Source: Streptomyces laculatispora (GTDB taxonomy: Bacteria; Actinomycetota; Actinomycetes; Streptomycetales; Streptomycetaceae). From it: a stretch of DNA of 44,001 bases. A program made the translations under genes and the position numbers. Within the stretch, counting starts at the first letter, position 1. The number at the start of each line of letters is the position of its first letter. Under the pieces are notes generated by a model. It ran no database searches. It had not been told where the DNA came from and saw only the letters and a list, made by a program, of their open reading frames with translations. The stretch is from the NCBI RefSeq assembly GCF_017353455.1, contig NZ_JAFMPZ010000066.1:1-44001 (forward strand), in the 5' to 3' direction. This document shows, in pieces, positions 1-44,001 of this stretch.

Positions 1-54
1 GTACCGGCCCGTCGCGCGGAGCCGTGCGCGGTGCCCCACGTACCATGCGGAAGC

Positions 55-1395
55 GTGAAGCTGACAATTCTGGGTGGCGGCGGGTTCCGGGTTCCTCTGG
101 TGTACGGGGCGCTGCTCGCCGACCACGCCGAGGGGCGGGTCTCCGCGGTCACCCTCTACGACACCGACGCCGACCGGCTCACCGCTGTCGCCCGGGTGCT
201 CACCGAGCAGGCCGAGGGCATCGCGGACGCGCCGGCCGTCGTCGCCACCAACGAGCTCGACGAGGCGTTGCGCGGCGCCGACTTCGTCTTCTCGGCGATC
301 CGGGTCGGCGGGCTCGCGGGCCGGGCCGCCGACGAACGGGTGGCCCTCGACGAAGGCGTGCTCGGCCAGGAGACCGTCGGCGCGGGCGGAATCGCCTACG
401 GTCTGCGCACCGTGCCGGTCGCGGTCGACCTGGCCCGGCGCATCGCCCGGCTTGCCCCGCACGCCTGGGTCATCAACTTCACCAACCCCGCCGGCCTGGT
501 CACCGAGGCCATGTCCCGGCACCTCGGCGACCGCGTCATCGGCATCTGCGACTCGCCGGTCGGCCTCGGCCGCCGGATTGCCCGGGTGCTCGGCGCGGAC
601 CCCGACCGGGCCCGGGTCGACTACGTCGGCCTCAACCACCTCGGCTGGGTGCGCGGGCTGTACGTCGAGGGCCGGGACGAACTGCCGCGTCTGTTGGCCG
701 ACCCGGAGCTGCTCGGCTCGTTCGAGGAGGGCAGGCTCTTCGGCGCCGACTGGCTGCGGTCCCTGGGCGCGATTCCCAACGAGTACCTGCACTACTACTA
801 CTTCAACCGCGAGGCGGTCCGCGCCTACCAGGAGGCGGAGCAGACCCGGGGCGCCTTCCTCCGCGAACAGCAGGAGGGCTTCTACGGCCGGATGAAGAAC
901 CCGGACACTCCCGCGCTGGCCACCTGGGACCGCACCCGCGCGGAGCGCGAGGCGACCTACATGTCGGAGAACCGGGATGTCGCGGGGGCCGGCGAGCGCG
1001 ACGAGAGCGATCTCGACTCCGGCGGCTACGAGCAGGTCGCGCTGGCCCTCATGCGGGCCGTCGCCCGGAACGAACGGACCTCCCTGATCCTCAACGTCCG
1101 CAACCGCACCACCCTTTCGGTGCTCGACGCGGACGCCGTCATCGAGGTGCCGTGCCTCGTGGACGCGAACGGCGCCCAACCGGTCGCCGTCGACCCGCTC
1201 CCGTATCACGCCGTCGGCCTGGTCACCTCGGTGAAGGCCGTCGAACGCGCGGTGCTGGACGCGGCGGCGAGCGGTTCGCGCGCCGACGCCGTCCGGGCGT
1301 TCGCCCTGCATCCACTGGTCGACTCGGTCTCGGTCGCCCGTCGCCTGGTCGACGGCTACACCGGGGTCCACCCGGGTCTTTCCTATCTGACGTAG
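55..1395 (+). CDS. Glycoside hydrolase family 4 enzyme (6-phospho-beta-glucosidase-like)
   Basis: GH4 enzymes are cytoplasmic and cleave glycosides by an NAD+- and divalent-metal-dependent redox-elimination mechanism. This 446-residue protein has the N-terminal Rossmann loop LGGGGFRVP (residues 6-14), a family signature CDSP at 165-168 and the metal-ligand histidine in NHLGW (His195), with the C-terminal GH4 domain after it. I chose the GTG at 55 because the homologous sequence begins at KLTILGGGG; an earlier GTG at 31 is possible. The family is usually annotated as 6-phospho-beta-glucosidase, but CDSP differs from the CN(V/I)P of characterised 6-phospho-beta-glucosidases and is closer to the CDMP of 6-phospho-alpha-glucosidases. 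The linked importer is an ABC system, which does not phosphorylate its cargo, so the true substrate is uncertain. The family call is firm; the specificity is not. Confidence 0.85.
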   Translation: MKLTILGGGGFRVPLVYGALLADHAEGRVSAVTLYDTDADRLTAVARVLTEQAEGIADAPAVVATNELDEALRGADFVFSAIRVGGLAGRAADERVALDEGVLGQETVGAGGIAYGLRTVPVAVDLARRIARLAPHAWVINFTNPAGLVTEAMSRHLGDRVIGICDSPVGLGRRIARVLGADPDRARVDYVGLNHLGWVRGLYVEGRDELPRLLADPELLGSFEEGRLFGADWLRSLGAIPNEYLHYYYFNREAVRAYQEAEQTRGAFLREQQEGFYGRMKNPDTPALATWDRTRAEREATYMSENRDVAGAGERDESDLDSGGYEQVALALMRAVARNERTSLILNVRNRTTLSVLDADAVIEVPCLVDANGAQPVAVDPLPYHAVGLVTSVKAVERAVLDAAASGSRADAVRAFALHPLVDSVSVARRLVDGYTGVHPGLSYLT

Positions 1396-1459
1396 CGCCG
1401 CTCACGGGAGATGCGTCCGGGCCGCCGCTGTGCGGCTGTTGTGCCGCTGCGGGGTGACC

Positions 1460-1479
1460 GCACGGTCCGGGACCCGTGC
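1460..1479. terminator. Possible weak hairpin between convergent genes
   Basis: GCACGG and CCGTGC form a six-pair stem that can extend with a bulge into the loop. It sits in the 88-nt gap between the convergent GH4 gene and the unrecognised gene, where a bidirectional terminator is expected. The stem is short and has no T-tract, so this is tentative. Confidence 0.3.
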
Positions 1480-1483
1480 CGGG

Positions 1484-2500
1484 TCAGAGGCCCTCGGCGG
1501 CCAGGAGTTCGCTGCTGACCAGGAGATGGAGCTGCGCCGCCGGCCAGGCACCGGTCCGGGGGTCACCGCCCGGCGAGCCACCGGCCGACGGGGTGTCACC
1601 CCGCGCGGTGGGTGCGAGGCCGCCACCGTACTCCAGCGCGCGCATTACGGCCCGCAGCAGGGCCGACGCACGCGTCAGCCCGGTCCGCGACAGGGCGGTC
1701 GCCGCCTCGTCGATCCGGGTACGCGAAGCACCGGAGGCCTGCCGGAGACCGCTGTGGGCCAGCGCGGCCGGCGCCGATATCGCCTCGTCCAGCGCGGCCG
1801 TCAGCGGCTCGGGTGTCCGCCGCGCCGCGGCGGCCAGTGCGGTGGCACCGTCGCCCGGCGCCAGGCCGGGCACGGTCACCCCGTCCGCGGTGAGCACCGC
1901 GATCGGGTCGATCCGGATTCCGCCGCCCGCACGGACCACGGATCCGCTGACATGCGTGGCACCCCGCGCGAGCGCGTCGGCCGGCGCGTCCAGCGCACCC
2001 GGGCACTCAGGCCGGTACTCCGACGTCAGCACCGCGGGCGTCCCCGACGCATCCCGCACCATGACCTCCAGCCGTTGTTCGCCCGCGTCGTAGCCCACCT
2101 CTGCGACCTCGGACAGCGCGACCACCCCGACCGACTCCGCCTCGACGCGGGGCCGGATCAGCCGGGGCGGCCGCCCTTCCCCGGCCGCGGTGAGCGCGGA
2201 CAGATCGCTGATGAGCAAGGGCGCGGGCAGCTCCCTCCAGGCGGCGCCGACCGGAGTGATGCCGGTGGTGCCGAGGCGGCCCCTGGTGATCGTCAGGGCG
2301 CGTCCGGCGGTGCGCCGGACGCTTTCGCTGACCAGGCTGCCGGTGGCCGGACTGCCGAGGGTGGTGGACAGCAGCCGACGCCCCGTCAGCCGGTGCCCGG
2401 TGAGCTCCTGGCCCTCGACGGCCGTCCACGGTTCCAGTAGGACCGACCACTGGCAACGCAGCGTGACCAGGGTGCGGGAACGAGTGAAAGGGCAGGTCAA
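1484..2500 (-). CDS. Unrecognised protein coupled to the dehydrogenase
   Basis: I do not recognise this 338-residue protein. Codon bias supports coding up to about position 2500. Beyond that the frame runs antiphase through the dehydrogenase and is not credible. The likely start is TTG at 2500, overlapping the dehydrogenase stop as TTGA, with GAGGAG about 14 nt upstream. The N-terminal two thirds look beta-rich, with short alternating hydrophobic stretches such as LTGRRLLSTTL and GVVALSEVAEVGY. The last 120 residues are alanine-rich and probably helical. I see no signal peptide, membrane segment or obvious catalytic motif. Translational coupling suggests co-production with the dehydrogenase. 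The absence of a recognisable N-terminal domain leaves open that it is the C-terminal part of a longer family. Function unknown. Confidence 0.6.
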   Translation of the reverse strand: MTCPFTRSRTLVTLRCQWSVLLEPWTAVEGQELTGHRLTGRRLLSTTLGSPATGSLVSESVRRTAGRALTITRGRLGTTGITPVGAAWRELPAPLLISDLSALTAAGEGRPPRLIRPRVEAESVGVVALSEVAEVGYDAGEQRLEVMVRDASGTPAVLTSEYRPECPGALDAPADALARGATHVSGSVVRAGGGIRIDPIAVLTADGVTVPGLAPGDGATALAAAARRTPEPLTAALDEAISAPAALAHSGLRQASGASRTRIDEAATALSRTGLTRASALLRAVMRALEYGGGLAPTARGDTPSAGGSPGGDPRTGAWPAAQLHLLVSSELLAAEGL

Positions 2501-3516
2501 CCGCTGTGCGCAAGCTCCTCCCTGTGCACCGCGCGGGCGAACGGAACTCCGGTGACCAGGCGTTCCACCTCGTCGGCCGCCGCACTGCCCAGCCGCTGGA
2601 GCTCGTTGCCGAGCGAGCCCGCCAGATGCGGCGTCAGGAAGGCGCCCGGCAGATCCAGCAGAGGAGAATCCGGAGGCAACGGCTCCGGATCGGTGACATC
2701 GAGTACGGCGGTGATCCGGCCGCTCGCCACCTCGTCCGTCAGCGCCGCCGTGTCGATCAGTGCCCCGCGCGCGGTGTTGATGAGCACCGCCCCGTCGGGC
2801 AGCAGCCCGAGCCGTGCACGGTCCAGCATCCGGTAGGTCTCGGGGATGGCCGGGGCGTGCAGGCTGACCACGTCGCATCCGGAGAGGAGTTCGTCGAGAC
2901 CGGCCGGTCGCACCCCCAGGGACCGCGCCGACGCCTCGTCGACGTAGGGATCGCTGAGCCACACCTCCAGGTCGAACGGCCGCAGGAGTTCGATGACCCG
3001 CCGGCCGATCCGTGAGGCCCCGATGATGCCGACCCGGCGCCGGAAGTTGCCGATCCCGTTGCCGAGGTCGTACGGCGAGGTCGCACCGCGCTCCGCGCGC
3101 AGCCGTTCCCGGGCGGCGAACACTCCTTTCCCGGCGAACAGGACGGCCGCCAGGGTGAACTCGGCGACCGGCACCCCATTGGTGTCCGCGCCGGAGGAGA
3201 CCGCGATGCCCCGCTCCCAGCAGGCCTCCGTCACCAGCGACTTGACGGTTCCCGCCGAGTGGACGACGGCGCGCAGCCTCGGTGCGGCGGCCAGCACCGA
3301 CGCGTCGACGGGTGGGCAGCCCCAGCCGGTGATCAGCACCTCGGCGCGGGCGAGCGCCTCCCGTACCGCCGGATCGTCGAACCGTTCCGCGACCAGGGGC
3401 GGATCGACATCGATGTCGACGAGTCCGGCCAGCCGCGCCAGCACGTCGGGAGGGAAGACCTCCGGCACATGGCGGCGGTGGAGGGCGAGAAGCGCCGGGG
3501 GACGGGCGTGCGCCAC
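2497..3516 (-). CDS. D-2-hydroxyacid dehydrogenase family protein
   Basis: NAD(P)-dependent reductase or dehydrogenase of 2-hydroxy/2-keto acids, related to phosphoglycerate dehydrogenase. The 339-residue length is typical. The catalytic Arg is in NTARGALID, the catalytic Glu in TDPEPLPPDS and the catalytic His in TPHLAGSLGNE. The dinucleotide loop reads GIIGASRIG, so the middle glycine of GxGxxG is replaced by serine. The start is GTG at 3516, preceded by GGAG seven bases upstream; TTG 3567 and GTG 3552 are in-frame alternatives with poorer spacing. It lies downstream of the LacI gene in the same direction and overlaps the next gene by a TTGA junction. A role in processing sugar acids released by the neighbouring secreted enzymes is inference; the substrate cannot be read from the sequence. 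Confidence 0.85.
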   Translation of the reverse strand: MAHARPPALLALHRRHVPEVFPPDVLARLAGLVDIDVDPPLVAERFDDPAVREALARAEVLITGWGCPPVDASVLAAAPRLRAVVHSAGTVKSLVTEACWERGIAVSSGADTNGVPVAEFTLAAVLFAGKGVFAARERLRAERGATSPYDLGNGIGNFRRRVGIIGASRIGRRVIELLRPFDLEVWLSDPYVDEASARSLGVRPAGLDELLSGCDVVSLHAPAIPETYRMLDRARLGLLPDGAVLINTARGALIDTAALTDEVASGRITAVLDVTDPEPLPPDSPLLDLPGAFLTPHLAGSLGNELQRLGSAAADEVERLVTGVPFARAVHREELAHSG

Positions 3517-3570
3517 GGGAGTGCTCCGATCGGCAGAAGGCCGGTTGATCACCGGGAAGTGAAGCAACTA

Positions 3571-3590
3571 TTTCGAAAATCTTCGAAAAT
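3571..3590 (-). promoter_or_regulatory. AT-rich direct repeat upstream of the dehydrogenase (candidate LacI operator)
   Basis: TTCGAAAAT occurs twice, ten bases apart (3572-3580 and 3582-3590). Each copy contains the self-complementary core TTCGAA, so the pair is also an inverted repeat. It begins directly after the lacI stop codon and 54 bases upstream of the dehydrogenase start. LacI-family operators often have CGAAA/TTTCG half-sites, so binding by the adjacent LacI protein is plausible but unproven. Confidence 0.45.
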
Positions 3591-4688
3591 TCAACCCGGT
3601 CCGGCGAGTTGTCCGGGCGTGGGCCCTTCAGCGGCGGGTGTGCCGCTGCCCGCCGCAGCCGACGGCGGGCTGGTGCTCTCGCGCACGACCAGTTCCGTGG
3701 CGACCTCGACCCTGGTGGTCTCCGGCTGCTCCCCGGCGATCAGCTGCAGCACCATCCGGGCGGCCAGCGCGGTCATCTCGGCGAGCGGGGTGCGGACGGT
3801 CGTCAGCCGCGGGGTCACCCAGTCCGCGAACGGCAGGTCGTCGAAGCCGACCACGCTCAGATCCTCCGGCACGCGCAGCCCGAGCGAGGCCGCGGCCCGG
3901 TAGGTCCCCAGTGCCTGGTGGTCGCTCCCGGCGAAGATCGCGGTCGGCCGGTCCGGGAGCCGCAGCAGGTCCAGGGCGTGCTGGTGGGCCAGGCCGTGGG
4001 TGAAGTCGCCGTAGCGCACCAGCTCCTCGTCGAAGGGCAGCCCGGCCTCCTCCAGGGCCGACCGGTAGCCGCCCACCCGGGCTCGCGAGGTCAGCCGGCG
4101 GGCCGGGCCGCTGATGATCGCGACGCGCCGGTGGCCCAGCTCGATCAGGTGGCGGGTGGCGGCGAAGCCGCCGGGCCAGTTGGTGGCGCCCACCCATGGC
4201 ACCCCCGGGGCCGGCTCCTCGATCGGGGCGACCAGGGCGAACGGGAGGGCCAGTCGGCGCAGTTCCTCGTGCTGCTCGCCGGTCAGCTCGGGCACCACCA
4301 GGATCGCGCCCCGGGTCGGACGGGTGGCCAGCGAGTCCAGCCACTGCCGGGCCAGTTTCGTGCGGCCGTGCGTCGCCGACACCACCATGCCCATGCCGAC
4401 GCCGTGCAGCGCCTCCTCGGCGCCCCGGATCAGCTCGACCGCCCAGGGGCTGTCCAGTTCGTTGATCACGAACTCGATCAGCCCGCCCCGGAGTTGGGAG
4501 GTCGGCGGGCTGTTCCGGGCCAGGTAGCCGTACTGCTCGAGGAGTCGCTGCACCTTGGCCCGGGTCTTCGATGACACATCGGATCTGTCATGCAGAACTT
4601 TGGACACGGTCGAGACCGAGACTCCGGCCTCTCCGGCAATTTCTGCCAAAGTGCTCCGCGTTGATTCGTCCCCAGCCGTTGACGTCAT
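3591..4688 (-). CDS. LacI-family transcriptional regulator
   Basis: DNA-binding repressor of 365 residues, the normal length for the family. The N-terminal helix-turn-helix spans roughly residues 13-40 (TLAEIAGEAGVSVSTVSKVL), followed by the hinge region and a periplasmic-binding-protein-like sensor domain with motifs such as AIFAGSDHQALGTYRAA and SVVGFDDLPFADWV. The start is the ATG at 4688. It diverges from the sugar ABC operon; the 82-bp gap holds a perfect inverted repeat. Such regulators normally repress the adjacent transporter operon until the imported sugar or a derivative binds. The ligand is unknown. The C-terminal tail is Pro/Gly/Ala-rich and adds nothing recognisable. Confidence 0.92.
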   Translation of the reverse strand: MTSTAGDESTRSTLAEIAGEAGVSVSTVSKVLHDRSDVSSKTRAKVQRLLEQYGYLARNSPPTSQLRGGLIEFVINELDSPWAVELIRGAEEALHGVGMGMVVSATHGRTKLARQWLDSLATRPTRGAILVVPELTGEQHEELRRLALPFALVAPIEEPAPGVPWVGATNWPGGFAATRHLIELGHRRVAIISGPARRLTSRARVGGYRSALEEAGLPFDEELVRYGDFTHGLAHQHALDLLRLPDRPTAIFAGSDHQALGTYRAAASLGLRVPEDLSVVGFDDLPFADWVTPRLTTVRTPLAEMTALAARMVLQLIAGEQPETTRVEVATELVVRESTSPPSAAAGSGTPAAEGPTPGQLAGPG

Positions 4689-4721
4689 CCGATGTTTCTC
4701 CTACGTTTCGATCGATCCGTT

Positions 4722-4741
4722 GTTGCGAAAACTATCGCAAC
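4722..4741. promoter_or_regulatory. Perfect inverted repeat, likely LacI operator
   Basis: GTTGCGA and TCGCAAC are exact inverted copies separated by AAACTA. The element is between the divergent lacI and sugar-binding-protein genes, 30 bases upstream of the latter's start. Size, symmetry and central position fit a LacI-family operator controlling the ABC operon and possibly lacI itself. A second AT-rich patch, TTTCGATCGAT, lies just upstream at 4706-4716. Confidence 0.6.
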
Positions 4742-4770
4742 TTCATTTTCAGGCACAGAGGTGGTCTTCG

Positions 4771-6075
4771 ATGAACCGATGGGGTACCGGCGCAAAGACG
4801 CGTGCGGCGCTTTCGGTGTGCGGCGCGCTGCTGCTCACCGCCTGCGGCTCGGGCAGCGGCGGCTCGGGCGGAGACAGCGACGAGCTGCTCGTCTGGGTCG
4901 ACAACACCCGCACCGCCGCTGCCAAGGAGTATGCCAAGGCGCACCCGGACCAGAGGATCCGCGTGGTCACGATCCCGCCGGACGCGGGATACGTCCCCAC
5001 CAAGATCTCCCTCGCCAACCGCACCAAGCGCGGCTGGCCGGACGTGGTCTTCCTGGCCAATCCCTCCGAGACCGCCACACTGGCCGCCGAGCCCTTCGAC
5101 TACGCGGCCCCGCTCGACGCCGCCGTCCCGAAGAAGACCCTGGACGGCTTCGCCCCCGGCGCACTCGACACCTGCACCTTCGACGGCAAGACGTACTGCC
5201 TGCGCAACGACATCGCGCCCGCCATCCTCTGGTACGACTCCGAGCTGATGAAGAAGTACGGCTACCAGGTGCCCACCACCTGGGAGGAGTACCAGAAGGT
5301 CGGTCTGAAGGCGGCCGCCCAGCACCCCGGCACCATCGTGGGCTCCGTCGCCGGCAAGTACGGTGCCGGTCTCTACTTCGGCTCCAGCGGCTGCCCCACC
5401 CGCGACACCCTCAGCCTCACCAAGGTGCGCATCGACACCGGGGACGACACCTGCACCCGGGTCGCCGACGTTCTGCAGCCGCTCACCGAGAAGAAGGCCG
5501 TCACCAATGTGGTGCCGACCGAACCGGCCTTCGCCAAGCTCGGCGCCGACGACAAGATCCTGATGCTGCCCGGCCCGGCCTGGTTCGGCGACTTCATGTT
5601 CGAACCGTCCTTCAAGGTGCCCGAAGGCCGGATCGCGGCCGCGCGGATGCCCCTCTGGAAGGGCGAGTCCAAGTCCGCCGCGGGCCAGGTGGGCGGCGGC
5701 GCGTACGTCGTGTCGAAGCACGCGGGCAAGCGGGCGAAGGCGGCCACCGACCTGGTGACCTGGCTGACCACCGACGTCCCCCTGCAGGCCAAGCAGCCCA
5801 CGTACCCCGCCTTCACCGCCGCCGCCACCGAATGGGGCAAGGCGAAGGCGAAGGACACCTACTACGCGGCCAACCCCGTGCCGGTCCTCACGGAGGCGGC
5901 AGCCAACCTGCGTCCCGGCTTCGGCGCCGTCCGCTACGAGGCCGAGTGGCAGAGCAGCTTCAACGACACCCTCGGCGCCGCGGCAGGAGACGGGAAGTCG
6001 CTCAAGGACTCCCTCGGCAGCTGGCAGAAGCGGCTGGAGCAGGCCGCGAAGACCAGCAACTACACCGTCGAATGA
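4771..6075 (+). CDS. ABC transporter sugar-binding lipoprotein
   Basis: Extracellular solute-binding protein that would capture a sugar or oligosaccharide and deliver it to the permeases encoded next. It has 434 residues with a lipoprotein signal peptide ending in the lipobox LTAC, Cys25 being lipidated, then a Gly/Ser linker. The mature part has family-1 solute-binding features such as WEEYQKV and NDIAPAILWYDSELM. ATG 4771 was chosen over longer readings because it gives a proper signal peptide and has GAGGTGG 6-7 bases upstream. Its stop overlaps the first permease start as ATGA. No ATPase is encoded here; Streptomyces sugar importers of this class commonly share the MsiK ATPase encoded elsewhere. 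Substrate unknown; the context suggests fragments of a complex polysaccharide. Confidence 0.93.
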   Translation: MNRWGTGAKTRAALSVCGALLLTACGSGSGGSGGDSDELLVWVDNTRTAAAKEYAKAHPDQRIRVVTIPPDAGYVPTKISLANRTKRGWPDVVFLANPSETATLAAEPFDYAAPLDAAVPKKTLDGFAPGALDTCTFDGKTYCLRNDIAPAILWYDSELMKKYGYQVPTTWEEYQKVGLKAAAQHPGTIVGSVAGKYGAGLYFGSSGCPTRDTLSLTKVRIDTGDDTCTRVADVLQPLTEKKAVTNVVPTEPAFAKLGADDKILMLPGPAWFGDFMFEPSFKVPEGRIAAARMPLWKGESKSAAGQVGGGAYVVSKHAGKRAKAATDLVTWLTTDVPLQAKQPTYPAFTAAATEWGKAKAKDTYYAANPVPVLTEAAANLRPGFGAVRYEAEWQSSFNDTLGAAAGDGKSLKDSLGSWQKRLEQAAKTSNYTVE

Positions 6076-7022
6076 GCCGCCCCATGACCCTCACCGCCAG
6101 GCGGCCGGCAGCCGCCGCCACCACCACCACGCCCGCCCCGCAGCGGCGAAGCCCCATGAAGCGGGCCCGGTCGCTGGCGGCCTGGGGTCTGATCTGCCCC
6201 TACACGCTCTTCCTCGTCCTCTTCGGCGTCGCCCCGGCCGGCTACGCGCTCTGGACGTCCTTCACCCACGACGGCTCATTCGCCGGCATCCGCAACTGGA
6301 CCGGGGTCTTCGAGGACTACCGGCTCGCCGACTCCGCGGCGCACGTCGGGATGTACCTCCTGCTGTGGCTGCCGATCCTCGTCCTGCTGGTGCTGTCGCT
6401 CGCGCTGACCCTGCATGTGAAGCCGGGCCGGTTCTCCTCCACGATGCAGTTCGTCTACTACCTGCCGGGCGCCGTCACCGGCTCCGCCGCCGCGCTGCTG
6501 TGGCTGTTCATGGTCAGCCCCGACGCCAGCCCGTTCAGCCCGGTTCTCGACCTGTTCGACATCAGCAGCGCCACCGACGCCCTCTCCGGCCGGAGCCTGA
6601 TCTCCGTCCTCACGGTGATGGGCGTCGCCGTCCACGCGGGCGGCTGGATCATCGTCCTGTACGGGGCGCTGAACGCCCTGCCCAAGGACGTCATGGAGGC
6701 GGCCCAGGTCGACGGCGCCTCCACCTGGCGGACCACCTGGCACATCAAGCTGCCCATGGTCCGCAGCTACGTCGCCTTCGTCCTCATCTCCAGCTTCGCC
6801 GCCGGCAGTCAGGTCTTCGTCGAACCGACCGTGCTGACCACCGGCGCCCCCGGACAGATCAGCCCCACCTGGTCGGTCAACCAGCTCGCGTACAACTACG
6901 CGACCCAGGAAGGGGACTTCGGCAAGGCCGCCGCCCTCTCCCTGGCCATGCTCGCGGTCGGTCTGCTGGCCGCCTGGATCGTCATCAGCCGCACCCGCAT
7001 GTACGAAACGGACCACCGGTGA
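6072..7022 (+). CDS. Sugar ABC transporter permease (first subunit)
   Basis: Inner-membrane permease of 316 residues with about six membrane helices. It contains the EAA-type loop that contacts the ATPase (EAAQVDGASTWRTTWHIKLPM, near residues 215-235). The N-terminus is a Thr/Pro-rich cytoplasmic stretch before the first helix (LICPYTLFLVLFGVAPAGYALW). Start ATG 6072 overlaps the upstream stop by four bases; an ATG four codons later is an alternative. It belongs to the MalF/UgpA-like group and pairs with the next gene to form the channel. Operon position supports this fully. Confidence 0.93.
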   Translation: MSRPMTLTARRPAAAATTTTPAPQRRSPMKRARSLAAWGLICPYTLFLVLFGVAPAGYALWTSFTHDGSFAGIRNWTGVFEDYRLADSAAHVGMYLLLWLPILVLLVLSLALTLHVKPGRFSSTMQFVYYLPGAVTGSAAALLWLFMVSPDASPFSPVLDLFDISSATDALSGRSLISVLTVMGVAVHAGGWIIVLYGALNALPKDVMEAAQVDGASTWRTTWHIKLPMVRSYVAFVLISSFAAGSQVFVEPTVLTTGAPGQISPTWSVNQLAYNYATQEGDFGKAAALSLAMLAVGLLAAWIVISRTRMYETDHR

Positions 7023-7915
7023 TCACACGTGAGAGGCGTCCGAGCCCGATGAACGCCGTATCCCGCTCCGCACGGCTGCTGTTCCTCCTCGGCGCCGCCG
7101 TCTTCTTCGGACTCCCGCTGCTGTGGCTGGTCCTCGCTCCGACCCGTACCGCCGACGACCTCACCACCGGGTCCTCGCTCGGCTTCGGCTCACTGGGCAA
7201 CGTGGGCAGTGCCTGGGACCACCTGATGAGCTACAACGACGGCCAGATCACGCTGTGGATCGGCAACTCGGTCTTCTACACCGCGGCCAGCGTCGCGCTG
7301 TCCCTGGTGCTCTGCGTACCGGCCGGATACGTCCTGGCCAAACACGTCTTCGGCGGGCGCAAGCTGCTGCTGACGCTCTCCATCGTCTGCATGATCCTGC
7401 CGCCGGCCGCCCTCGTCCTCCCGCTCTACCTGGAGATGAACGCCTTCGGCCTCACCGGCACCCCCGCCTCGGTGATCCTGCCGCTCTCCTTCTACCCGTT
7501 CGGCGTCTACCTCGCCTATCTGCACTTCGCCGCCAACCTCCCGGACAGCCTGCTGGACGCCGGCCGGGTCGACGGGGCGGGAGAGCTGCGGCTGTTCTGG
7601 TCGATCGGCATCCCGCTCGCCAAGCCGGCCATCGGGCTGATCGCCTTCTTCTCCTTCACCCGGACCTGGACCGACTTCTTCCTGCCGTTCGTGATGCTCG
7701 CCGACGACCGGACCTTCACCCTTCAGCTCGGCCTGATGTCGCTGCTCCAGTCGACCGGCGCGGTCAACGCCTCCAGCGGATTCAGCGACCTCGACATCCA
7801 CCAGCCGGAAGCGGCCCTGGCCGGACTCGTCGCCTGCGTACCCACGCTCGTCGCCTTCCTGTTCGCCCAGCGCTTCCTGCGCACGGGACTGCTCGCCGGC
7901 GCGGAGAAGGGCTGA
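7019..7915 (+). CDS. Sugar ABC transporter permease (second subunit)
   Basis: MalG/UgpE-like inner-membrane permease, 298 residues if started at the GTG at 7019 (GTGA overlap) or 288 from the ATG at 7049, which has GAGAGG 12 bases upstream. About six transmembrane helices are visible, and the EAA-type loop appears as DAGRVDGAGELRLFWSIGIP. It forms a heterodimer with the preceding permease. It is followed after five bases by the DUF2264 gene, so transport and degradation genes share one transcript. Confidence 0.92.
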   Translation: MITRERRPSPMNAVSRSARLLFLLGAAVFFGLPLLWLVLAPTRTADDLTTGSSLGFGSLGNVGSAWDHLMSYNDGQITLWIGNSVFYTAASVALSLVLCVPAGYVLAKHVFGGRKLLLTLSIVCMILPPAALVLPLYLEMNAFGLTGTPASVILPLSFYPFGVYLAYLHFAANLPDSLLDAGRVDGAGELRLFWSIGIPLAKPAIGLIAFFSFTRTWTDFFLPFVMLADDRTFTLQLGLMSLLQSTGAVNASSGFSDLDIHQPEAALAGLVACVPTLVAFLFAQRFLRTGLLAGAEKG

Positions 7916-7920
7916 GGCGG

Positions 7921-9690
7921 ATGACCGATGACAGCCGTGCGGAGCTCCAGGAGTACGTGCGTACCCTCGCCGAACCCCTCCTCCCGCACTTCAGCCCCGG
8001 CCGTGCCCGGCTCCGCCTGGGCGTCAACACCGCCATCCACGACGACCCGGCCGCCGAGCTGGAGGCGTTCGCCCGCCCGCTGTGGGGCCTCGCCCCGCTC
8101 GCCGCGGGCGGCGGGCACTTCGCGCACTGGGAGTACTGGGTACGCGGACTGGCGGCCGGCACCGACCCCGGCCACCCCGAGTACTGGGGCCCGCCCGGAC
8201 CGCACAACCAGCGGATCGTGGAGATGGCCGCCATCGGATTCGCCCTCGCGCTCGCCCCCGACCGGCTCTGGGAACCCCTGACCGAACCGGAGCGCGCGCG
8301 GGTGGCCCACTGGCTCACCACCGGCATGTCCTGCCCGGTCACCGACAACAACTGGCTCTTCTTCCCCGTCCTGATCGGCCTCGGGCTCGACCGCGTCGGC
8401 GTCCCGTACGACCGCGAGCGGGTCAGCACCTGCCTGGACCGGCTGGAGACCTTCGCCTGCGGCGACGGCTGGTACTCCGACGGCCCCACCGAACGCCGCG
8501 ACTACTACGTGCCGTGGGCGATGCACTTCTACGGACTGCTCTACGCGGCCCTCGCCGGACACCGCGACCCCGAACGGGCCGTGCGCTTCCGGATGCGGGC
8601 GGCCCTGTTCGCCCAGGACTTCCAGCACTGGTTCGCCGACGACGGCGCCGCCGTCCCCTACGGCCGCTCCCTCACCTACCGCTTCGCGCACGCCGCGTTC
8701 TGGTCCGCCCTCCCGTACGCCGGCGTCGAGGCCCTGCCCTGGGGAGTGGTCAAGGGACATCTGATGCGTCATCTGCGCTGGTGGCAGCAGCGCCCCGACG
8801 CCGCGCCCGGCGGACTCCTCTCCATCGGCTACGCCTATCCGCAGCCCGCGCTCGCCGAGCAGTACAACGCCCCCGGCTCCCCGTACTGGGCGATGAAGAC
8901 GTTCCTGCCGCTCGCGCTGCCCGCCGGCCACCGGTTCTGGACCGCCGCCGAACGCAGCGCCCCCGCCCTGCCCGCCGTCTCGCCCCAGCCGCACGCGGGC
9001 GCCGTCCTGATGCGCTCCGGCGGTGACGTCACCCTGCTCGCCGGCCGCCAGCACCACTCCTGGGTCCGCCACGGGGCCGAGAAGTACGCCAAGTTCGCGT
9101 ACTCCTCACGGTTCGGCTTCAGCCTGCCCGCCGGACCGGTCGGACTGGAGCAGGGGGCGTACGACTCGATGCTGGCCCTCAGCGACGACGGCGGCGTTCA
9201 CTACCGGGTGCGCGAGGAGCCGGGCGCCCACCAGGTCACCGACGACACCGTGCGCTCCACCTGGCACCCGTGGCCCGACGTCGAGGTCACCACCTGGCTC
9301 ACCGCCGCCCCGCCCTGGCAGTCGCGCGTCCACCGCGTCCGCACCGCCCGCCCGCTGCACACCGCGGAGGGCGCCTTCGCCGTCGACCGCGACTCCGCGC
9401 CCCCGCCGGGACCCACCCGCCAGACGGGCCCCGGCCGCGCCCGCGCCACCGGCTCCGCCGGACTCACCGGCCTGATCGACACCGACGGCCGCCGCACCGG
9501 GCAGATCGTCGACTGCCTGCCCGGCACCAATGTGATCGCCCGCCGCACCATGCTGCCCATGCTCACCGGCGAACTCCCGCCCGGCGAGCACTGGCTGAGG
9601 TGCGCGGTCCTCGGCGCCGAGCCCGGACCGGACGGCGAGACCGCATGGAACCGCCCACCCGCACCACCGAACACCGGAGGCAGTACATGA
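7921..9690 (+). CDS. DUF2264-family protein, probable glycosidase-like alpha/alpha barrel
   Basis: Protein of 589 residues matching the DUF2264 family, with no signal peptide, so probably cytoplasmic. Recognisable parts include HFAHWEYW, DNNWLFFPVLIGLGL and DGWYSDGPTERRDYYVPWAMHFYG, rich in aromatic and acidic residues as in (alpha/alpha)6 carbohydrate enzymes. The C-terminal third is beta-rich, with HHSWVRHGAEKYAKFAYSSRFGF. From memory, DUF2264 relatives are grouped with CAZy family GH154 (beta-glucuronidase activity reported), but I could not check this, so the activity is tentative. The start is ATG 7921 with GAGGCGG just before it. It overlaps the next gene by ATGA. The likely role is hydrolysis of the oligosaccharide imported by the preceding transporter. 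Confidence 0.85.
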   Translation: MTDDSRAELQEYVRTLAEPLLPHFSPGRARLRLGVNTAIHDDPAAELEAFARPLWGLAPLAAGGGHFAHWEYWVRGLAAGTDPGHPEYWGPPGPHNQRIVEMAAIGFALALAPDRLWEPLTEPERARVAHWLTTGMSCPVTDNNWLFFPVLIGLGLDRVGVPYDRERVSTCLDRLETFACGDGWYSDGPTERRDYYVPWAMHFYGLLYAALAGHRDPERAVRFRMRAALFAQDFQHWFADDGAAVPYGRSLTYRFAHAAFWSALPYAGVEALPWGVVKGHLMRHLRWWQQRPDAAPGGLLSIGYAYPQPALAEQYNAPGSPYWAMKTFLPLALPAGHRFWTAAERSAPALPAVSPQPHAGAVLMRSGGDVTLLAGRQHHSWVRHGAEKYAKFAYSSRFGFSLPAGPVGLEQGAYDSMLALSDDGGVHYRVREEPGAHQVTDDTVRSTWHPWPDVEVTTWLTAAPPWQSRVHRVRTARPLHTAEGAFAVDRDSAPPPGPTRQTGPGRARATGSAGLTGLIDTDGRRTGQIVDCLPGTNVIARRTMLPMLTGELPPGEHWLRCAVLGAEPGPDGETAWNRPPAPPNTGGST

Positions 9691-12380
9691 GACCGGTTCT
9701 CAGTCCGACATCCCTGGTGGCCGCCGCGGCTGCCGCACTGATCGCACTGCCCCTGGCCCTGGCACCGGCGGCCACCGCCGCCACCCACGGCAGGACGTAC
9801 GAGGTCGCGACCTGGGGATCCGACCGGTCCGCAGGCAGTGCGCGGCACCCGCTGCGCACGATCTCGCGCTGCGCCGAACTCGTACGCCCCGGCGACAGCT
9901 GCCTGATCCACCGGGGCACCTACCGCGAGCAGGTCACCCCGCCGGCCGGCCGCAAGGACGCGCCGGTCACCTTCGCCGCGTACGGCGACGGCACGGTGAC
10001 CGTCGACGGCACGGACACGGTCTCCGGCTGGCAGGACGCGGGCGACGGCCTCGTCTCGACGAGGACCGATCTGCCGCTCGACACGAGCGAGAACGCCCTC
10101 TTCCTCGACGGCGACCGCGCCATGGAGGGCCGCTGGCCCAACTCCGGCACCGACCCGCTCAATCCGACCTGGGCCGTCGCCGAGAAGACCTCCACCGACC
10201 AGCACATCGACGACCCGGCCCTGCCCGCCGGGGACTTCACCGGAGCCACCGTCCATCTGTGGGCCGGCTCCAACCCCTGGAGCCAGCAGACCGGAACGGT
10301 CACCTCCACCGCCACGGGCGCCCTCGACTTCAAGGGCGGCAACTACCGCTGCGACCCGCTCTGCATGGGCGACAAGAACTACCGCAACTACTATCTGGTG
10401 GGAGCCAGGGCAGCCCTCGACCAGCCCGGCGAGTGGTACTACGACAAGGCCGCGAAGACCCTGTACCTCGTGCCGCCCAAGGGTGGTATGCGGGGCCACA
10501 CCGTCACCGCCAAGCAACGCTCCTGGGGCATCGACCTCAGTGGCAGCTCCTACGTCACCGTGCGCGGCCTCGACCTGTGGGGCACCTCGCTGCGCACCGG
10601 CAAGAACAGCACCGGCGTCCTCGTCGAGGACCTGAACGCCCGTTACGTCTCCGAGTACTCGACGCTCCCGATGCCCGCCGACGACGAACTCGCCATCGAA
10701 CCGGGCGAGGGCCACATCGTCGTCTCCCGGATCCTGGACTCCGGCATCCAGATCCTCGGTACCGGAAACACCCTGCGTGACAGCGAGATCGGCTACTCCG
10801 CCGGCACCGGCGTCCTGGTGCGCGGCAGCGGCAACACGGTCACCAACACCTATATCCACGACATCGGCTGGATGGGCAGCTACACCCCCGGCATCGAGAT
10901 CAACGGCAGCGACCACACAGTCACCCACAACACCGTCCGCCGCACCGGGCGGGGCAGCATCGACGTGTCGTGGCAGCTCAACGGGGTGCCGTTCCACAAC
11001 AACGAGATCGCCTACAACGACCTCTCCGAGGCGATGCGGACCTCCCGCGACGGCAGCCCGTTCTACGTCTGCTGCAACCTGGACGCGACCGGCACCAGTG
11101 TGGACCACAACACCGTCCATGACGACGACGGCCAGGTCGGCTACTACATCGACAACTCCTCCGGGAACTTCCTGCTCCACCACAACGTCGCGTACAACAC
11201 CGGCACCCGGGGCACCTTCTTCAACGGCCACAGCGGCGTCAGCCTCGGCAACCGCGACCACCACTCCTCGTACGGCCAGGGCATCACCGGCGCCTCGGTC
11301 CGCCTCTCGGGTGCCACCGACGCCACCGGGACGTACGTCAGCAACATCGTCGGGATGACCAAGACGGAGATCTCCGGCCCCGGGAACCCGGGACCCGTCG
11401 TGCGCAGCAACCTGCTCCCGCCCACCGACCCCGGCTACACCGACACCCGCAACGGCGAACTGTGGCTGCGCGCCGGCTCGCCCGCCATCGACGCGGGGGA
11501 GACCGTCGACGGGGTGACCACCGAGGTGCGGGGCGCGGGCCCCGACCAGGGCGCCTACGAGTACGGTGACGCGATCTGGTCGGCGGGCTGCGACCTGCCC
11601 GGCTGCCAGACCCGGGTCCGCAACGACGGCTGGACCGCCACCGGGTCCGACGGCTCGGACGCCTCCGCGGCCGTGGACGGCATCCAGACCACCCAGTGGA
11701 AGTCCGCCGGACTCCAGGCCCCGGGCCAGTCGCTCACCGTCGACCTGAGCGCACCGAAGACCGTCGGCCGGCTGGCCCTCGACGCGGGTCTCGACGCCAC
11801 CGGGCACCCGTCCGGGTTCACCGTCGCGACCAGCCGTGACGGCAAGCGGTGGGACAAGCCGGTCGCCGAGGTGAGCGGCCGTTCCTTCACCCAGGAGGCA
11901 GTCTTCGCGCCCGCCACCGTCCGCTATCTGCGGATCACCCTCACCGCACCGGGCGACACCGAATGGGGTGTGAACGAGATCCGTCTCTACGCGGACGGGC
12001 CGGACGCCGCCGGGACGCTCCAGGCCGAACTGGCCACCGATGTCCTGGGCACCACCCGGGGCGACGCCGCCACCGGGCTGCTGGGCTCAGGTGACCGCTT
12101 CGGCTTCCGCAGGGTCCAGTTCGGTGCGGGCGCGGACCGGATGACCGTCCGCGTCGCGGCGCCGGGCCGGGGCGTGACCGGTGTGCTCCAGGTGCGGCTG
12201 GACAGCCCGAAGGGCCGGATCGTGGGTGTGCTGCCGGTGAGGGCGACCGGCGGCGCCGACACCTGGCAGGAGCAGTCGGCGAAGCTGCCGCACACCGTCA
12301 CCGGTTCGCACGACGTGTACGTCGTCGCCGCAGGCGGCGCGAAGACCGCGGCCGTCGACTGGCTGACGTTTGGCAGGTGA
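9687..12380 (+). CDS. Secreted right-handed beta-helix enzyme with two C-terminal carbohydrate-binding-like domains
   Basis: Exported protein of 897 residues. A Sec signal peptide covers about residues 1-32, ending near ATAATHG. Residues about 35-630 have the TWGSDRSAGS...HPLRTISRCAELVRPGD opening and repeated N/H-rich turns typical of right-handed parallel beta-helix lyases and glycosidases; RWPNSG near residue 150 recalls GH141-type enzymes. Residues about 648-770 resemble an F5/8 type C (CBM32-like) domain (DGIQTTQWKSAG, VRYLRITLTAPGDTEWGVNEIRLYADG). The last 120 residues look like a CBM6/CBM35-type jelly roll ending AAVDWLTFGR. It probably binds and cuts a plant or algal polysaccharide outside the cell. 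Start ATG 9687 overlaps the DUF2264 stop. Lyase versus hydrolase cannot be decided from the sequence alone. Confidence 0.87.
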   Translation: MRPVLSPTSLVAAAAAALIALPLALAPAATAATHGRTYEVATWGSDRSAGSARHPLRTISRCAELVRPGDSCLIHRGTYREQVTPPAGRKDAPVTFAAYGDGTVTVDGTDTVSGWQDAGDGLVSTRTDLPLDTSENALFLDGDRAMEGRWPNSGTDPLNPTWAVAEKTSTDQHIDDPALPAGDFTGATVHLWAGSNPWSQQTGTVTSTATGALDFKGGNYRCDPLCMGDKNYRNYYLVGARAALDQPGEWYYDKAAKTLYLVPPKGGMRGHTVTAKQRSWGIDLSGSSYVTVRGLDLWGTSLRTGKNSTGVLVEDLNARYVSEYSTLPMPADDELAIEPGEGHIVVSRILDSGIQILGTGNTLRDSEIGYSAGTGVLVRGSGNTVTNTYIHDIGWMGSYTPGIEINGSDHTVTHNTVRRTGRGSIDVSWQLNGVPFHNNEIAYNDLSEAMRTSRDGSPFYVCCNLDATGTSVDHNTVHDDDGQVGYYIDNSSGNFLLHHNVAYNTGTRGTFFNGHSGVSLGNRDHHSSYGQGITGASVRLSGATDATGTYVSNIVGMTKTEISGPGNPGPVVRSNLLPPTDPGYTDTRNGELWLRAGSPAIDAGETVDGVTTEVRGAGPDQGAYEYGDAIWSAGCDLPGCQTRVRNDGWTATGSDGSDASAAVDGIQTTQWKSAGLQAPGQSLTVDLSAPKTVGRLALDAGLDATGHPSGFTVATSRDGKRWDKPVAEVSGRSFTQEAVFAPATVRYLRITLTAPGDTEWGVNEIRLYADGPDAAGTLQAELATDVLGTTRGDAATGLLGSGDRFGFRRVQFGAGADRMTVRVAAPGRGVTGVLQVRLDSPKGRIVGVLPVRATGGADTWQEQSAKLPHTVTGSHDVYVVAAGGAKTAAVDWLTFGR

Positions 12381-12384
12381 GTAC

Positions 12385-12430
12385 GCGGGTGGGGGCCGGG
12401 ACATCGTCCGATGTCCCGGCCCCCACCCGC
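12385..12430. terminator. Very strong bidirectional terminator hairpin
   Basis: A perfect 22-pair inverted repeat (12385-12406 with 12409-12430) has only two bases between its arms. It begins five bases after the beta-helix gene stop and ends 15 bases before the stop of the convergent small gene. Actinobacterial terminators often lack a U-tract, and this one would act in both directions. Confidence 0.85.
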
Positions 12431-12445
12431 ACGTCCGTACCCCGG

Positions 12446-12883
12446 TCAGGGGGCGGAGGGGACACGCGGGCCACCGGTGGAAGCCCAGGAGGGCGTCACG
12501 CCGGTCACCTGGCAGACCATCAGGTAGAGCGGGATGGGCGGCGTGTACGGCGTACGGCTGTCGGGCTGGTGGATCAGCCGGGGCCGGACCGCGGGGACGC
12601 AGGCCCCTCGTGCGTAGGCGGCCTGCGCGGGCCAGTCCAGATCGAGGTCGGAGCCCGACGGGACGATCCACCACCAGCGCTCCCCGTCGTCGAAGACGCA
12701 GCCGGTGCGCGGCAGATGAGACATCAGCCGGAAGCCGTACCGCGCCGGCACCCCCACCGCGTCGCAGCCCAGGGTCGCCGAAAGGGCAGAGGGAAGCGGC
12801 AGTTGCACGCGGCCGCCGCCGGGGCGGCCCAGCTCACGGGGGCGGCGGGTTCCGAGGAGATGGGACATGGCGTTCTTCAGCAT
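12446..12883 (-). CDS. Conserved hypothetical protein of the XRE/DUF397 locus
   Basis: Protein of 145 residues without signal peptide or membrane helix. The middle part is rich in Trp/Tyr/Pro, with GERWWWIVPSGSDLDLDWP and PYTPPIPLYLMVCQVTG, a composition I associate with small Streptomyces proteins encoded beside anti-sigma-like ATPases. The start is the ATG at 12883, with GGAG six bases upstream. It overlaps the end of the upstream ATPase gene by seven bases, so the two are translationally coupled. No enzymatic motif is visible. Function unknown; a partner role with the ATPase is inference from coupling. Confidence 0.75.
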   Translation of the reverse strand: MLKNAMSHLLGTRRPRELGRPGGGRVQLPLPSALSATLGCDAVGVPARYGFRLMSHLPRTGCVFDDGERWWWIVPSGSDLDLDWPAQAAYARGACVPAVRPRLIHQPDSRTPYTPPIPLYLMVCQVTGVTPSWASTGGPRVPSAP

Positions 12884-13335
12884 GAGTGCTCCGAGCCGTG
12901 CGGCAGTTCTGCCCAGACGATGCGGCCCGAGCCGCCCCCGGCGTCGCGGGACCCCCAGGAGCTGCACATCGCGTCGACGAGCAGCAGGCCGCGTCCGTGC
13001 TCGTCATCGGCGCCGCGGCCCAGCCGCGGCCCGCCGGGCTGGTGTCCTTGGTCCTGTACGGCTATGCGCAGCCGCCGGTCGAGGCAGCGCAGCTCGCACA
13101 CGACGCGAGAGCTGGCGGTGTGCACCACCGCGTTGGTGACCAGTTCGGACACGATGAGGATCGCCGCGTCGTGTGCGTCGCCGTCCAGCCGCCACTCGTC
13201 CAGCCGGGCCCGGGTCAGCTGCCGGGCACCGGCCACCGACTCCGGGCGCGCGGGCAGCGCGAAGCAGTACCGGAGCGCTTCCGTCCCGGGGCAGAGGTCC
13301 ATGAGCCGGGGGATGAGCGCACTGCCAGGTGCCAC
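12877..13335 (-). CDS. Anti-sigma-factor-like ATP-binding protein (HATPase_c)
   Basis: Cytoplasmic protein of 152 residues with a GHKL-type ATPase fold as in SpoIIAB/RsbW. The N box is SELVTNAVVHT, the G1 region is IAVQDQGHQPGGPRLG and the G2 region is DDEHGRGLLLVDAM. Streptomyces encodes many of these, often beside XRE and DUF397 genes as in the whiJ and abaA loci. The start is GTG 13335 with GAGGA eight bases upstream. It is transcribed away from the XRE/DUF397 pair, so the intergenic inverted repeats may govern both directions. It may be an anti-sigma or regulatory kinase-like protein; the partner is unknown. Confidence 0.85.
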   Translation of the reverse strand: MAPGSALIPRLMDLCPGTEALRYCFALPARPESVAGARQLTRARLDEWRLDGDAHDAAILIVSELVTNAVVHTASSRVVCELRCLDRRLRIAVQDQGHQPGGPRLGRGADDEHGRGLLLVDAMCSSWGSRDAGGGSGRIVWAELPHGSEHSC

Positions 13336-13403
13336 GACCGAATCCTCACAGTGGGGGCTGCGTCACGCATCGCGATCCTCTGTCAAAGGGGGCGATGGTG
13401 ACT

Positions 13404-13419
13404 AGTGAACTGGTTCACT
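13404..13419. promoter_or_regulatory. Inverted repeat AGTGAAC-TG-GTTCACT in the divergent promoter
   Basis: Two exact 7-base inverted arms have a two-base centre, lying between the ATPase gene and the XRE gene. A further GTGAAC half-site occurs at 13439-13444. Its position 69 bases upstream of the ATPase start suggests an operator for that gene, possibly bound by the neighbouring XRE protein. Confidence 0.5.
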
Positions 13420-13457
13420 CGCCAACTCTCCCCCTGTCGTGAACACTTGGCAAGGGG

Positions 13458-13478
13458 CACTCTGAAATTTCCAGAGTG
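13458..13478. promoter_or_regulatory. Inverted repeat CACTCTG-N7-CAGAGTG upstream of the XRE gene
   Basis: Perfect 7-base arms flank AAATTTC; the inner GAAATTTC is itself a palindrome. It lies 64-84 bases upstream of the XRE start. The size fits a dimeric HTH binding site, and autoregulation by the XRE protein is the simplest reading. Confidence 0.55.
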
Positions 13479-13541
13479 GCTGTGTCTTTGATGGCACGCG
13501 CATGGCACACTGCTGGCAAACAGCGCATGGGGAGGTCTGAA

Positions 13542-14402
13542 GTGAGTGAACCGCGGTCCGCCCCGACCGTGGGTCAGGTCGTTCTCGGCAAGCGCCTGCA
13601 GGATCTGCGGGAACGGGTCGGCCTGAGCCGGGACCAGGCTGCCAAGGTGCTGCGCGTCGCGCCCGCGACGATACGCAGGCTGGAGACCGCCGAGGTCGCT
13701 CTCAAGATCGCCTATGTGCAACTCCTCCTGAAGGCCTACGGGATCTCCGAGGAGGAGGCCGACGCCTTCGTCGTCCTCGCCGAGGAGGCCAACAAGCCGG
13801 GCTGGTGGCAGCGGTTCCACGACGTGCTGCCCGACTGGTTCAGCATGTACGTCAGCCTGGAGGGCGCCGCGAGCCTGCTGCGCATGTACGAGCCGCACTT
13901 CGTCCCCGGACTGCTGCAGACCGAGGACTACGCGCGCTCGGTGATGCGTACCGGAGCGGTCGGCCAGACCAGGCCGGAGGACATCGAGCGCCATGTGGCA
14001 CTGCGGATGCAGCGCCAGTCCCTGCTCACCCGGCCGGACGCCCCGCGGCTGTGGGTCGTGATGGACGAGACGGTGCTGCGCCGCCCGGTGGGCAGCCCGC
14101 AGGCCATGCGCGCCCAGATCGACCAGTTGCTCGAAGCGACCACGATGCCCCATGTGACCCTCCAGATCGCGGAGTTCTCGACCGGCCATCACCCGGGCAC
14201 CTACGGGCCGTTCGTACTCTTCCGGTTCGGCGTCCCCGAGCTCCCCGACATGGTCTACAGCGAGTACCTGACCGGGGCCGTCTACTTCGACGCGCGCCCC
14301 GAGGTGGCCTCCTACCTCGAGGTCATGGACCGCATGGCGGCCCAGGCCGCGACTGCACAACGCACGAAGGAAATCCTCCGGGACTTCCGCAAGGAGCTGT
14401 GA
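13542..14402 (+). CDS. XRE-family regulator with DUF5753-type C-terminal domain
   Basis: DNA-binding protein of 286 residues. The N-terminal helix-turn-helix (about residues 10-65: LGKRLQDLRERVGLSRDQAAKVLRVAPATIRRLE) is followed by a large DUF5753-type domain with HDVLPDWFSMYVSLE, PGLLQTEDYARSVM and LLEATTMPHVTLQIAEF. This architecture matches WhiJ and Scr1 of Streptomyces coelicolor, which act with a small DUF397 partner. The start is GTG 13542, preceded by GGAGGT; an upstream in-frame ATG at 13491 lacks a suitable site. The stop overlaps the DUF397 start as TGATG. It probably controls development or secondary metabolism. Specific targets are unknown, though two inverted repeats lie just upstream. 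Confidence 0.92.
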   Translation: MSEPRSAPTVGQVVLGKRLQDLRERVGLSRDQAAKVLRVAPATIRRLETAEVALKIAYVQLLLKAYGISEEEADAFVVLAEEANKPGWWQRFHDVLPDWFSMYVSLEGAASLLRMYEPHFVPGLLQTEDYARSVMRTGAVGQTRPEDIERHVALRMQRQSLLTRPDAPRLWVVMDETVLRRPVGSPQAMRAQIDQLLEATTMPHVTLQIAEFSTGHHPGTYGPFVLFRFGVPELPDMVYSEYLTGAVYFDARPEVASYLEVMDRMAAQAATAQRTKEILRDFRKEL

Positions 14403-14638
14403 TGACACCCATATACAACGGCATGCCGGCCGCCGAACTCGGCTCCGAGGGCTGGTACAAGCCGTGGAGCGGCGGCAACGGCGGCAATTGTGTGGAGGCC
14501 ATGAAGCTGTCCGACGGAAGAATCGCCATGCGCCAGTCCGCGGACCCGGACGGCCCCGCCCTGATCTACAGCCACCGCGAGATCGCCGCCTTCATCCAGG
14601 GAGCCAAAGCCGGTCAGGCGGACTTCCTGCTGACCTGA
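14402..14638 (+). CDS. DUF397 small protein
   Basis: Partner protein of 78 residues typical of actinobacterial XRE/DUF397 pairs. It has the usual WxK(P/S)xxSGGNGGNCVE start (WYKPWSGGNGGNCVEAM) and the end IAAFIQGAKAGQADFLLT. It is translationally coupled to the XRE gene by a one-base overlap. In the Scr1/Scr2 system the DUF397 protein modulates its XRE partner; a similar role is inferred here. Its stop codon lies inside a TGACC pentanucleotide repeat. Confidence 0.92.
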   Translation: MTPIYNGMPAAELGSEGWYKPWSGGNGGNCVEAMKLSDGRIAMRQSADPDGPALIYSHREIAAFIQGAKAGQADFLLT

Positions 14639-14670
14639 CCTGACCTGACCTGACCTGACCTGACCTGACC
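14631..14670 (+). repeat. Eight tandem copies of TGACC
   Basis: A perfect 5-bp microsatellite begins in the last codons of the DUF397 gene and runs through its stop. Every register of the repeat meets a TGA, so copy-number change would hardly alter the protein. It is followed at 14675-14697 by a GC-rich stretch (GGCGG...CCGCC) that could form a weak terminator before the methyltransferase gene. Confidence 0.9.
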
Positions 14671-14750
14671 CGGGGGCGGCCCGGGGCCCGGCCCGCCGCT
14701 CACCCTCTTCGTTCTTCCTGCCGCCGTCCCACGGACCCAAGGAGCGCGCC

Positions 14751-15560
14751 ATGACCGGACACGAGCCCCCCGCCCTCGAGATCGACACCAGCAAGCCGCA
14801 CCCCGCGCGGATGTACGACTGGTTCCTCGGCGGCAAGGACAACTACCCGGTCGACGAGCAGATGGCCCGGCAACTGCTGGCCCTGGACTCCCGGGGCCGC
14901 GACATGGCACGGGTCAACCGGGCGTTCATGCACCGCGCCACCCGGTGGCTCGTGGAGAACGGCATCCGGCAGTTCCTCGACATCGGCACCGGCATACCCA
15001 CCGAGCCCAACCTCCACCAGATCGCCCAGCAGACCGCGCCGGACGCCCGGGTCGTCTACTGCGACAACGACCCCATCGTTCTCGCGCACGCGGCGGCACT
15101 GCTGCGCTCCACCCCGGAAGGCGCCACCGAGTACATCCAGGCCGACGCCCGCAGGCCCGAGGCCATCCTGGAGGCGGCCGGCCGGGTCCTCGACTTCGAC
15201 AGGCCGATCGCCCTCTCGCTGCTGGCCCTGCTGCACTTCCTGGACGACGAGGACGGCGCCGCCGAGCTGGTGGACCGCCTGGTCGACCAGCTCGCGCCCG
15301 GCAGTTACCTGATCCTCTCGCACACCACGGGCGACTTCGACCCGGACGGCGCGGCCCAGGCGGCCGCCCTGTACAAGGCCCGCGGCATGACCCTGCGCCT
15401 GCGCACCCACGCCGAACTCACCGTCTTCTTCCACGGCCTCGACCTCATCGCCCCCGGGGTCTCCCTCGCCGCCGACTGGCATCCGGAGCTCGGCGAGGTG
15501 GTCGATGTCCCGGGCGACGAGCCGATCCCGGGGTACGCGGGCGTGGCCCGCAAGCCCTGA
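14751..15560 (+). CDS. SAM-dependent methyltransferase, DUF574 family
   Basis: Protein of 269 residues of the DUF574 (Methyltransf_19) family, which is expanded in Streptomyces. The signature N-terminus KPHPARMYDWFLGGKDNYPVD is present, followed by the SAM-binding glycine loop FLDIGTGIPTEPNLH, the acidic ribose-binding end of strand 2 (VVYCDNDPIVLAHA) and LSLLALLHFLDDEDG. The start is ATG 14751 with AAGGAG eight bases upstream. The methyl acceptor is unknown. It sits just downstream of the XRE/DUF397 pair, a common neighbourhood, but the 112-bp gap leaves co-transcription uncertain. Confidence 0.9.
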   Translation: MTGHEPPALEIDTSKPHPARMYDWFLGGKDNYPVDEQMARQLLALDSRGRDMARVNRAFMHRATRWLVENGIRQFLDIGTGIPTEPNLHQIAQQTAPDARVVYCDNDPIVLAHAAALLRSTPEGATEYIQADARRPEAILEAAGRVLDFDRPIALSLLALLHFLDDEDGAAELVDRLVDQLAPGSYLILSHTTGDFDPDGAAQAAALYKARGMTLRLRTHAELTVFFHGLDLIAPGVSLAADWHPELGEVVDVPGDEPIPGYAGVARKP

Positions 15561-15609
15561 GGGCGGCCCGCCGGGACGGCAATGCGCCGCCGCAGGCCAC
15601 AATGGACCC

Positions 15610-16065
15610 ATGTCCCGACGCACCTCACGCCCCCGGCGCCCGTCCGCCGCGAGCGCCCGCACCGCTTCCGCGGCCGAGATCACCGCAGCATCGCCCTGTC
15701 CGTGCGGGCTGCCCGCCGAGTACGGCGCGTGCTGCGGAAATCTGCGCGCCGGGGCCGCCGCGCCGACCTGTGAGGCGCTGATGCGCTCGCGGTACGCCGC
15801 CTTCGCCGTCCGGGACGCCGCGTATCTGCTGCGCACCTGGCACCCCGGCACCCGGCCCGCCGTCCTCGACCTCGATCCGGGGGTGCGCTGGGAGCGTCTG
15901 GAGATCCTGGGGACGACCGAGGGCAGCGCCTTCCACACCACGGGCACCGTCACCTTCCGGGCCCACTTCAAGGACAACGGCCGCGCCGACTCGCTCCACG
16001 AGAAGAGCCGCTTCGTCCGGCACGAGGGCGCCTGGGTCTACGAGTCGGCGGTCTTCGCCGACTGA
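15610..16065 (+). CDS. YchJ-family (UPF0225) protein with SEC-C-type zinc motif
   Basis: Small protein of 151 residues. The N-terminal Cys cluster CPCGLPAEYGACCG (near residue 30) is the SEC-C-like metal-binding motif. It is followed by CEALMRSRYAAFAVRDAAYLLRTWHP and an NTF2-like half ending in HEKSRFVRHEGAWVYESAVF, the standard layout for YchJ. The first 25 residues are a basic Arg/Ser/Ala-rich extension. The start is ATG 15610. The molecular role of the family is unknown. It ends nine bases from the stop of the convergent exporter gene, without a visible terminator. Confidence 0.88.
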   Translation: MSRRTSRPRRPSAASARTASAAEITAASPCPCGLPAEYGACCGNLRAGAAAPTCEALMRSRYAAFAVRDAAYLLRTWHPGTRPAVLDLDPGVRWERLEILGTTEGSAFHTTGTVTFRAHFKDNGRADSLHEKSRFVRHEGAWVYESAVFAD

Positions 16066-16074
16066 CCGCCCGGC

Positions 16075-18147
16075 TCAGACCGGCGCGCCGGCCGGGGCCG
16101 CCGGGGACAGCTCCTGCGCGAGGTCCTCCGCCAGCAGCCGCTTGGCGATGACGTCGACCGCGGCGCGCAGGCGCGCGTCGTCCGGGCGCTCGCCGTCCTG
16201 GCCCAGCTGTTCGTTGAGCCACGTCGCCCAGGCGTTCGTGATGGTCGCTGCCTCCCTGCTCCCGGCCTCGGTGTGCGCGAACAGGTGACCGTCCCCGGTG
16301 AGATAGCCCTCCTCGATCATCCGGTCGAAGGCGGGCACCAGTACCTCCGGCGGAATCCGGTGCCGGGCGGCGATCAGCCGGAGCCCCGCGTGGCCGACCA
16401 TCCGGGTGAACAGCTCGACCTGCATCACCGCCCAGGCCCCCGCCATATCGAGCCGGGTGTCCGATTCGGCGATGATCCGCCGGGCCGTGTCCGGGTCGAC
16501 CCGGCGCAGGACCTTGGCCACCGAGAACTCGAGCAGCCGGGCCGAGTCCCCGGCGCTCGGTGAGGCGAAGCCCTCGCCCATGTCGGTCGAGCCGGCCCGC
16601 ACCGTGTCGCGCAGCTTCACCTCCTTCAGGAACAGCGCCACGACGAATCCGACCAGCGCGACCGGCACGGTCCACAGGAACACCGTGTGCAGGGTGTCGG
16701 CGTACGCCTGGGCCAGCGGCGCCGACTGCGCGCCGGGCAGCGAGTGCAGGCCCTCCGGGCTCTGCGACGCCTTCGCCAGCACCGCCGGGTTCCCGCCCGC
16801 CCGCGTCGCCGCCGCGATGCCGTCCTTGAGATTGGGGCCGAGAGCGTTGGCGTAGATGGTCCCGAACACCGCGGTGCCGAACGCGCTGCCGAGCGTCCGG
16901 AAGAACGTCACGCCCGAGGTCGCCGTGCCCAGGTCCGCGTAGTCGACGGTGTTCTGCACGGCGATCGTCAGCACCTGCATGGACAGGCCGATGCCGAGCC
17001 CGAGCACCAGCATGTACAGCGACTCCAGCCACACCCCGCTGTGCGGGCCCATCCGGGAGAGCAGGTACAGACCGACCGCCATGACCAGCGAGCCCACGAT
17101 GGGGAAGATCCGGTAGCGGCCGGTCTTGCTGACCACATTGCCGCTGAAGATCGACGCGACCAGCAGGCCGAGGACCATCGGCAGCGTCCGGACGCCCGAA
17201 AGGGTCGCCGAGTTCCCGTCCACGTACTGCAGATACGTCGGCAGGAAGATCATCGCGCCGAGCATCGCGAATCCCACGATGAAGCTGAGGATCGAGCAGA
17301 CCGTGAAGACCGGGTTCCCGAACAGCCGCATCGGCAGCATCGGTTCCTTCGCCCGGAACTCGACGAAGCAGAACATCGCGAGCGCGGCCAGCCCGAGGGC
17401 GAACAGGCCGATGATGACGGGCGATCCCCAGGCGTACTGGTTGCCGCCCCAGCTCGTCGCCAGGATCAGCGAGCTCGCCCCGACCGTGACCATCGCGATG
17501 CCCAGGTAGTCGATGACCGGGCGTCCCACTGCCTTGACGGACGGAATGGTGCGGGCCGCGGCGATGACCACCACGATCGCGATCGGCACATTGACGTAGA
17601 ACGCCCAGCGCCAGGTCAGATGGTCGGTGAAGAGTCCGCCCAGCAAGGGGCCGATGACGGTGGAGATGCCGAACACCGCGCCGATCGCACCCTGGTACTT
17701 GCCGCGGTCGCGCAGCGGGATCACATCGGCGATCAGCGCCATCGAGGTGACCATCAGCCCGCCCGCGCCGATGCCCTGGAGACCGCGCCACACGATCAGC
17801 AGCGTCATGTTCGTCGCGAGGCCGCAGAGGAACGAACCGGTGATGAAGATGATCGCCGAGAGCTGGAAGACGATCTTCCGGCCGAACAGGTCGCCGAACT
17901 TCCCGACCAGGACCGTCGCCACCGTCTCCGCGAGCAGGTACGCCGTGACCACCCACGACATATGGGCGGCGCCCCCCAGGTCCGAGACGATCGTGGGCAG
18001 TGCCGTACCCACGATCGTCTGGTCCAGCGCGGCCAGCAGAATGCCCAGCACGATCGTGGCGAAGACGATGTTGCGGCGGCGCGGATCGAGCAGCGGCGGT
18101 GCGGCGGCACTCTGCCCGGCGGGGACGGTCTCGCTGGCAGTGGTCAC
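16075..18147 (-). CDS. DHA2-family drug:proton antiporter with extra C-terminal domain
   Basis: Inner-membrane MFS exporter of 690 residues, related to EmrB/QacA and probably with 14 helices. Motif A-like [12 protein letters not shown] and motif C-like [10 protein letters not shown] are present, and the N-terminus starts [23 protein letters not shown]. After the last helix (about residue 500) comes a soluble stretch of about 165 residues. Its core ([49 protein letters not shown], written here only to mark the region near 590-640) resembles a MarR-like winged helix. The start is ATG 18147. Likely role: efflux of toxic small molecules. Whether the tail senses substrate or binds DNA is unknown. 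A downstream position relative to the ATP-grasp gene is compatible with a shared transcript. Confidence 0.9.
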
Positions 18148-18202
18148 GCTTGCACCCTCACACCGCGCCGTGCCACCCGCATGCGGTGGAGGGCCGGACG
18201 TG

Positions 18203-19042
18203 TCAGGCCGGCAGATCCCGCAGTGACGCCTTCATCCGGGTCACGAACGCCTCCCGCACCGGTTCTGCCACCCGGTCCAGCGAGAGGTACGGATTGAGGT
18301 CCTCCAGCTCGACGAGCAGCAGTTCGCCGTCAGCCGTCCGGCACGCGTCGACCCGCTGGATGCCGTGGTCGAGGGTGTTCCACTCCACGAAGGACCGGGC
18401 GAACTCCAGATCCGCCGCACTCGCCCCGTACGGCTCCAGCACCCACCGCCGCTCCGGGTGCGGCGCGTGCAGCGCGTACTGGAAGTCGTGGTCGACGAAG
18501 TAGAAGGACACCTCGTAGCGGAAGTCGATCCGCGGCTGGATCAGCTGGGTCCCGTCCGTCTCGCTGGACAGCTCGGCGGACAGCTCGGGGGTCCGCACGA
18601 AACGCAGCCCCACCGAGTCCGCGCCCAGCTTCGGCTTGATCACATAGCCGTCGGCCCGGGGCAGCAGCCCCAGGTCCGCCACCCGGTCCACGGTGGGGAT
18701 CACCGGGTACCCGGCGCGGCTCAGGTCGACCAGGTACTGCTTGCCGGCCATGTCACCCCGGCCGGTCAGCGGGTTGTAGACCCGTGCGTCCAGTTCCCGG
18801 GCCCGTGCGCAGAAGGCGTCGTACGCCTCCTGGTAGTGCAGCACCGGGCCGCTGTTGCGTATGACGGCCATGTCGAAGCCGTCCAGCAGGGCGGCGGCGT
18901 CGCGCGGGTGGCAGAGTGCCGTGTCGAAGTCCTCGCGCAGCCGTGAGGTCAGGAAGATGTCCTCGGCGCAGTAGCGGCGCCCGCGGGCCTCGTAGGCGAG
19001 GTCGGTGACGAAGAGGACGGACGGGCGCGAGCCGGCGGCCAT
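18203..19042 (-). CDS. ATP-grasp-like protein
   Basis: Cytoplasmic protein of 279 residues with the layout of an ATP-grasp ligase. A Rossmann-like N-terminus ([21 protein letters not shown]) is followed by the ATP-binding Lys and glycine turn in [16 protein letters not shown], then EVSFYFVD and the metal-binding [13 protein letters not shown]. It resembles the RimK/glutathione-synthetase group, which joins a carboxylate to an amine using ATP. The start is ATG 19042, preceded by GGGGGA. It diverges from a cytochrome P450 across 80 bases. A joint role in making or modifying a small metabolite is possible but rests only on adjacency. Confidence 0.72.
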
Positions 19043-19122
19043 GGTGTTCCCCCAAGGGGTGTATGAGCGGACGGGTGGTCAATAACCTGGGCGGCGTTGC
19101 CCGTCAACGACCCTGGAGCGTC

Positions 19123-20376
19123 ATGACGTCTGCCCCGCAAGAGTCGCTCGCCTCGCAAGAGCCGCCCGCGCCCGACATTCTCTCGTCCGCCTTCGCCGCA
19201 GATCCCTACGGGGCCTACCGGACCATGCGCGAGAGCGCCCCGTTGATCAGGCACGAGGCCACGAACAGCTACATCGTCTCCCGCTACGAGGACGTCGAAC
19301 GGGTCTTCAAGGACAAGGCGGGGGAATTCACCACCGACAACTACGACTGGCAGATCGAACCCGTTCACGGCAGGACCATCCTCCAGCTCAGCGGCCGTGA
19401 GCACGCCGTGCGCCGGGCCCTGGTCGCCCCGGCCTTCCGGGGCACCGACCTCCAGGAGAAGTTCCTCCCGGTCATCGAGCGCAACTCCCGCGAGCTGGTC
19501 GACACCTTCCGGCACACCGGCACGGCCGATCTCGTCGACGCGTTCGCGACCCGCCTCCCCGTCCTGGTCATCGCGGACATGCTCGGCCTGGACAAGGCGG
19601 ACCACGACCGTTTCCACGGCTGGTACACCACCGTCATCGCCTTCCTCGGCAACCTCGCGGGCGACCCGGAGGTGGCGGCGGCCGGCGAGCGGACCCGGCA
19701 GGAATTCGCCGCGTACATGATCCCGGTCATCCAGCAGCGCCGGGCCGCACCCGGCGACGATCTGCTCTCCGCCCTCTGCGCGGCCGAGGTCGACGGCGTA
19801 CGGATGAGTGACGAGGACATCAAGGCCTTCTGCAGCCTGCTGCTGGCCGCGGGCGGCGAGACCACCGACAAGGCCATCGCCTCGATCTTCGCCAACCTGC
19901 TGACCCACCCCGAGCAGCTCGCGGCCGTACGGGAGGACCGCGGCCTCATCGACCGGGCCTTCGCCGAGACGCTGCGCTTCACCCCGCCGGTGCACATGAT
20001 CATGCGCCAGACCGCCACCGAGGTGGAGCTCGGCGGCGGCCGGGTGCCCGCGGGGTCGACCGTCACCTGCCTGATCGGCTCGGCCAACCGGGACGCGTCC
20101 CGGTACCGCGATCCGGACCGGTTCGACATCTTCCGCACGGACCTGACGAGCACCACGGCGTTCTCCGCGGCGGCCGATCATCTGGCGTTCGCCCTGGGCA
20201 GGCACTTCTGTGTCGGCGCGCTGCTGGCCAGGGCCGAGGTGGAGACCGGGGTGAACCAGTTGCTGGACGCGATGCCCGACGTGCGGCTCGCGGACGGATT
20301 CACCCCGTCCGAGCAGGGCGTCTTCACCCGGGGGCCGCGGTCGCTGCCGGTGCGGTTCACCCCGGTCGCGGGCTGA
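19123..20376 (+). CDS. Cytochrome P450
   Basis: Heme monooxygenase of 417 residues, soluble and of normal bacterial length. Key motifs are the I-helix AGGETT (residues 243-248, with Glu in place of the usual Asp), the K-helix ExxR (Glu282, Arg285) and the heme loop FALGRHFCVG with ligand Cys363. The start ATG 19123 follows GGAG; an in-frame GTG/ATG region upstream is less well supported. It needs ferredoxin and a reductase encoded elsewhere. The substrate is unknown. Proximity to SCP2, acyl-CoA dehydrogenase and mce genes makes a lipid or steroid substrate worth considering, but that is conjecture. Confidence 0.93.
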   Translation: MTSAPQESLASQEPPAPDILSSAFAADPYGAYRTMRESAPLIRHEATNSYIVSRYEDVERVFKDKAGEFTTDNYDWQIEPVHGRTILQLSGREHAVRRALVAPAFRGTDLQEKFLPVIERNSRELVDTFRHTGTADLVDAFATRLPVLVIADMLGLDKADHDRFHGWYTTVIAFLGNLAGDPEVAAAGERTRQEFAAYMIPVIQQRRAAPGDDLLSALCAAEVDGVRMSDEDIKAFCSLLLAAGGETTDKAIASIFANLLTHPEQLAAVREDRGLIDRAFAETLRFTPPVHMIMRQTATEVELGGGRVPAGSTVTCLIGSANRDASRYRDPDRFDIFRTDLTSTTAFSAAADHLAFALGRHFCVGALLARAEVETGVNQLLDAMPDVRLADGFTPSEQGVFTRGPRSLPVRFTPVAG

Positions 20377-20380
20377 ACCG

Positions 20381-20412
20381 GGGCGGCGGCACGGATCGCC
20401 GGGCCGCCGCCC
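20381..20412 (+). terminator. Intrinsic terminator after the P450 gene
   Basis: GGGCGGCGGC and its exact complement GCCGCCGCCC form a ten-pair stem with a 12-base loop, starting five bases after the P450 stop. It lies between convergent genes and may act on both. Confidence 0.7.
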
Positions 20413-20499
20413 GACGGGGAGGCCGGCCGATACGGGTGCGGATGTCGTCCGTGGACCCGTGGCGCACGGACGGCGTCCGTACGGGCGCCCCGCACCGGC

Positions 20500-21714
20500 T
20501 CAGCGGATGTGGCGCCCCGAGATCGCCCGCGCGATGACCAGGCGCTGGATCTCGCTGGTCCCCTCGAGGATCGTGTAGATCTTGGCGTCGCGGTACATCC
20601 GCTCGACCGGATGCTCCCGGCTGTACCCGGCGCCGCCGAGGATCTGCACGGCCTTCTCCGTTGCGGACACGGCGAGTTCACCGGCGCGCAGCTTGGACAT
20701 GGAACCCTGCCCCGCGTCGAAGGTCCGGTCGTTGCGGGCCATCCAGGCGGCCTGCCAGATCAGCAGCCGCACGGACTCGATCTCGGTACGGATGTCGGCC
20801 AGCGCGAAGGCGATCGACTGGTTCTCGATGATGGGACGGCCGAACGCCTCGCGCTGTCCGGCGTACTCCAGCGCGTACTCGTACGCCGCGCGCGCGATGC
20901 CCAGCGCCTGGGCGCCGACGGTGGGGCGGCTGACCTCGAAGGTCGCCATCGCCGCCTGCCCCTTGGCGTTGCCGCCCTCGCGGGCGCGGGCGAGCCGGGC
21001 GTCCAGCTTCTCCTTTCCGCCGAGCAGACAGTGCCCCGGGACCCGGACGTCGTCCAGAAAGACGTCCGCTGTGTGCGAGGCGCGCAGGCCGAGCTTCTTG
21101 ATGGTGCGGCCCGCCTCCAGGCCCTTCGTGGCGGGCGGCACGATGAACGCGGCCTGCCCGCGGGCGCCGAGCGCCGGGTCGACCGAGGCGACGACCACAT
21201 GGATCCCGGCGATCCCGCCGTTGGTGATCCACGCCTTCTGGCCGGAGAGCACCCACTCGTCCGCGGCCTCGTCGTAACGGGCCTTCGTGGCCATGGCGGA
21301 GACATCCGAACCGGCCTGTGGTTCGGAGACGCAGAACGCCGCCACCTTGGGGTCGTCCTCGTCGCCATAGCACTGCGGAACCCACTCGGCGAGCTGGTCC
21401 GGTGTGCCGGAGGCGAAGATCCCGGCCACGGCGAGGGAGGTGCCGAAGAGTGCCATGCCGATTCCGGCATCGCCCCAGAACAGTTCCTCGTTGGCTATCT
21501 GGAGGGAGAGCCCTGTGGGGTCGCCGTACATGTCGGCCAGCGACTCGAACCCGTACAGGCCGATCCGGGCCGCTTCCTGGATGACCGGCCAGGGGGTCTC
21601 CTCGCGGGCGTCCCATTCGGCGGCTGCCGGGCGCACCACCTGGGCGGCGAAGCCGTGCACCCAGTTGCGGAGGTCCTGCTGCTCCTCGGTGAGGGCGAGG
21701 GAGAAGTAGCTCAT
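20500..21714 (-). CDS. Acyl-CoA dehydrogenase
   Basis: FAD-dependent enzyme of 404 residues that would introduce an alpha,beta double bond into an acyl-CoA. The FAD/substrate region CVSEPQAGSDVSAMATKA, WITNGGIAGIHVV and the C-terminal AKIYTILEGTSEIQRLVIAR carry the conserved features, including the catalytic Glu in LEGTSE. Start ATG 21714 lies four bases after the end of the SCP2 gene, so the two form an operon. The chain length of its substrate cannot be told. In steroid-degrading actinobacteria such enzymes act in side-chain or ring oxidation, but the sequence does not prove that here. Confidence 0.92.
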   Translation of the reverse strand: MSYFSLALTEEQQDLRNWVHGFAAQVVRPAAAEWDAREETPWPVIQEAARIGLYGFESLADMYGDPTGLSLQIANEELFWGDAGIGMALFGTSLAVAGIFASGTPDQLAEWVPQCYGDEDDPKVAAFCVSEPQAGSDVSAMATKARYDEAADEWVLSGQKAWITNGGIAGIHVVVASVDPALGARGQAAFIVPPATKGLEAGRTIKKLGLRASHTADVFLDDVRVPGHCLLGGKEKLDARLARAREGGNAKGQAAMATFEVSRPTVGAQALGIARAAYEYALEYAGQREAFGRPIIENQSIAFALADIRTEIESVRLLIWQAAWMARNDRTFDAGQGSMSKLRAGELAVSATEKAVQILGGAGYSREHPVERMYRDAKIYTILEGTSEIQRLVIARAISGRHIR

Positions 21715-21718
21715 CGGC

Positions 21719-22192
21719 TCAGGCCTTCGGGATGTCGAAGTACCGGGTGAGGCCCGAGGCGAGGCCGACGTCGCCGGCCACCTTCAGCTTGCGCATCATG
21801 AACATCGTGACGGGATTGCCGTTGCCGGAGACCAGTTTGAGGAACTCGGCGTCCCCCATCACCAGGGTCGTGCGCGGTTCGGCCTCGGAGCGGCCCTCGC
21901 TGACGGTGCAGCTGCCGTCCGCGATCGAGGTCTCGAAAACCGCGTCGGTGTCCCCGGTGATCTTCCAGCGGATCAGCGCGTTGAGCTGTCCCGCGGCGTC
22001 CGGGCGGAACTGCTGCCTCATCCGGCCGAAGACCTCACCGAGCACCCGGGTGCGCAGTTCACCGTGCATGACCTCGCCGAGCTGCTTGGCGGACAGACCC
22101 TTCACGATCCGGGCGAACTCCGGCGGGGAGACGGCCGCGAAGTCGAGTGCGGCCAGTTCACCGGTGAGGTTGCCGCTGCTGTTGTCGGCCAC
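21719..22192 (-). CDS. SCP2 sterol-transfer-domain protein
   Basis: Protein of 157 residues with an SCP2-like lipid-binding fold, seen in ALIRWKITGDTDAVFETSIADGSCTV and the C-terminal LKLVSGNGNPVTMFMMRKLKVAGDVGLASGLTRYFD. Such domains bind lipids or acyl-CoAs in the cytoplasm. The start is GTG 22192, and its ribosome-binding site (AAGGAA) lies at the edge of an inverted-repeat box, so regulator binding would probably block expression. It heads the operon with the acyl-CoA dehydrogenase. Confidence 0.88.
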   Translation of the reverse strand: MADNSSGNLTGELAALDFAAVSPPEFARIVKGLSAKQLGEVMHGELRTRVLGEVFGRMRQQFRPDAAGQLNALIRWKITGDTDAVFETSIADGSCTVSEGRSEAEPRTTLVMGDAEFLKLVSGNGNPVTMFMMRKLKVAGDVGLASGLTRYFDIPKA

Positions 22193-22201
22193 GCCAGTTC
22201 C

Positions 22202-22231
22202 TTACTCTGGAGTAAACTTACTTTTGAGTAA
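22202..22231. promoter_or_regulatory. Two tandem TTACT-N4-AGTAA operator boxes
   Basis: TTACTCTGGAGTAA (22202-22215) and TTACTTTTGAGTAA (22218-22231) are nearly perfect palindromes placed 16 bases apart. They end ten bases upstream of the SCP2 start codon and overlap the leader next to its ribosome-binding site. Layout and size fit a TetR-type repressor; no such regulator is encoded in this window. Confidence 0.7.
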
Positions 22232-22291
22232 GGTAAGCGCCGGTCCGCCCCACCGCAAGGCGGGGCCGGGCGCCGGTGCGCCGCGGGGGAG

Positions 22292-22555
22292 TCACCAGGA
22301 GCTGCCGGGGCGCACCGTCAGCAGGGGGTGATGGGCGGCCAGGAGCTTATTGGCGCGGGCCAGTTCCGACAGGGCGTGCTCACGGTCGGCCTGGTCCTCG
22401 ATGCCGAGCCGTGGACCGCGGAACCTGCGGACCTCGCGCGCGGCGCACTCGGCGTCGAACTCCGCCTCCAGGATGTGCGGCGGGATGCAGGACCCGATCA
22501 GTGCGGCGACCCGGTCCGGGATCGGCACGGGGACGAGCAGGTGCGAGGCGGTCAT
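22292..22555 (-). CDS. Small conserved-looking protein, unknown
   Basis: Predicted 87-residue protein, acidic and Ala/Arg-rich, with a hydrophobic N-terminal stretch (HLLVPVPIPDRVAALIGSCIPP) too short and proline-rich for a membrane helix, then a charged helical part (EAEFDAECAAREVRRF, DREHALSELARANKLLAAHHP). The start is the ATG at 22555, with GAGAGGG about eight bases before it; an in-frame ATG at 22627 has no such site. I do not recognise the family. Its upstream region carries a third TTAC...GTAA box, as in front of the SCP2 gene, suggesting common regulation. Confidence 0.6.
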   Translation of the reverse strand: MTASHLLVPVPIPDRVAALIGSCIPPHILEAEFDAECAAREVRRFRGPRLGIEDQADREHALSELARANKLLAAHHPLLTVRPGSSW

Positions 22556-22707
22556 GGGGGTTCCCTCTCGAATGGTGGCCAGGAGGTCGTGCGGTACGGC
22601 CGCCGGGCGGGCGGCCGACTCCTCCATGTGTACGGGACGCAGTTCCGGGTTTCTCGTTGAGAACGTCTCCGTGTGGCAACCGTTTGGGAGTGACCGGGTA
22701 TTTCGCC

Positions 22708-22721
22708 TTACCCATAAGTAA
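22708..22721. promoter_or_regulatory. Third TTAC...AGTAA box
   Basis: TTACCCATAAGTAA matches the outer bases of the two boxes in front of the SCP2 gene. It lies 153 bases upstream of the small-protein start and just beyond the pucR 3' end, where the promoter of the small gene would be. Confidence 0.5.
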
Positions 22722-22773
22722 GTTGACTCGACGCGAGGGCCGTGATCCGGCCGGAAACCGTTCTGCGGGACTA

Positions 22774-23988
22774 CTACAGGGCGGATTCCTGACTCCGGGC
22801 CTGCAGTTGCAGCGCCCGCAGTACCGCCTCGGTGGAGAACCTGCTCTCGGGGTCGACCAGTTGCTCGCCGAAGATGGACTCCAGGTTGCGCATGCGGTAG
22901 CGGACGGTCTGCGGGTGCACATCCAGGAGTTCGCCCATGTGGGCCGCGGTGCCGCGGGTGTCGAGCCAGATGCGCAGTGTCTCCACCAGCCGCTCCCGGC
23001 GGGTGGCGCTGATCGCGGCGATGGGCGCGAGTTCGCGCTGGGCGAGCTGGTCCAGGAGGACCGGGTCGGACAGCAGCCACAGCGTGATCAGGTGGTCCTC
23101 GCAGAGGACGAACGGCGCGTCGTCGATGACGCCCGTGTCGACGAGTTCGAGGATCCTCCTGGCCCAGCGGATCGAGTCCGAGGCCAGAGCGGTGGGGACG
23201 GTCAGCCCGATCGCGGCGCGGGTGCCGAGGAGCGACTGGTCGAGCATGGATCTTCGCGCGTCGTCGAGGGGCCCCGGGATCAGTAAGTGCGGCTGGGGAT
23301 CGCTGAGATCGGCCAGTACGTCTCGGTCGGCGCTGACCCGGTCGAGCCCGGCGGGGGCGCGCACCGCGACGAGGGTGACCTCCTTGGGCAGTGTCCACCC
23401 GGTCTGCTCGCACAGCTCGGCGATGGCGGAACGGGGGACGGGGCGCCCGGCCAGGATCAGGTGCAGCAGACGCCGGCGCATGGCCTCGCCCTGTTCGCCG
23501 CTCTGGGACTGCACCTCCAGGAACCCCTCGCGGGAGAGCGATTCGAGCTCGTCTATGTAGGTGAAGAGCGCGTCGGCGAAACTGAGCATCAGGGTCGGCG
23601 AGAAGTTGTAACTGCGGCCGACCTTCTTCGCCCGCCGCAGTGCGACGCGGGCCCCGAGCCGATAGGCGCCCTGAAGCGTTTCCATGGTGCGGCCTTCATA
23701 TGCCTCGAACCGTCCGAACCGGCGGCACATGTCGTCACGCAGTGATGTCGATGTGGACGGTTCGGCGACCAGGTCCACGAACGAGGAGAGGCTCTGTTCG
23801 ACGCCGACCCGGATGGCATGGCCATTGGGGCCGCTGAGAAGACGCGCGTATTCCGGATAGGCCCGGGTGACCTCGACGCCGATCTCCTTGATGAGACTCG
23901 GGAGTTCGGGCCGCATGATCGCGGCGAACTCCTGGGGAAGCGGTCCCAGCGGATCCCCCGTGTCCAATGGCGAAATGACTTTCGGCAT
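22774..23988 (-). CDS. PucR-family transcriptional regulator with a TTA codon
   Basis: Regulator of 404 residues. The C-terminal PucR helix-turn-helix is clear (TLRIWLDTRGTAAHMGELLDVHPQTVRYRMRNLE). The N-terminal half has a helical RsbRD-like region (SLIKEIGVEVTRAYPEYARLL, YEGRTMETLQGAYRLGARVALRRA). The start is ATG 23988 with GGGGA upstream; the frame remains open beyond it but loses coding character. Codon 235 is TTA (23284-23286), so full-length protein should require the bldA leucyl-tRNA and appear late in growth. It diverges from three secreted-protein genes and the mce operon, which it may control. Homologues near actinobacterial mce loci make this reasonable, but it is inference. Confidence 0.88.
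   Translation of the reverse strand: MPKVISPLDTGDPLGPLPQEFAAIMRPELPSLIKEIGVEVTRAYPEYARLLSGPNGHAIRVGVEQSLSSFVDLVAEPSTSTSLRDDMCRRFGRFEAYEGRTMETLQGAYRLGARVALRRAKKVGRSYNFSPTLMLSFADALFTYIDELESLSREGFLEVQSQSGEQGEAMRRRLLHLILAGRPVPRSAIAELCEQTGWTLPKEVTLVAVRAPAGLDRVSADRDVLADLSDPQPHLLIPGPLDDARRSMLDQSLLGTRAAIGLTVPTALASDSIRWARRILELVDTGVIDDAPFVLCEDHLITLWLLSDPVLLDQLAQRELAPIAAISATRRERLVETLRIWLDTRGTAAHMGELLDVHPQTVRYRMRNLESIFGEQLVDPESRFSTEAVLRALQLQARSQESAL
23284..23286 (-). promoter_or_regulatory. In-frame TTA (bldA-dependent) codon in pucR
   Basis: Codon 235 of the frame starting at 23988 is TTA, in the segment PHLLIPGP. It is the only TTA I found in this gene, and together with the transglycosylase codon one of only two in the whole window. 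Confidence 0.9.
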
Positions 23989-24349
23989 GACGTGTCCCCT
24001 TGCTCTCCGGCGCCCGGTGGGGGTGAGGCGGTGGGGGACCGCGCTCCCACGAACCGACAGGTGCGTATCAAGTCCGCGATGAAGATAGACCAAGTCAGCG
24101 GCCATGCGCACCACTTGTGCAAGATCGAAGTGCAAGGTGCACACACTTCCGCCCTGTTGCGGGGCTCCGGCGCAGGTGGGGTGGGAGTGGTCAATTTCGG
24201 ACAACAGTCGAGAGTGTGGCTGGTACCACCATGTACGGGCGTCGGCGAAGTCCGGACGACCGGCCGGACCGGGGCCGTCCTCCAGCCGGTTGAGCGGCGT
24301 CCGGTCCGGACGGCCGGCCCGGGCCGGGAAATTGCGCACCAAGTGACAA

Positions 24350-24378
24350 TTGATCTGAGCCGTTTAGTGACCTACGGA
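24350..24378 (+). promoter_or_regulatory. Candidate promoter for the first secreted protein
   Basis: TTGATC and TACGGA are separated by 17 bases. Transcription would begin near 24385 and leave a leader of about 210 nt starting with the hairpin at 24391-24416. The -10 element matches the TAnnnT consensus only partly. Confidence 0.35.
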
Positions 24379-24390
24379 TGACAAAAACAG

Positions 24391-24416
24391 CTGCTGGCGA
24401 GAATCTTCGCCAGCAG
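24391..24416 (+). other. Perfect 10-bp hairpin in the leader
   Basis: CTGCTGGCGA pairs exactly with TCGCCAGCAG across the loop GAATCT. There is no downstream T-tract and no gene ends nearby on this strand. It could be an operator, a 5'-end RNA stabiliser or an attenuator. Confidence 0.55.
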
Positions 24417-24595
24417 GATTGTGCTGGAAGTTTCTCGCAAGTAACGTCACGGCCTGTCACAGATTATATGTGGCCGAGAGTGTACGTCTCCCCTCGGAGA
24501 ATTGGTTCGTAGTCGTGCTTCCTGCCCCTTGGGCAGCTGTGGAGCACGTCCCCGCAAGCAGTGCCACCCGCATTGTCGAATCGGAGGAACTAACT

Positions 24596-25210
24596 GTGCG
24601 TAATGCCCTCAAGAAGATCGCCGTCGCCACCGGCGTGGCTTCCGTCGCCGTCGTGCTCGGGGCCACCCAGGCCATGGCGATCCCCGCCACCACATGGACC
24701 GTCGCGCCCAACCCGGCCCCGTTCACGGCTGTCTCGACCAACACGGTCCTGTCGGTGAGCGGGATTCCGCTCACCTGCCCGACGGCGGGCGCGAGCGGAT
24801 CCGCGTTCAGCGCCACCGGCAACCCCGCCACCGTCGGCAACATCACCTCGGCCACCTTCGGCACGACGGCAAGCCCGTGCACGAGTGCTCTCGGCCCGGT
24901 GACGCCGGTCGCCACGACCACGCCGGCCTGGCAGCTCGTGGCGCAGGACTACGCCTCCGGTGTGACGACCGGCTACATCAAGAACATCCAGGCCAAGCTC
25001 ACGGTCCTCACCTGCACCTTCAACGTCACGGGTGAGGTCAACGCGACGTACACCAACAGCACCAAGAAGCTGGCCGTCTCCAACAGCACCCGCCAGCTGA
25101 CCGTCTCGGGTGCCACCGCCGCGTGTGCCGGCATCGTCGCCAACGGAGCCCACCCGACCTTCACGGGCACCTACAGCGTCACCGGGATCACGAGCATTGT
25201 CGGCAGCTGA
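24596..25210 (+). CDS. Secreted protein of unknown function (first of three before mce)
   Basis: Exported protein of 204 residues. A Sec signal peptide (RNALKKIAVATGVASVAVVLGATQAMA) is followed by a Thr/Ser/Val-rich beta-strand domain with four cysteines (in LTCPT, SPCTS, LTCTF and AACAG), likely two disulfides. No catalytic motif or membrane helix is seen. The start is GTG 24596 with GGAGG ten bases upstream. It is the first gene reading away from pucR towards the mce operon. A hairpin follows it at 25234-25270. A role in binding lipid substrate or the Mce complex outside the membrane is a guess from position. Confidence 0.82.
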   Translation: MRNALKKIAVATGVASVAVVLGATQAMAIPATTWTVAPNPAPFTAVSTNTVLSVSGIPLTCPTAGASGSAFSATGNPATVGNITSATFGTTASPCTSALGPVTPVATTTPAWQLVAQDYASGVTTGYIKNIQAKLTVLTCTFNVTGEVNATYTNSTKKLAVSNSTRQLTVSGATAACAGIVANGAHPTFTGTYSVTGITSIVGS

Positions 25211-25233
25211 CGGACTGCCGGACAGTCGAACCA

Positions 25234-25270
25234 GCAGACCGCACCGCGGGATTCCTGCCGTGCGGTCTGC
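25234..25270 (+). terminator. Hairpin between the first and second secreted genes
   Basis: GCAGACCGCAC pairs perfectly with GTGCGGTCTGC (11 pairs, 15-base loop with partial inner pairing). It lies between the stop at 25210 and the ribosome-binding site of the next gene, so it may end most transcripts and let a fraction read on. Confidence 0.65.
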
Positions 25271-25297
25271 ACCGTCGATGGAAGGGAATGACGAAGC

Positions 25298-26815
25298 ATG
25301 ATGACGCGCGGCACAACGGGGCGGAGCCGTGGGCGTGCGACGGCACGGAGCGGAGCCGTTCTGGCCGCGGTCCTCATGGCCGGAATGATCCCGGGTGCGC
25401 AGGCATCCGCCGGTGGTCGTGACGTTCGCATCGATGTGAAGTACGGCTGCGACTTTCCTTCCGGGGCCAAGAAGGTCGCGGTCCGGGTGTCCGCGACGGT
25501 TCCGGAGGAGGCCGCGGTCGACCAGCCCGTTCAGCTCAGCGACGTGAGCACCGAGCTGACCCTGCCCGAGGCCGGACTGCCGGACCTGGCCGACGTGGGG
25601 ACGGCCGGCGTCGAGGTGGAGACGCAACTGACCATGGGCGTGGCGCAGGGTGACCACACCGCCTCGACCGTGTGGATCGGGACCACCGGTGATCCGGTGG
25701 CCGTCCCGGATACGGGGGAGTTCACCTTCACCTCCTCCGGAGCCGTTCCCTCGGTGACCGCCGGCTCGTCCGGCGACCTCACCTTCACGGCGGGGAAACT
25801 GACCGCACTGCTGACCTCGCCGAAGCCGGACAGCGCGTCCGCCGAGCCCTCGGCCGAGCCCGCGGCCGTACTGCTGACGTGCACTCCGGAGCCGGACCAG
25901 GACCTGGCACTCGGAAGCGTGCCGGTCGCCGGCGACCCGCAATGGCCTTCGCCGGAGCCCTCCGGGACCGAGGAGGGAAAGGCCGCCGGAAGCAGCGGAC
26001 CCGATCGTGACGCCGGGACTCCGAAGGTGGGCGATCCGGCGAATTCCGTCCTCCAGGACGGGAAGGCACCGCGCTGCGTGGGTGACCCGGAGGACCAGTT
26101 CAGCCTGAACGCCTATGTCACCGGCTACGCGAACGTCGCCAAGCTCAAGAGCGCCACGCTGTTCCCGGTCGCGTGCACGCAGATCGAGCAGGGCGCGACC
26201 GAGATCAAGATCCTGGACGGCCTTGTCCATCTGTTCCAGGATTCTACGGCGACGCTGGACTATCAGGGCAAGCCGCAACTGCCTCCGGCCACAGGCACGT
26301 TCCTGACGTTCGGCTTCATGCCGACGACCGCGACCCTGGAGATGACCCAGATCCCACCGGCCGCCGGTCCGGACGGCAAACCGGCGCCCAATATCCACTC
26401 CGACCTGAAGATCCTCGGCCCGGGCAACAGCGAGGGCAAGACCACCATCGAAATCCAGCTCCAGTTGCGGCTGCACGACGTGAAGGTCAACGGCGTCGCC
26501 CTGGACGTCGGCGCCAACTGCCGTACGGAGCGTCCGTTCACCCTGCCGCTGCAGGGAGACATGGTTCTCAAGGACGGGGTTCAGACCGGCTACACACTGG
26601 TCACGGGCGGTGTGCTCACCGGCCAGGTCACCCTTCCGCCGTTCTCGGGGTGCGGTGTCGGTGAGGACCTGGACGATCTCTTCACCGCCTCCATATCGGG
26701 TGTTCCCGGCGCCGTGAAGCAGGTCCAGGCGGCGCCCTGCGCGGCGGCACAGCAATCGCCGACCGTGTGCACGCAGGACAGCCAGCCGGTTCAGGTTCCC
26801 AAGCCGCAGCGCTGA
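25298..26815 (+). CDS. Secreted protein with DUF6801-like N-terminal domain
   Basis: Exported protein of 505 residues. A Sec signal peptide ends near GAQASA (residues about 30-37). Residues about 45-200 form a beta-rich domain starting VKYGCDFPSGAKKVAVRVSA, which resembles DUF6801. A low-complexity Pro/Ser/Glu linker (about 200-255) follows. Then comes a second beta-rich domain with VTGYANVAKLKSATLFPVACTQIE, LKILGPGNSEGKTTIEIQLQL and a Cys-rich end. Cysteines are spaced for disulfides. The start is ATG 25298; ATG 25301 is equally possible. Function unknown. It is placed with two other secreted proteins upstream of mce on the same strand. Confidence 0.82.
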   Translation: MMTRGTTGRSRGRATARSGAVLAAVLMAGMIPGAQASAGGRDVRIDVKYGCDFPSGAKKVAVRVSATVPEEAAVDQPVQLSDVSTELTLPEAGLPDLADVGTAGVEVETQLTMGVAQGDHTASTVWIGTTGDPVAVPDTGEFTFTSSGAVPSVTAGSSGDLTFTAGKLTALLTSPKPDSASAEPSAEPAAVLLTCTPEPDQDLALGSVPVAGDPQWPSPEPSGTEEGKAAGSSGPDRDAGTPKVGDPANSVLQDGKAPRCVGDPEDQFSLNAYVTGYANVAKLKSATLFPVACTQIEQGATEIKILDGLVHLFQDSTATLDYQGKPQLPPATGTFLTFGFMPTTATLEMTQIPPAAGPDGKPAPNIHSDLKILGPGNSEGKTTIEIQLQLRLHDVKVNGVALDVGANCRTERPFTLPLQGDMVLKDGVQTGYTLVTGGVLTGQVTLPPFSGCGVGEDLDDLFTASISGVPGAVKQVQAAPCAAAQQSPTVCTQDSQPVQVPKPQR

Positions 26816-26894
26816 TTCCCTTCCCGTCCTGCTGCTTTCTCCACCGGAACCGAATCATTCCATTCCGCTCAGCCCACCATGAATTGAGGGAGTA

Positions 26895-27851
26895 ATGAGA
26901 GCTGTCCCGAAGAGATGGCGCACCGGCCTGCTCGCCGCCGGCGCCGCCGCGGTGGTCGCGATTCCGCTGACACCTCTTTCCGCCTCGGCGGCCGTCACCG
27001 CCGCGAACCTCAACGGGCACTGGGCGCCCTTCTCCCGCTGCCCCGTCGACGATCCCGCCATGCTCGCGGCGGACGGCCAGGACTTCGTGGCGTCGTGTGT
27101 GTCCTCGTACTCGCCCAGCGGTGCCATCAAGCTGGGCAGTACGGAGGCCACCACCGGCGCCAACGACATGCAGTTCGGTGTCATCCAGGACACGGCCGCC
27201 GGTACGTTCAAGGTCGTTCCGCCCGCGGGCGGGGCGATCGTCGGTGCGCCGACGTCGATACCCGGCGGGCTGCTCGGGCTCATGTGCCCCAGTGACATTC
27301 CGGTCGTCACCGCCGTCTGCCAGCAGATCACCGACGTCAGTCTGAACAAGGTGAAGGCGACGGTGGAGTCCGCCGGTACGCCCACCGAGTTCAATCTGCC
27401 GGCCGGGCTGAGCACCGGGCAGCCGATCGTGAAGCTGCCCGTGCGGATACACCTGGAGAACCCGCTCCTCGGCTCCAACTGCTACATAGGCTCGGCCGCG
27501 GACCCGGTGATTCTGCGTCCGCAGAACACCACTGCTCCGGCCATCGCCATCCAGCGGTTCGACGGTGACGGCACGCCCAACGCCACCGAGGGCGCGATGC
27601 TCAGGTTCGCGCTCACCGGAAACAACCAGGGCGACACCACGTTCTCCGTGCCGAAGGCCACCGGCTGCGGTCTGGGCGGAATCCTGAGCTGGGCGGTGAA
27701 CCTGAAGACGGGCCTGCCGTCCACCTCCGGGAACAACCACCTCACGCTGAACAACGCCTCGACGTACAGCGGTGCGCTCACCGCCCCGGGGCTCGTCCTT
27801 CCCAACGACGGGAAGGTGCTTTCCCAGTACTGGCACTCCGCGGTGAAGTAA
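26895..27851 (+). CDS. Secreted protein of unknown function (third before mce)
   Basis: Exported protein of 318 residues with a signal peptide ending near LSASAAV (residues 1-33) and a beta-rich mature part. Features include NGHWAPFSRCPVDDPAMLAADGQ, six or more cysteines (for example LMCPSD, AVCQQI, SNCYIG, TGCGLGG) and a C-terminal end VLSQYWHSAVK. GAGGGAG lies five bases before the ATG at 26895. I do not recognise a named domain. It may be envelope-associated. A strong terminator follows at 27916-27965, separating it from the mce operon. Confidence 0.82.
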   Translation: MRAVPKRWRTGLLAAGAAAVVAIPLTPLSASAAVTAANLNGHWAPFSRCPVDDPAMLAADGQDFVASCVSSYSPSGAIKLGSTEATTGANDMQFGVIQDTAAGTFKVVPPAGGAIVGAPTSIPGGLLGLMCPSDIPVVTAVCQQITDVSLNKVKATVESAGTPTEFNLPAGLSTGQPIVKLPVRIHLENPLLGSNCYIGSAADPVILRPQNTTAPAIAIQRFDGDGTPNATEGAMLRFALTGNNQGDTTFSVPKATGCGLGGILSWAVNLKTGLPSTSGNNHLTLNNASTYSGALTAPGLVLPNDGKVLSQYWHSAVK

Positions 27852-27915
27852 CGCCGGCGGACGCGCAGAGGTACGCTGTCCCGCTCTGCTCTCCGTGTAT
27901 TTCCTCGCTGTGCAT

Positions 27916-27965
27916 GACGATGCCCGCCCCGTCCGGGAAATCTCCTGGGCGGGGCGGGCATCGTC
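27916..27965 (+). terminator. Strong intrinsic terminator after the third secreted gene
   Basis: A perfect 16-pair stem (27916-27931 with 27950-27965; core GATGCCCGCCCCG) encloses an 18-base loop, 64 bases after the stop codon. It separates the secreted-protein genes from the mce transcription unit. Confidence 0.82.
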
Positions 27966-28379
27966 GTGGGCTGTTCCATACGAAAGTGAGCACAGTGAAG
28001 GGTGGCGGGAGTTCCAGGAGGGCTCAACTTTCGACAACCCCACGTGGGTCCCTGCTCACCTCCGTACAAAAACAACCCTGCCGTGAACAGCTGCGCAAAA
28101 AGTTCAGGGACCGCTATTGCGAAGGCAGGTTACTGAGCCGTAGCGTCCCAGGTGAGCAGCGCGGAAACGCGTCCGCAACTGTTCGTTCGACGCACGTGGA
28201 GTCCAGGTCGCGCCCCCCTTGACCCGGATTCCGCACCGGGATTGCCTCGGCCCCGAACTCTCCGTCCGGGGGCGGCGCTCCCGCTGTCGGGGTCTCGCGG
28301 CTCCGGCCTCCGTGGACCGGGGGCCCCGACTCGTACGCCGGAGATCTTGCGCAGATTCCGACAAAGCCGGTGCACGGCT

Positions 28380-28396
28380 TTGTCACTCGGTGACAA
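28380..28396. promoter_or_regulatory. Perfect inverted repeat TTGTCAC-TCG-GTGACAA upstream of mce
   Basis: Two exact seven-base arms flank TCG. It lies about 50 bases upstream of the candidate -35 element and 176 bases upstream of the ATPase start, a typical activator position. The GTGACA half-site recurs in the pucR/secreted-gene intergenic region, so PucR is a candidate binder. Confidence 0.6.
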
Positions 28397-28444
28397 GTGA
28401 TCCACACCGAGCACCTTGTTCGTCGATTTCCGCTGTTCAACGGC

Positions 28445-28474
28445 TTGTCCTGGCGGTTTCGGCGGACATAACGT
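28445..28474 (+). promoter_or_regulatory. Candidate mce promoter
   Basis: TTGTCC and TAACGT are separated by 18 bases, about 97 bases before the MceG-like ATPase start. It resembles a housekeeping sigma promoter but is a pattern call only. Confidence 0.35.
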
Positions 28475-28571
28475 GCGCCTCCTGGTGCATGTGTGACGAG
28501 CCGCCATTGGATTTCTCAGAGCCGGAGCGCTGACAGATGACTTCGTTCACCGACACGTCGAGGGAGGGCCG

Positions 28572-29567
28572 ATGGGAATCGAAGTAGTCGTTGAAGGCCT
28601 TACGAAATCCTTCGGTAAACAGAACATCTGGCAGGATGTCAGCCTCACTCTGCCCGCCGGTGAAGTGAGCGTGATGCTCGGTCCTTCCGGTACCGGAAAG
28701 ACCGTCTTCCTGAAATCCCTCATCGGTCTGCTCAAGCCCGAGCAGGGGCGCGTACTCATCAATGGCGTCGACATGGTGAACAGCCCCGAGCGGAAGATCA
28801 TGGAGACCCGGAAGCTCTTCGGTCTCATGTTCCAGGACGGTGCGCTCTTCGGATCGATGTCGCTCTTCGACAACATCGCCTTTCCCTTGCGCGAGCACAC
28901 CCGCAAGAAGGAATCCGAAATCCGCCGGATCGTCATGGAGCGGATCGATATCGTCGGCCTTCTCGGCGACGAGGACAAACTGCCCGGCGAGATATCCGGC
29001 GGTATGCGCAAACGGGCCGGCCTGGCGCGCGCCCTCGTCCTGGACCCGCAGATCATTCTCTGCGACGAGCCGGACTCCGGGCTCGACCCGGTCCGCACCG
29101 CCTACATCTCCCAGCTGCTCATCGACCTCAACGCACAGATCGACGCGACGATGCTGATCGTCACCCACAACCTCGACATCGCGGCCACCGTCCCGGACAA
29201 CATGGGCATGCTCTTCTGCCGCAACCTCGTCACCTTCGGACCGCGCGAGGTCCTGCTGACCAGCGATCTGCCCGTCGTCTCGCAGTTCCTCTCCGGCCGC
29301 CGCGAAGGACCCATCGGCATGTCGGAGGAGAAGGACGCCGCCACGCTCGCCGCCGAGGAGGTCAACGGCTACGGGCAGGGCATCAGTTCGGCCAACGCCG
29401 TGCGCACCGTGGTCCCGCAGCTGGAGCCCTCGCCGGGCCTGCCCGTACGGCAGGGCGCGCTGCGCCGCCGGGAACGGGTCATGTCGATGATGGGGCAGCT
29501 GCCGGAGGCCGCCCGTACGGCTATCCTGAACAGCTACAGCCCGGCCGCCGGCGGTGGACGCCCGTGA
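28572..29567 (+). CDS. mceG: Mce-transporter ATPase (MceG/Mkl-like)
   Basis: Cytoplasmic ATPase of 331 residues that would power the Mce lipid importer. Walker A is GPSGTGKT (37-44), the signature motif is ISGGM (141-145, in place of LSGGQ) and Walker B is IILCDEPDSG with Asp165-Glu166; the H-loop follows in VTHNLD. About 90 residues after the ATPase core form the C-terminal extension typical of actinobacterial MceG. The start is ATG 28572 with GGGAGGG upstream. In mycobacteria mceG lies away from the mce operons and is shared; here it is the first gene of the operon and overlaps the YrbE gene by GTGA. Confidence 0.93.
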   Translation: MGIEVVVEGLTKSFGKQNIWQDVSLTLPAGEVSVMLGPSGTGKTVFLKSLIGLLKPEQGRVLINGVDMVNSPERKIMETRKLFGLMFQDGALFGSMSLFDNIAFPLREHTRKKESEIRRIVMERIDIVGLLGDEDKLPGEISGGMRKRAGLARALVLDPQIILCDEPDSGLDPVRTAYISQLLIDLNAQIDATMLIVTHNLDIAATVPDNMGMLFCRNLVTFGPREVLLTSDLPVVSQFLSGRREGPIGMSEEKDAATLAAEEVNGYGQGISSANAVRTVVPQLEPSPGLPVRQGALRRRERVMSMMGQLPEAARTAILNSYSPAAGGGRP

Positions 29568-30412
29568 CCGCCCCCATACCGGTGCGGCCCCCCGGGCCGC
29601 CCGCGGACCGGGTGCCGGAGAAGGCGCCCGAACAGAGACGCCCGACCCGGCTGTTCGCCCCGCTGCGCGAGACGGGCAGGCTCTTCACCCTTGCCGGGAC
29701 CGTGTGCCGCGAGACCTTCCGCCGGCCCTTCCAGGTGCGGGAGTTCATCGAGCAGTTCTGGTTCGTCGCCAGCGTCACCATCCTGCCCGCCGCCCTCGTC
29801 TCCATCCCGTTCGGTGCGGTCATCGCGCTCCAGGTCGGCTCCCTCACCCAGCAGCTCGGCGCCCAGTCGTTCACCGGCGGTGCCAGCGTCCTCGCCGTCA
29901 TCCAGCAGGCCAGCCCGATCATCGTGGCGCTGCTGGTCTCCGGGGCCGCCGGGTCGGCCATCTGCGCCGACCTCGGATCACGCAAGATCCGCGAGGAGCT
30001 CGACGCGATGGAGGTCATGGGCGTCTCGCCCGTCCAGCGCCTCGTCGTCCCGCGGGTGCTGGCCACCATGCTGGTGGCCGTCCTGCTGAACGGACTGGTC
30101 TCCGTCGTCGGCACCCTCGGCGGCTACTTCTTCAACGTGATCCTGCAGCACGGCACCCCCGGCGCCTATCTGTCCAGCTTCTCCGCCCTGGCCCAGCTGC
30201 CCGACCTGTACATCAGCGAGATCAAGGCCCTGATCTTCGGCTTCATCGCGGGCATCGTCGCCGCCTACCGCGGCCTCAACCCGCGCGGCGGGCCGAAGGG
30301 GGTCGGGGACGCGGTCAACCAGTCCGTCGTCATCACCTTCATGCTGCTGTTCTTCGTGAACATGGTCCTCACGGCGATCTACCTCCAGATCGTCCCCGCG
30401 AAGGGGAGCTGA
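29564..30412 (+). CDS. yrbEA: YrbE/MlaE-type permease A
   Basis: Inner-membrane permease of 282 residues of the MlaE family. A Pro-rich cytoplasmic N-terminus precedes about five or six helices, with the conserved segments FVASVTILPAALVSIPFGAVIALQ, REELDAMEVMGVSPVQRLVVPRVLA and NPRGGPKGVGDAVNQSVV. The EAMGV-type element is the coupling region for the ATPase. It dimerises with the next gene's product. The GTG start overlaps the ATPase stop. Confidence 0.94.
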   Translation: MTAPIPVRPPGPPADRVPEKAPEQRRPTRLFAPLRETGRLFTLAGTVCRETFRRPFQVREFIEQFWFVASVTILPAALVSIPFGAVIALQVGSLTQQLGAQSFTGGASVLAVIQQASPIIVALLVSGAAGSAICADLGSRKIREELDAMEVMGVSPVQRLVVPRVLATMLVAVLLNGLVSVVGTLGGYFFNVILQHGTPGAYLSSFSALAQLPDLYISEIKALIFGFIAGIVAAYRGLNPRGGPKGVGDAVNQSVVITFMLLFFVNMVLTAIYLQIVPAKGS

Positions 30413-30415
30413 CCG

Positions 30416-31219
30416 ATGTCGATGCTCAGCTGGCTCGACCGATCCGGTGACCAACTCACCTTCTACGTAAGGGCGCTGCTCTGGATCCCCAGGACCCTGC
30501 GGCGCTATCTCAAAGAGGTGCAGCGGCTCCTCGCCGAAGTCGCCTTCGGCAGCGGCGGCCTCGGCGTCGTCGGCGGCACCATCGGCGTGATGATCGCGAT
30601 GACGCTGGCCACCGGAACGGTCGTCGGCCTCCAGGGGTACGCGGCGCTCAACCAGATCGGCACCGCCGCCTTCACCGGCTTCATCTCCGCCTACTTCAAC
30701 ACCCGTGAGATCGCCCCGCTCGTCGCCGGACTCGCGCTCTCCGCGACCGTGGGAGCGGGCTTCACCGCGCAGCTCGGCGCCATGCGGATCAACGAGGAGA
30801 TCGACGGCCTGGAGGCGATGGGGGTGCGGTCCATGCCCTACCTCGTCACCACCCGCATCATCGCCGGGGTCGTCGCCATCATCCCGCTCTACGCGATCGG
30901 GCTGCTCTCCTCCTACGTCTCCTCCCGCTACGTCACCGTCCTGTTCAACGGGCAGTCGGCCGGCACCTACGACCACTACTTCAATCTGTTCCTGTCCCCG
31001 CAGGACGTGCTGCTGTCGGTGCTCAAAGTGCTGATCTTCAGCGTGATGGTGATCCTCGCGCACTGCTACTACGGCTTCCACGCCACCGGCGGACCCGCCG
31101 GGGTGGGGGTGGCGGTCGGCCGGTCGGTGCGCAACGCGATCGTGCTGATCAGCGTCACCGACTTCTTCCTCTCGCTCGCCATCTGGGGCGCCACGACGAC
31201 GGTGAAGGTGGCCGGCTGA
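30416..31219 (+). CDS. yrbEB: YrbE/MlaE-type permease B
   Basis: Second MlaE-family permease, 267 residues, beginning three bases after the first. It has the expected helices and coupling segment NEEIDGLEAMGVRSMPYLVTTRIIA, and ends with GGPAGVGVAVGRSVRNAIVLISV. With YrbEA it would form the membrane channel of the Mce importer. Its stop overlaps the mceA start by one base. Confidence 0.94.
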   Translation: MSMLSWLDRSGDQLTFYVRALLWIPRTLRRYLKEVQRLLAEVAFGSGGLGVVGGTIGVMIAMTLATGTVVGLQGYAALNQIGTAAFTGFISAYFNTREIAPLVAGLALSATVGAGFTAQLGAMRINEEIDGLEAMGVRSMPYLVTTRIIAGVVAIIPLYAIGLLSSYVSSRYVTVLFNGQSAGTYDHYFNLFLSPQDVLLSVLKVLIFSVMVILAHCYYGFHATGGPAGVGVAVGRSVRNAIVLISVTDFFLSLAIWGATTTVKVAG

Positions 31220-32532
31220 TGAACACCCGGACCACGCAGACCGCTCGCCGCAGACTCGCCGGAGTGGCCCTCCTGCTCGTGCCCGCCGTACTCATCTGGG
31301 TGTCGGTGGCCGTGTACAACAAGGACTTCACCGACGACGCGACCGTGACGGTACGGACCGCGAGCGTCGGCAACGAGATGCACGACAACGCCGATGTGAA
31401 GCTGCGCGGAGTCGTCATCGGGCAGGTCCGCGACATCTCGGCCGACGGCGAGGGCGCCCGCCTCACCCTGGCCATCCAGCCCGGCAAACTCGACCGGATC
31501 CCGGCCGACGTGACCGCCCAGATGCTGCCCACCACCCTGTTCGGCGAACGGTTCGTGGCGCTCGTACCGCCCGCCGTGCCGTCGGCGCGGACGCTGCGGG
31601 CCGGAGCCGTCATCCCGCAGGACCGCTCCAGCAACGCCATCGAACTGGAAGAGGTCCTCGACAACGTCCTGCCGCTGCTGACCGCGGTGCAGCCGGAGAA
31701 GCTCTCCGCCACCCTCAACGCGGTCTCCCAGGCACTCCGGGGACGCGGCGAGAAGCTCGGCGACACCCTCGTCAGGCTCGACGCGCACCTCCAGAAGTTC
31801 AACCCCCAGCTCCCCACGCTCAACGCCGACATCAAGGAACTCGTCAAAGTGAGCAGGGTGTACGGGGACGCCGCACCGGACGTCCTGGACGCACTCACCG
31901 ACTTCACCACCACCAGCGGCACCATCGCCGACCAGCAGGCGGAGCTCGCCGATCTCTACGGCTCCACGACCGCCTCCGCGCATGACCTCACCACGTTCCT
32001 CCAGGAGAACAAGGACAACCTGATCCGGCTCTCCGCCACGGGCAGGCCGACGCTGGAACTCCTCGCGAAGTACTCCGACGAGTTCCCCTGCACCCTGCGG
32101 ACCGTGGCCGGGTTCGTCCCGGCGATGGACAAGGCGCTCGGCAAGGGCACCGGACAGCCCGGCCTCCACGTCACCGTCAAGTCCGTGAAGTCCAAGGGGA
32201 AGTACGTGCCCGGCAAGGACACCCCGGTCTACGACGCGACCGGCGGACCGCACTGCTACTCCGTGCCGTACGTCGGCACGGCCGCGCCGACGGCCGCCGG
32301 ACGCGCTGCCGCATCGCCGGCCCCCGGCGACAAGGCGGCCGCCGGCGAGGCGGCCGGCACCGGGCCCAAGGCCACGGACACCTCTCTCGGCATGCCCAAC
32401 TCCCCGCAGGAGAGCCGGCTCGTCAACGAGCTGGTCGCTCCCTCACTGAAAGTCCAGCCGCAGACCCTGCCCGACTGGAGCAGCGTGCTCATCGGTCCGG
32501 CCTTCCGCGGCGCGGAGGTGAAGCTCAAGTGA
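31219..32532 (+). CDS. mceA: Mce protein A
   Basis: Substrate-binding subunit of the Mce lipid importer, 437 residues. One N-terminal membrane anchor (GVALLLVPAVLIWVSVAVY) precedes the MlaD-like domain (residues about 40-115, DNADVKLRGVVIGQVRDI and LPTTLFGERFVAL). A long helical region then builds the hexameric tunnel. The C-terminal tail is Ala/Pro-rich. The LPTTLFG motif and first position identify it as the A subunit. It overlaps mceB by GTGA. Confidence 0.93.
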   Translation: MNTRTTQTARRRLAGVALLLVPAVLIWVSVAVYNKDFTDDATVTVRTASVGNEMHDNADVKLRGVVIGQVRDISADGEGARLTLAIQPGKLDRIPADVTAQMLPTTLFGERFVALVPPAVPSARTLRAGAVIPQDRSSNAIELEEVLDNVLPLLTAVQPEKLSATLNAVSQALRGRGEKLGDTLVRLDAHLQKFNPQLPTLNADIKELVKVSRVYGDAAPDVLDALTDFTTTSGTIADQQAELADLYGSTTASAHDLTTFLQENKDNLIRLSATGRPTLELLAKYSDEFPCTLRTVAGFVPAMDKALGKGTGQPGLHVTVKSVKSKGKYVPGKDTPVYDATGGPHCYSVPYVGTAAPTAAGRAAASPAPGDKAAAGEAAGTGPKATDTSLGMPNSPQESRLVNELVAPSLKVQPQTLPDWSSVLIGPAFRGAEVKLK

Positions 32533-33560
32533 AGCGCCGCTCCCTCGCGGGACCGCTCGCGAAATCGATCGTCTTCATCCTGGTGACCGTCCTGGCCACC
32601 ACCGTCCTGGGGCTGTCCATCGCCAACACCGGGGTCGGTGACACCACCACGTACAAGGCGAGGTTCACCGACGCCACCGGGCTGATCGTCGGCGACAGCG
32701 TACGGATCGCCGGGGTCAAGGTCGGGCAGGTCGAGTCGATCAAGGTCGCGGACAAGCGGCTCGCCGAGGTCGGCTTCGCCGTCCGCAAGGGGCGCAGCCT
32801 CCCCGCCTCGGTGACCGCCTCGATCAAGTACCTCAACATGGTCGGCCAGCGCTACATCGACCTCGACCAGGGCGCCGGACCGGTCGGCAGGAGCTTCGAC
32901 GCCGGAGCGACCATCCCGCTCTCACGCACCACACCCGCGCTCGACCTGACCCAGCTCTTCAACGGCTTCCAGCCGCTCTTCGAAGGACTGTCCCCGCCCG
33001 ACGTCAACCAGCTCGCCGGCTCCATCGTCCAGGTGCTCCAGGGCGAGGGCGGCACCGTCGACAGCATCCTCCAGCACGTCGGCTCACTGACCTCCACGGT
33101 CGCGGCCAAGGACAAGGTGATCGGTGAGGTGATCAAGAACCTCAACACGGTCCTGAAGACCGTCAACGACCGGGAGGCCGGCTTCAACGACCTCGTCGAC
33201 ACGCTCCAGCAGCTCGTCACGGGCTTCTCCGGCGACCGCAAGCCGCTCGGACAGGCAGTCACCGCGATGGGCGCGCTGACCACCGTCACCGCCGACCTGC
33301 TCCAGGACGGACGCCAGCCCCTCAAGGACGACATCAAGCAGCTCGGGCGGCTCTCGGACCAGCTGGGCAAGGGAACCCCGCAGATCGAGAACTTCCTGAA
33401 GAAGACCCCGGCCAAGATGGAGGCGATCGGCCGCCTCGCCTCGTACGGGTCCTGGCTCAACCTCTATCTCTGCGAGGCCAGGGTCAGCGGTGTGACCACC
33501 GAGGACGGCAGCGCGCCGCCCACCGGCATCGCGATCACCCAGCCGAGGTGCCTGGCATGA
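32529..33560 (+). CDS. mceB: Mce protein B
   Basis: Mce subunit of 343 residues. An N-terminal anchor (SIVFILVTVLATTVLGLSIANTG) is followed by the MlaD domain (ATGLIVGDSVRIAGVKVGQVESI) and a helical domain, ending with two cysteines in NLYLCEARVSG and ITQPRCLA. Sequence and order match MceB. GTG start overlaps mceA; the stop overlaps mceC by ATGA. Confidence 0.93.
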   Translation: MKRRSLAGPLAKSIVFILVTVLATTVLGLSIANTGVGDTTTYKARFTDATGLIVGDSVRIAGVKVGQVESIKVADKRLAEVGFAVRKGRSLPASVTASIKYLNMVGQRYIDLDQGAGPVGRSFDAGATIPLSRTTPALDLTQLFNGFQPLFEGLSPPDVNQLAGSIVQVLQGEGGTVDSILQHVGSLTSTVAAKDKVIGEVIKNLNTVLKTVNDREAGFNDLVDTLQQLVTGFSGDRKPLGQAVTAMGALTTVTADLLQDGRQPLKDDIKQLGRLSDQLGKGTPQIENFLKKTPAKMEAIGRLASYGSWLNLYLCEARVSGVTTEDGSAPPTGIAITQPRCLA

Positions 33561-34576
33561 GAATCAAACCCCTGCGGGAACGCAACCCCGTCGCCATCGG
33601 CATCGCCGGACTCCTCGTCCTGGCCCTCATCGGCTTCGGCGCCTACCGCGCCGACTCGCTGCCCTTCATCGGCGGCGGCACCACCTACACCGCCGACTTC
33701 ACCGAGTCCGCCGGGCTCGGCGACGGCGACGAGGTACGGATCGCCGGCGTCAAGGTCGGCGAGGTCACCGGAGTCTCGCTCGACGGCGCCAGGGTGAAGG
33801 TCAGCTTCCGGGTCAAGGACGCCTGGATCGGCAACTCCTCCACCGTGGGCATCGCCATCAAGACCCTGCTGGGCGACAAGTACCTCGCCGTCGACCCGCT
33901 CGGCACGGGGCCGCAGGACCCGGACCGGCGCATCACGGTGAGCCGTACCACCTCTCCGTACGACGTCACCCAGGCCTTCAACGGACTCGGCGAGACCATC
34001 GGCGAGATCGACACCAAGCAGCTCGCCAAGAGCTTCGAGACGATCTCCGCCACCTTCAAGGACTCGCCGCCCGATGTGAAGAGCGCCGCCGACGGGCTCT
34101 CCGCACTCTCCAGGACCGTGTCCCAGCGCGACGCCCAGCTGGCCACGCTCCTCAAGGGCAGCAAGCAGCTGACCAAGACCCTCGCCCACAAGAAGAGCAG
34201 CTTCGAGACCCTGCTGGAGGACGGCAACCTGCTCCTCGGCGAGATCCAGGCCCGGCGGGACTCCATCCATCTGCTGCTCACCGGCACCCGGGACCTCGGC
34301 ACCCAGCTCACCGGCCTGGTCGCGGACAACAACAAGCAGCTGAAGCCCACCCTGGAGTCGCTCGGCCGGGTCACCGCCGTCCTGGTGAAGAACCGCAAGA
34401 GCCTCGACAAGGTGCTGTCGCTGGCGGGTTCCTACAACCGGCTCGTCGGCAACACGATCGGCAACGGCCGCTGGCTCGACAACTACGTCTGCGGGGTCGT
34501 CCCGAGGGACTACCTCCCCGCCGGCACGCCCCCGGCGACCGGATGCATGCCACCCAAGCAGCAAGGCGGCCGCTGA
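33557..34576 (+). CDS. mceC: Mce protein C
   Basis: Mce subunit of 339 residues. An N-terminal anchor (VAIGIAGLLVLALIGFGAY) is followed by the MlaD domain (SAGLGDGDEVRIAGVKVGEVTGV) and a long helical part (KSSFETLLEDGNLLLGEIQARRDSI). ATG 33557 gives an ATGA overlap with mceB; a GTG three codons earlier is less likely. mceD begins one base after its stop. Confidence 0.93.
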   Translation: MRIKPLRERNPVAIGIAGLLVLALIGFGAYRADSLPFIGGGTTYTADFTESAGLGDGDEVRIAGVKVGEVTGVSLDGARVKVSFRVKDAWIGNSSTVGIAIKTLLGDKYLAVDPLGTGPQDPDRRITVSRTTSPYDVTQAFNGLGETIGEIDTKQLAKSFETISATFKDSPPDVKSAADGLSALSRTVSQRDAQLATLLKGSKQLTKTLAHKKSSFETLLEDGNLLLGEIQARRDSIHLLLTGTRDLGTQLTGLVADNNKQLKPTLESLGRVTAVLVKNRKSLDKVLSLAGSYNRLVGNTIGNGRWLDNYVCGVVPRDYLPAGTPPATGCMPPKQQGGR

Positions 34577-34577
34577 C

Positions 34578-35693
34578 ATGAGAATCACGCGCATCGTCGG
34601 CATCGGCGCCGGACTCGCCGTCGTGGCCGTCGCGGCCACCTCCGGCGTGCTGGCCATGGACGACGAGGGCAGGACGACCGTCACCGCCTACTTCGACCAG
34701 GCCACCGGCGTGTACGCCGGATCGGACCTGCGGATCCTCGGAGTGAAGGTCGGCACCGTCGAGTCGGTGCGGCCGAAGGGAGAGGAGGTCGAGGTCAGGC
34801 TCCGCGTCGACAAGGGCGTCAAGGTGCCCAAGGACGTGCATGCCGTGGTCGTCGCCCCCAGCCTGGTCGCCGACCGGTACGTCCAGCTCGCCCCCGCGTA
34901 CAAAGGGGGACCGGTGCTGGCGGACGAGGCCGAACTGCCCGCTTCACACAACGCGACCCCGGTCGAGGTCGATCAGCTGTACGCCTCCATCACGGAACTC
35001 TCCACCGCGCTCGGGCCCGACGGGGCCAACGCCGACGGCGCGCTGGCGAAGCTCCTGGACACCGGAGCGAAGAACCTCGACGGCAACGGAAAGGCGATCG
35101 GGGACTCCATCGAGCAGTTCGGCAAGGCGACGAAGACCCTCGACAAGAGCAGCGGGAACCTCTTCGGCACCCTGTCCTACCTGCAGACCTTCACCACCAT
35201 GCTGAAGGACAACGACGGCAACGTCCGCGAGGCCGAACAGCAGCTCAACTCGGTCACCGGATTCCTCGCCGACGACAAGTCGAACCTCAGCGCGGCCCTG
35301 AAGGAACTGGGCACCGCCCTCGGCCAGGTCAAGACCTTCATCAAGGACAACCGAGGCGTCCTGAAGGCGAACGTGGACGCCCTGGTGCCGGTCACCCAGA
35401 CCCTGGTCGACCAACGGGCCTCGCTCGCGGAGTCGATGGACACGCTGCCGCTCGCCGCGGACAACGTGATCAAGGCCTACGACCCGTTGAACCGCACCAT
35501 CAACGGCCGCACCAACCTCAACGAGCTCTCCATGGGCGGACCACTCACGGACGAGTCCGCGGGCCTGAGCGGACTCTCGCCCGTGGACGCCGCCCGCCAG
35601 CAGGCGCTGCCCTCGCTGCCGCTGCCCGCCGTGGGCACCGTCTACGGCACCCCCGACAAGACCGCCACGCAGAAGAAGGGGGCGAAGCGATGA
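34578..35693 (+). CDS. mceD: Mce protein D
   Basis: Mce subunit of 371 residues. The N-terminal anchor is short and uncharged (IVGIGAGLAVVAVAATSGVLA). The MlaD domain (ATGVYAGSDLRILGVKVGTVESV) leads into an extended helical domain with many Lys/Asp-rich repeats. The tail is Pro/Ala/Lys-rich. Order and sequence match MceD. It overlaps mceE by ATGA. Confidence 0.93.
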   Translation: MRITRIVGIGAGLAVVAVAATSGVLAMDDEGRTTVTAYFDQATGVYAGSDLRILGVKVGTVESVRPKGEEVEVRLRVDKGVKVPKDVHAVVVAPSLVADRYVQLAPAYKGGPVLADEAELPASHNATPVEVDQLYASITELSTALGPDGANADGALAKLLDTGAKNLDGNGKAIGDSIEQFGKATKTLDKSSGNLFGTLSYLQTFTTMLKDNDGNVREAEQQLNSVTGFLADDKSNLSAALKELGTALGQVKTFIKDNRGVLKANVDALVPVTQTLVDQRASLAESMDTLPLAADNVIKAYDPLNRTINGRTNLNELSMGGPLTDESAGLSGLSPVDAARQQALPSLPLPAVGTVYGTPDKTATQKKGAKR

Positions 35694-36853
35694 GCCGCGT
35701 ACCGCGCCGACCCGGCGCCCGCGCGACCGGCGTCGCCGCCGTGCTCGCGGTGGGCGTCGGCCTGGCCCTGATCGTCACCACGGTCGACCTGCCGACGTTC
35801 ACCGGCATCGACCAGGTGCCGCTGCCCGGCGGCGCGGACCTCGGCGACCACCCGTACGAGATCACCGCCGAGTTCGGGGACGTGCTCAGCCTCGCCCCGC
35901 AGTCCTCGGTGAAGGTCAACGACGTGGCCATCGGCCGGGTCACCAAGATCTCGCTGGCCCCGGGCAGCTGGAACGCCAAGGTCACCATGCGGGTCAACGG
36001 GAGGATCAGACTCCCCGCGAACGCGTACGCGCACCTGGAACAGTCCAGCCTGCTCGGCGAGAAGTACATCCAGCTCTCGCCCCCCGCATCCGGCACCGCC
36101 AAGGGCGCCCTCGCCGACGGGGACCGCATCCCGCTCGCCCGGACCAACCGGAACCCGGAGGTCGAGGAGGTGTTCGGCGCGCTGTCGATGCTCCTCAACG
36201 GCGGTGGCATCAACCAGCTGAAGACCATCACCACCGAGCTCAACAAGGCGCTGACCGGACAGGAACCCCAGGTCCGCTCCATGCTCAGCCGGGTCAACAC
36301 CCTCGTCACCGACCTGGACGACCACAAGGGGGACATCACCGACGCCCTCGACGGCGTCAACCGGCTGTCCGCCACCCTCGCCACCCGCAAACAGGACGTC
36401 GGCACGGTCCTCACCAAACTCAGCCCCGGCATGAAGGTCCTGGAGAAGCAGCGCGGCTCGCTCATGACGATGCTGCGCTCGCTCGACACGCTCTCCACCG
36501 TCGCCGTCGACACGGTGAACAAGAGCAAGGCCGACATGGTCGCCGACCTCAAGGCCCTCGCACCCACCCTCCAGGCCCTCGCCGACTCCGGCCAGGACCT
36601 GCCCGACTCGCTCCAGGTGCTGCTGACCTACCCGTTCACCGATGAGGTGCTGCGCGGCGTGAAGGGCGACTACCTCAACGTCTACCTGGATGTGACGGCG
36701 CTGCCCGGCACCCAGATCATTCCGCCGCTCGACCCGGCCGGCGGCACCACACCCCCGGCCGTCCAGGGCAGCACGGCCCAGAAGTCCGGTGCGGCCCTGC
36801 CGCTGCCGCTTCCCTCGGTCACGGGGCCGGCCACGAAGGGGAGCAACCGATGA
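35690..36853 (+). CDS. mceE: Mce protein E, without a lipobox cysteine
   Basis: Mce subunit of 387 residues. The start MSRVPRRPGARATGVAAVLA leads into a hydrophobic anchor and then TGIDQVPLPGGADLGDHPYEI, equivalent to the CGWRGLNSLPLPG region of mycobacterial MceE. Mycobacterial MceE proteins are lipoproteins (LprK type), but here no cysteine occurs at or near that position, so it should be anchored by an uncleaved helix. The MlaD domain (LAPQSSVKVNDVAIGRVTKI) and helical domain are intact. Coupled to mceF by ATGA. Confidence 0.92.
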   Translation: MSRVPRRPGARATGVAAVLAVGVGLALIVTTVDLPTFTGIDQVPLPGGADLGDHPYEITAEFGDVLSLAPQSSVKVNDVAIGRVTKISLAPGSWNAKVTMRVNGRIRLPANAYAHLEQSSLLGEKYIQLSPPASGTAKGALADGDRIPLARTNRNPEVEEVFGALSMLLNGGGINQLKTITTELNKALTGQEPQVRSMLSRVNTLVTDLDDHKGDITDALDGVNRLSATLATRKQDVGTVLTKLSPGMKVLEKQRGSLMTMLRSLDTLSTVAVDTVNKSKADMVADLKALAPTLQALADSGQDLPDSLQVLLTYPFTDEVLRGVKGDYLNVYLDVTALPGTQIIPPLDPAGGTTPPAVQGSTAQKSGAALPLPLPSVTGPATKGSNR

Positions 36854-38115
36854 TCACCCTGGCCATCCGGCTCAAGAACATCGCCTTCCTGATCATCGCG
36901 GTGCTCGTCCTCGGCTACCTCGGGGTGCGCTACGCCGACCTCGGCCACTACGTCGGCATGCGCAGCTACTACACCGTCAAGGTCCAGCTCCCGCAGACCG
37001 GCGGCCTGTTCACCCACTCCAACGTCACCTACCGGGGCGTGTCCGTGGGCCGGGTCGGGCCGATCGAGCTCACCGACGACGGGGTGGAGGCCGAACTCCG
37101 CATCGAGAAGGGCTCCCCGCCCATCCCGGACGCACTCAAGGCCGTCGTCGCCAACCTCTCCTCGGTCGGCGAGCAGTACATCGATCTGCGCCCGACCCGC
37201 ACCGAGGGCCCGTACCTGGCGAACGGCTCCGTCATCGACCAGGCCGACACCACGATCCCGGCCCCCGTCACCGACGTACTCACCAGCGTCGACGACCTCG
37301 CCGGCTCCGTCGACCTGGAGTCGCTGCGCACGGTCGTCGACGAATTCGGCACCGCCTTCGAGGGGCGCGGCGACGACCTCCAGGTACTGCTCGACACCAG
37401 CAGTGACTTCGTCCAGGCGGCCGACGACGCGCTGCCCGTCAACACGCGGCTGATGATCGACGGCGAGACCGTGCTGCGCACCCAGGCCGAACAGGGCGAC
37501 GCGCTCAAGGGCTTCGCGTCCGGTGCCGAGGAACTGGCCGCCGAGCTGAAGGGGTCCGACACCGATCTGCGCAAGCTGATCGCGGTCGCCCCCGACGCCA
37601 CCGGCCAGATCAGCGGACTGCTGCGGGACCTGGACCCGAGCTTCGGCGTGGTCGTCGCCAACCTCCTCACCACCTCGGACGTCGCCGTCACCCGGCAGCG
37701 CGGACTGGAGGAACTGCTGGTGAAGCTGCCGGCGGTCGCGGCCGTGGGCTCCAGTGCCGTGGACGAGAACGGCGCCCGGTTCGGTATGTCCGTCACCTTC
37801 TTCGAGCCGCTGCCCTGCACCTCCGGCTACGGCGGGACGACCTACCGCAACGGGCTCGATGTCACGGCCGGCCCCGCGCTCAACACCAAGGCCCGCTGCA
37901 CCTCGTCGCCCGGAACGGGCGTCAACGTCCGGGGCAGCGCGAACGCACCGAAGGGCGGGGCCCTGCCCCCGCCGGCCAAGCCCGGATCGATGCTCCTGGG
38001 CGACGACAGGTCGACGGACCGGCTTCCCGGGGCACTCGGTGTCACCCCCGACACCGCCCCGGCCGCCGACGGCATGGCCGGTCTGCTGGGTCTCGGCCAG
38101 GGAGGCGGCTCATGA
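36850..38115 (+). CDS. mceF: Mce protein F
   Basis: Last Mce subunit, 421 residues. The N-terminal anchor (IAFLIIAVLVLGYLGVRYADL) precedes the MlaD domain (QTGGLFTHSNVTYRGVSVGRVGPI) and a helical region. The C-terminus is Pro/Gly-rich with CTSGYGGTTYRNG and KARCTSSPGTG. Six Mce proteins A-F would form one hexameric substrate tunnel between membrane and cell surface. Overlaps the next gene by ATGA. Confidence 0.93.
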   Translation: MITLAIRLKNIAFLIIAVLVLGYLGVRYADLGHYVGMRSYYTVKVQLPQTGGLFTHSNVTYRGVSVGRVGPIELTDDGVEAELRIEKGSPPIPDALKAVVANLSSVGEQYIDLRPTRTEGPYLANGSVIDQADTTIPAPVTDVLTSVDDLAGSVDLESLRTVVDEFGTAFEGRGDDLQVLLDTSSDFVQAADDALPVNTRLMIDGETVLRTQAEQGDALKGFASGAEELAAELKGSDTDLRKLIAVAPDATGQISGLLRDLDPSFGVVVANLLTTSDVAVTRQRGLEELLVKLPAVAAVGSSAVDENGARFGMSVTFFEPLPCTSGYGGTTYRNGLDVTAGPALNTKARCTSSPGTGVNVRGSANAPKGGALPPPAKPGSMLLGDDRSTDRLPGALGVTPDTAPAADGMAGLLGLGQGGGS

Positions 38116-38636
38116 CATCGCGTACGAGGACATCGATCGGCTGGGCCGCACTGCTCGCCGCCGCAATTCTGATCTGCGCACTCGGCGGCTGGTCGTACGC
38201 CCGGGCGCGCGGCGACGACGACCTGGCGTACGCCAAGAGCCGGGACACCGCGCTGGCCGACGGGAGAGCGCACCTCGCCCGGCTCAACAGCCTGGACGGC
38301 AAGGACGCCAAGAGCGTGGACGCCGGTCTGAGCAGCTGGCTCCGGTCCTCGACCGGCCCCCTGCACGAACAGCTGAAGCGCACCCGGACCAAGGACGCGA
38401 GCGAGCTGACGAAGTCCGGTTCCACGGCGAGGGGCAAGGTCACCGACGCGGCGCTCACCGCGCTCGACGAGCGGACCGGTACCGCGCAGCTGATCGCGAC
38501 CGTCGATGTCCGGGTGACTCCGCGCACCGGCAAGGGCGGCACCGAACGCAAACGGTTCGAGGCCACCCTCGCCCGGACCGAGGACGGCTGGAAGGTCAAG
38601 GCACTGACGGCGATACCGGTCGGGAGCGGCACATGA
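38112..38636 (+). CDS. Mce-associated membrane protein (pair 1, short type)
   Basis: Protein of 174 residues with one N-terminal membrane helix (IGWAALLAAAILICALGGWSYA) and an extracytoplasmic NTF2-like domain (DDLAYAKSRDTALADGRAHLARLN, SWLRSSTGPLHEQLKR). This is the usual Mce-associated (Mas/VirB8-like) fold. It is homologous to the protein at 39435-39965. Coupled both to mceF and to the next gene by ATGA overlaps. Likely role: stabilising or assembling the Mce complex. Confidence 0.88.
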   Translation: MTSRTRTSIGWAALLAAAILICALGGWSYARARGDDDLAYAKSRDTALADGRAHLARLNSLDGKDAKSVDAGLSSWLRSSTGPLHEQLKRTRTKDASELTKSGSTARGKVTDAALTALDERTGTAQLIATVDVRVTPRTGKGGTERKRFEATLARTEDGWKVKALTAIPVGSGT

Positions 38637-39337
38637 AGCGGCAGGGAGGGGCGACGGTCGTGACCACCGGCACGGATGTGGAGGGCGTCGGGGAACTCGG
38701 GGCAACCGCGGACGGGGAACGCCCGCAGGAGCCCGGAACGGACGTGTCCGGAACGCGGGAGCCGGTAACGGACGTGGCCGTAACGGAGGAGTCCGCGAAG
38801 GACGAGCCGGGGCAGGACGAGCCGGCGTCCGGCGCGGGCCGCCGCAGGCTGCGCCTCGTGGCAGGGGTACTGGTCGTGGCGCTGCTCGCGGCCGGTGGCG
38901 GTCTCTTCGCCATGGGCCGTCAGCTGCGCGACACCCCCGCCACCTCCAACACGGCGCTCACCGACAGCGAGGCGACCACCCGGGTCGCGGGAGATGTCAC
39001 CAACGCGCTCGGCAAGGTCTTCTCCTACAGCCCCTCGGCCACCGCCGTCACCAAGGAGTCGGCGAAGCAACTGCTGGCGGGCAAGGCACTCCAGCAGTAC
39101 GCGGCGCTGTTCGGCCAGGTCGAGAAGCAGGCAGCCGACCAGAAGCTCACCCTCACCACCCATGTCGTACGCGCCGGAGTGACCCGGCTGACCCACGACA
39201 GCGCGCATCTGCTCGTCTTCCTGGACCAGGTCTACGAACGCCAGGGCAAGGCCGCCAGTACGGCGGCGGCGCAGCTCTCCGTCACCGCCCAACTGCGCGA
39301 CGGACGCTGGACGATCGTAGAGATCACCTCCAGATAG
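38633..39337 (+). CDS. Mce-associated membrane protein (pair 1, long type)
   Basis: Protein of 234 residues. An acidic Glu/Thr/Pro-rich cytoplasmic N-terminus (about 70 residues) precedes one helix (LVAGVLVVALLAAGGGLFAMG) and an extracytoplasmic domain with TSNTALTDSEATTRVAGDVTNALGKVFSYSPS and LLVFLDQVYERQGKA. It is homologous to the protein at 40006-40749. It is followed by 97 bases without a gene, with only a weak 6-pair inverted repeat (39338-39343/39360-39365). Confidence 0.88.
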   Translation: MKRQGGATVVTTGTDVEGVGELGATADGERPQEPGTDVSGTREPVTDVAVTEESAKDEPGQDEPASGAGRRRLRLVAGVLVVALLAAGGGLFAMGRQLRDTPATSNTALTDSEATTRVAGDVTNALGKVFSYSPSATAVTKESAKQLLAGKALQQYAALFGQVEKQAADQKLTLTTHVVRAGVTRLTHDSAHLLVFLDQVYERQGKAASTAAAQLSVTAQLRDGRWTIVEITSR

Positions 39338-39434
39338 CGCTGTACGGCAGTACGTCCGCACAGCGGCACCGAACAGCGCACCGCACGACTCAGCACAGCA
39401 CGGCACGGCACAGGGCCGGCAGGGAGAGGCAGCA

Positions 39435-39965
39435 ATGGCACGGGTACGGATGACGAGGAATCCGCTGGTGGCGGCGGCGATCGTGCTGACGGTCGCGGCG
39501 GCCGGTGCGGCGGGCTGGGGCGGAGTGTCCCGGTACCAGGCATCGCACGACGACTCGGCGGCGTACGCGCAGACCCGCGACGACGCGCTGGCCGCGGGCG
39601 AGCAGGCCGTGCAGAACATGAACACGCTCGACCACCAGCGGCTGGCCAAGGGGCTCGACAGCTGGGAGGACTCCACCACCGGCGACCTGCACCAGCAACT
39701 CGTCGACGGACGGGACGCGTTCGTGAAGCAGATCCAGGAGGCGAAGACCGTCAGCACGGCCAAGGTGCTGTCCGGTGCGGTCACCGAGCTCGACGACCGG
39801 GCCGGCCGGGCCGGGGTCATGGTGGCGCTGCGGGTGACCGTGACCGCGCCGAAGGGCAAGCCCGCGGTGAAGGAGAGCCGGATGCTCGGGCAGCTCACCC
39901 GCACCTCCGAGGGGTGGAAGCTCAGCGCCCTCGGTCAGGCGCCCGTCGGCAACACGGCCGGCTGA
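39435..39965 (+). CDS. Mce-associated membrane protein (pair 2, short type)
   Basis: Paralogue of the gene at 38112, 176 residues. It has one N-terminal helix (LVAAAIVLTVAAAGAAGWGGVS) and the same domain (DSAAYAQTRDDALAAGEQAVQNMNTLD, LDSWEDSTTGDLHQQLVDGR, TSEGWKLSALGQAPVG). The start is ATG 39435 with GGGAGAGG upstream. It follows a small gap rather than a stop-start overlap, suggesting a later duplication of the pair. Confidence 0.88.
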   Translation: MARVRMTRNPLVAAAIVLTVAAAGAAGWGGVSRYQASHDDSAAYAQTRDDALAAGEQAVQNMNTLDHQRLAKGLDSWEDSTTGDLHQQLVDGRDAFVKQIQEAKTVSTAKVLSGAVTELDDRAGRAGVMVALRVTVTAPKGKPAVKESRMLGQLTRTSEGWKLSALGQAPVGNTAG

Positions 39966-40005
39966 CGCCACCGACTCCCACCCCGCACCGAGAGGACCCC
40001 CGGAC

Positions 40006-40749
40006 ATGTCGACGACCCGTCACCTCGTCAACCGGCAGCGCCGCCTGGCCACCGTCGCCGCAGCAGCACGCACCGCCACGACCGCCACCGTGCCCAGGCC
40101 CGCCGAGCCGGACGCCGAGCCCGCGGACAGCGGGGCCGAGGGCGCCACGGCAGCCGGCGAGGACAGCCCCGGCGCCGGGAGCGAACCCGAGGGGGAGCCG
40201 GAGAAGGAGGGGTCGCGGTCCGGGCGGCCACTTGGTCCGAGGGCCTCACTGCCCGCGGTCCTGTGCGTCCTGACCGTGCTTCTCGGTTCCTTCGCCGCCT
40301 GGGCTCTCACCTCGGCGGGCAGCCTGCGGGACGACCCCGGCCGGCAGAACACCGCCCTCACCGACATCAGCAGCACCAGTGAGGTGAAGGGGCAGATCAC
40401 CGAGGCGGTGGGCGCGGTGTTCTCGTACAACTACGCCTCGCCCGCCAGGGCCGACACCGCCGTGAAGACCTACCTGGTGGGCAAGGCGGTACAGCAGCAC
40501 GAGGACATGCTCGCCGACGTAAGGGCGCAGGCACCCAAGCAGAAGCTCGTCCTCACCACGACCGTCACCGAGAGCGGCGTGCAACTGCTCGACGGCGACC
40601 GGGCCCGGCTGCTGATCTTCGCCGACCAGAGCAACACCCGTACCGGCAAGTCGCAGGAGACGACCTACGCCGCGGCGATGTTCGCCGTGGACGCGGTTCG
40701 CCGGGGCGGCACCTGGCGGATATCGGCCATCGACACGTTCTCCCGGTGA
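40006..40749 (+). CDS. Mce-associated membrane protein (pair 2, long type)
   Basis: Paralogue of the gene at 38633, 247 residues. A basic N-terminus (RHLVNRQRRLATVAAAART) leads into an acidic Pro/Glu-rich stretch, one helix (LPAVLCVLTVLLGSFAAWAL) and the extracytoplasmic domain (QNTALTDISSTSEVKGQITEAVGAVFSYNYAS, LLIFADQSNTRTGKS). The start is ATG 40006 with GAGAGGA upstream. It is followed after 22 bases by the transglycosylase gene. Confidence 0.88.
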   Translation: MSTTRHLVNRQRRLATVAAAARTATTATVPRPAEPDAEPADSGAEGATAAGEDSPGAGSEPEGEPEKEGSRSGRPLGPRASLPAVLCVLTVLLGSFAAWALTSAGSLRDDPGRQNTALTDISSTSEVKGQITEAVGAVFSYNYASPARADTAVKTYLVGKAVQQHEDMLADVRAQAPKQKLVLTTTVTESGVQLLDGDRARLLIFADQSNTRTGKSQETTYAAAMFAVDAVRRGGTWRISAIDTFSR

Positions 40750-40771
40750 GCCGGGGGAGAGGAGAGCACGC

Positions 40772-41760
40772 ATGAGGTTCAACGGCACCATGCGCCGCGG
40801 ACTCGGCGGCACCGCAGCCGCCGTCGCCGCGATGGCAGCGCTCACCGCCTCCCAGGGACCGGGGCTCGTGGCGCATGAGGAGACGCAGGAACAGCGTCAG
40901 GAGTCCGACGAGGTCACGTGGTCGGAGGTGCCCAACGACGACTCCTACCACACCGAACTGCCGCCGCTGAAGAGCCCCGAGCCCCCGAAGCCGGGCGTCA
41001 AGCAGAGCCCGGCCGTCGCCGCGTCGTGGGCCGAGGCGGGGATTCCGGCCACGGTGCTCGCCGCCTACCGCAGGGCGGAGAGCTCACTGGGACGCAGCGA
41101 CCCGGGCTGCGGGCTGCCGTGGCAGTTACTGGCGGCCATCGGCAAGGTCGAGTCCGGGCACGCGGGCGGGGGCAGGGTCGACGCCCGCGGCACGACGCTC
41201 TCGCCGATCCTCGGACCGGTGCTCAACGGCGCGGGATTCGCCAACATCCCGGACACCGACGGCGGAGCGTACGACGGGGACAAGACCTTCGACCGGGCGG
41301 TCGGCCCGATGCAGTTCATCCCCTCGACCTGGGCGCACTGGGGGCGGGACGGCAACGGCGACGGGCGCAGCGACCCGGGCAACGTCTACGACGCGGCCCT
41401 GGCCGCCGGGTCCTACCTCTGCGCCGGACCGCGCGATCTGACGGTACGGGCCGATCTCGACCGGGCGATCCTGAGCTACAACCACTCGGACACCTATCTG
41501 CGCACCGTGCTGTCCTGGCTGGAGTTCTACCGCAAGGGCACCCATCCGGTCACCGACGGCAAGGGCCCGGCACCAGTCCCGACCCGTCCACCAGTCCGGA
41601 CCCCGACCCGACCACCACGAAGCCCGGTCCGGGCTGCGCGACGGACTCCCCGTCGCCGGACCCGAGCGACACCACCGGGGCCACGGAGTCTCCGTCGCCC
41701 GAGCCGAGCACGACCCCGGAGCCCTGCACCACGCCCTCGGTGCCGCCGGCCGCCGACTGA
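40772..41760 (+). CDS. Secreted lytic transglycosylase, tail probably frameshifted
   Basis: Exported peptidoglycan lytic transglycosylase. A signal-like N-terminus (RGLGGTAAAVAAMAALTAS) precedes a short linker and the SLT domain, with catalytic Glu127 in LLAAIGKVESGH, VGPMQFIPSTWAHWG and DAALAAGSYLCAGPRDL. ATG 40772 follows GGAGAGGAGAG. Codon 119 (41126-41128) is TTA, so it needs the bldA tRNA. Near 41569 the reading frame turns into arginine-rich nonsense that runs to 42082 into the convergent ligase gene, while the -1 frame carries a normal Pro/Ser/Thr tail (GTSPDPSTSPDPDPTTTKP...) ending at 41760 just before a terminator. A missing base in GGGCCCGG, or ribosomal slippage, explains this. 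It probably remodels cell wall for the Mce complex. Confidence 0.83.
41126..41128 (+). promoter_or_regulatory. In-frame TTA (bldA-dependent) codon in the transglycosylase gene
   Basis: Codon 119 of the reading frame from 40772 is TTA, encoding the leucine before LAAIGKVE. TTA is the rarest Streptomyces codon and is read only by the developmentally regulated bldA tRNA. Confidence 0.9.
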
Positions 41761-41761
41761 T

Positions 41762-41782
41762 CCCGGGCCCGTTCGGCCCGGG
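41762..41782. terminator. Terminator between transglycosylase and ligase genes
   Basis: CCCGGGCC pairs with GGCCCGGG across CGTTC, beginning one base after the TGA at 41758-41760. It supports that TGA as the true end of the transglycosylase and may also end transcription of the convergent ligase gene. Confidence 0.7.
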
Positions 41783-41795
41783 CGGGCACTCCGGT

Positions 41796-42860
41796 TCAGC
41801 CACCGGCCGAGAGCACCGCGGCCAGGTCGTACCGCACCACCTCTTCCAGCTGCGCGTACGTGCAGGTGCCGGGGGTGCGGTCCGGCCGCCACCTGCGGAA
41901 CTGGGCCGTGTGCCGGAACCGGTCGCCCTCCATGTGGTCGTAACCCACCTCGCAGACCCGCTCCGGGCGCACCGGCACCCACGACTGGTCCTTCTTCCCG
42001 GACCACCGGCTCGGGGTGCCGGGCAGCCGGGCGTGCTCGTGCGCCTCGGCGTCCTGCCAGGCCCCCCAGGGGTGGCCGGTGAAGTCCGTGAGCAGCGGCT
42101 CCAGTTCGGTGACCAGCTCCGCGCGGCGTTTCATCGGGAAGGCCGCGCAGACCCCCACGTGCTGGAGGACGCCCGCCTCGTCGTACAGGCCGAGCAGCAG
42201 CGATCCGACGACCGGGCCGCTCTTGTGGTGGCGGTAGCCCGCCACCACGCAGTCGGCGGTCCTCTCATGCTTGATCTTGTACATCACCCGGGTGTCCGGC
42301 CGGTAGGGCAGATCGAGCGGTTTGGCGACGACCCCGTCGAGACCGGCCCCCTCGTACTGTTCGAACCACTCCTGCGCGACGGCCGGGTCGGTGGTCGCCG
42401 GGGCGAGGTGGACGGGCGCCGAGACGCCGGACAGTGCGGCCTCCAGCACCGTTCTGCGTTCCGACTGCCGTGTGCTCAGGAGCGAGTCGTCGTCCACCGC
42501 GAGGATGTCGAAGGCGACCAGACTGGCCGGGGTCCGCTCGGCGAGCTGCCGCACCCGGGAGTCGGCGGGGTGGATGCGCTCGCTGAGCCGGTCGAAGTCG
42601 AGCCGTCCCTCGTACGCGATCACGATCTCGCCGTCGATCACACAGCGGGCCGGCAGGCTGTCCCGGACCGCGGTGACCAGCTCGGGGAAGTAGCGGGTGA
42701 GCGGCTTTCCGGTGCGGCTGCCGATCACCACCTCGTCGCCGTCCCGGTGCACGATCGCCCGGAAGCCGTCCCACTTGGCCTCGTACTGCATCCCCGGCGG
42801 GATCCGGGACACGGACTTGGCGAGCATCGGCTTCACGGGCGGCATCACCGGCAGATCCAT
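41796..42860 (-). CDS. ligC: ATP-dependent DNA ligase, LigC type
   Basis: Ligase of 354 residues. The nucleotidyl lysine is Lys29 in YEAKWDGFRA (motif I). Further motifs are DGEIVIAYEGRLDF (motif III), DGVVAKPLDLPY (motif IV) and MYKIKHERTADCVV (motif V). The C-terminal OB-fold region ends RRWRPDRTPGTCTYAQLEEV. It has no polymerase or nuclease domain, like mycobacterial LigC. The start is ATG 42860; an upstream reading loses homology. It diverges from a stand-alone LigD-type polymerase gene, so the pair splits functions that LigD combines. It probably acts in end joining or short-gap repair; Ku is not encoded in this window. Confidence 0.92.
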   Translation of the reverse strand: MDLPVMPPVKPMLAKSVSRIPPGMQYEAKWDGFRAIVHRDGDEVVIGSRTGKPLTRYFPELVTAVRDSLPARCVIDGEIVIAYEGRLDFDRLSERIHPADSRVRQLAERTPASLVAFDILAVDDDSLLSTRQSERRTVLEAALSGVSAPVHLAPATTDPAVAQEWFEQYEGAGLDGVVAKPLDLPYRPDTRVMYKIKHERTADCVVAGYRHHKSGPVVGSLLLGLYDEAGVLQHVGVCAAFPMKRRAELVTELEPLLTDFTGHPWGAWQDAEAHEHARLPGTPSRWSGKKDQSWVPVRPERVCEVGYDHMEGDRFRHTAQFRRWRPDRTPGTCTYAQLEEVVRYDLAAVLSAGG

Positions 42861-42898
42861 GCCCCGATTGTGGACCGCCCGGCAGCCGGAGTCTCCCG

Positions 42899-42911
42899 AT
42901 ATGCGCCATAT
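42899..42911. promoter_or_regulatory. Inverted repeat ATATG-CGC-CATAT in the divergent promoter
   Basis: Two five-base arms flank CGC in the 76-bp region between the ligase and polymerase genes. It is unusually AT-rich for this DNA and could be an operator or overlapping -10 elements for both genes. Confidence 0.35.
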
Positions 42912-42936
42912 GTGTGCCCGGCCTACCGTGGCCGAC

Positions 42937-43968
42937 ATGGCAGCAGCGGGCAAAGCGGTGGAGCTGGACGCGGGCGGACGTCCCGTCCGGCTGTCCAGTC
43001 CGGACAAGGTCTACTTCCCGGAGAAGGGCTATACCAAGAAGGACGTGGCCGAGTACTTCCTGGCCGTGGGCCCCGGCATCACCCGCGCCCTGCGCAACCG
43101 GCCGACCACCCTCCAGCGCTTCGTGGACGGGGTCGAGGGTGAGTTCTTCTACCAGAAGCGGGCCCCGAAGAACCTGCCCGAATGGATCCCCACCGCCGAG
43201 ATCACCTTTCCCAGCGGCCGCCCCGCCGACGAGATCTGCCCCACCGAGGTGGCCGCCGTCATCTGGGCCGCCAACCTCGGGACGCTCACCTTCCACCCCT
43301 GGCCGGTCCGGGGCGGTGACACCGACCATCCCGACGAGCTGCGCATCGACCTCGACCCCCAGCCCGGCACCGACTACGCCGACGCGGTGCGGGCCGCCCA
43401 CGAGCTGCGCTCCGTCCTGGACGACCACGGCCTGCGCGGCTGGCCCAAGACCTCCGGCGGCCGCGGTATCCATGTCTTCGTCCCCATCGAGGCCCGCTGG
43501 ACCTTCACCGAGGTCCGGCGGGCGACCATCGCGGCGGGCCGCGAGCTGGAACGCCGGATGCCGGACCGGGTGACCACCGCCTGGTGGAAGGAGGAGCGCG
43601 GCGAGCGGATCTTCGTCGACTTCAACCAGACCGCCCGGGACCGCACGATCGCCTCGGCCTACTCCGTACGTCCCCGACCGCACGCCCCGGTCTCGGCGCC
43701 CCTGCGCTGGGAGGAGATCGACGACGCGGAACCGCGCGACTTCGACATCCGGACCATGCCGGTGCGGTACGCGGAAGCGGGTGATGTGCACGCGGACATG
43801 GACGAGCACGCCTTCCGGCTCGACCGGCTGCTGGAGCTCGCCGACCGCGACGAGCAGGAGCGCGGGCTGGGCGACATGCCGTACCCGCCGGAGTACCCGA
43901 AGATGCCCGGCGAACCGAAGCGGGTGCAGCCGAGCCGCGCCCGGCACGACCAGGACGGCGACGCATGA
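42937..43968 (+). CDS. LigD-like polymerase-domain protein (PolDom)
   Basis: Primase-polymerase of the archaeo-eukaryotic primase type, 343 residues, corresponding to the polymerase domain of LigD. The metal-binding Asp pair is in ELRIDLDPQPG, the conserved His in KTSGGRGIHVFVPI and the third Asp in RIFVDFNQ. The N-terminus (VRLSSPDKVYFPEKGYTKKDVAEYF) and FVDGVEGEFFYQKRAPKN are also typical. The start is ATG 42937. It would fill gaps or add ribonucleotides at broken ends in partnership with the divergent LigC. Its stop overlaps the next gene by ATGA. Confidence 0.93.
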   Translation: MAAAGKAVELDAGGRPVRLSSPDKVYFPEKGYTKKDVAEYFLAVGPGITRALRNRPTTLQRFVDGVEGEFFYQKRAPKNLPEWIPTAEITFPSGRPADEICPTEVAAVIWAANLGTLTFHPWPVRGGDTDHPDELRIDLDPQPGTDYADAVRAAHELRSVLDDHGLRGWPKTSGGRGIHVFVPIEARWTFTEVRRATIAAGRELERRMPDRVTTAWWKEERGERIFVDFNQTARDRTIASAYSVRPRPHAPVSAPLRWEEIDDAEPRDFDIRTMPVRYAEAGDVHADMDEHAFRLDRLLELADRDEQERGLGDMPYPPEYPKMPGEPKRVQPSRARHDQDGDA

Positions 43969-44001
43969 GCGACCCCGGCCCCGACCCGGCTCCGCCCGGA
44001 T
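43965..44001 (+). CDS. Start of a further gene, cut by the window edge
   Basis: ATG 43965 overlaps the polymerase stop as ATGA, and the frame stays open for 12 codons (MSDPGPDPAPPG) to the end. A Pro/Asp-rich start is all that can be seen; it probably belongs to the same operon. Confidence 0.4.
   Translation, partial: MSDPGPDPAPPG

Follow-up and report, generated by a model that had tools for sequence, protein, structure and literature searches.

How Mce importers obtain a cargo that is insoluble in water is a question raised here by three genes lying between a pucR gene and an mce operon in the window, the whole stretch of 44,001 nucleotides of Streptomyces laculatispora DNA that was analysed. 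An earlier note on this DNA had put forward their products, here P1, P2 and P3, as candidates for an extracellular layer that captures lipid or delivers it to the Mce proteins. To our knowledge, no secreted cargo-delivery layer has been assigned to any actinobacterial Mce system.

The three genes and their products

P1 (24596-25210, 204 aa, GTG start, 4 cysteines), P2 (25298-26815, 505 aa, ATG start, with the ATG at 25301 equally plausible) and P3 (26895-27851, 318 aa, ATG start, 6 cysteines) are consecutive on the forward strand, as had been described, with gaps of 87 bp between P1 and P2, 79 bp between P2 and P3, and 720 bp between P3 and mceG. On the reverse strand, and divergent from P1, is a PucR-family regulator gene (22774-23916; HTH_30, E 1.2e-14) with an uncertain start, its ORF being open to 24342 and the listed extent of 22774-24342 probably over-long at that end. 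Genes for an acyl-CoA dehydrogenase and an SCP2 sterol-transfer-like protein (20500-22192) are also on the reverse strand. The neighbouring forward-strand operon encodes a complete Mce system, with an MceG-type ATPase (28572-29567; ABC_tran, E 4.1e-28), two permeases (29564-31219), named by position and query use as YrbEA (from 29564) and YrbEB (from 30416), and the six MCE-domain proteins MceA-F (31219-38115), whose six MlaD matches are all of those in this genome. The inverted repeat that follows P3 (27913-27968, forward strand; 26-nt arms, 4-nt loop, 88% complementary) is terminator-like, which would mean that P1-P3 may be transcribed separately from mce.

Each of the three proteins opens with a basic-hydrophobic leader, as read from the sequence, and is predicted to be exported. 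Among homologues from loci L050-L135, a hydrophobic leader is present in 98/98 of P1, 85/88 of P2 and 78/81 of P3, although these counts are biased because the choice of start favoured a leader. The cysteines after residue 25 in the same homologues are even in number (4 in 97/98 P1, 8 in 81/88 P2 and 6 in 81/81 P3), and P1-P3 may carry disulfides.

Residues 48-206 of P2 match DUF6801 (PF20611; 74.3 bits against a cut-off of 26), which is the sole Pfam match above cut-off in P1-P3, in agreement with the earlier note, and is matched by 47/48 members of the P2-relative alignment A5 (E <= 0.1). A linker and an unnamed C-terminal domain, P2C (about residues 263-500; 26060-26815, forward strand), make up the remainder of the protein. 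P1 has no match in a single-sequence Pfam scan, and P3 has sub-threshold matches only (a Reovirus model, E 0.039, and a repeat model, E 0.51). That the proteins are perhaps undescribed is borne out by relatives of P1, P2C and P3 in Pfam, and of P1 and P2C in NCBIfam, for which there is nothing beyond marginal level. By sequence, there are no solved relatives for P2 and P3 searched singly, no match of the profiles to PDB sequences below E 0.29, and for the P1-relative alignment A8 matches to PDB sequences at E 0.5-10, mostly over the leader. A common origin of P1, P2 and P3 found no support, as profile-profile comparison gave leader or short chance matches only (probabilities of 14, 3 and 10%). 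LmeA is matched by 2/48 P2 relatives, with a best E of 0.0032.

Association with one mce lineage

Of the 245 genomes in the order sample, 63 have the mce lineage found here (clade A) and 182 do not. P2C is present in 62/63 clade-A genomes against 0/182 others, P1 in 62/63 against 2/182, and close relatives of P3 in 57/63 against 0/182; since the searches scored the best 6-12 candidates per genome, these absences are not absolute. In the sole clade-A genome without P2C (G134) the locus is split over two contigs, and in G208 and G171 P2C or P1 was read through one TGA. The proposed link to mce is therefore upheld by co-occurrence, and it is specific. In the 40 order-sample genomes with a YrbEA that is at most 76% identical, there is no P2C (0/40), no close P3 (0/40) and one P1 (1/40), on another contig. 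In the second Streptomyces mce lineage (clade B), P1-P3 are beside mce in 0/8 loci. These absences place the set with one mce subtype. They also contradict the suggestion that Mce systems need an extracellular layer wherever mycolate is lacking, as all 8 clade-B loci, in cells with the same kind of envelope, are without P1-P3. The Streptomyces Mce systems fall into two kinds, and results from one are therefore not transferable to the other unchecked.

Where the set and mce share a contig in the order sample, they are 1.6-4.7 kb apart in 55/55 pairs, of which 26 have both on one strand and 29 have them on opposite strands. Across 80 named loci, chosen by P3, there are at least four gene orders, and 78 of these loci have mce. 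Linkage of P1-P3 to mce thus persists while strand and gene order vary. In these loci the PucR gene adjoins the set in 79/80, and the acyl-CoA dehydrogenase and SCP2 genes are each present in 45/80.

The association extends beyond Streptomyces. In the class sample of 379 genomes, 27 have P2C, and all but one of these (26) belong to the 81 with a YrbEA at E <= 1e-100. Among 20 non-Streptomyces loci, YrbEA is 1.2-7.5 kb from P2C in 14; 10 of these 14 also have P1, which is missing in the other 4, while P3 is missing in all 14. In the remaining 6/20, mce is not on the stretch, three of these reaching a contig end. P1 and P2C accompany mce in Thermomonosporaceae too, and presumably do so in Nocardioidaceae.

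It might be that the link is only regulatory or ecological, with one signal, such as contact with plant or fungal lipid, inducing the importer together with unrelated surface proteins, for example adhesins or a coat. The terminator-like repeat between P3 and mceG would suit this, as would the 29/55 pairs on opposite strands and the occurrence of DUF6801 and distant P3 relatives without mce. DUF6801 was indeed rejected as a marker for mce, being present in 12/61 genomes of which four (G014, G038, G039 and G042) have no MlaD matches, and G019 and G029 have extra copies at a distance from mce. Frequent occurrence apart from mce, which would refute the proposal, is however confined to DUF6801 and distant P3 relatives: close P3 does not show it, nor does P2C within the order sample, and P1 has just two exceptions. 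Were the function unrelated, P2C should have escaped from mce more often than it has, with 0/182 genomes outside this mce lineage and mce in 26/27 P2C genomes of the class sample, and an association of this kind is judged improbable.

The PucR gene and a palindromic operator

Upstream of mceG there is a palindrome, TTGTCA-N5/6-TGACAA, with 12/12 bases in 60/79 loci and at least 11 in 70/79, the dyad having been derived from the same, closely related loci in which it was first counted. Dinucleotide shuffles of the mceG upstream regions gave 0/395 above 10 matching bases, and the dyad score is at most 7 in 9/9 clade-B-type loci. In the window, the operator-like dyad TTGTCACTCGGTGACAA (28380-28396) starts 192 bp before mceG and has no other exact copy in the 7.3-Mb assembly. 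A half-operator, GTGACAATTGATC (24343-24355), is present in the gap between PucR and P1 and resembles the half-site before mceG; the sequence GTGACAANTGATC is matched exactly at just two places in the 44 kb, one in this gap (24343-24355) and one at 28390. In G023, the full exact dyad is within the P1-PucR gap.

Genome-wide in Streptomyces, the exact dyad occurs 7 times, spread over 6 genomes and in every case at the clade-A mce locus, and it is missing in 3/9 clade-A Streptomyces genomes searched (G005, G015 and G027). In G594, which has P2C beside two mce loci, the four dyads lie elsewhere. The 19 exact dyads at non-Streptomyces loci include none within called genes: 7 are before mceG, 7 before P1/P2C, 4 before PucR and 1 before another gene. 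In Nocardioidaceae the dyad precedes the P1/P2C and PucR genes. The presence of the dyad before mceG as well as before the P1/P2C and PucR genes indicates one regulon. This regulon of mce and P1/P2C is probably that of PucR, which would be the putative binder of TTGTCA-N5/6-TGACAA. The motif offers a route to the regulon and perhaps to the cargo.

Predicted folds and a proposed role

The description of the proteins as beta-rich stands for P2 and P3, from their models. The P3 and P2C models are small up-and-down beta-barrels, that of P3 aligning with the polyisoprenoid-binding protein 1wub (Z 7.2, rmsd 4.3, 138 aligned) and that of P2C with DynF (Z 9.0, rmsd 4.4, 168 aligned), although the VIA Z of 8-9 for the barrels is barely above the level typical of models without a match. 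The pLDDT of the P2 model is 84.1, and Foldseek against the PDB gave nothing at E <= 0.001 for the P2 or P3 model. An outer-membrane-type transmembrane barrel is unlikely for P3 and P2C, given that aromatic residues are few (5.3%) and the strands only modestly hydrophobic. The predicted folds are compatible with a carrier of hydrophobic cargo, for which the barrel interior may be the ligand site.

The DUF6801 domain model matches 3lso, a putative membrane-anchored protein of C. diphtheriae (Z 11.4, rmsd 3.2, 148 aligned), with arrestin-like and adhesin-type sandwiches ranking lower. These likenesses would suit P1-P3 as scaffold or docking parts that steady the Mce needle at its tip within thick peptidoglycan, with no contact with cargo, and strict mce linkage with a common operator would be expected of any obligate partner. 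Yet Pfam scans of P1-P3 and relatives gave no peptidoglycan-binding domain, lipobox-like and LPXTG-like patterns are each confined to 1/81 P3, with none in the P1 or P2 of loci L050-L135, and mce of the clade-B Streptomyces lineage lacks an adjacent partner of this kind, so that a purely structural role appears unlikely.

The preferred explanation, given about an even chance, is that P1-P3 are secreted accessory proteins for cargo capture and hand-over, belonging to one Mce subtype and co-expressed with the importer under the PucR-family regulator. The regulator would govern importer and P1-P3 together; P1 would help to solubilise or hold the hydrophobic substrate outside the membrane, P2 and P3, with their barrel domains, would ferry it across the cell wall to the tip of the tunnel formed by MceA-F, and the tunnel would hand it to YrbEAB-MceG. 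The candidacy proposed in the earlier note thus gains a dedicated mce linkage, a common operator and compatible folds, while lipid binding by P1-P3, contact with MceA-F, inward transport and the capture role itself are inferred. A cargo of long-chain acyl or sterol-like type is suggested by the acyl-CoA dehydrogenase, SCP2 and P450 genes nearby.

The direction of transport is unreadable from sequence, and P1-P3 would be outside the membrane either way, so the system might instead export lipid that P1-P3 receive to build a surface layer. This is very unlikely, as the acyl-CoA dehydrogenase and SCP2 genes suggest catabolism and described actinobacterial Mce systems are taken as importers in the available text of two sources (PMC9882608, PMC7593942). 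One of these lists, under the KstR regulon, the mce operon that cholesterol and lithocholate induce in Nocardioides simplex (PMC7593942), which is not counted as evidence here; the S. coelicolor operon has been called mce6 (PMC1810536).

P1-P3 adjoin, and probably share a switch with, one type of importer, which makes them candidates for the missing extracellular step of cargo collection. Tracking one Mce lineage, retained through rearrangements and sharing an operator, they are a concrete and genetically tractable candidate for cargo receipt, and their hosts are harmless bacteria of the soil. The broader proposal, that non-mycolate actinobacteria have a dedicated relay outside the cell for one type of Mce import, with P1 as solubiliser and P2C and P3 as carriers, controlled by PucR via TTGTCA-N5/6-TGACAA, is tentative and somewhat doubtful.

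The Mla pathway has a periplasmic shuttle, MlaC. There, an MCE-type ABC lipid transporter is served by a soluble carrier beyond the inner membrane, which is the same division of labour, if P1-P3 carry. Here, in contrast, the secreted proteins belong to three different families, the cell has no Gram-negative outer membrane, and Pfam scans of P1-P3 and 138 aligned members (the window's included) gave no MlaC domain. The 8-stranded barrels (YceI/lipocalin-like 1wub, DynF, NspA and OmpW) share their overall shape with the P3 and P2C models, at Z 7-9 and 5-10% identity. DUF6801 is the N-terminal domain of P2, whereas the mce-linked portion is P2C.

For P1, a likeness to PraA/PraB of Pseudomonas is proposed. 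The alkane-induced extracellular protein described there has an alkane-solubilising effect, and these secreted proteins aid assimilation of hydrophobic substrates, although the available text of the source does not mention mce (PMC4542665). Of the NCBIfam PraA/PraB models (NF041561/NF041562), PraB is matched marginally by 1/50 (E 0.0011) and 2/30 (best E 8.2e-5) P1 relatives and PraA, also marginally, by 1/50 and 1/30, and the window's P1 matches neither. The PraB resemblance is weak because a plainly chance Pfam match in the same set, to a coronavirus protein model, reached E 4.1e-4 in 1/50 P1 relatives; tblastn of P1 relatives against plasmids for a PraA/PraB reference gave one chance match (E 3) at most.

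Mas/Mam, LucA and LucB are likewise accessory proteins of actinobacterial Mce systems, as far as the available text of their sources goes (PMC1810536, PMC9882608). The mam1-4 proteins, named by position after mceF, form BLAST clusters separate from P1-P3, and LucA and LucB are described as membrane proteins, unlike the secreted P1-P3. The Mce1 structure preprint, in its available part, considers that the portal may receive substrates directly or via 'additional unknown factors' in the outer membrane of mycobacteria (PMC9882608), and the relay proposed here, if true, would be the counterpart of these factors in cells without a mycolate outer membrane.

Association of P1–P3 with one mce lineage

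The genes for the predicted secreted proteins P1 (204 aa, 24596-25210), P2 (505 aa, 25298-26815) and P3 (318 aa, 26895-27851) lie on the + strand of the window, a single 44,001-bp contig from a Streptomyces-like genome. All three stand between a divergent PucR-family regulator and the mce operon (MceG-type ATPase, YrbEA and YrbEB permeases, MceA-F), with P3 on the mce side. The claim of the earlier note that only the second protein resembles a named domain holds, with DUF6801 in P2 and no match reaching the Pfam cut-off in P1, P3 or the unnamed C-terminal domain of P2 (P2C). When aligned relatives were scanned in Pfam (50, 40 and 14 members, and 48 for whole P2), no family except DUF6801 was found in more than four members; against NCBIfam there was no family for P2C and only marginal matches for P1. 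The cysteine count is fixed and even among homologues, being four in P1 (97/98), eight in P2 (81/88, the others including fragments and paralogues) and six in P3 (81/81). Leaders are retained in the homologues, although this count is biased, start codons having been picked to favour a leader. P1 is duplicated at locus L037 (13618-15085) and at L070, L078, L102, L174 and L184, where it forms the C-terminus of a 471-aa ORF.

Across 245 genomes of the order, with presence or absence scored on the best 6–12 candidates per genome, YrbEA is found at E <= 1e-60 in 103: in 63 its identity is 79–100%, the mce lineage of the window (clade A), and in the other 40 it does not exceed 76%. P2C is present in 62 of the 63 clade A genomes vs none of the 182 others, P1 in 62 vs two, and P3, at close range, in 57 vs none, which upholds a co-occurrence with this one mce lineage; the evidence is these counts, Fisher values being left unused as they ignore relatedness. 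The sole clade A genome without P2C (G134) has its locus broken across two contigs, and P1, P2 and PucR are kept in all six that lack P3. Outside clade A, P3 is limited to distant relatives (E 4e-30 to 1e-5) in 13 of the 182 genomes, and the two instances of P1 are in G131, at E 3.7e-9, and in G262, a genome whose mce is of low identity and whose P1 and YrbEA are on different contigs. The latter (contig C98, 8903-9487; E 1e-49) is a clear P1 relative and the best counterexample to strict mce linkage. P3 and YrbEA are 1.6–4.7 kb apart in 55/55 same-contig pairs (two different-contig pairs excluded), on the same strand in 26 and on opposite strands in 29.

The order sample is the reverse test of 80 named loci, the best 80 of 160 P3 relatives; in these P3-selected loci P1 is present in all 80, PucR in 79, and P2 and mce in 78 each, the two without mce (L088, L105) being short contigs that end close to the set. 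Their gene order takes at least four forms: P3 either precedes or follows P1-P2, and mce may run the same way or the other way. Actinomadura alba, Actinoallomurus, Mangrovactinospora and a Streptosporangiaceae MAG are among the sources of these loci. A small conserved ORF between SCP2 and PucR (22292-22627 in the window) is present in 58 of the 80. Elsewhere in the window, an 887-aa protein (9717-12380) combines beta-helix, F5/8 type C and CBM6 domains; a solute-binding protein, DUF2264 and a family 4 glycosidase are encoded nearby.

In a first sample of 61 relatives, MlaD-domain (MCE-type) genes are present in 16 of the 37 genomes of the genus, and every genome of the genus with P3 (8/37) or P1 (9/37) is mce-positive; 11 genomes of family f3 have P3 matches at 31–35% identity without MlaD. 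Gene maps of the 17 mce loci of the genus separate two lineages. Clade A MceG is 84–92% identical to that of the window (uncalled in one locus), with PucR, P1 and P2 at 9/9 loci and P3 at 8/9, counting the G017 locus, spread over two contigs, and the divergent P1 of G023, missed by clustering and detected by a separate P1 search. Clade B MceG is 67–69% identical, and the PucR/P1–P3 set is at none of its eight loci. These (L039-L046) adjoin genes that, judged by eye, resemble a sigma factor and a lytic transglycosylase, in 7/8 loci each, and in 4/8 another block of conserved genes (clusters c16-c21). One branch of the YrbEAB tree (support 100/99) parts nine loci without the set, namely clade B and G037, from fifty that have it; the rooting of this tree is arbitrary, and the majority of its loci were picked for carrying the set. 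The nearest row to the window is L063, Streptomyces sp. A0642, at 98% identity.

A shared operator candidate

The sequence GTGACAANTGATC occurs exactly twice in the window, at 24343 in the PucR–P1 gap and at 28390 before mceG, with one more site at two or fewer mismatches; three or more such sites occur in 19 of 100 shuffles, and therefore the window alone proves nothing. Around the second site, upstream of mceG, is the dyad TTGTCACTCGGTGACAA (28380-28396). TTGTCA-N5/6-TGACAA was scored in 79 clade A regions upstream of mceG, one from the window and 78 from named loci: all 12 bases match in 60 and no fewer than 11 in 70, with none of 395 dinucleotide shuffles above 10. Since the dyad was derived from these same related loci, the independent tests are the counts in other loci and genomes. 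Seven further clade A loci match at 12 (four), 11 (two) and 7 bases (one), nine clade B-type loci never above 7, and 13 other loci at 12 (six), 11 (four) and 8–10 (three).

Genome-wide, seven exact dyads are found in six of nine clade A Streptomyces genomes, all at the clade A mce locus, G023 having two, in the mceG–P3 and P1–PucR gaps. The exact dyad is absent from the clade A genomes G005, G015 and G027, the clade B genomes G007 and G009, and G013, in which the search for mce at E <= 1e-60 had no hit. Of the 17 dyads in four Nocardioidaceae genomes, 14 are no more than 17 kb away from a YrbEA; the four dyads of G594 all lie elsewhere than at its mce loci. The reversed pattern, used as a control, had a match in one of 17 genomes. 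Seven of the non-Streptomyces loci hold 19 exact dyads, none inside called genes; each counted once, seven are 350 bp or less before mceG, seven before P1 or P2C, four before PucR genes and one before another gene. The PucR HTH_30 domain is found in dyad-adjacent genes of L187, L190, L198 and L202, and because the dyads adjoin such genes PucR is the likely binder.

At L190 (1501-1517, in G347), away from mce, a dyad separates a PucR gene from the divergent gene of a FAD_binding_2 flavoprotein; this flavoprotein is possibly a further regulon member and a hint of the cargo. In the PucR–P1 gap, a perfect inverted repeat of 10 bp (24391-24416), with a T run after it on the - strand, may be terminator-like or an operator; terminator-like sites in the window number 3 vs 2.8 in shuffles, which is no enrichment. 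A terminator-like repeat after P3 suggests that P1–P3 and mce would be on separate transcripts.

Distribution beyond Streptomyces

The class sample of 379 genomes has P2C in 27. YrbEA at E <= 1e-100 is found in 81 genomes of the sample, which include 26 of the 27; of the other 298, one (G393) has P2C. At 20 loci of 18 non-Streptomyces genomes, YrbEA is 1.2–7.5 kb from P2C in 14, ten of which have P1 and none P3. No mce is seen on the examined stretch of the other six; L176, L181 and L186 run to the contig end, and L178, L179 and L185 appear unlinked. The P2C profile has no match in L178 or L179. These two, from g33 genomes and in a similar setting, carry P2-like proteins of about 500 aa (9500-11002 and 9702-11201, respectively), mce-unlinked on the stretch, and a DUF6801-type profile matches that of L179, not that of L178. 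Most non-Streptomyces P2C loci are in family f28, taken to be Nocardioidaceae. In family f6, which may be Mycobacteriaceae, P2C is in none of the seven mce-positive genomes of the class sample; one f6 genome, G054, has 69 MlaD matches. P2C is the most constant element of the set and P1 is usual. P3 and the DUF6801 fusion are added in the Streptomyces/Thermomonosporaceae type.

Predicted structures and known proteins

AlphaFold gives good models of P3 (pLDDT 86.1, pTM 0.79) and of the parts of P2 (pLDDT 84.1, pTM 0.58). By VIA-align, P3 resembles NspA (Z 8.9, rmsd 3.3, 148 aligned), an OmpA model (Z 8.2, rmsd 4.1, 157 aligned) and the polyisoprenoid-binding 1wub (Z 7.2, rmsd 4.3, 138 aligned), P2C resembles DynF (Z 9.0, rmsd 4.4, 168 aligned) and OmpW (Z 8.9, rmsd 3.6, 162 aligned), and the DUF6801 domain 3lso (Z 11.4, rmsd 3.2, 148 aligned); a best Z of 7–8 is commonplace even without a clear match. 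In the fold comparison put forward in the earlier note, the P3 and P2C models resemble small barrels at Z 7.2–9.0, close to the no-match level. Strand hydrophobicity alternates and aromatic content is low, which would suit a soluble barrel.

There is good support for P1–P3 as dedicated partners, probably under PucR control, of one Mce subtype. For their function, the most economical reading is the capture or hand-over role for which the earlier note had named them candidates; its rivals are that they are anchoring parts, or that they are co-regulated with mce and no more. In the literature searched, with most subscription journals outside it, titles and abstract openings of the papers listed gave no published account of such a set, there was no mention of DUF6801, and PucR and an mce operon are named together only by a FurA study.

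In two overlapping sets of P1 relatives, 1/50 and 2/30 match the NCBIfam model PraB (best E 8.2e-5), and a single member of either set matches PraA. One of 50 P1 relatives matched a coronavirus Pfam model at E 4.1e-4, and therefore an E near 1e-4 can be chance in this family. The likeness of these P1 relatives to PraA and PraB, at the level of sequence, is a lead and not membership; PMC4542665 describes the two as activators of alkane oxidation with an alkane-solubilising effect.
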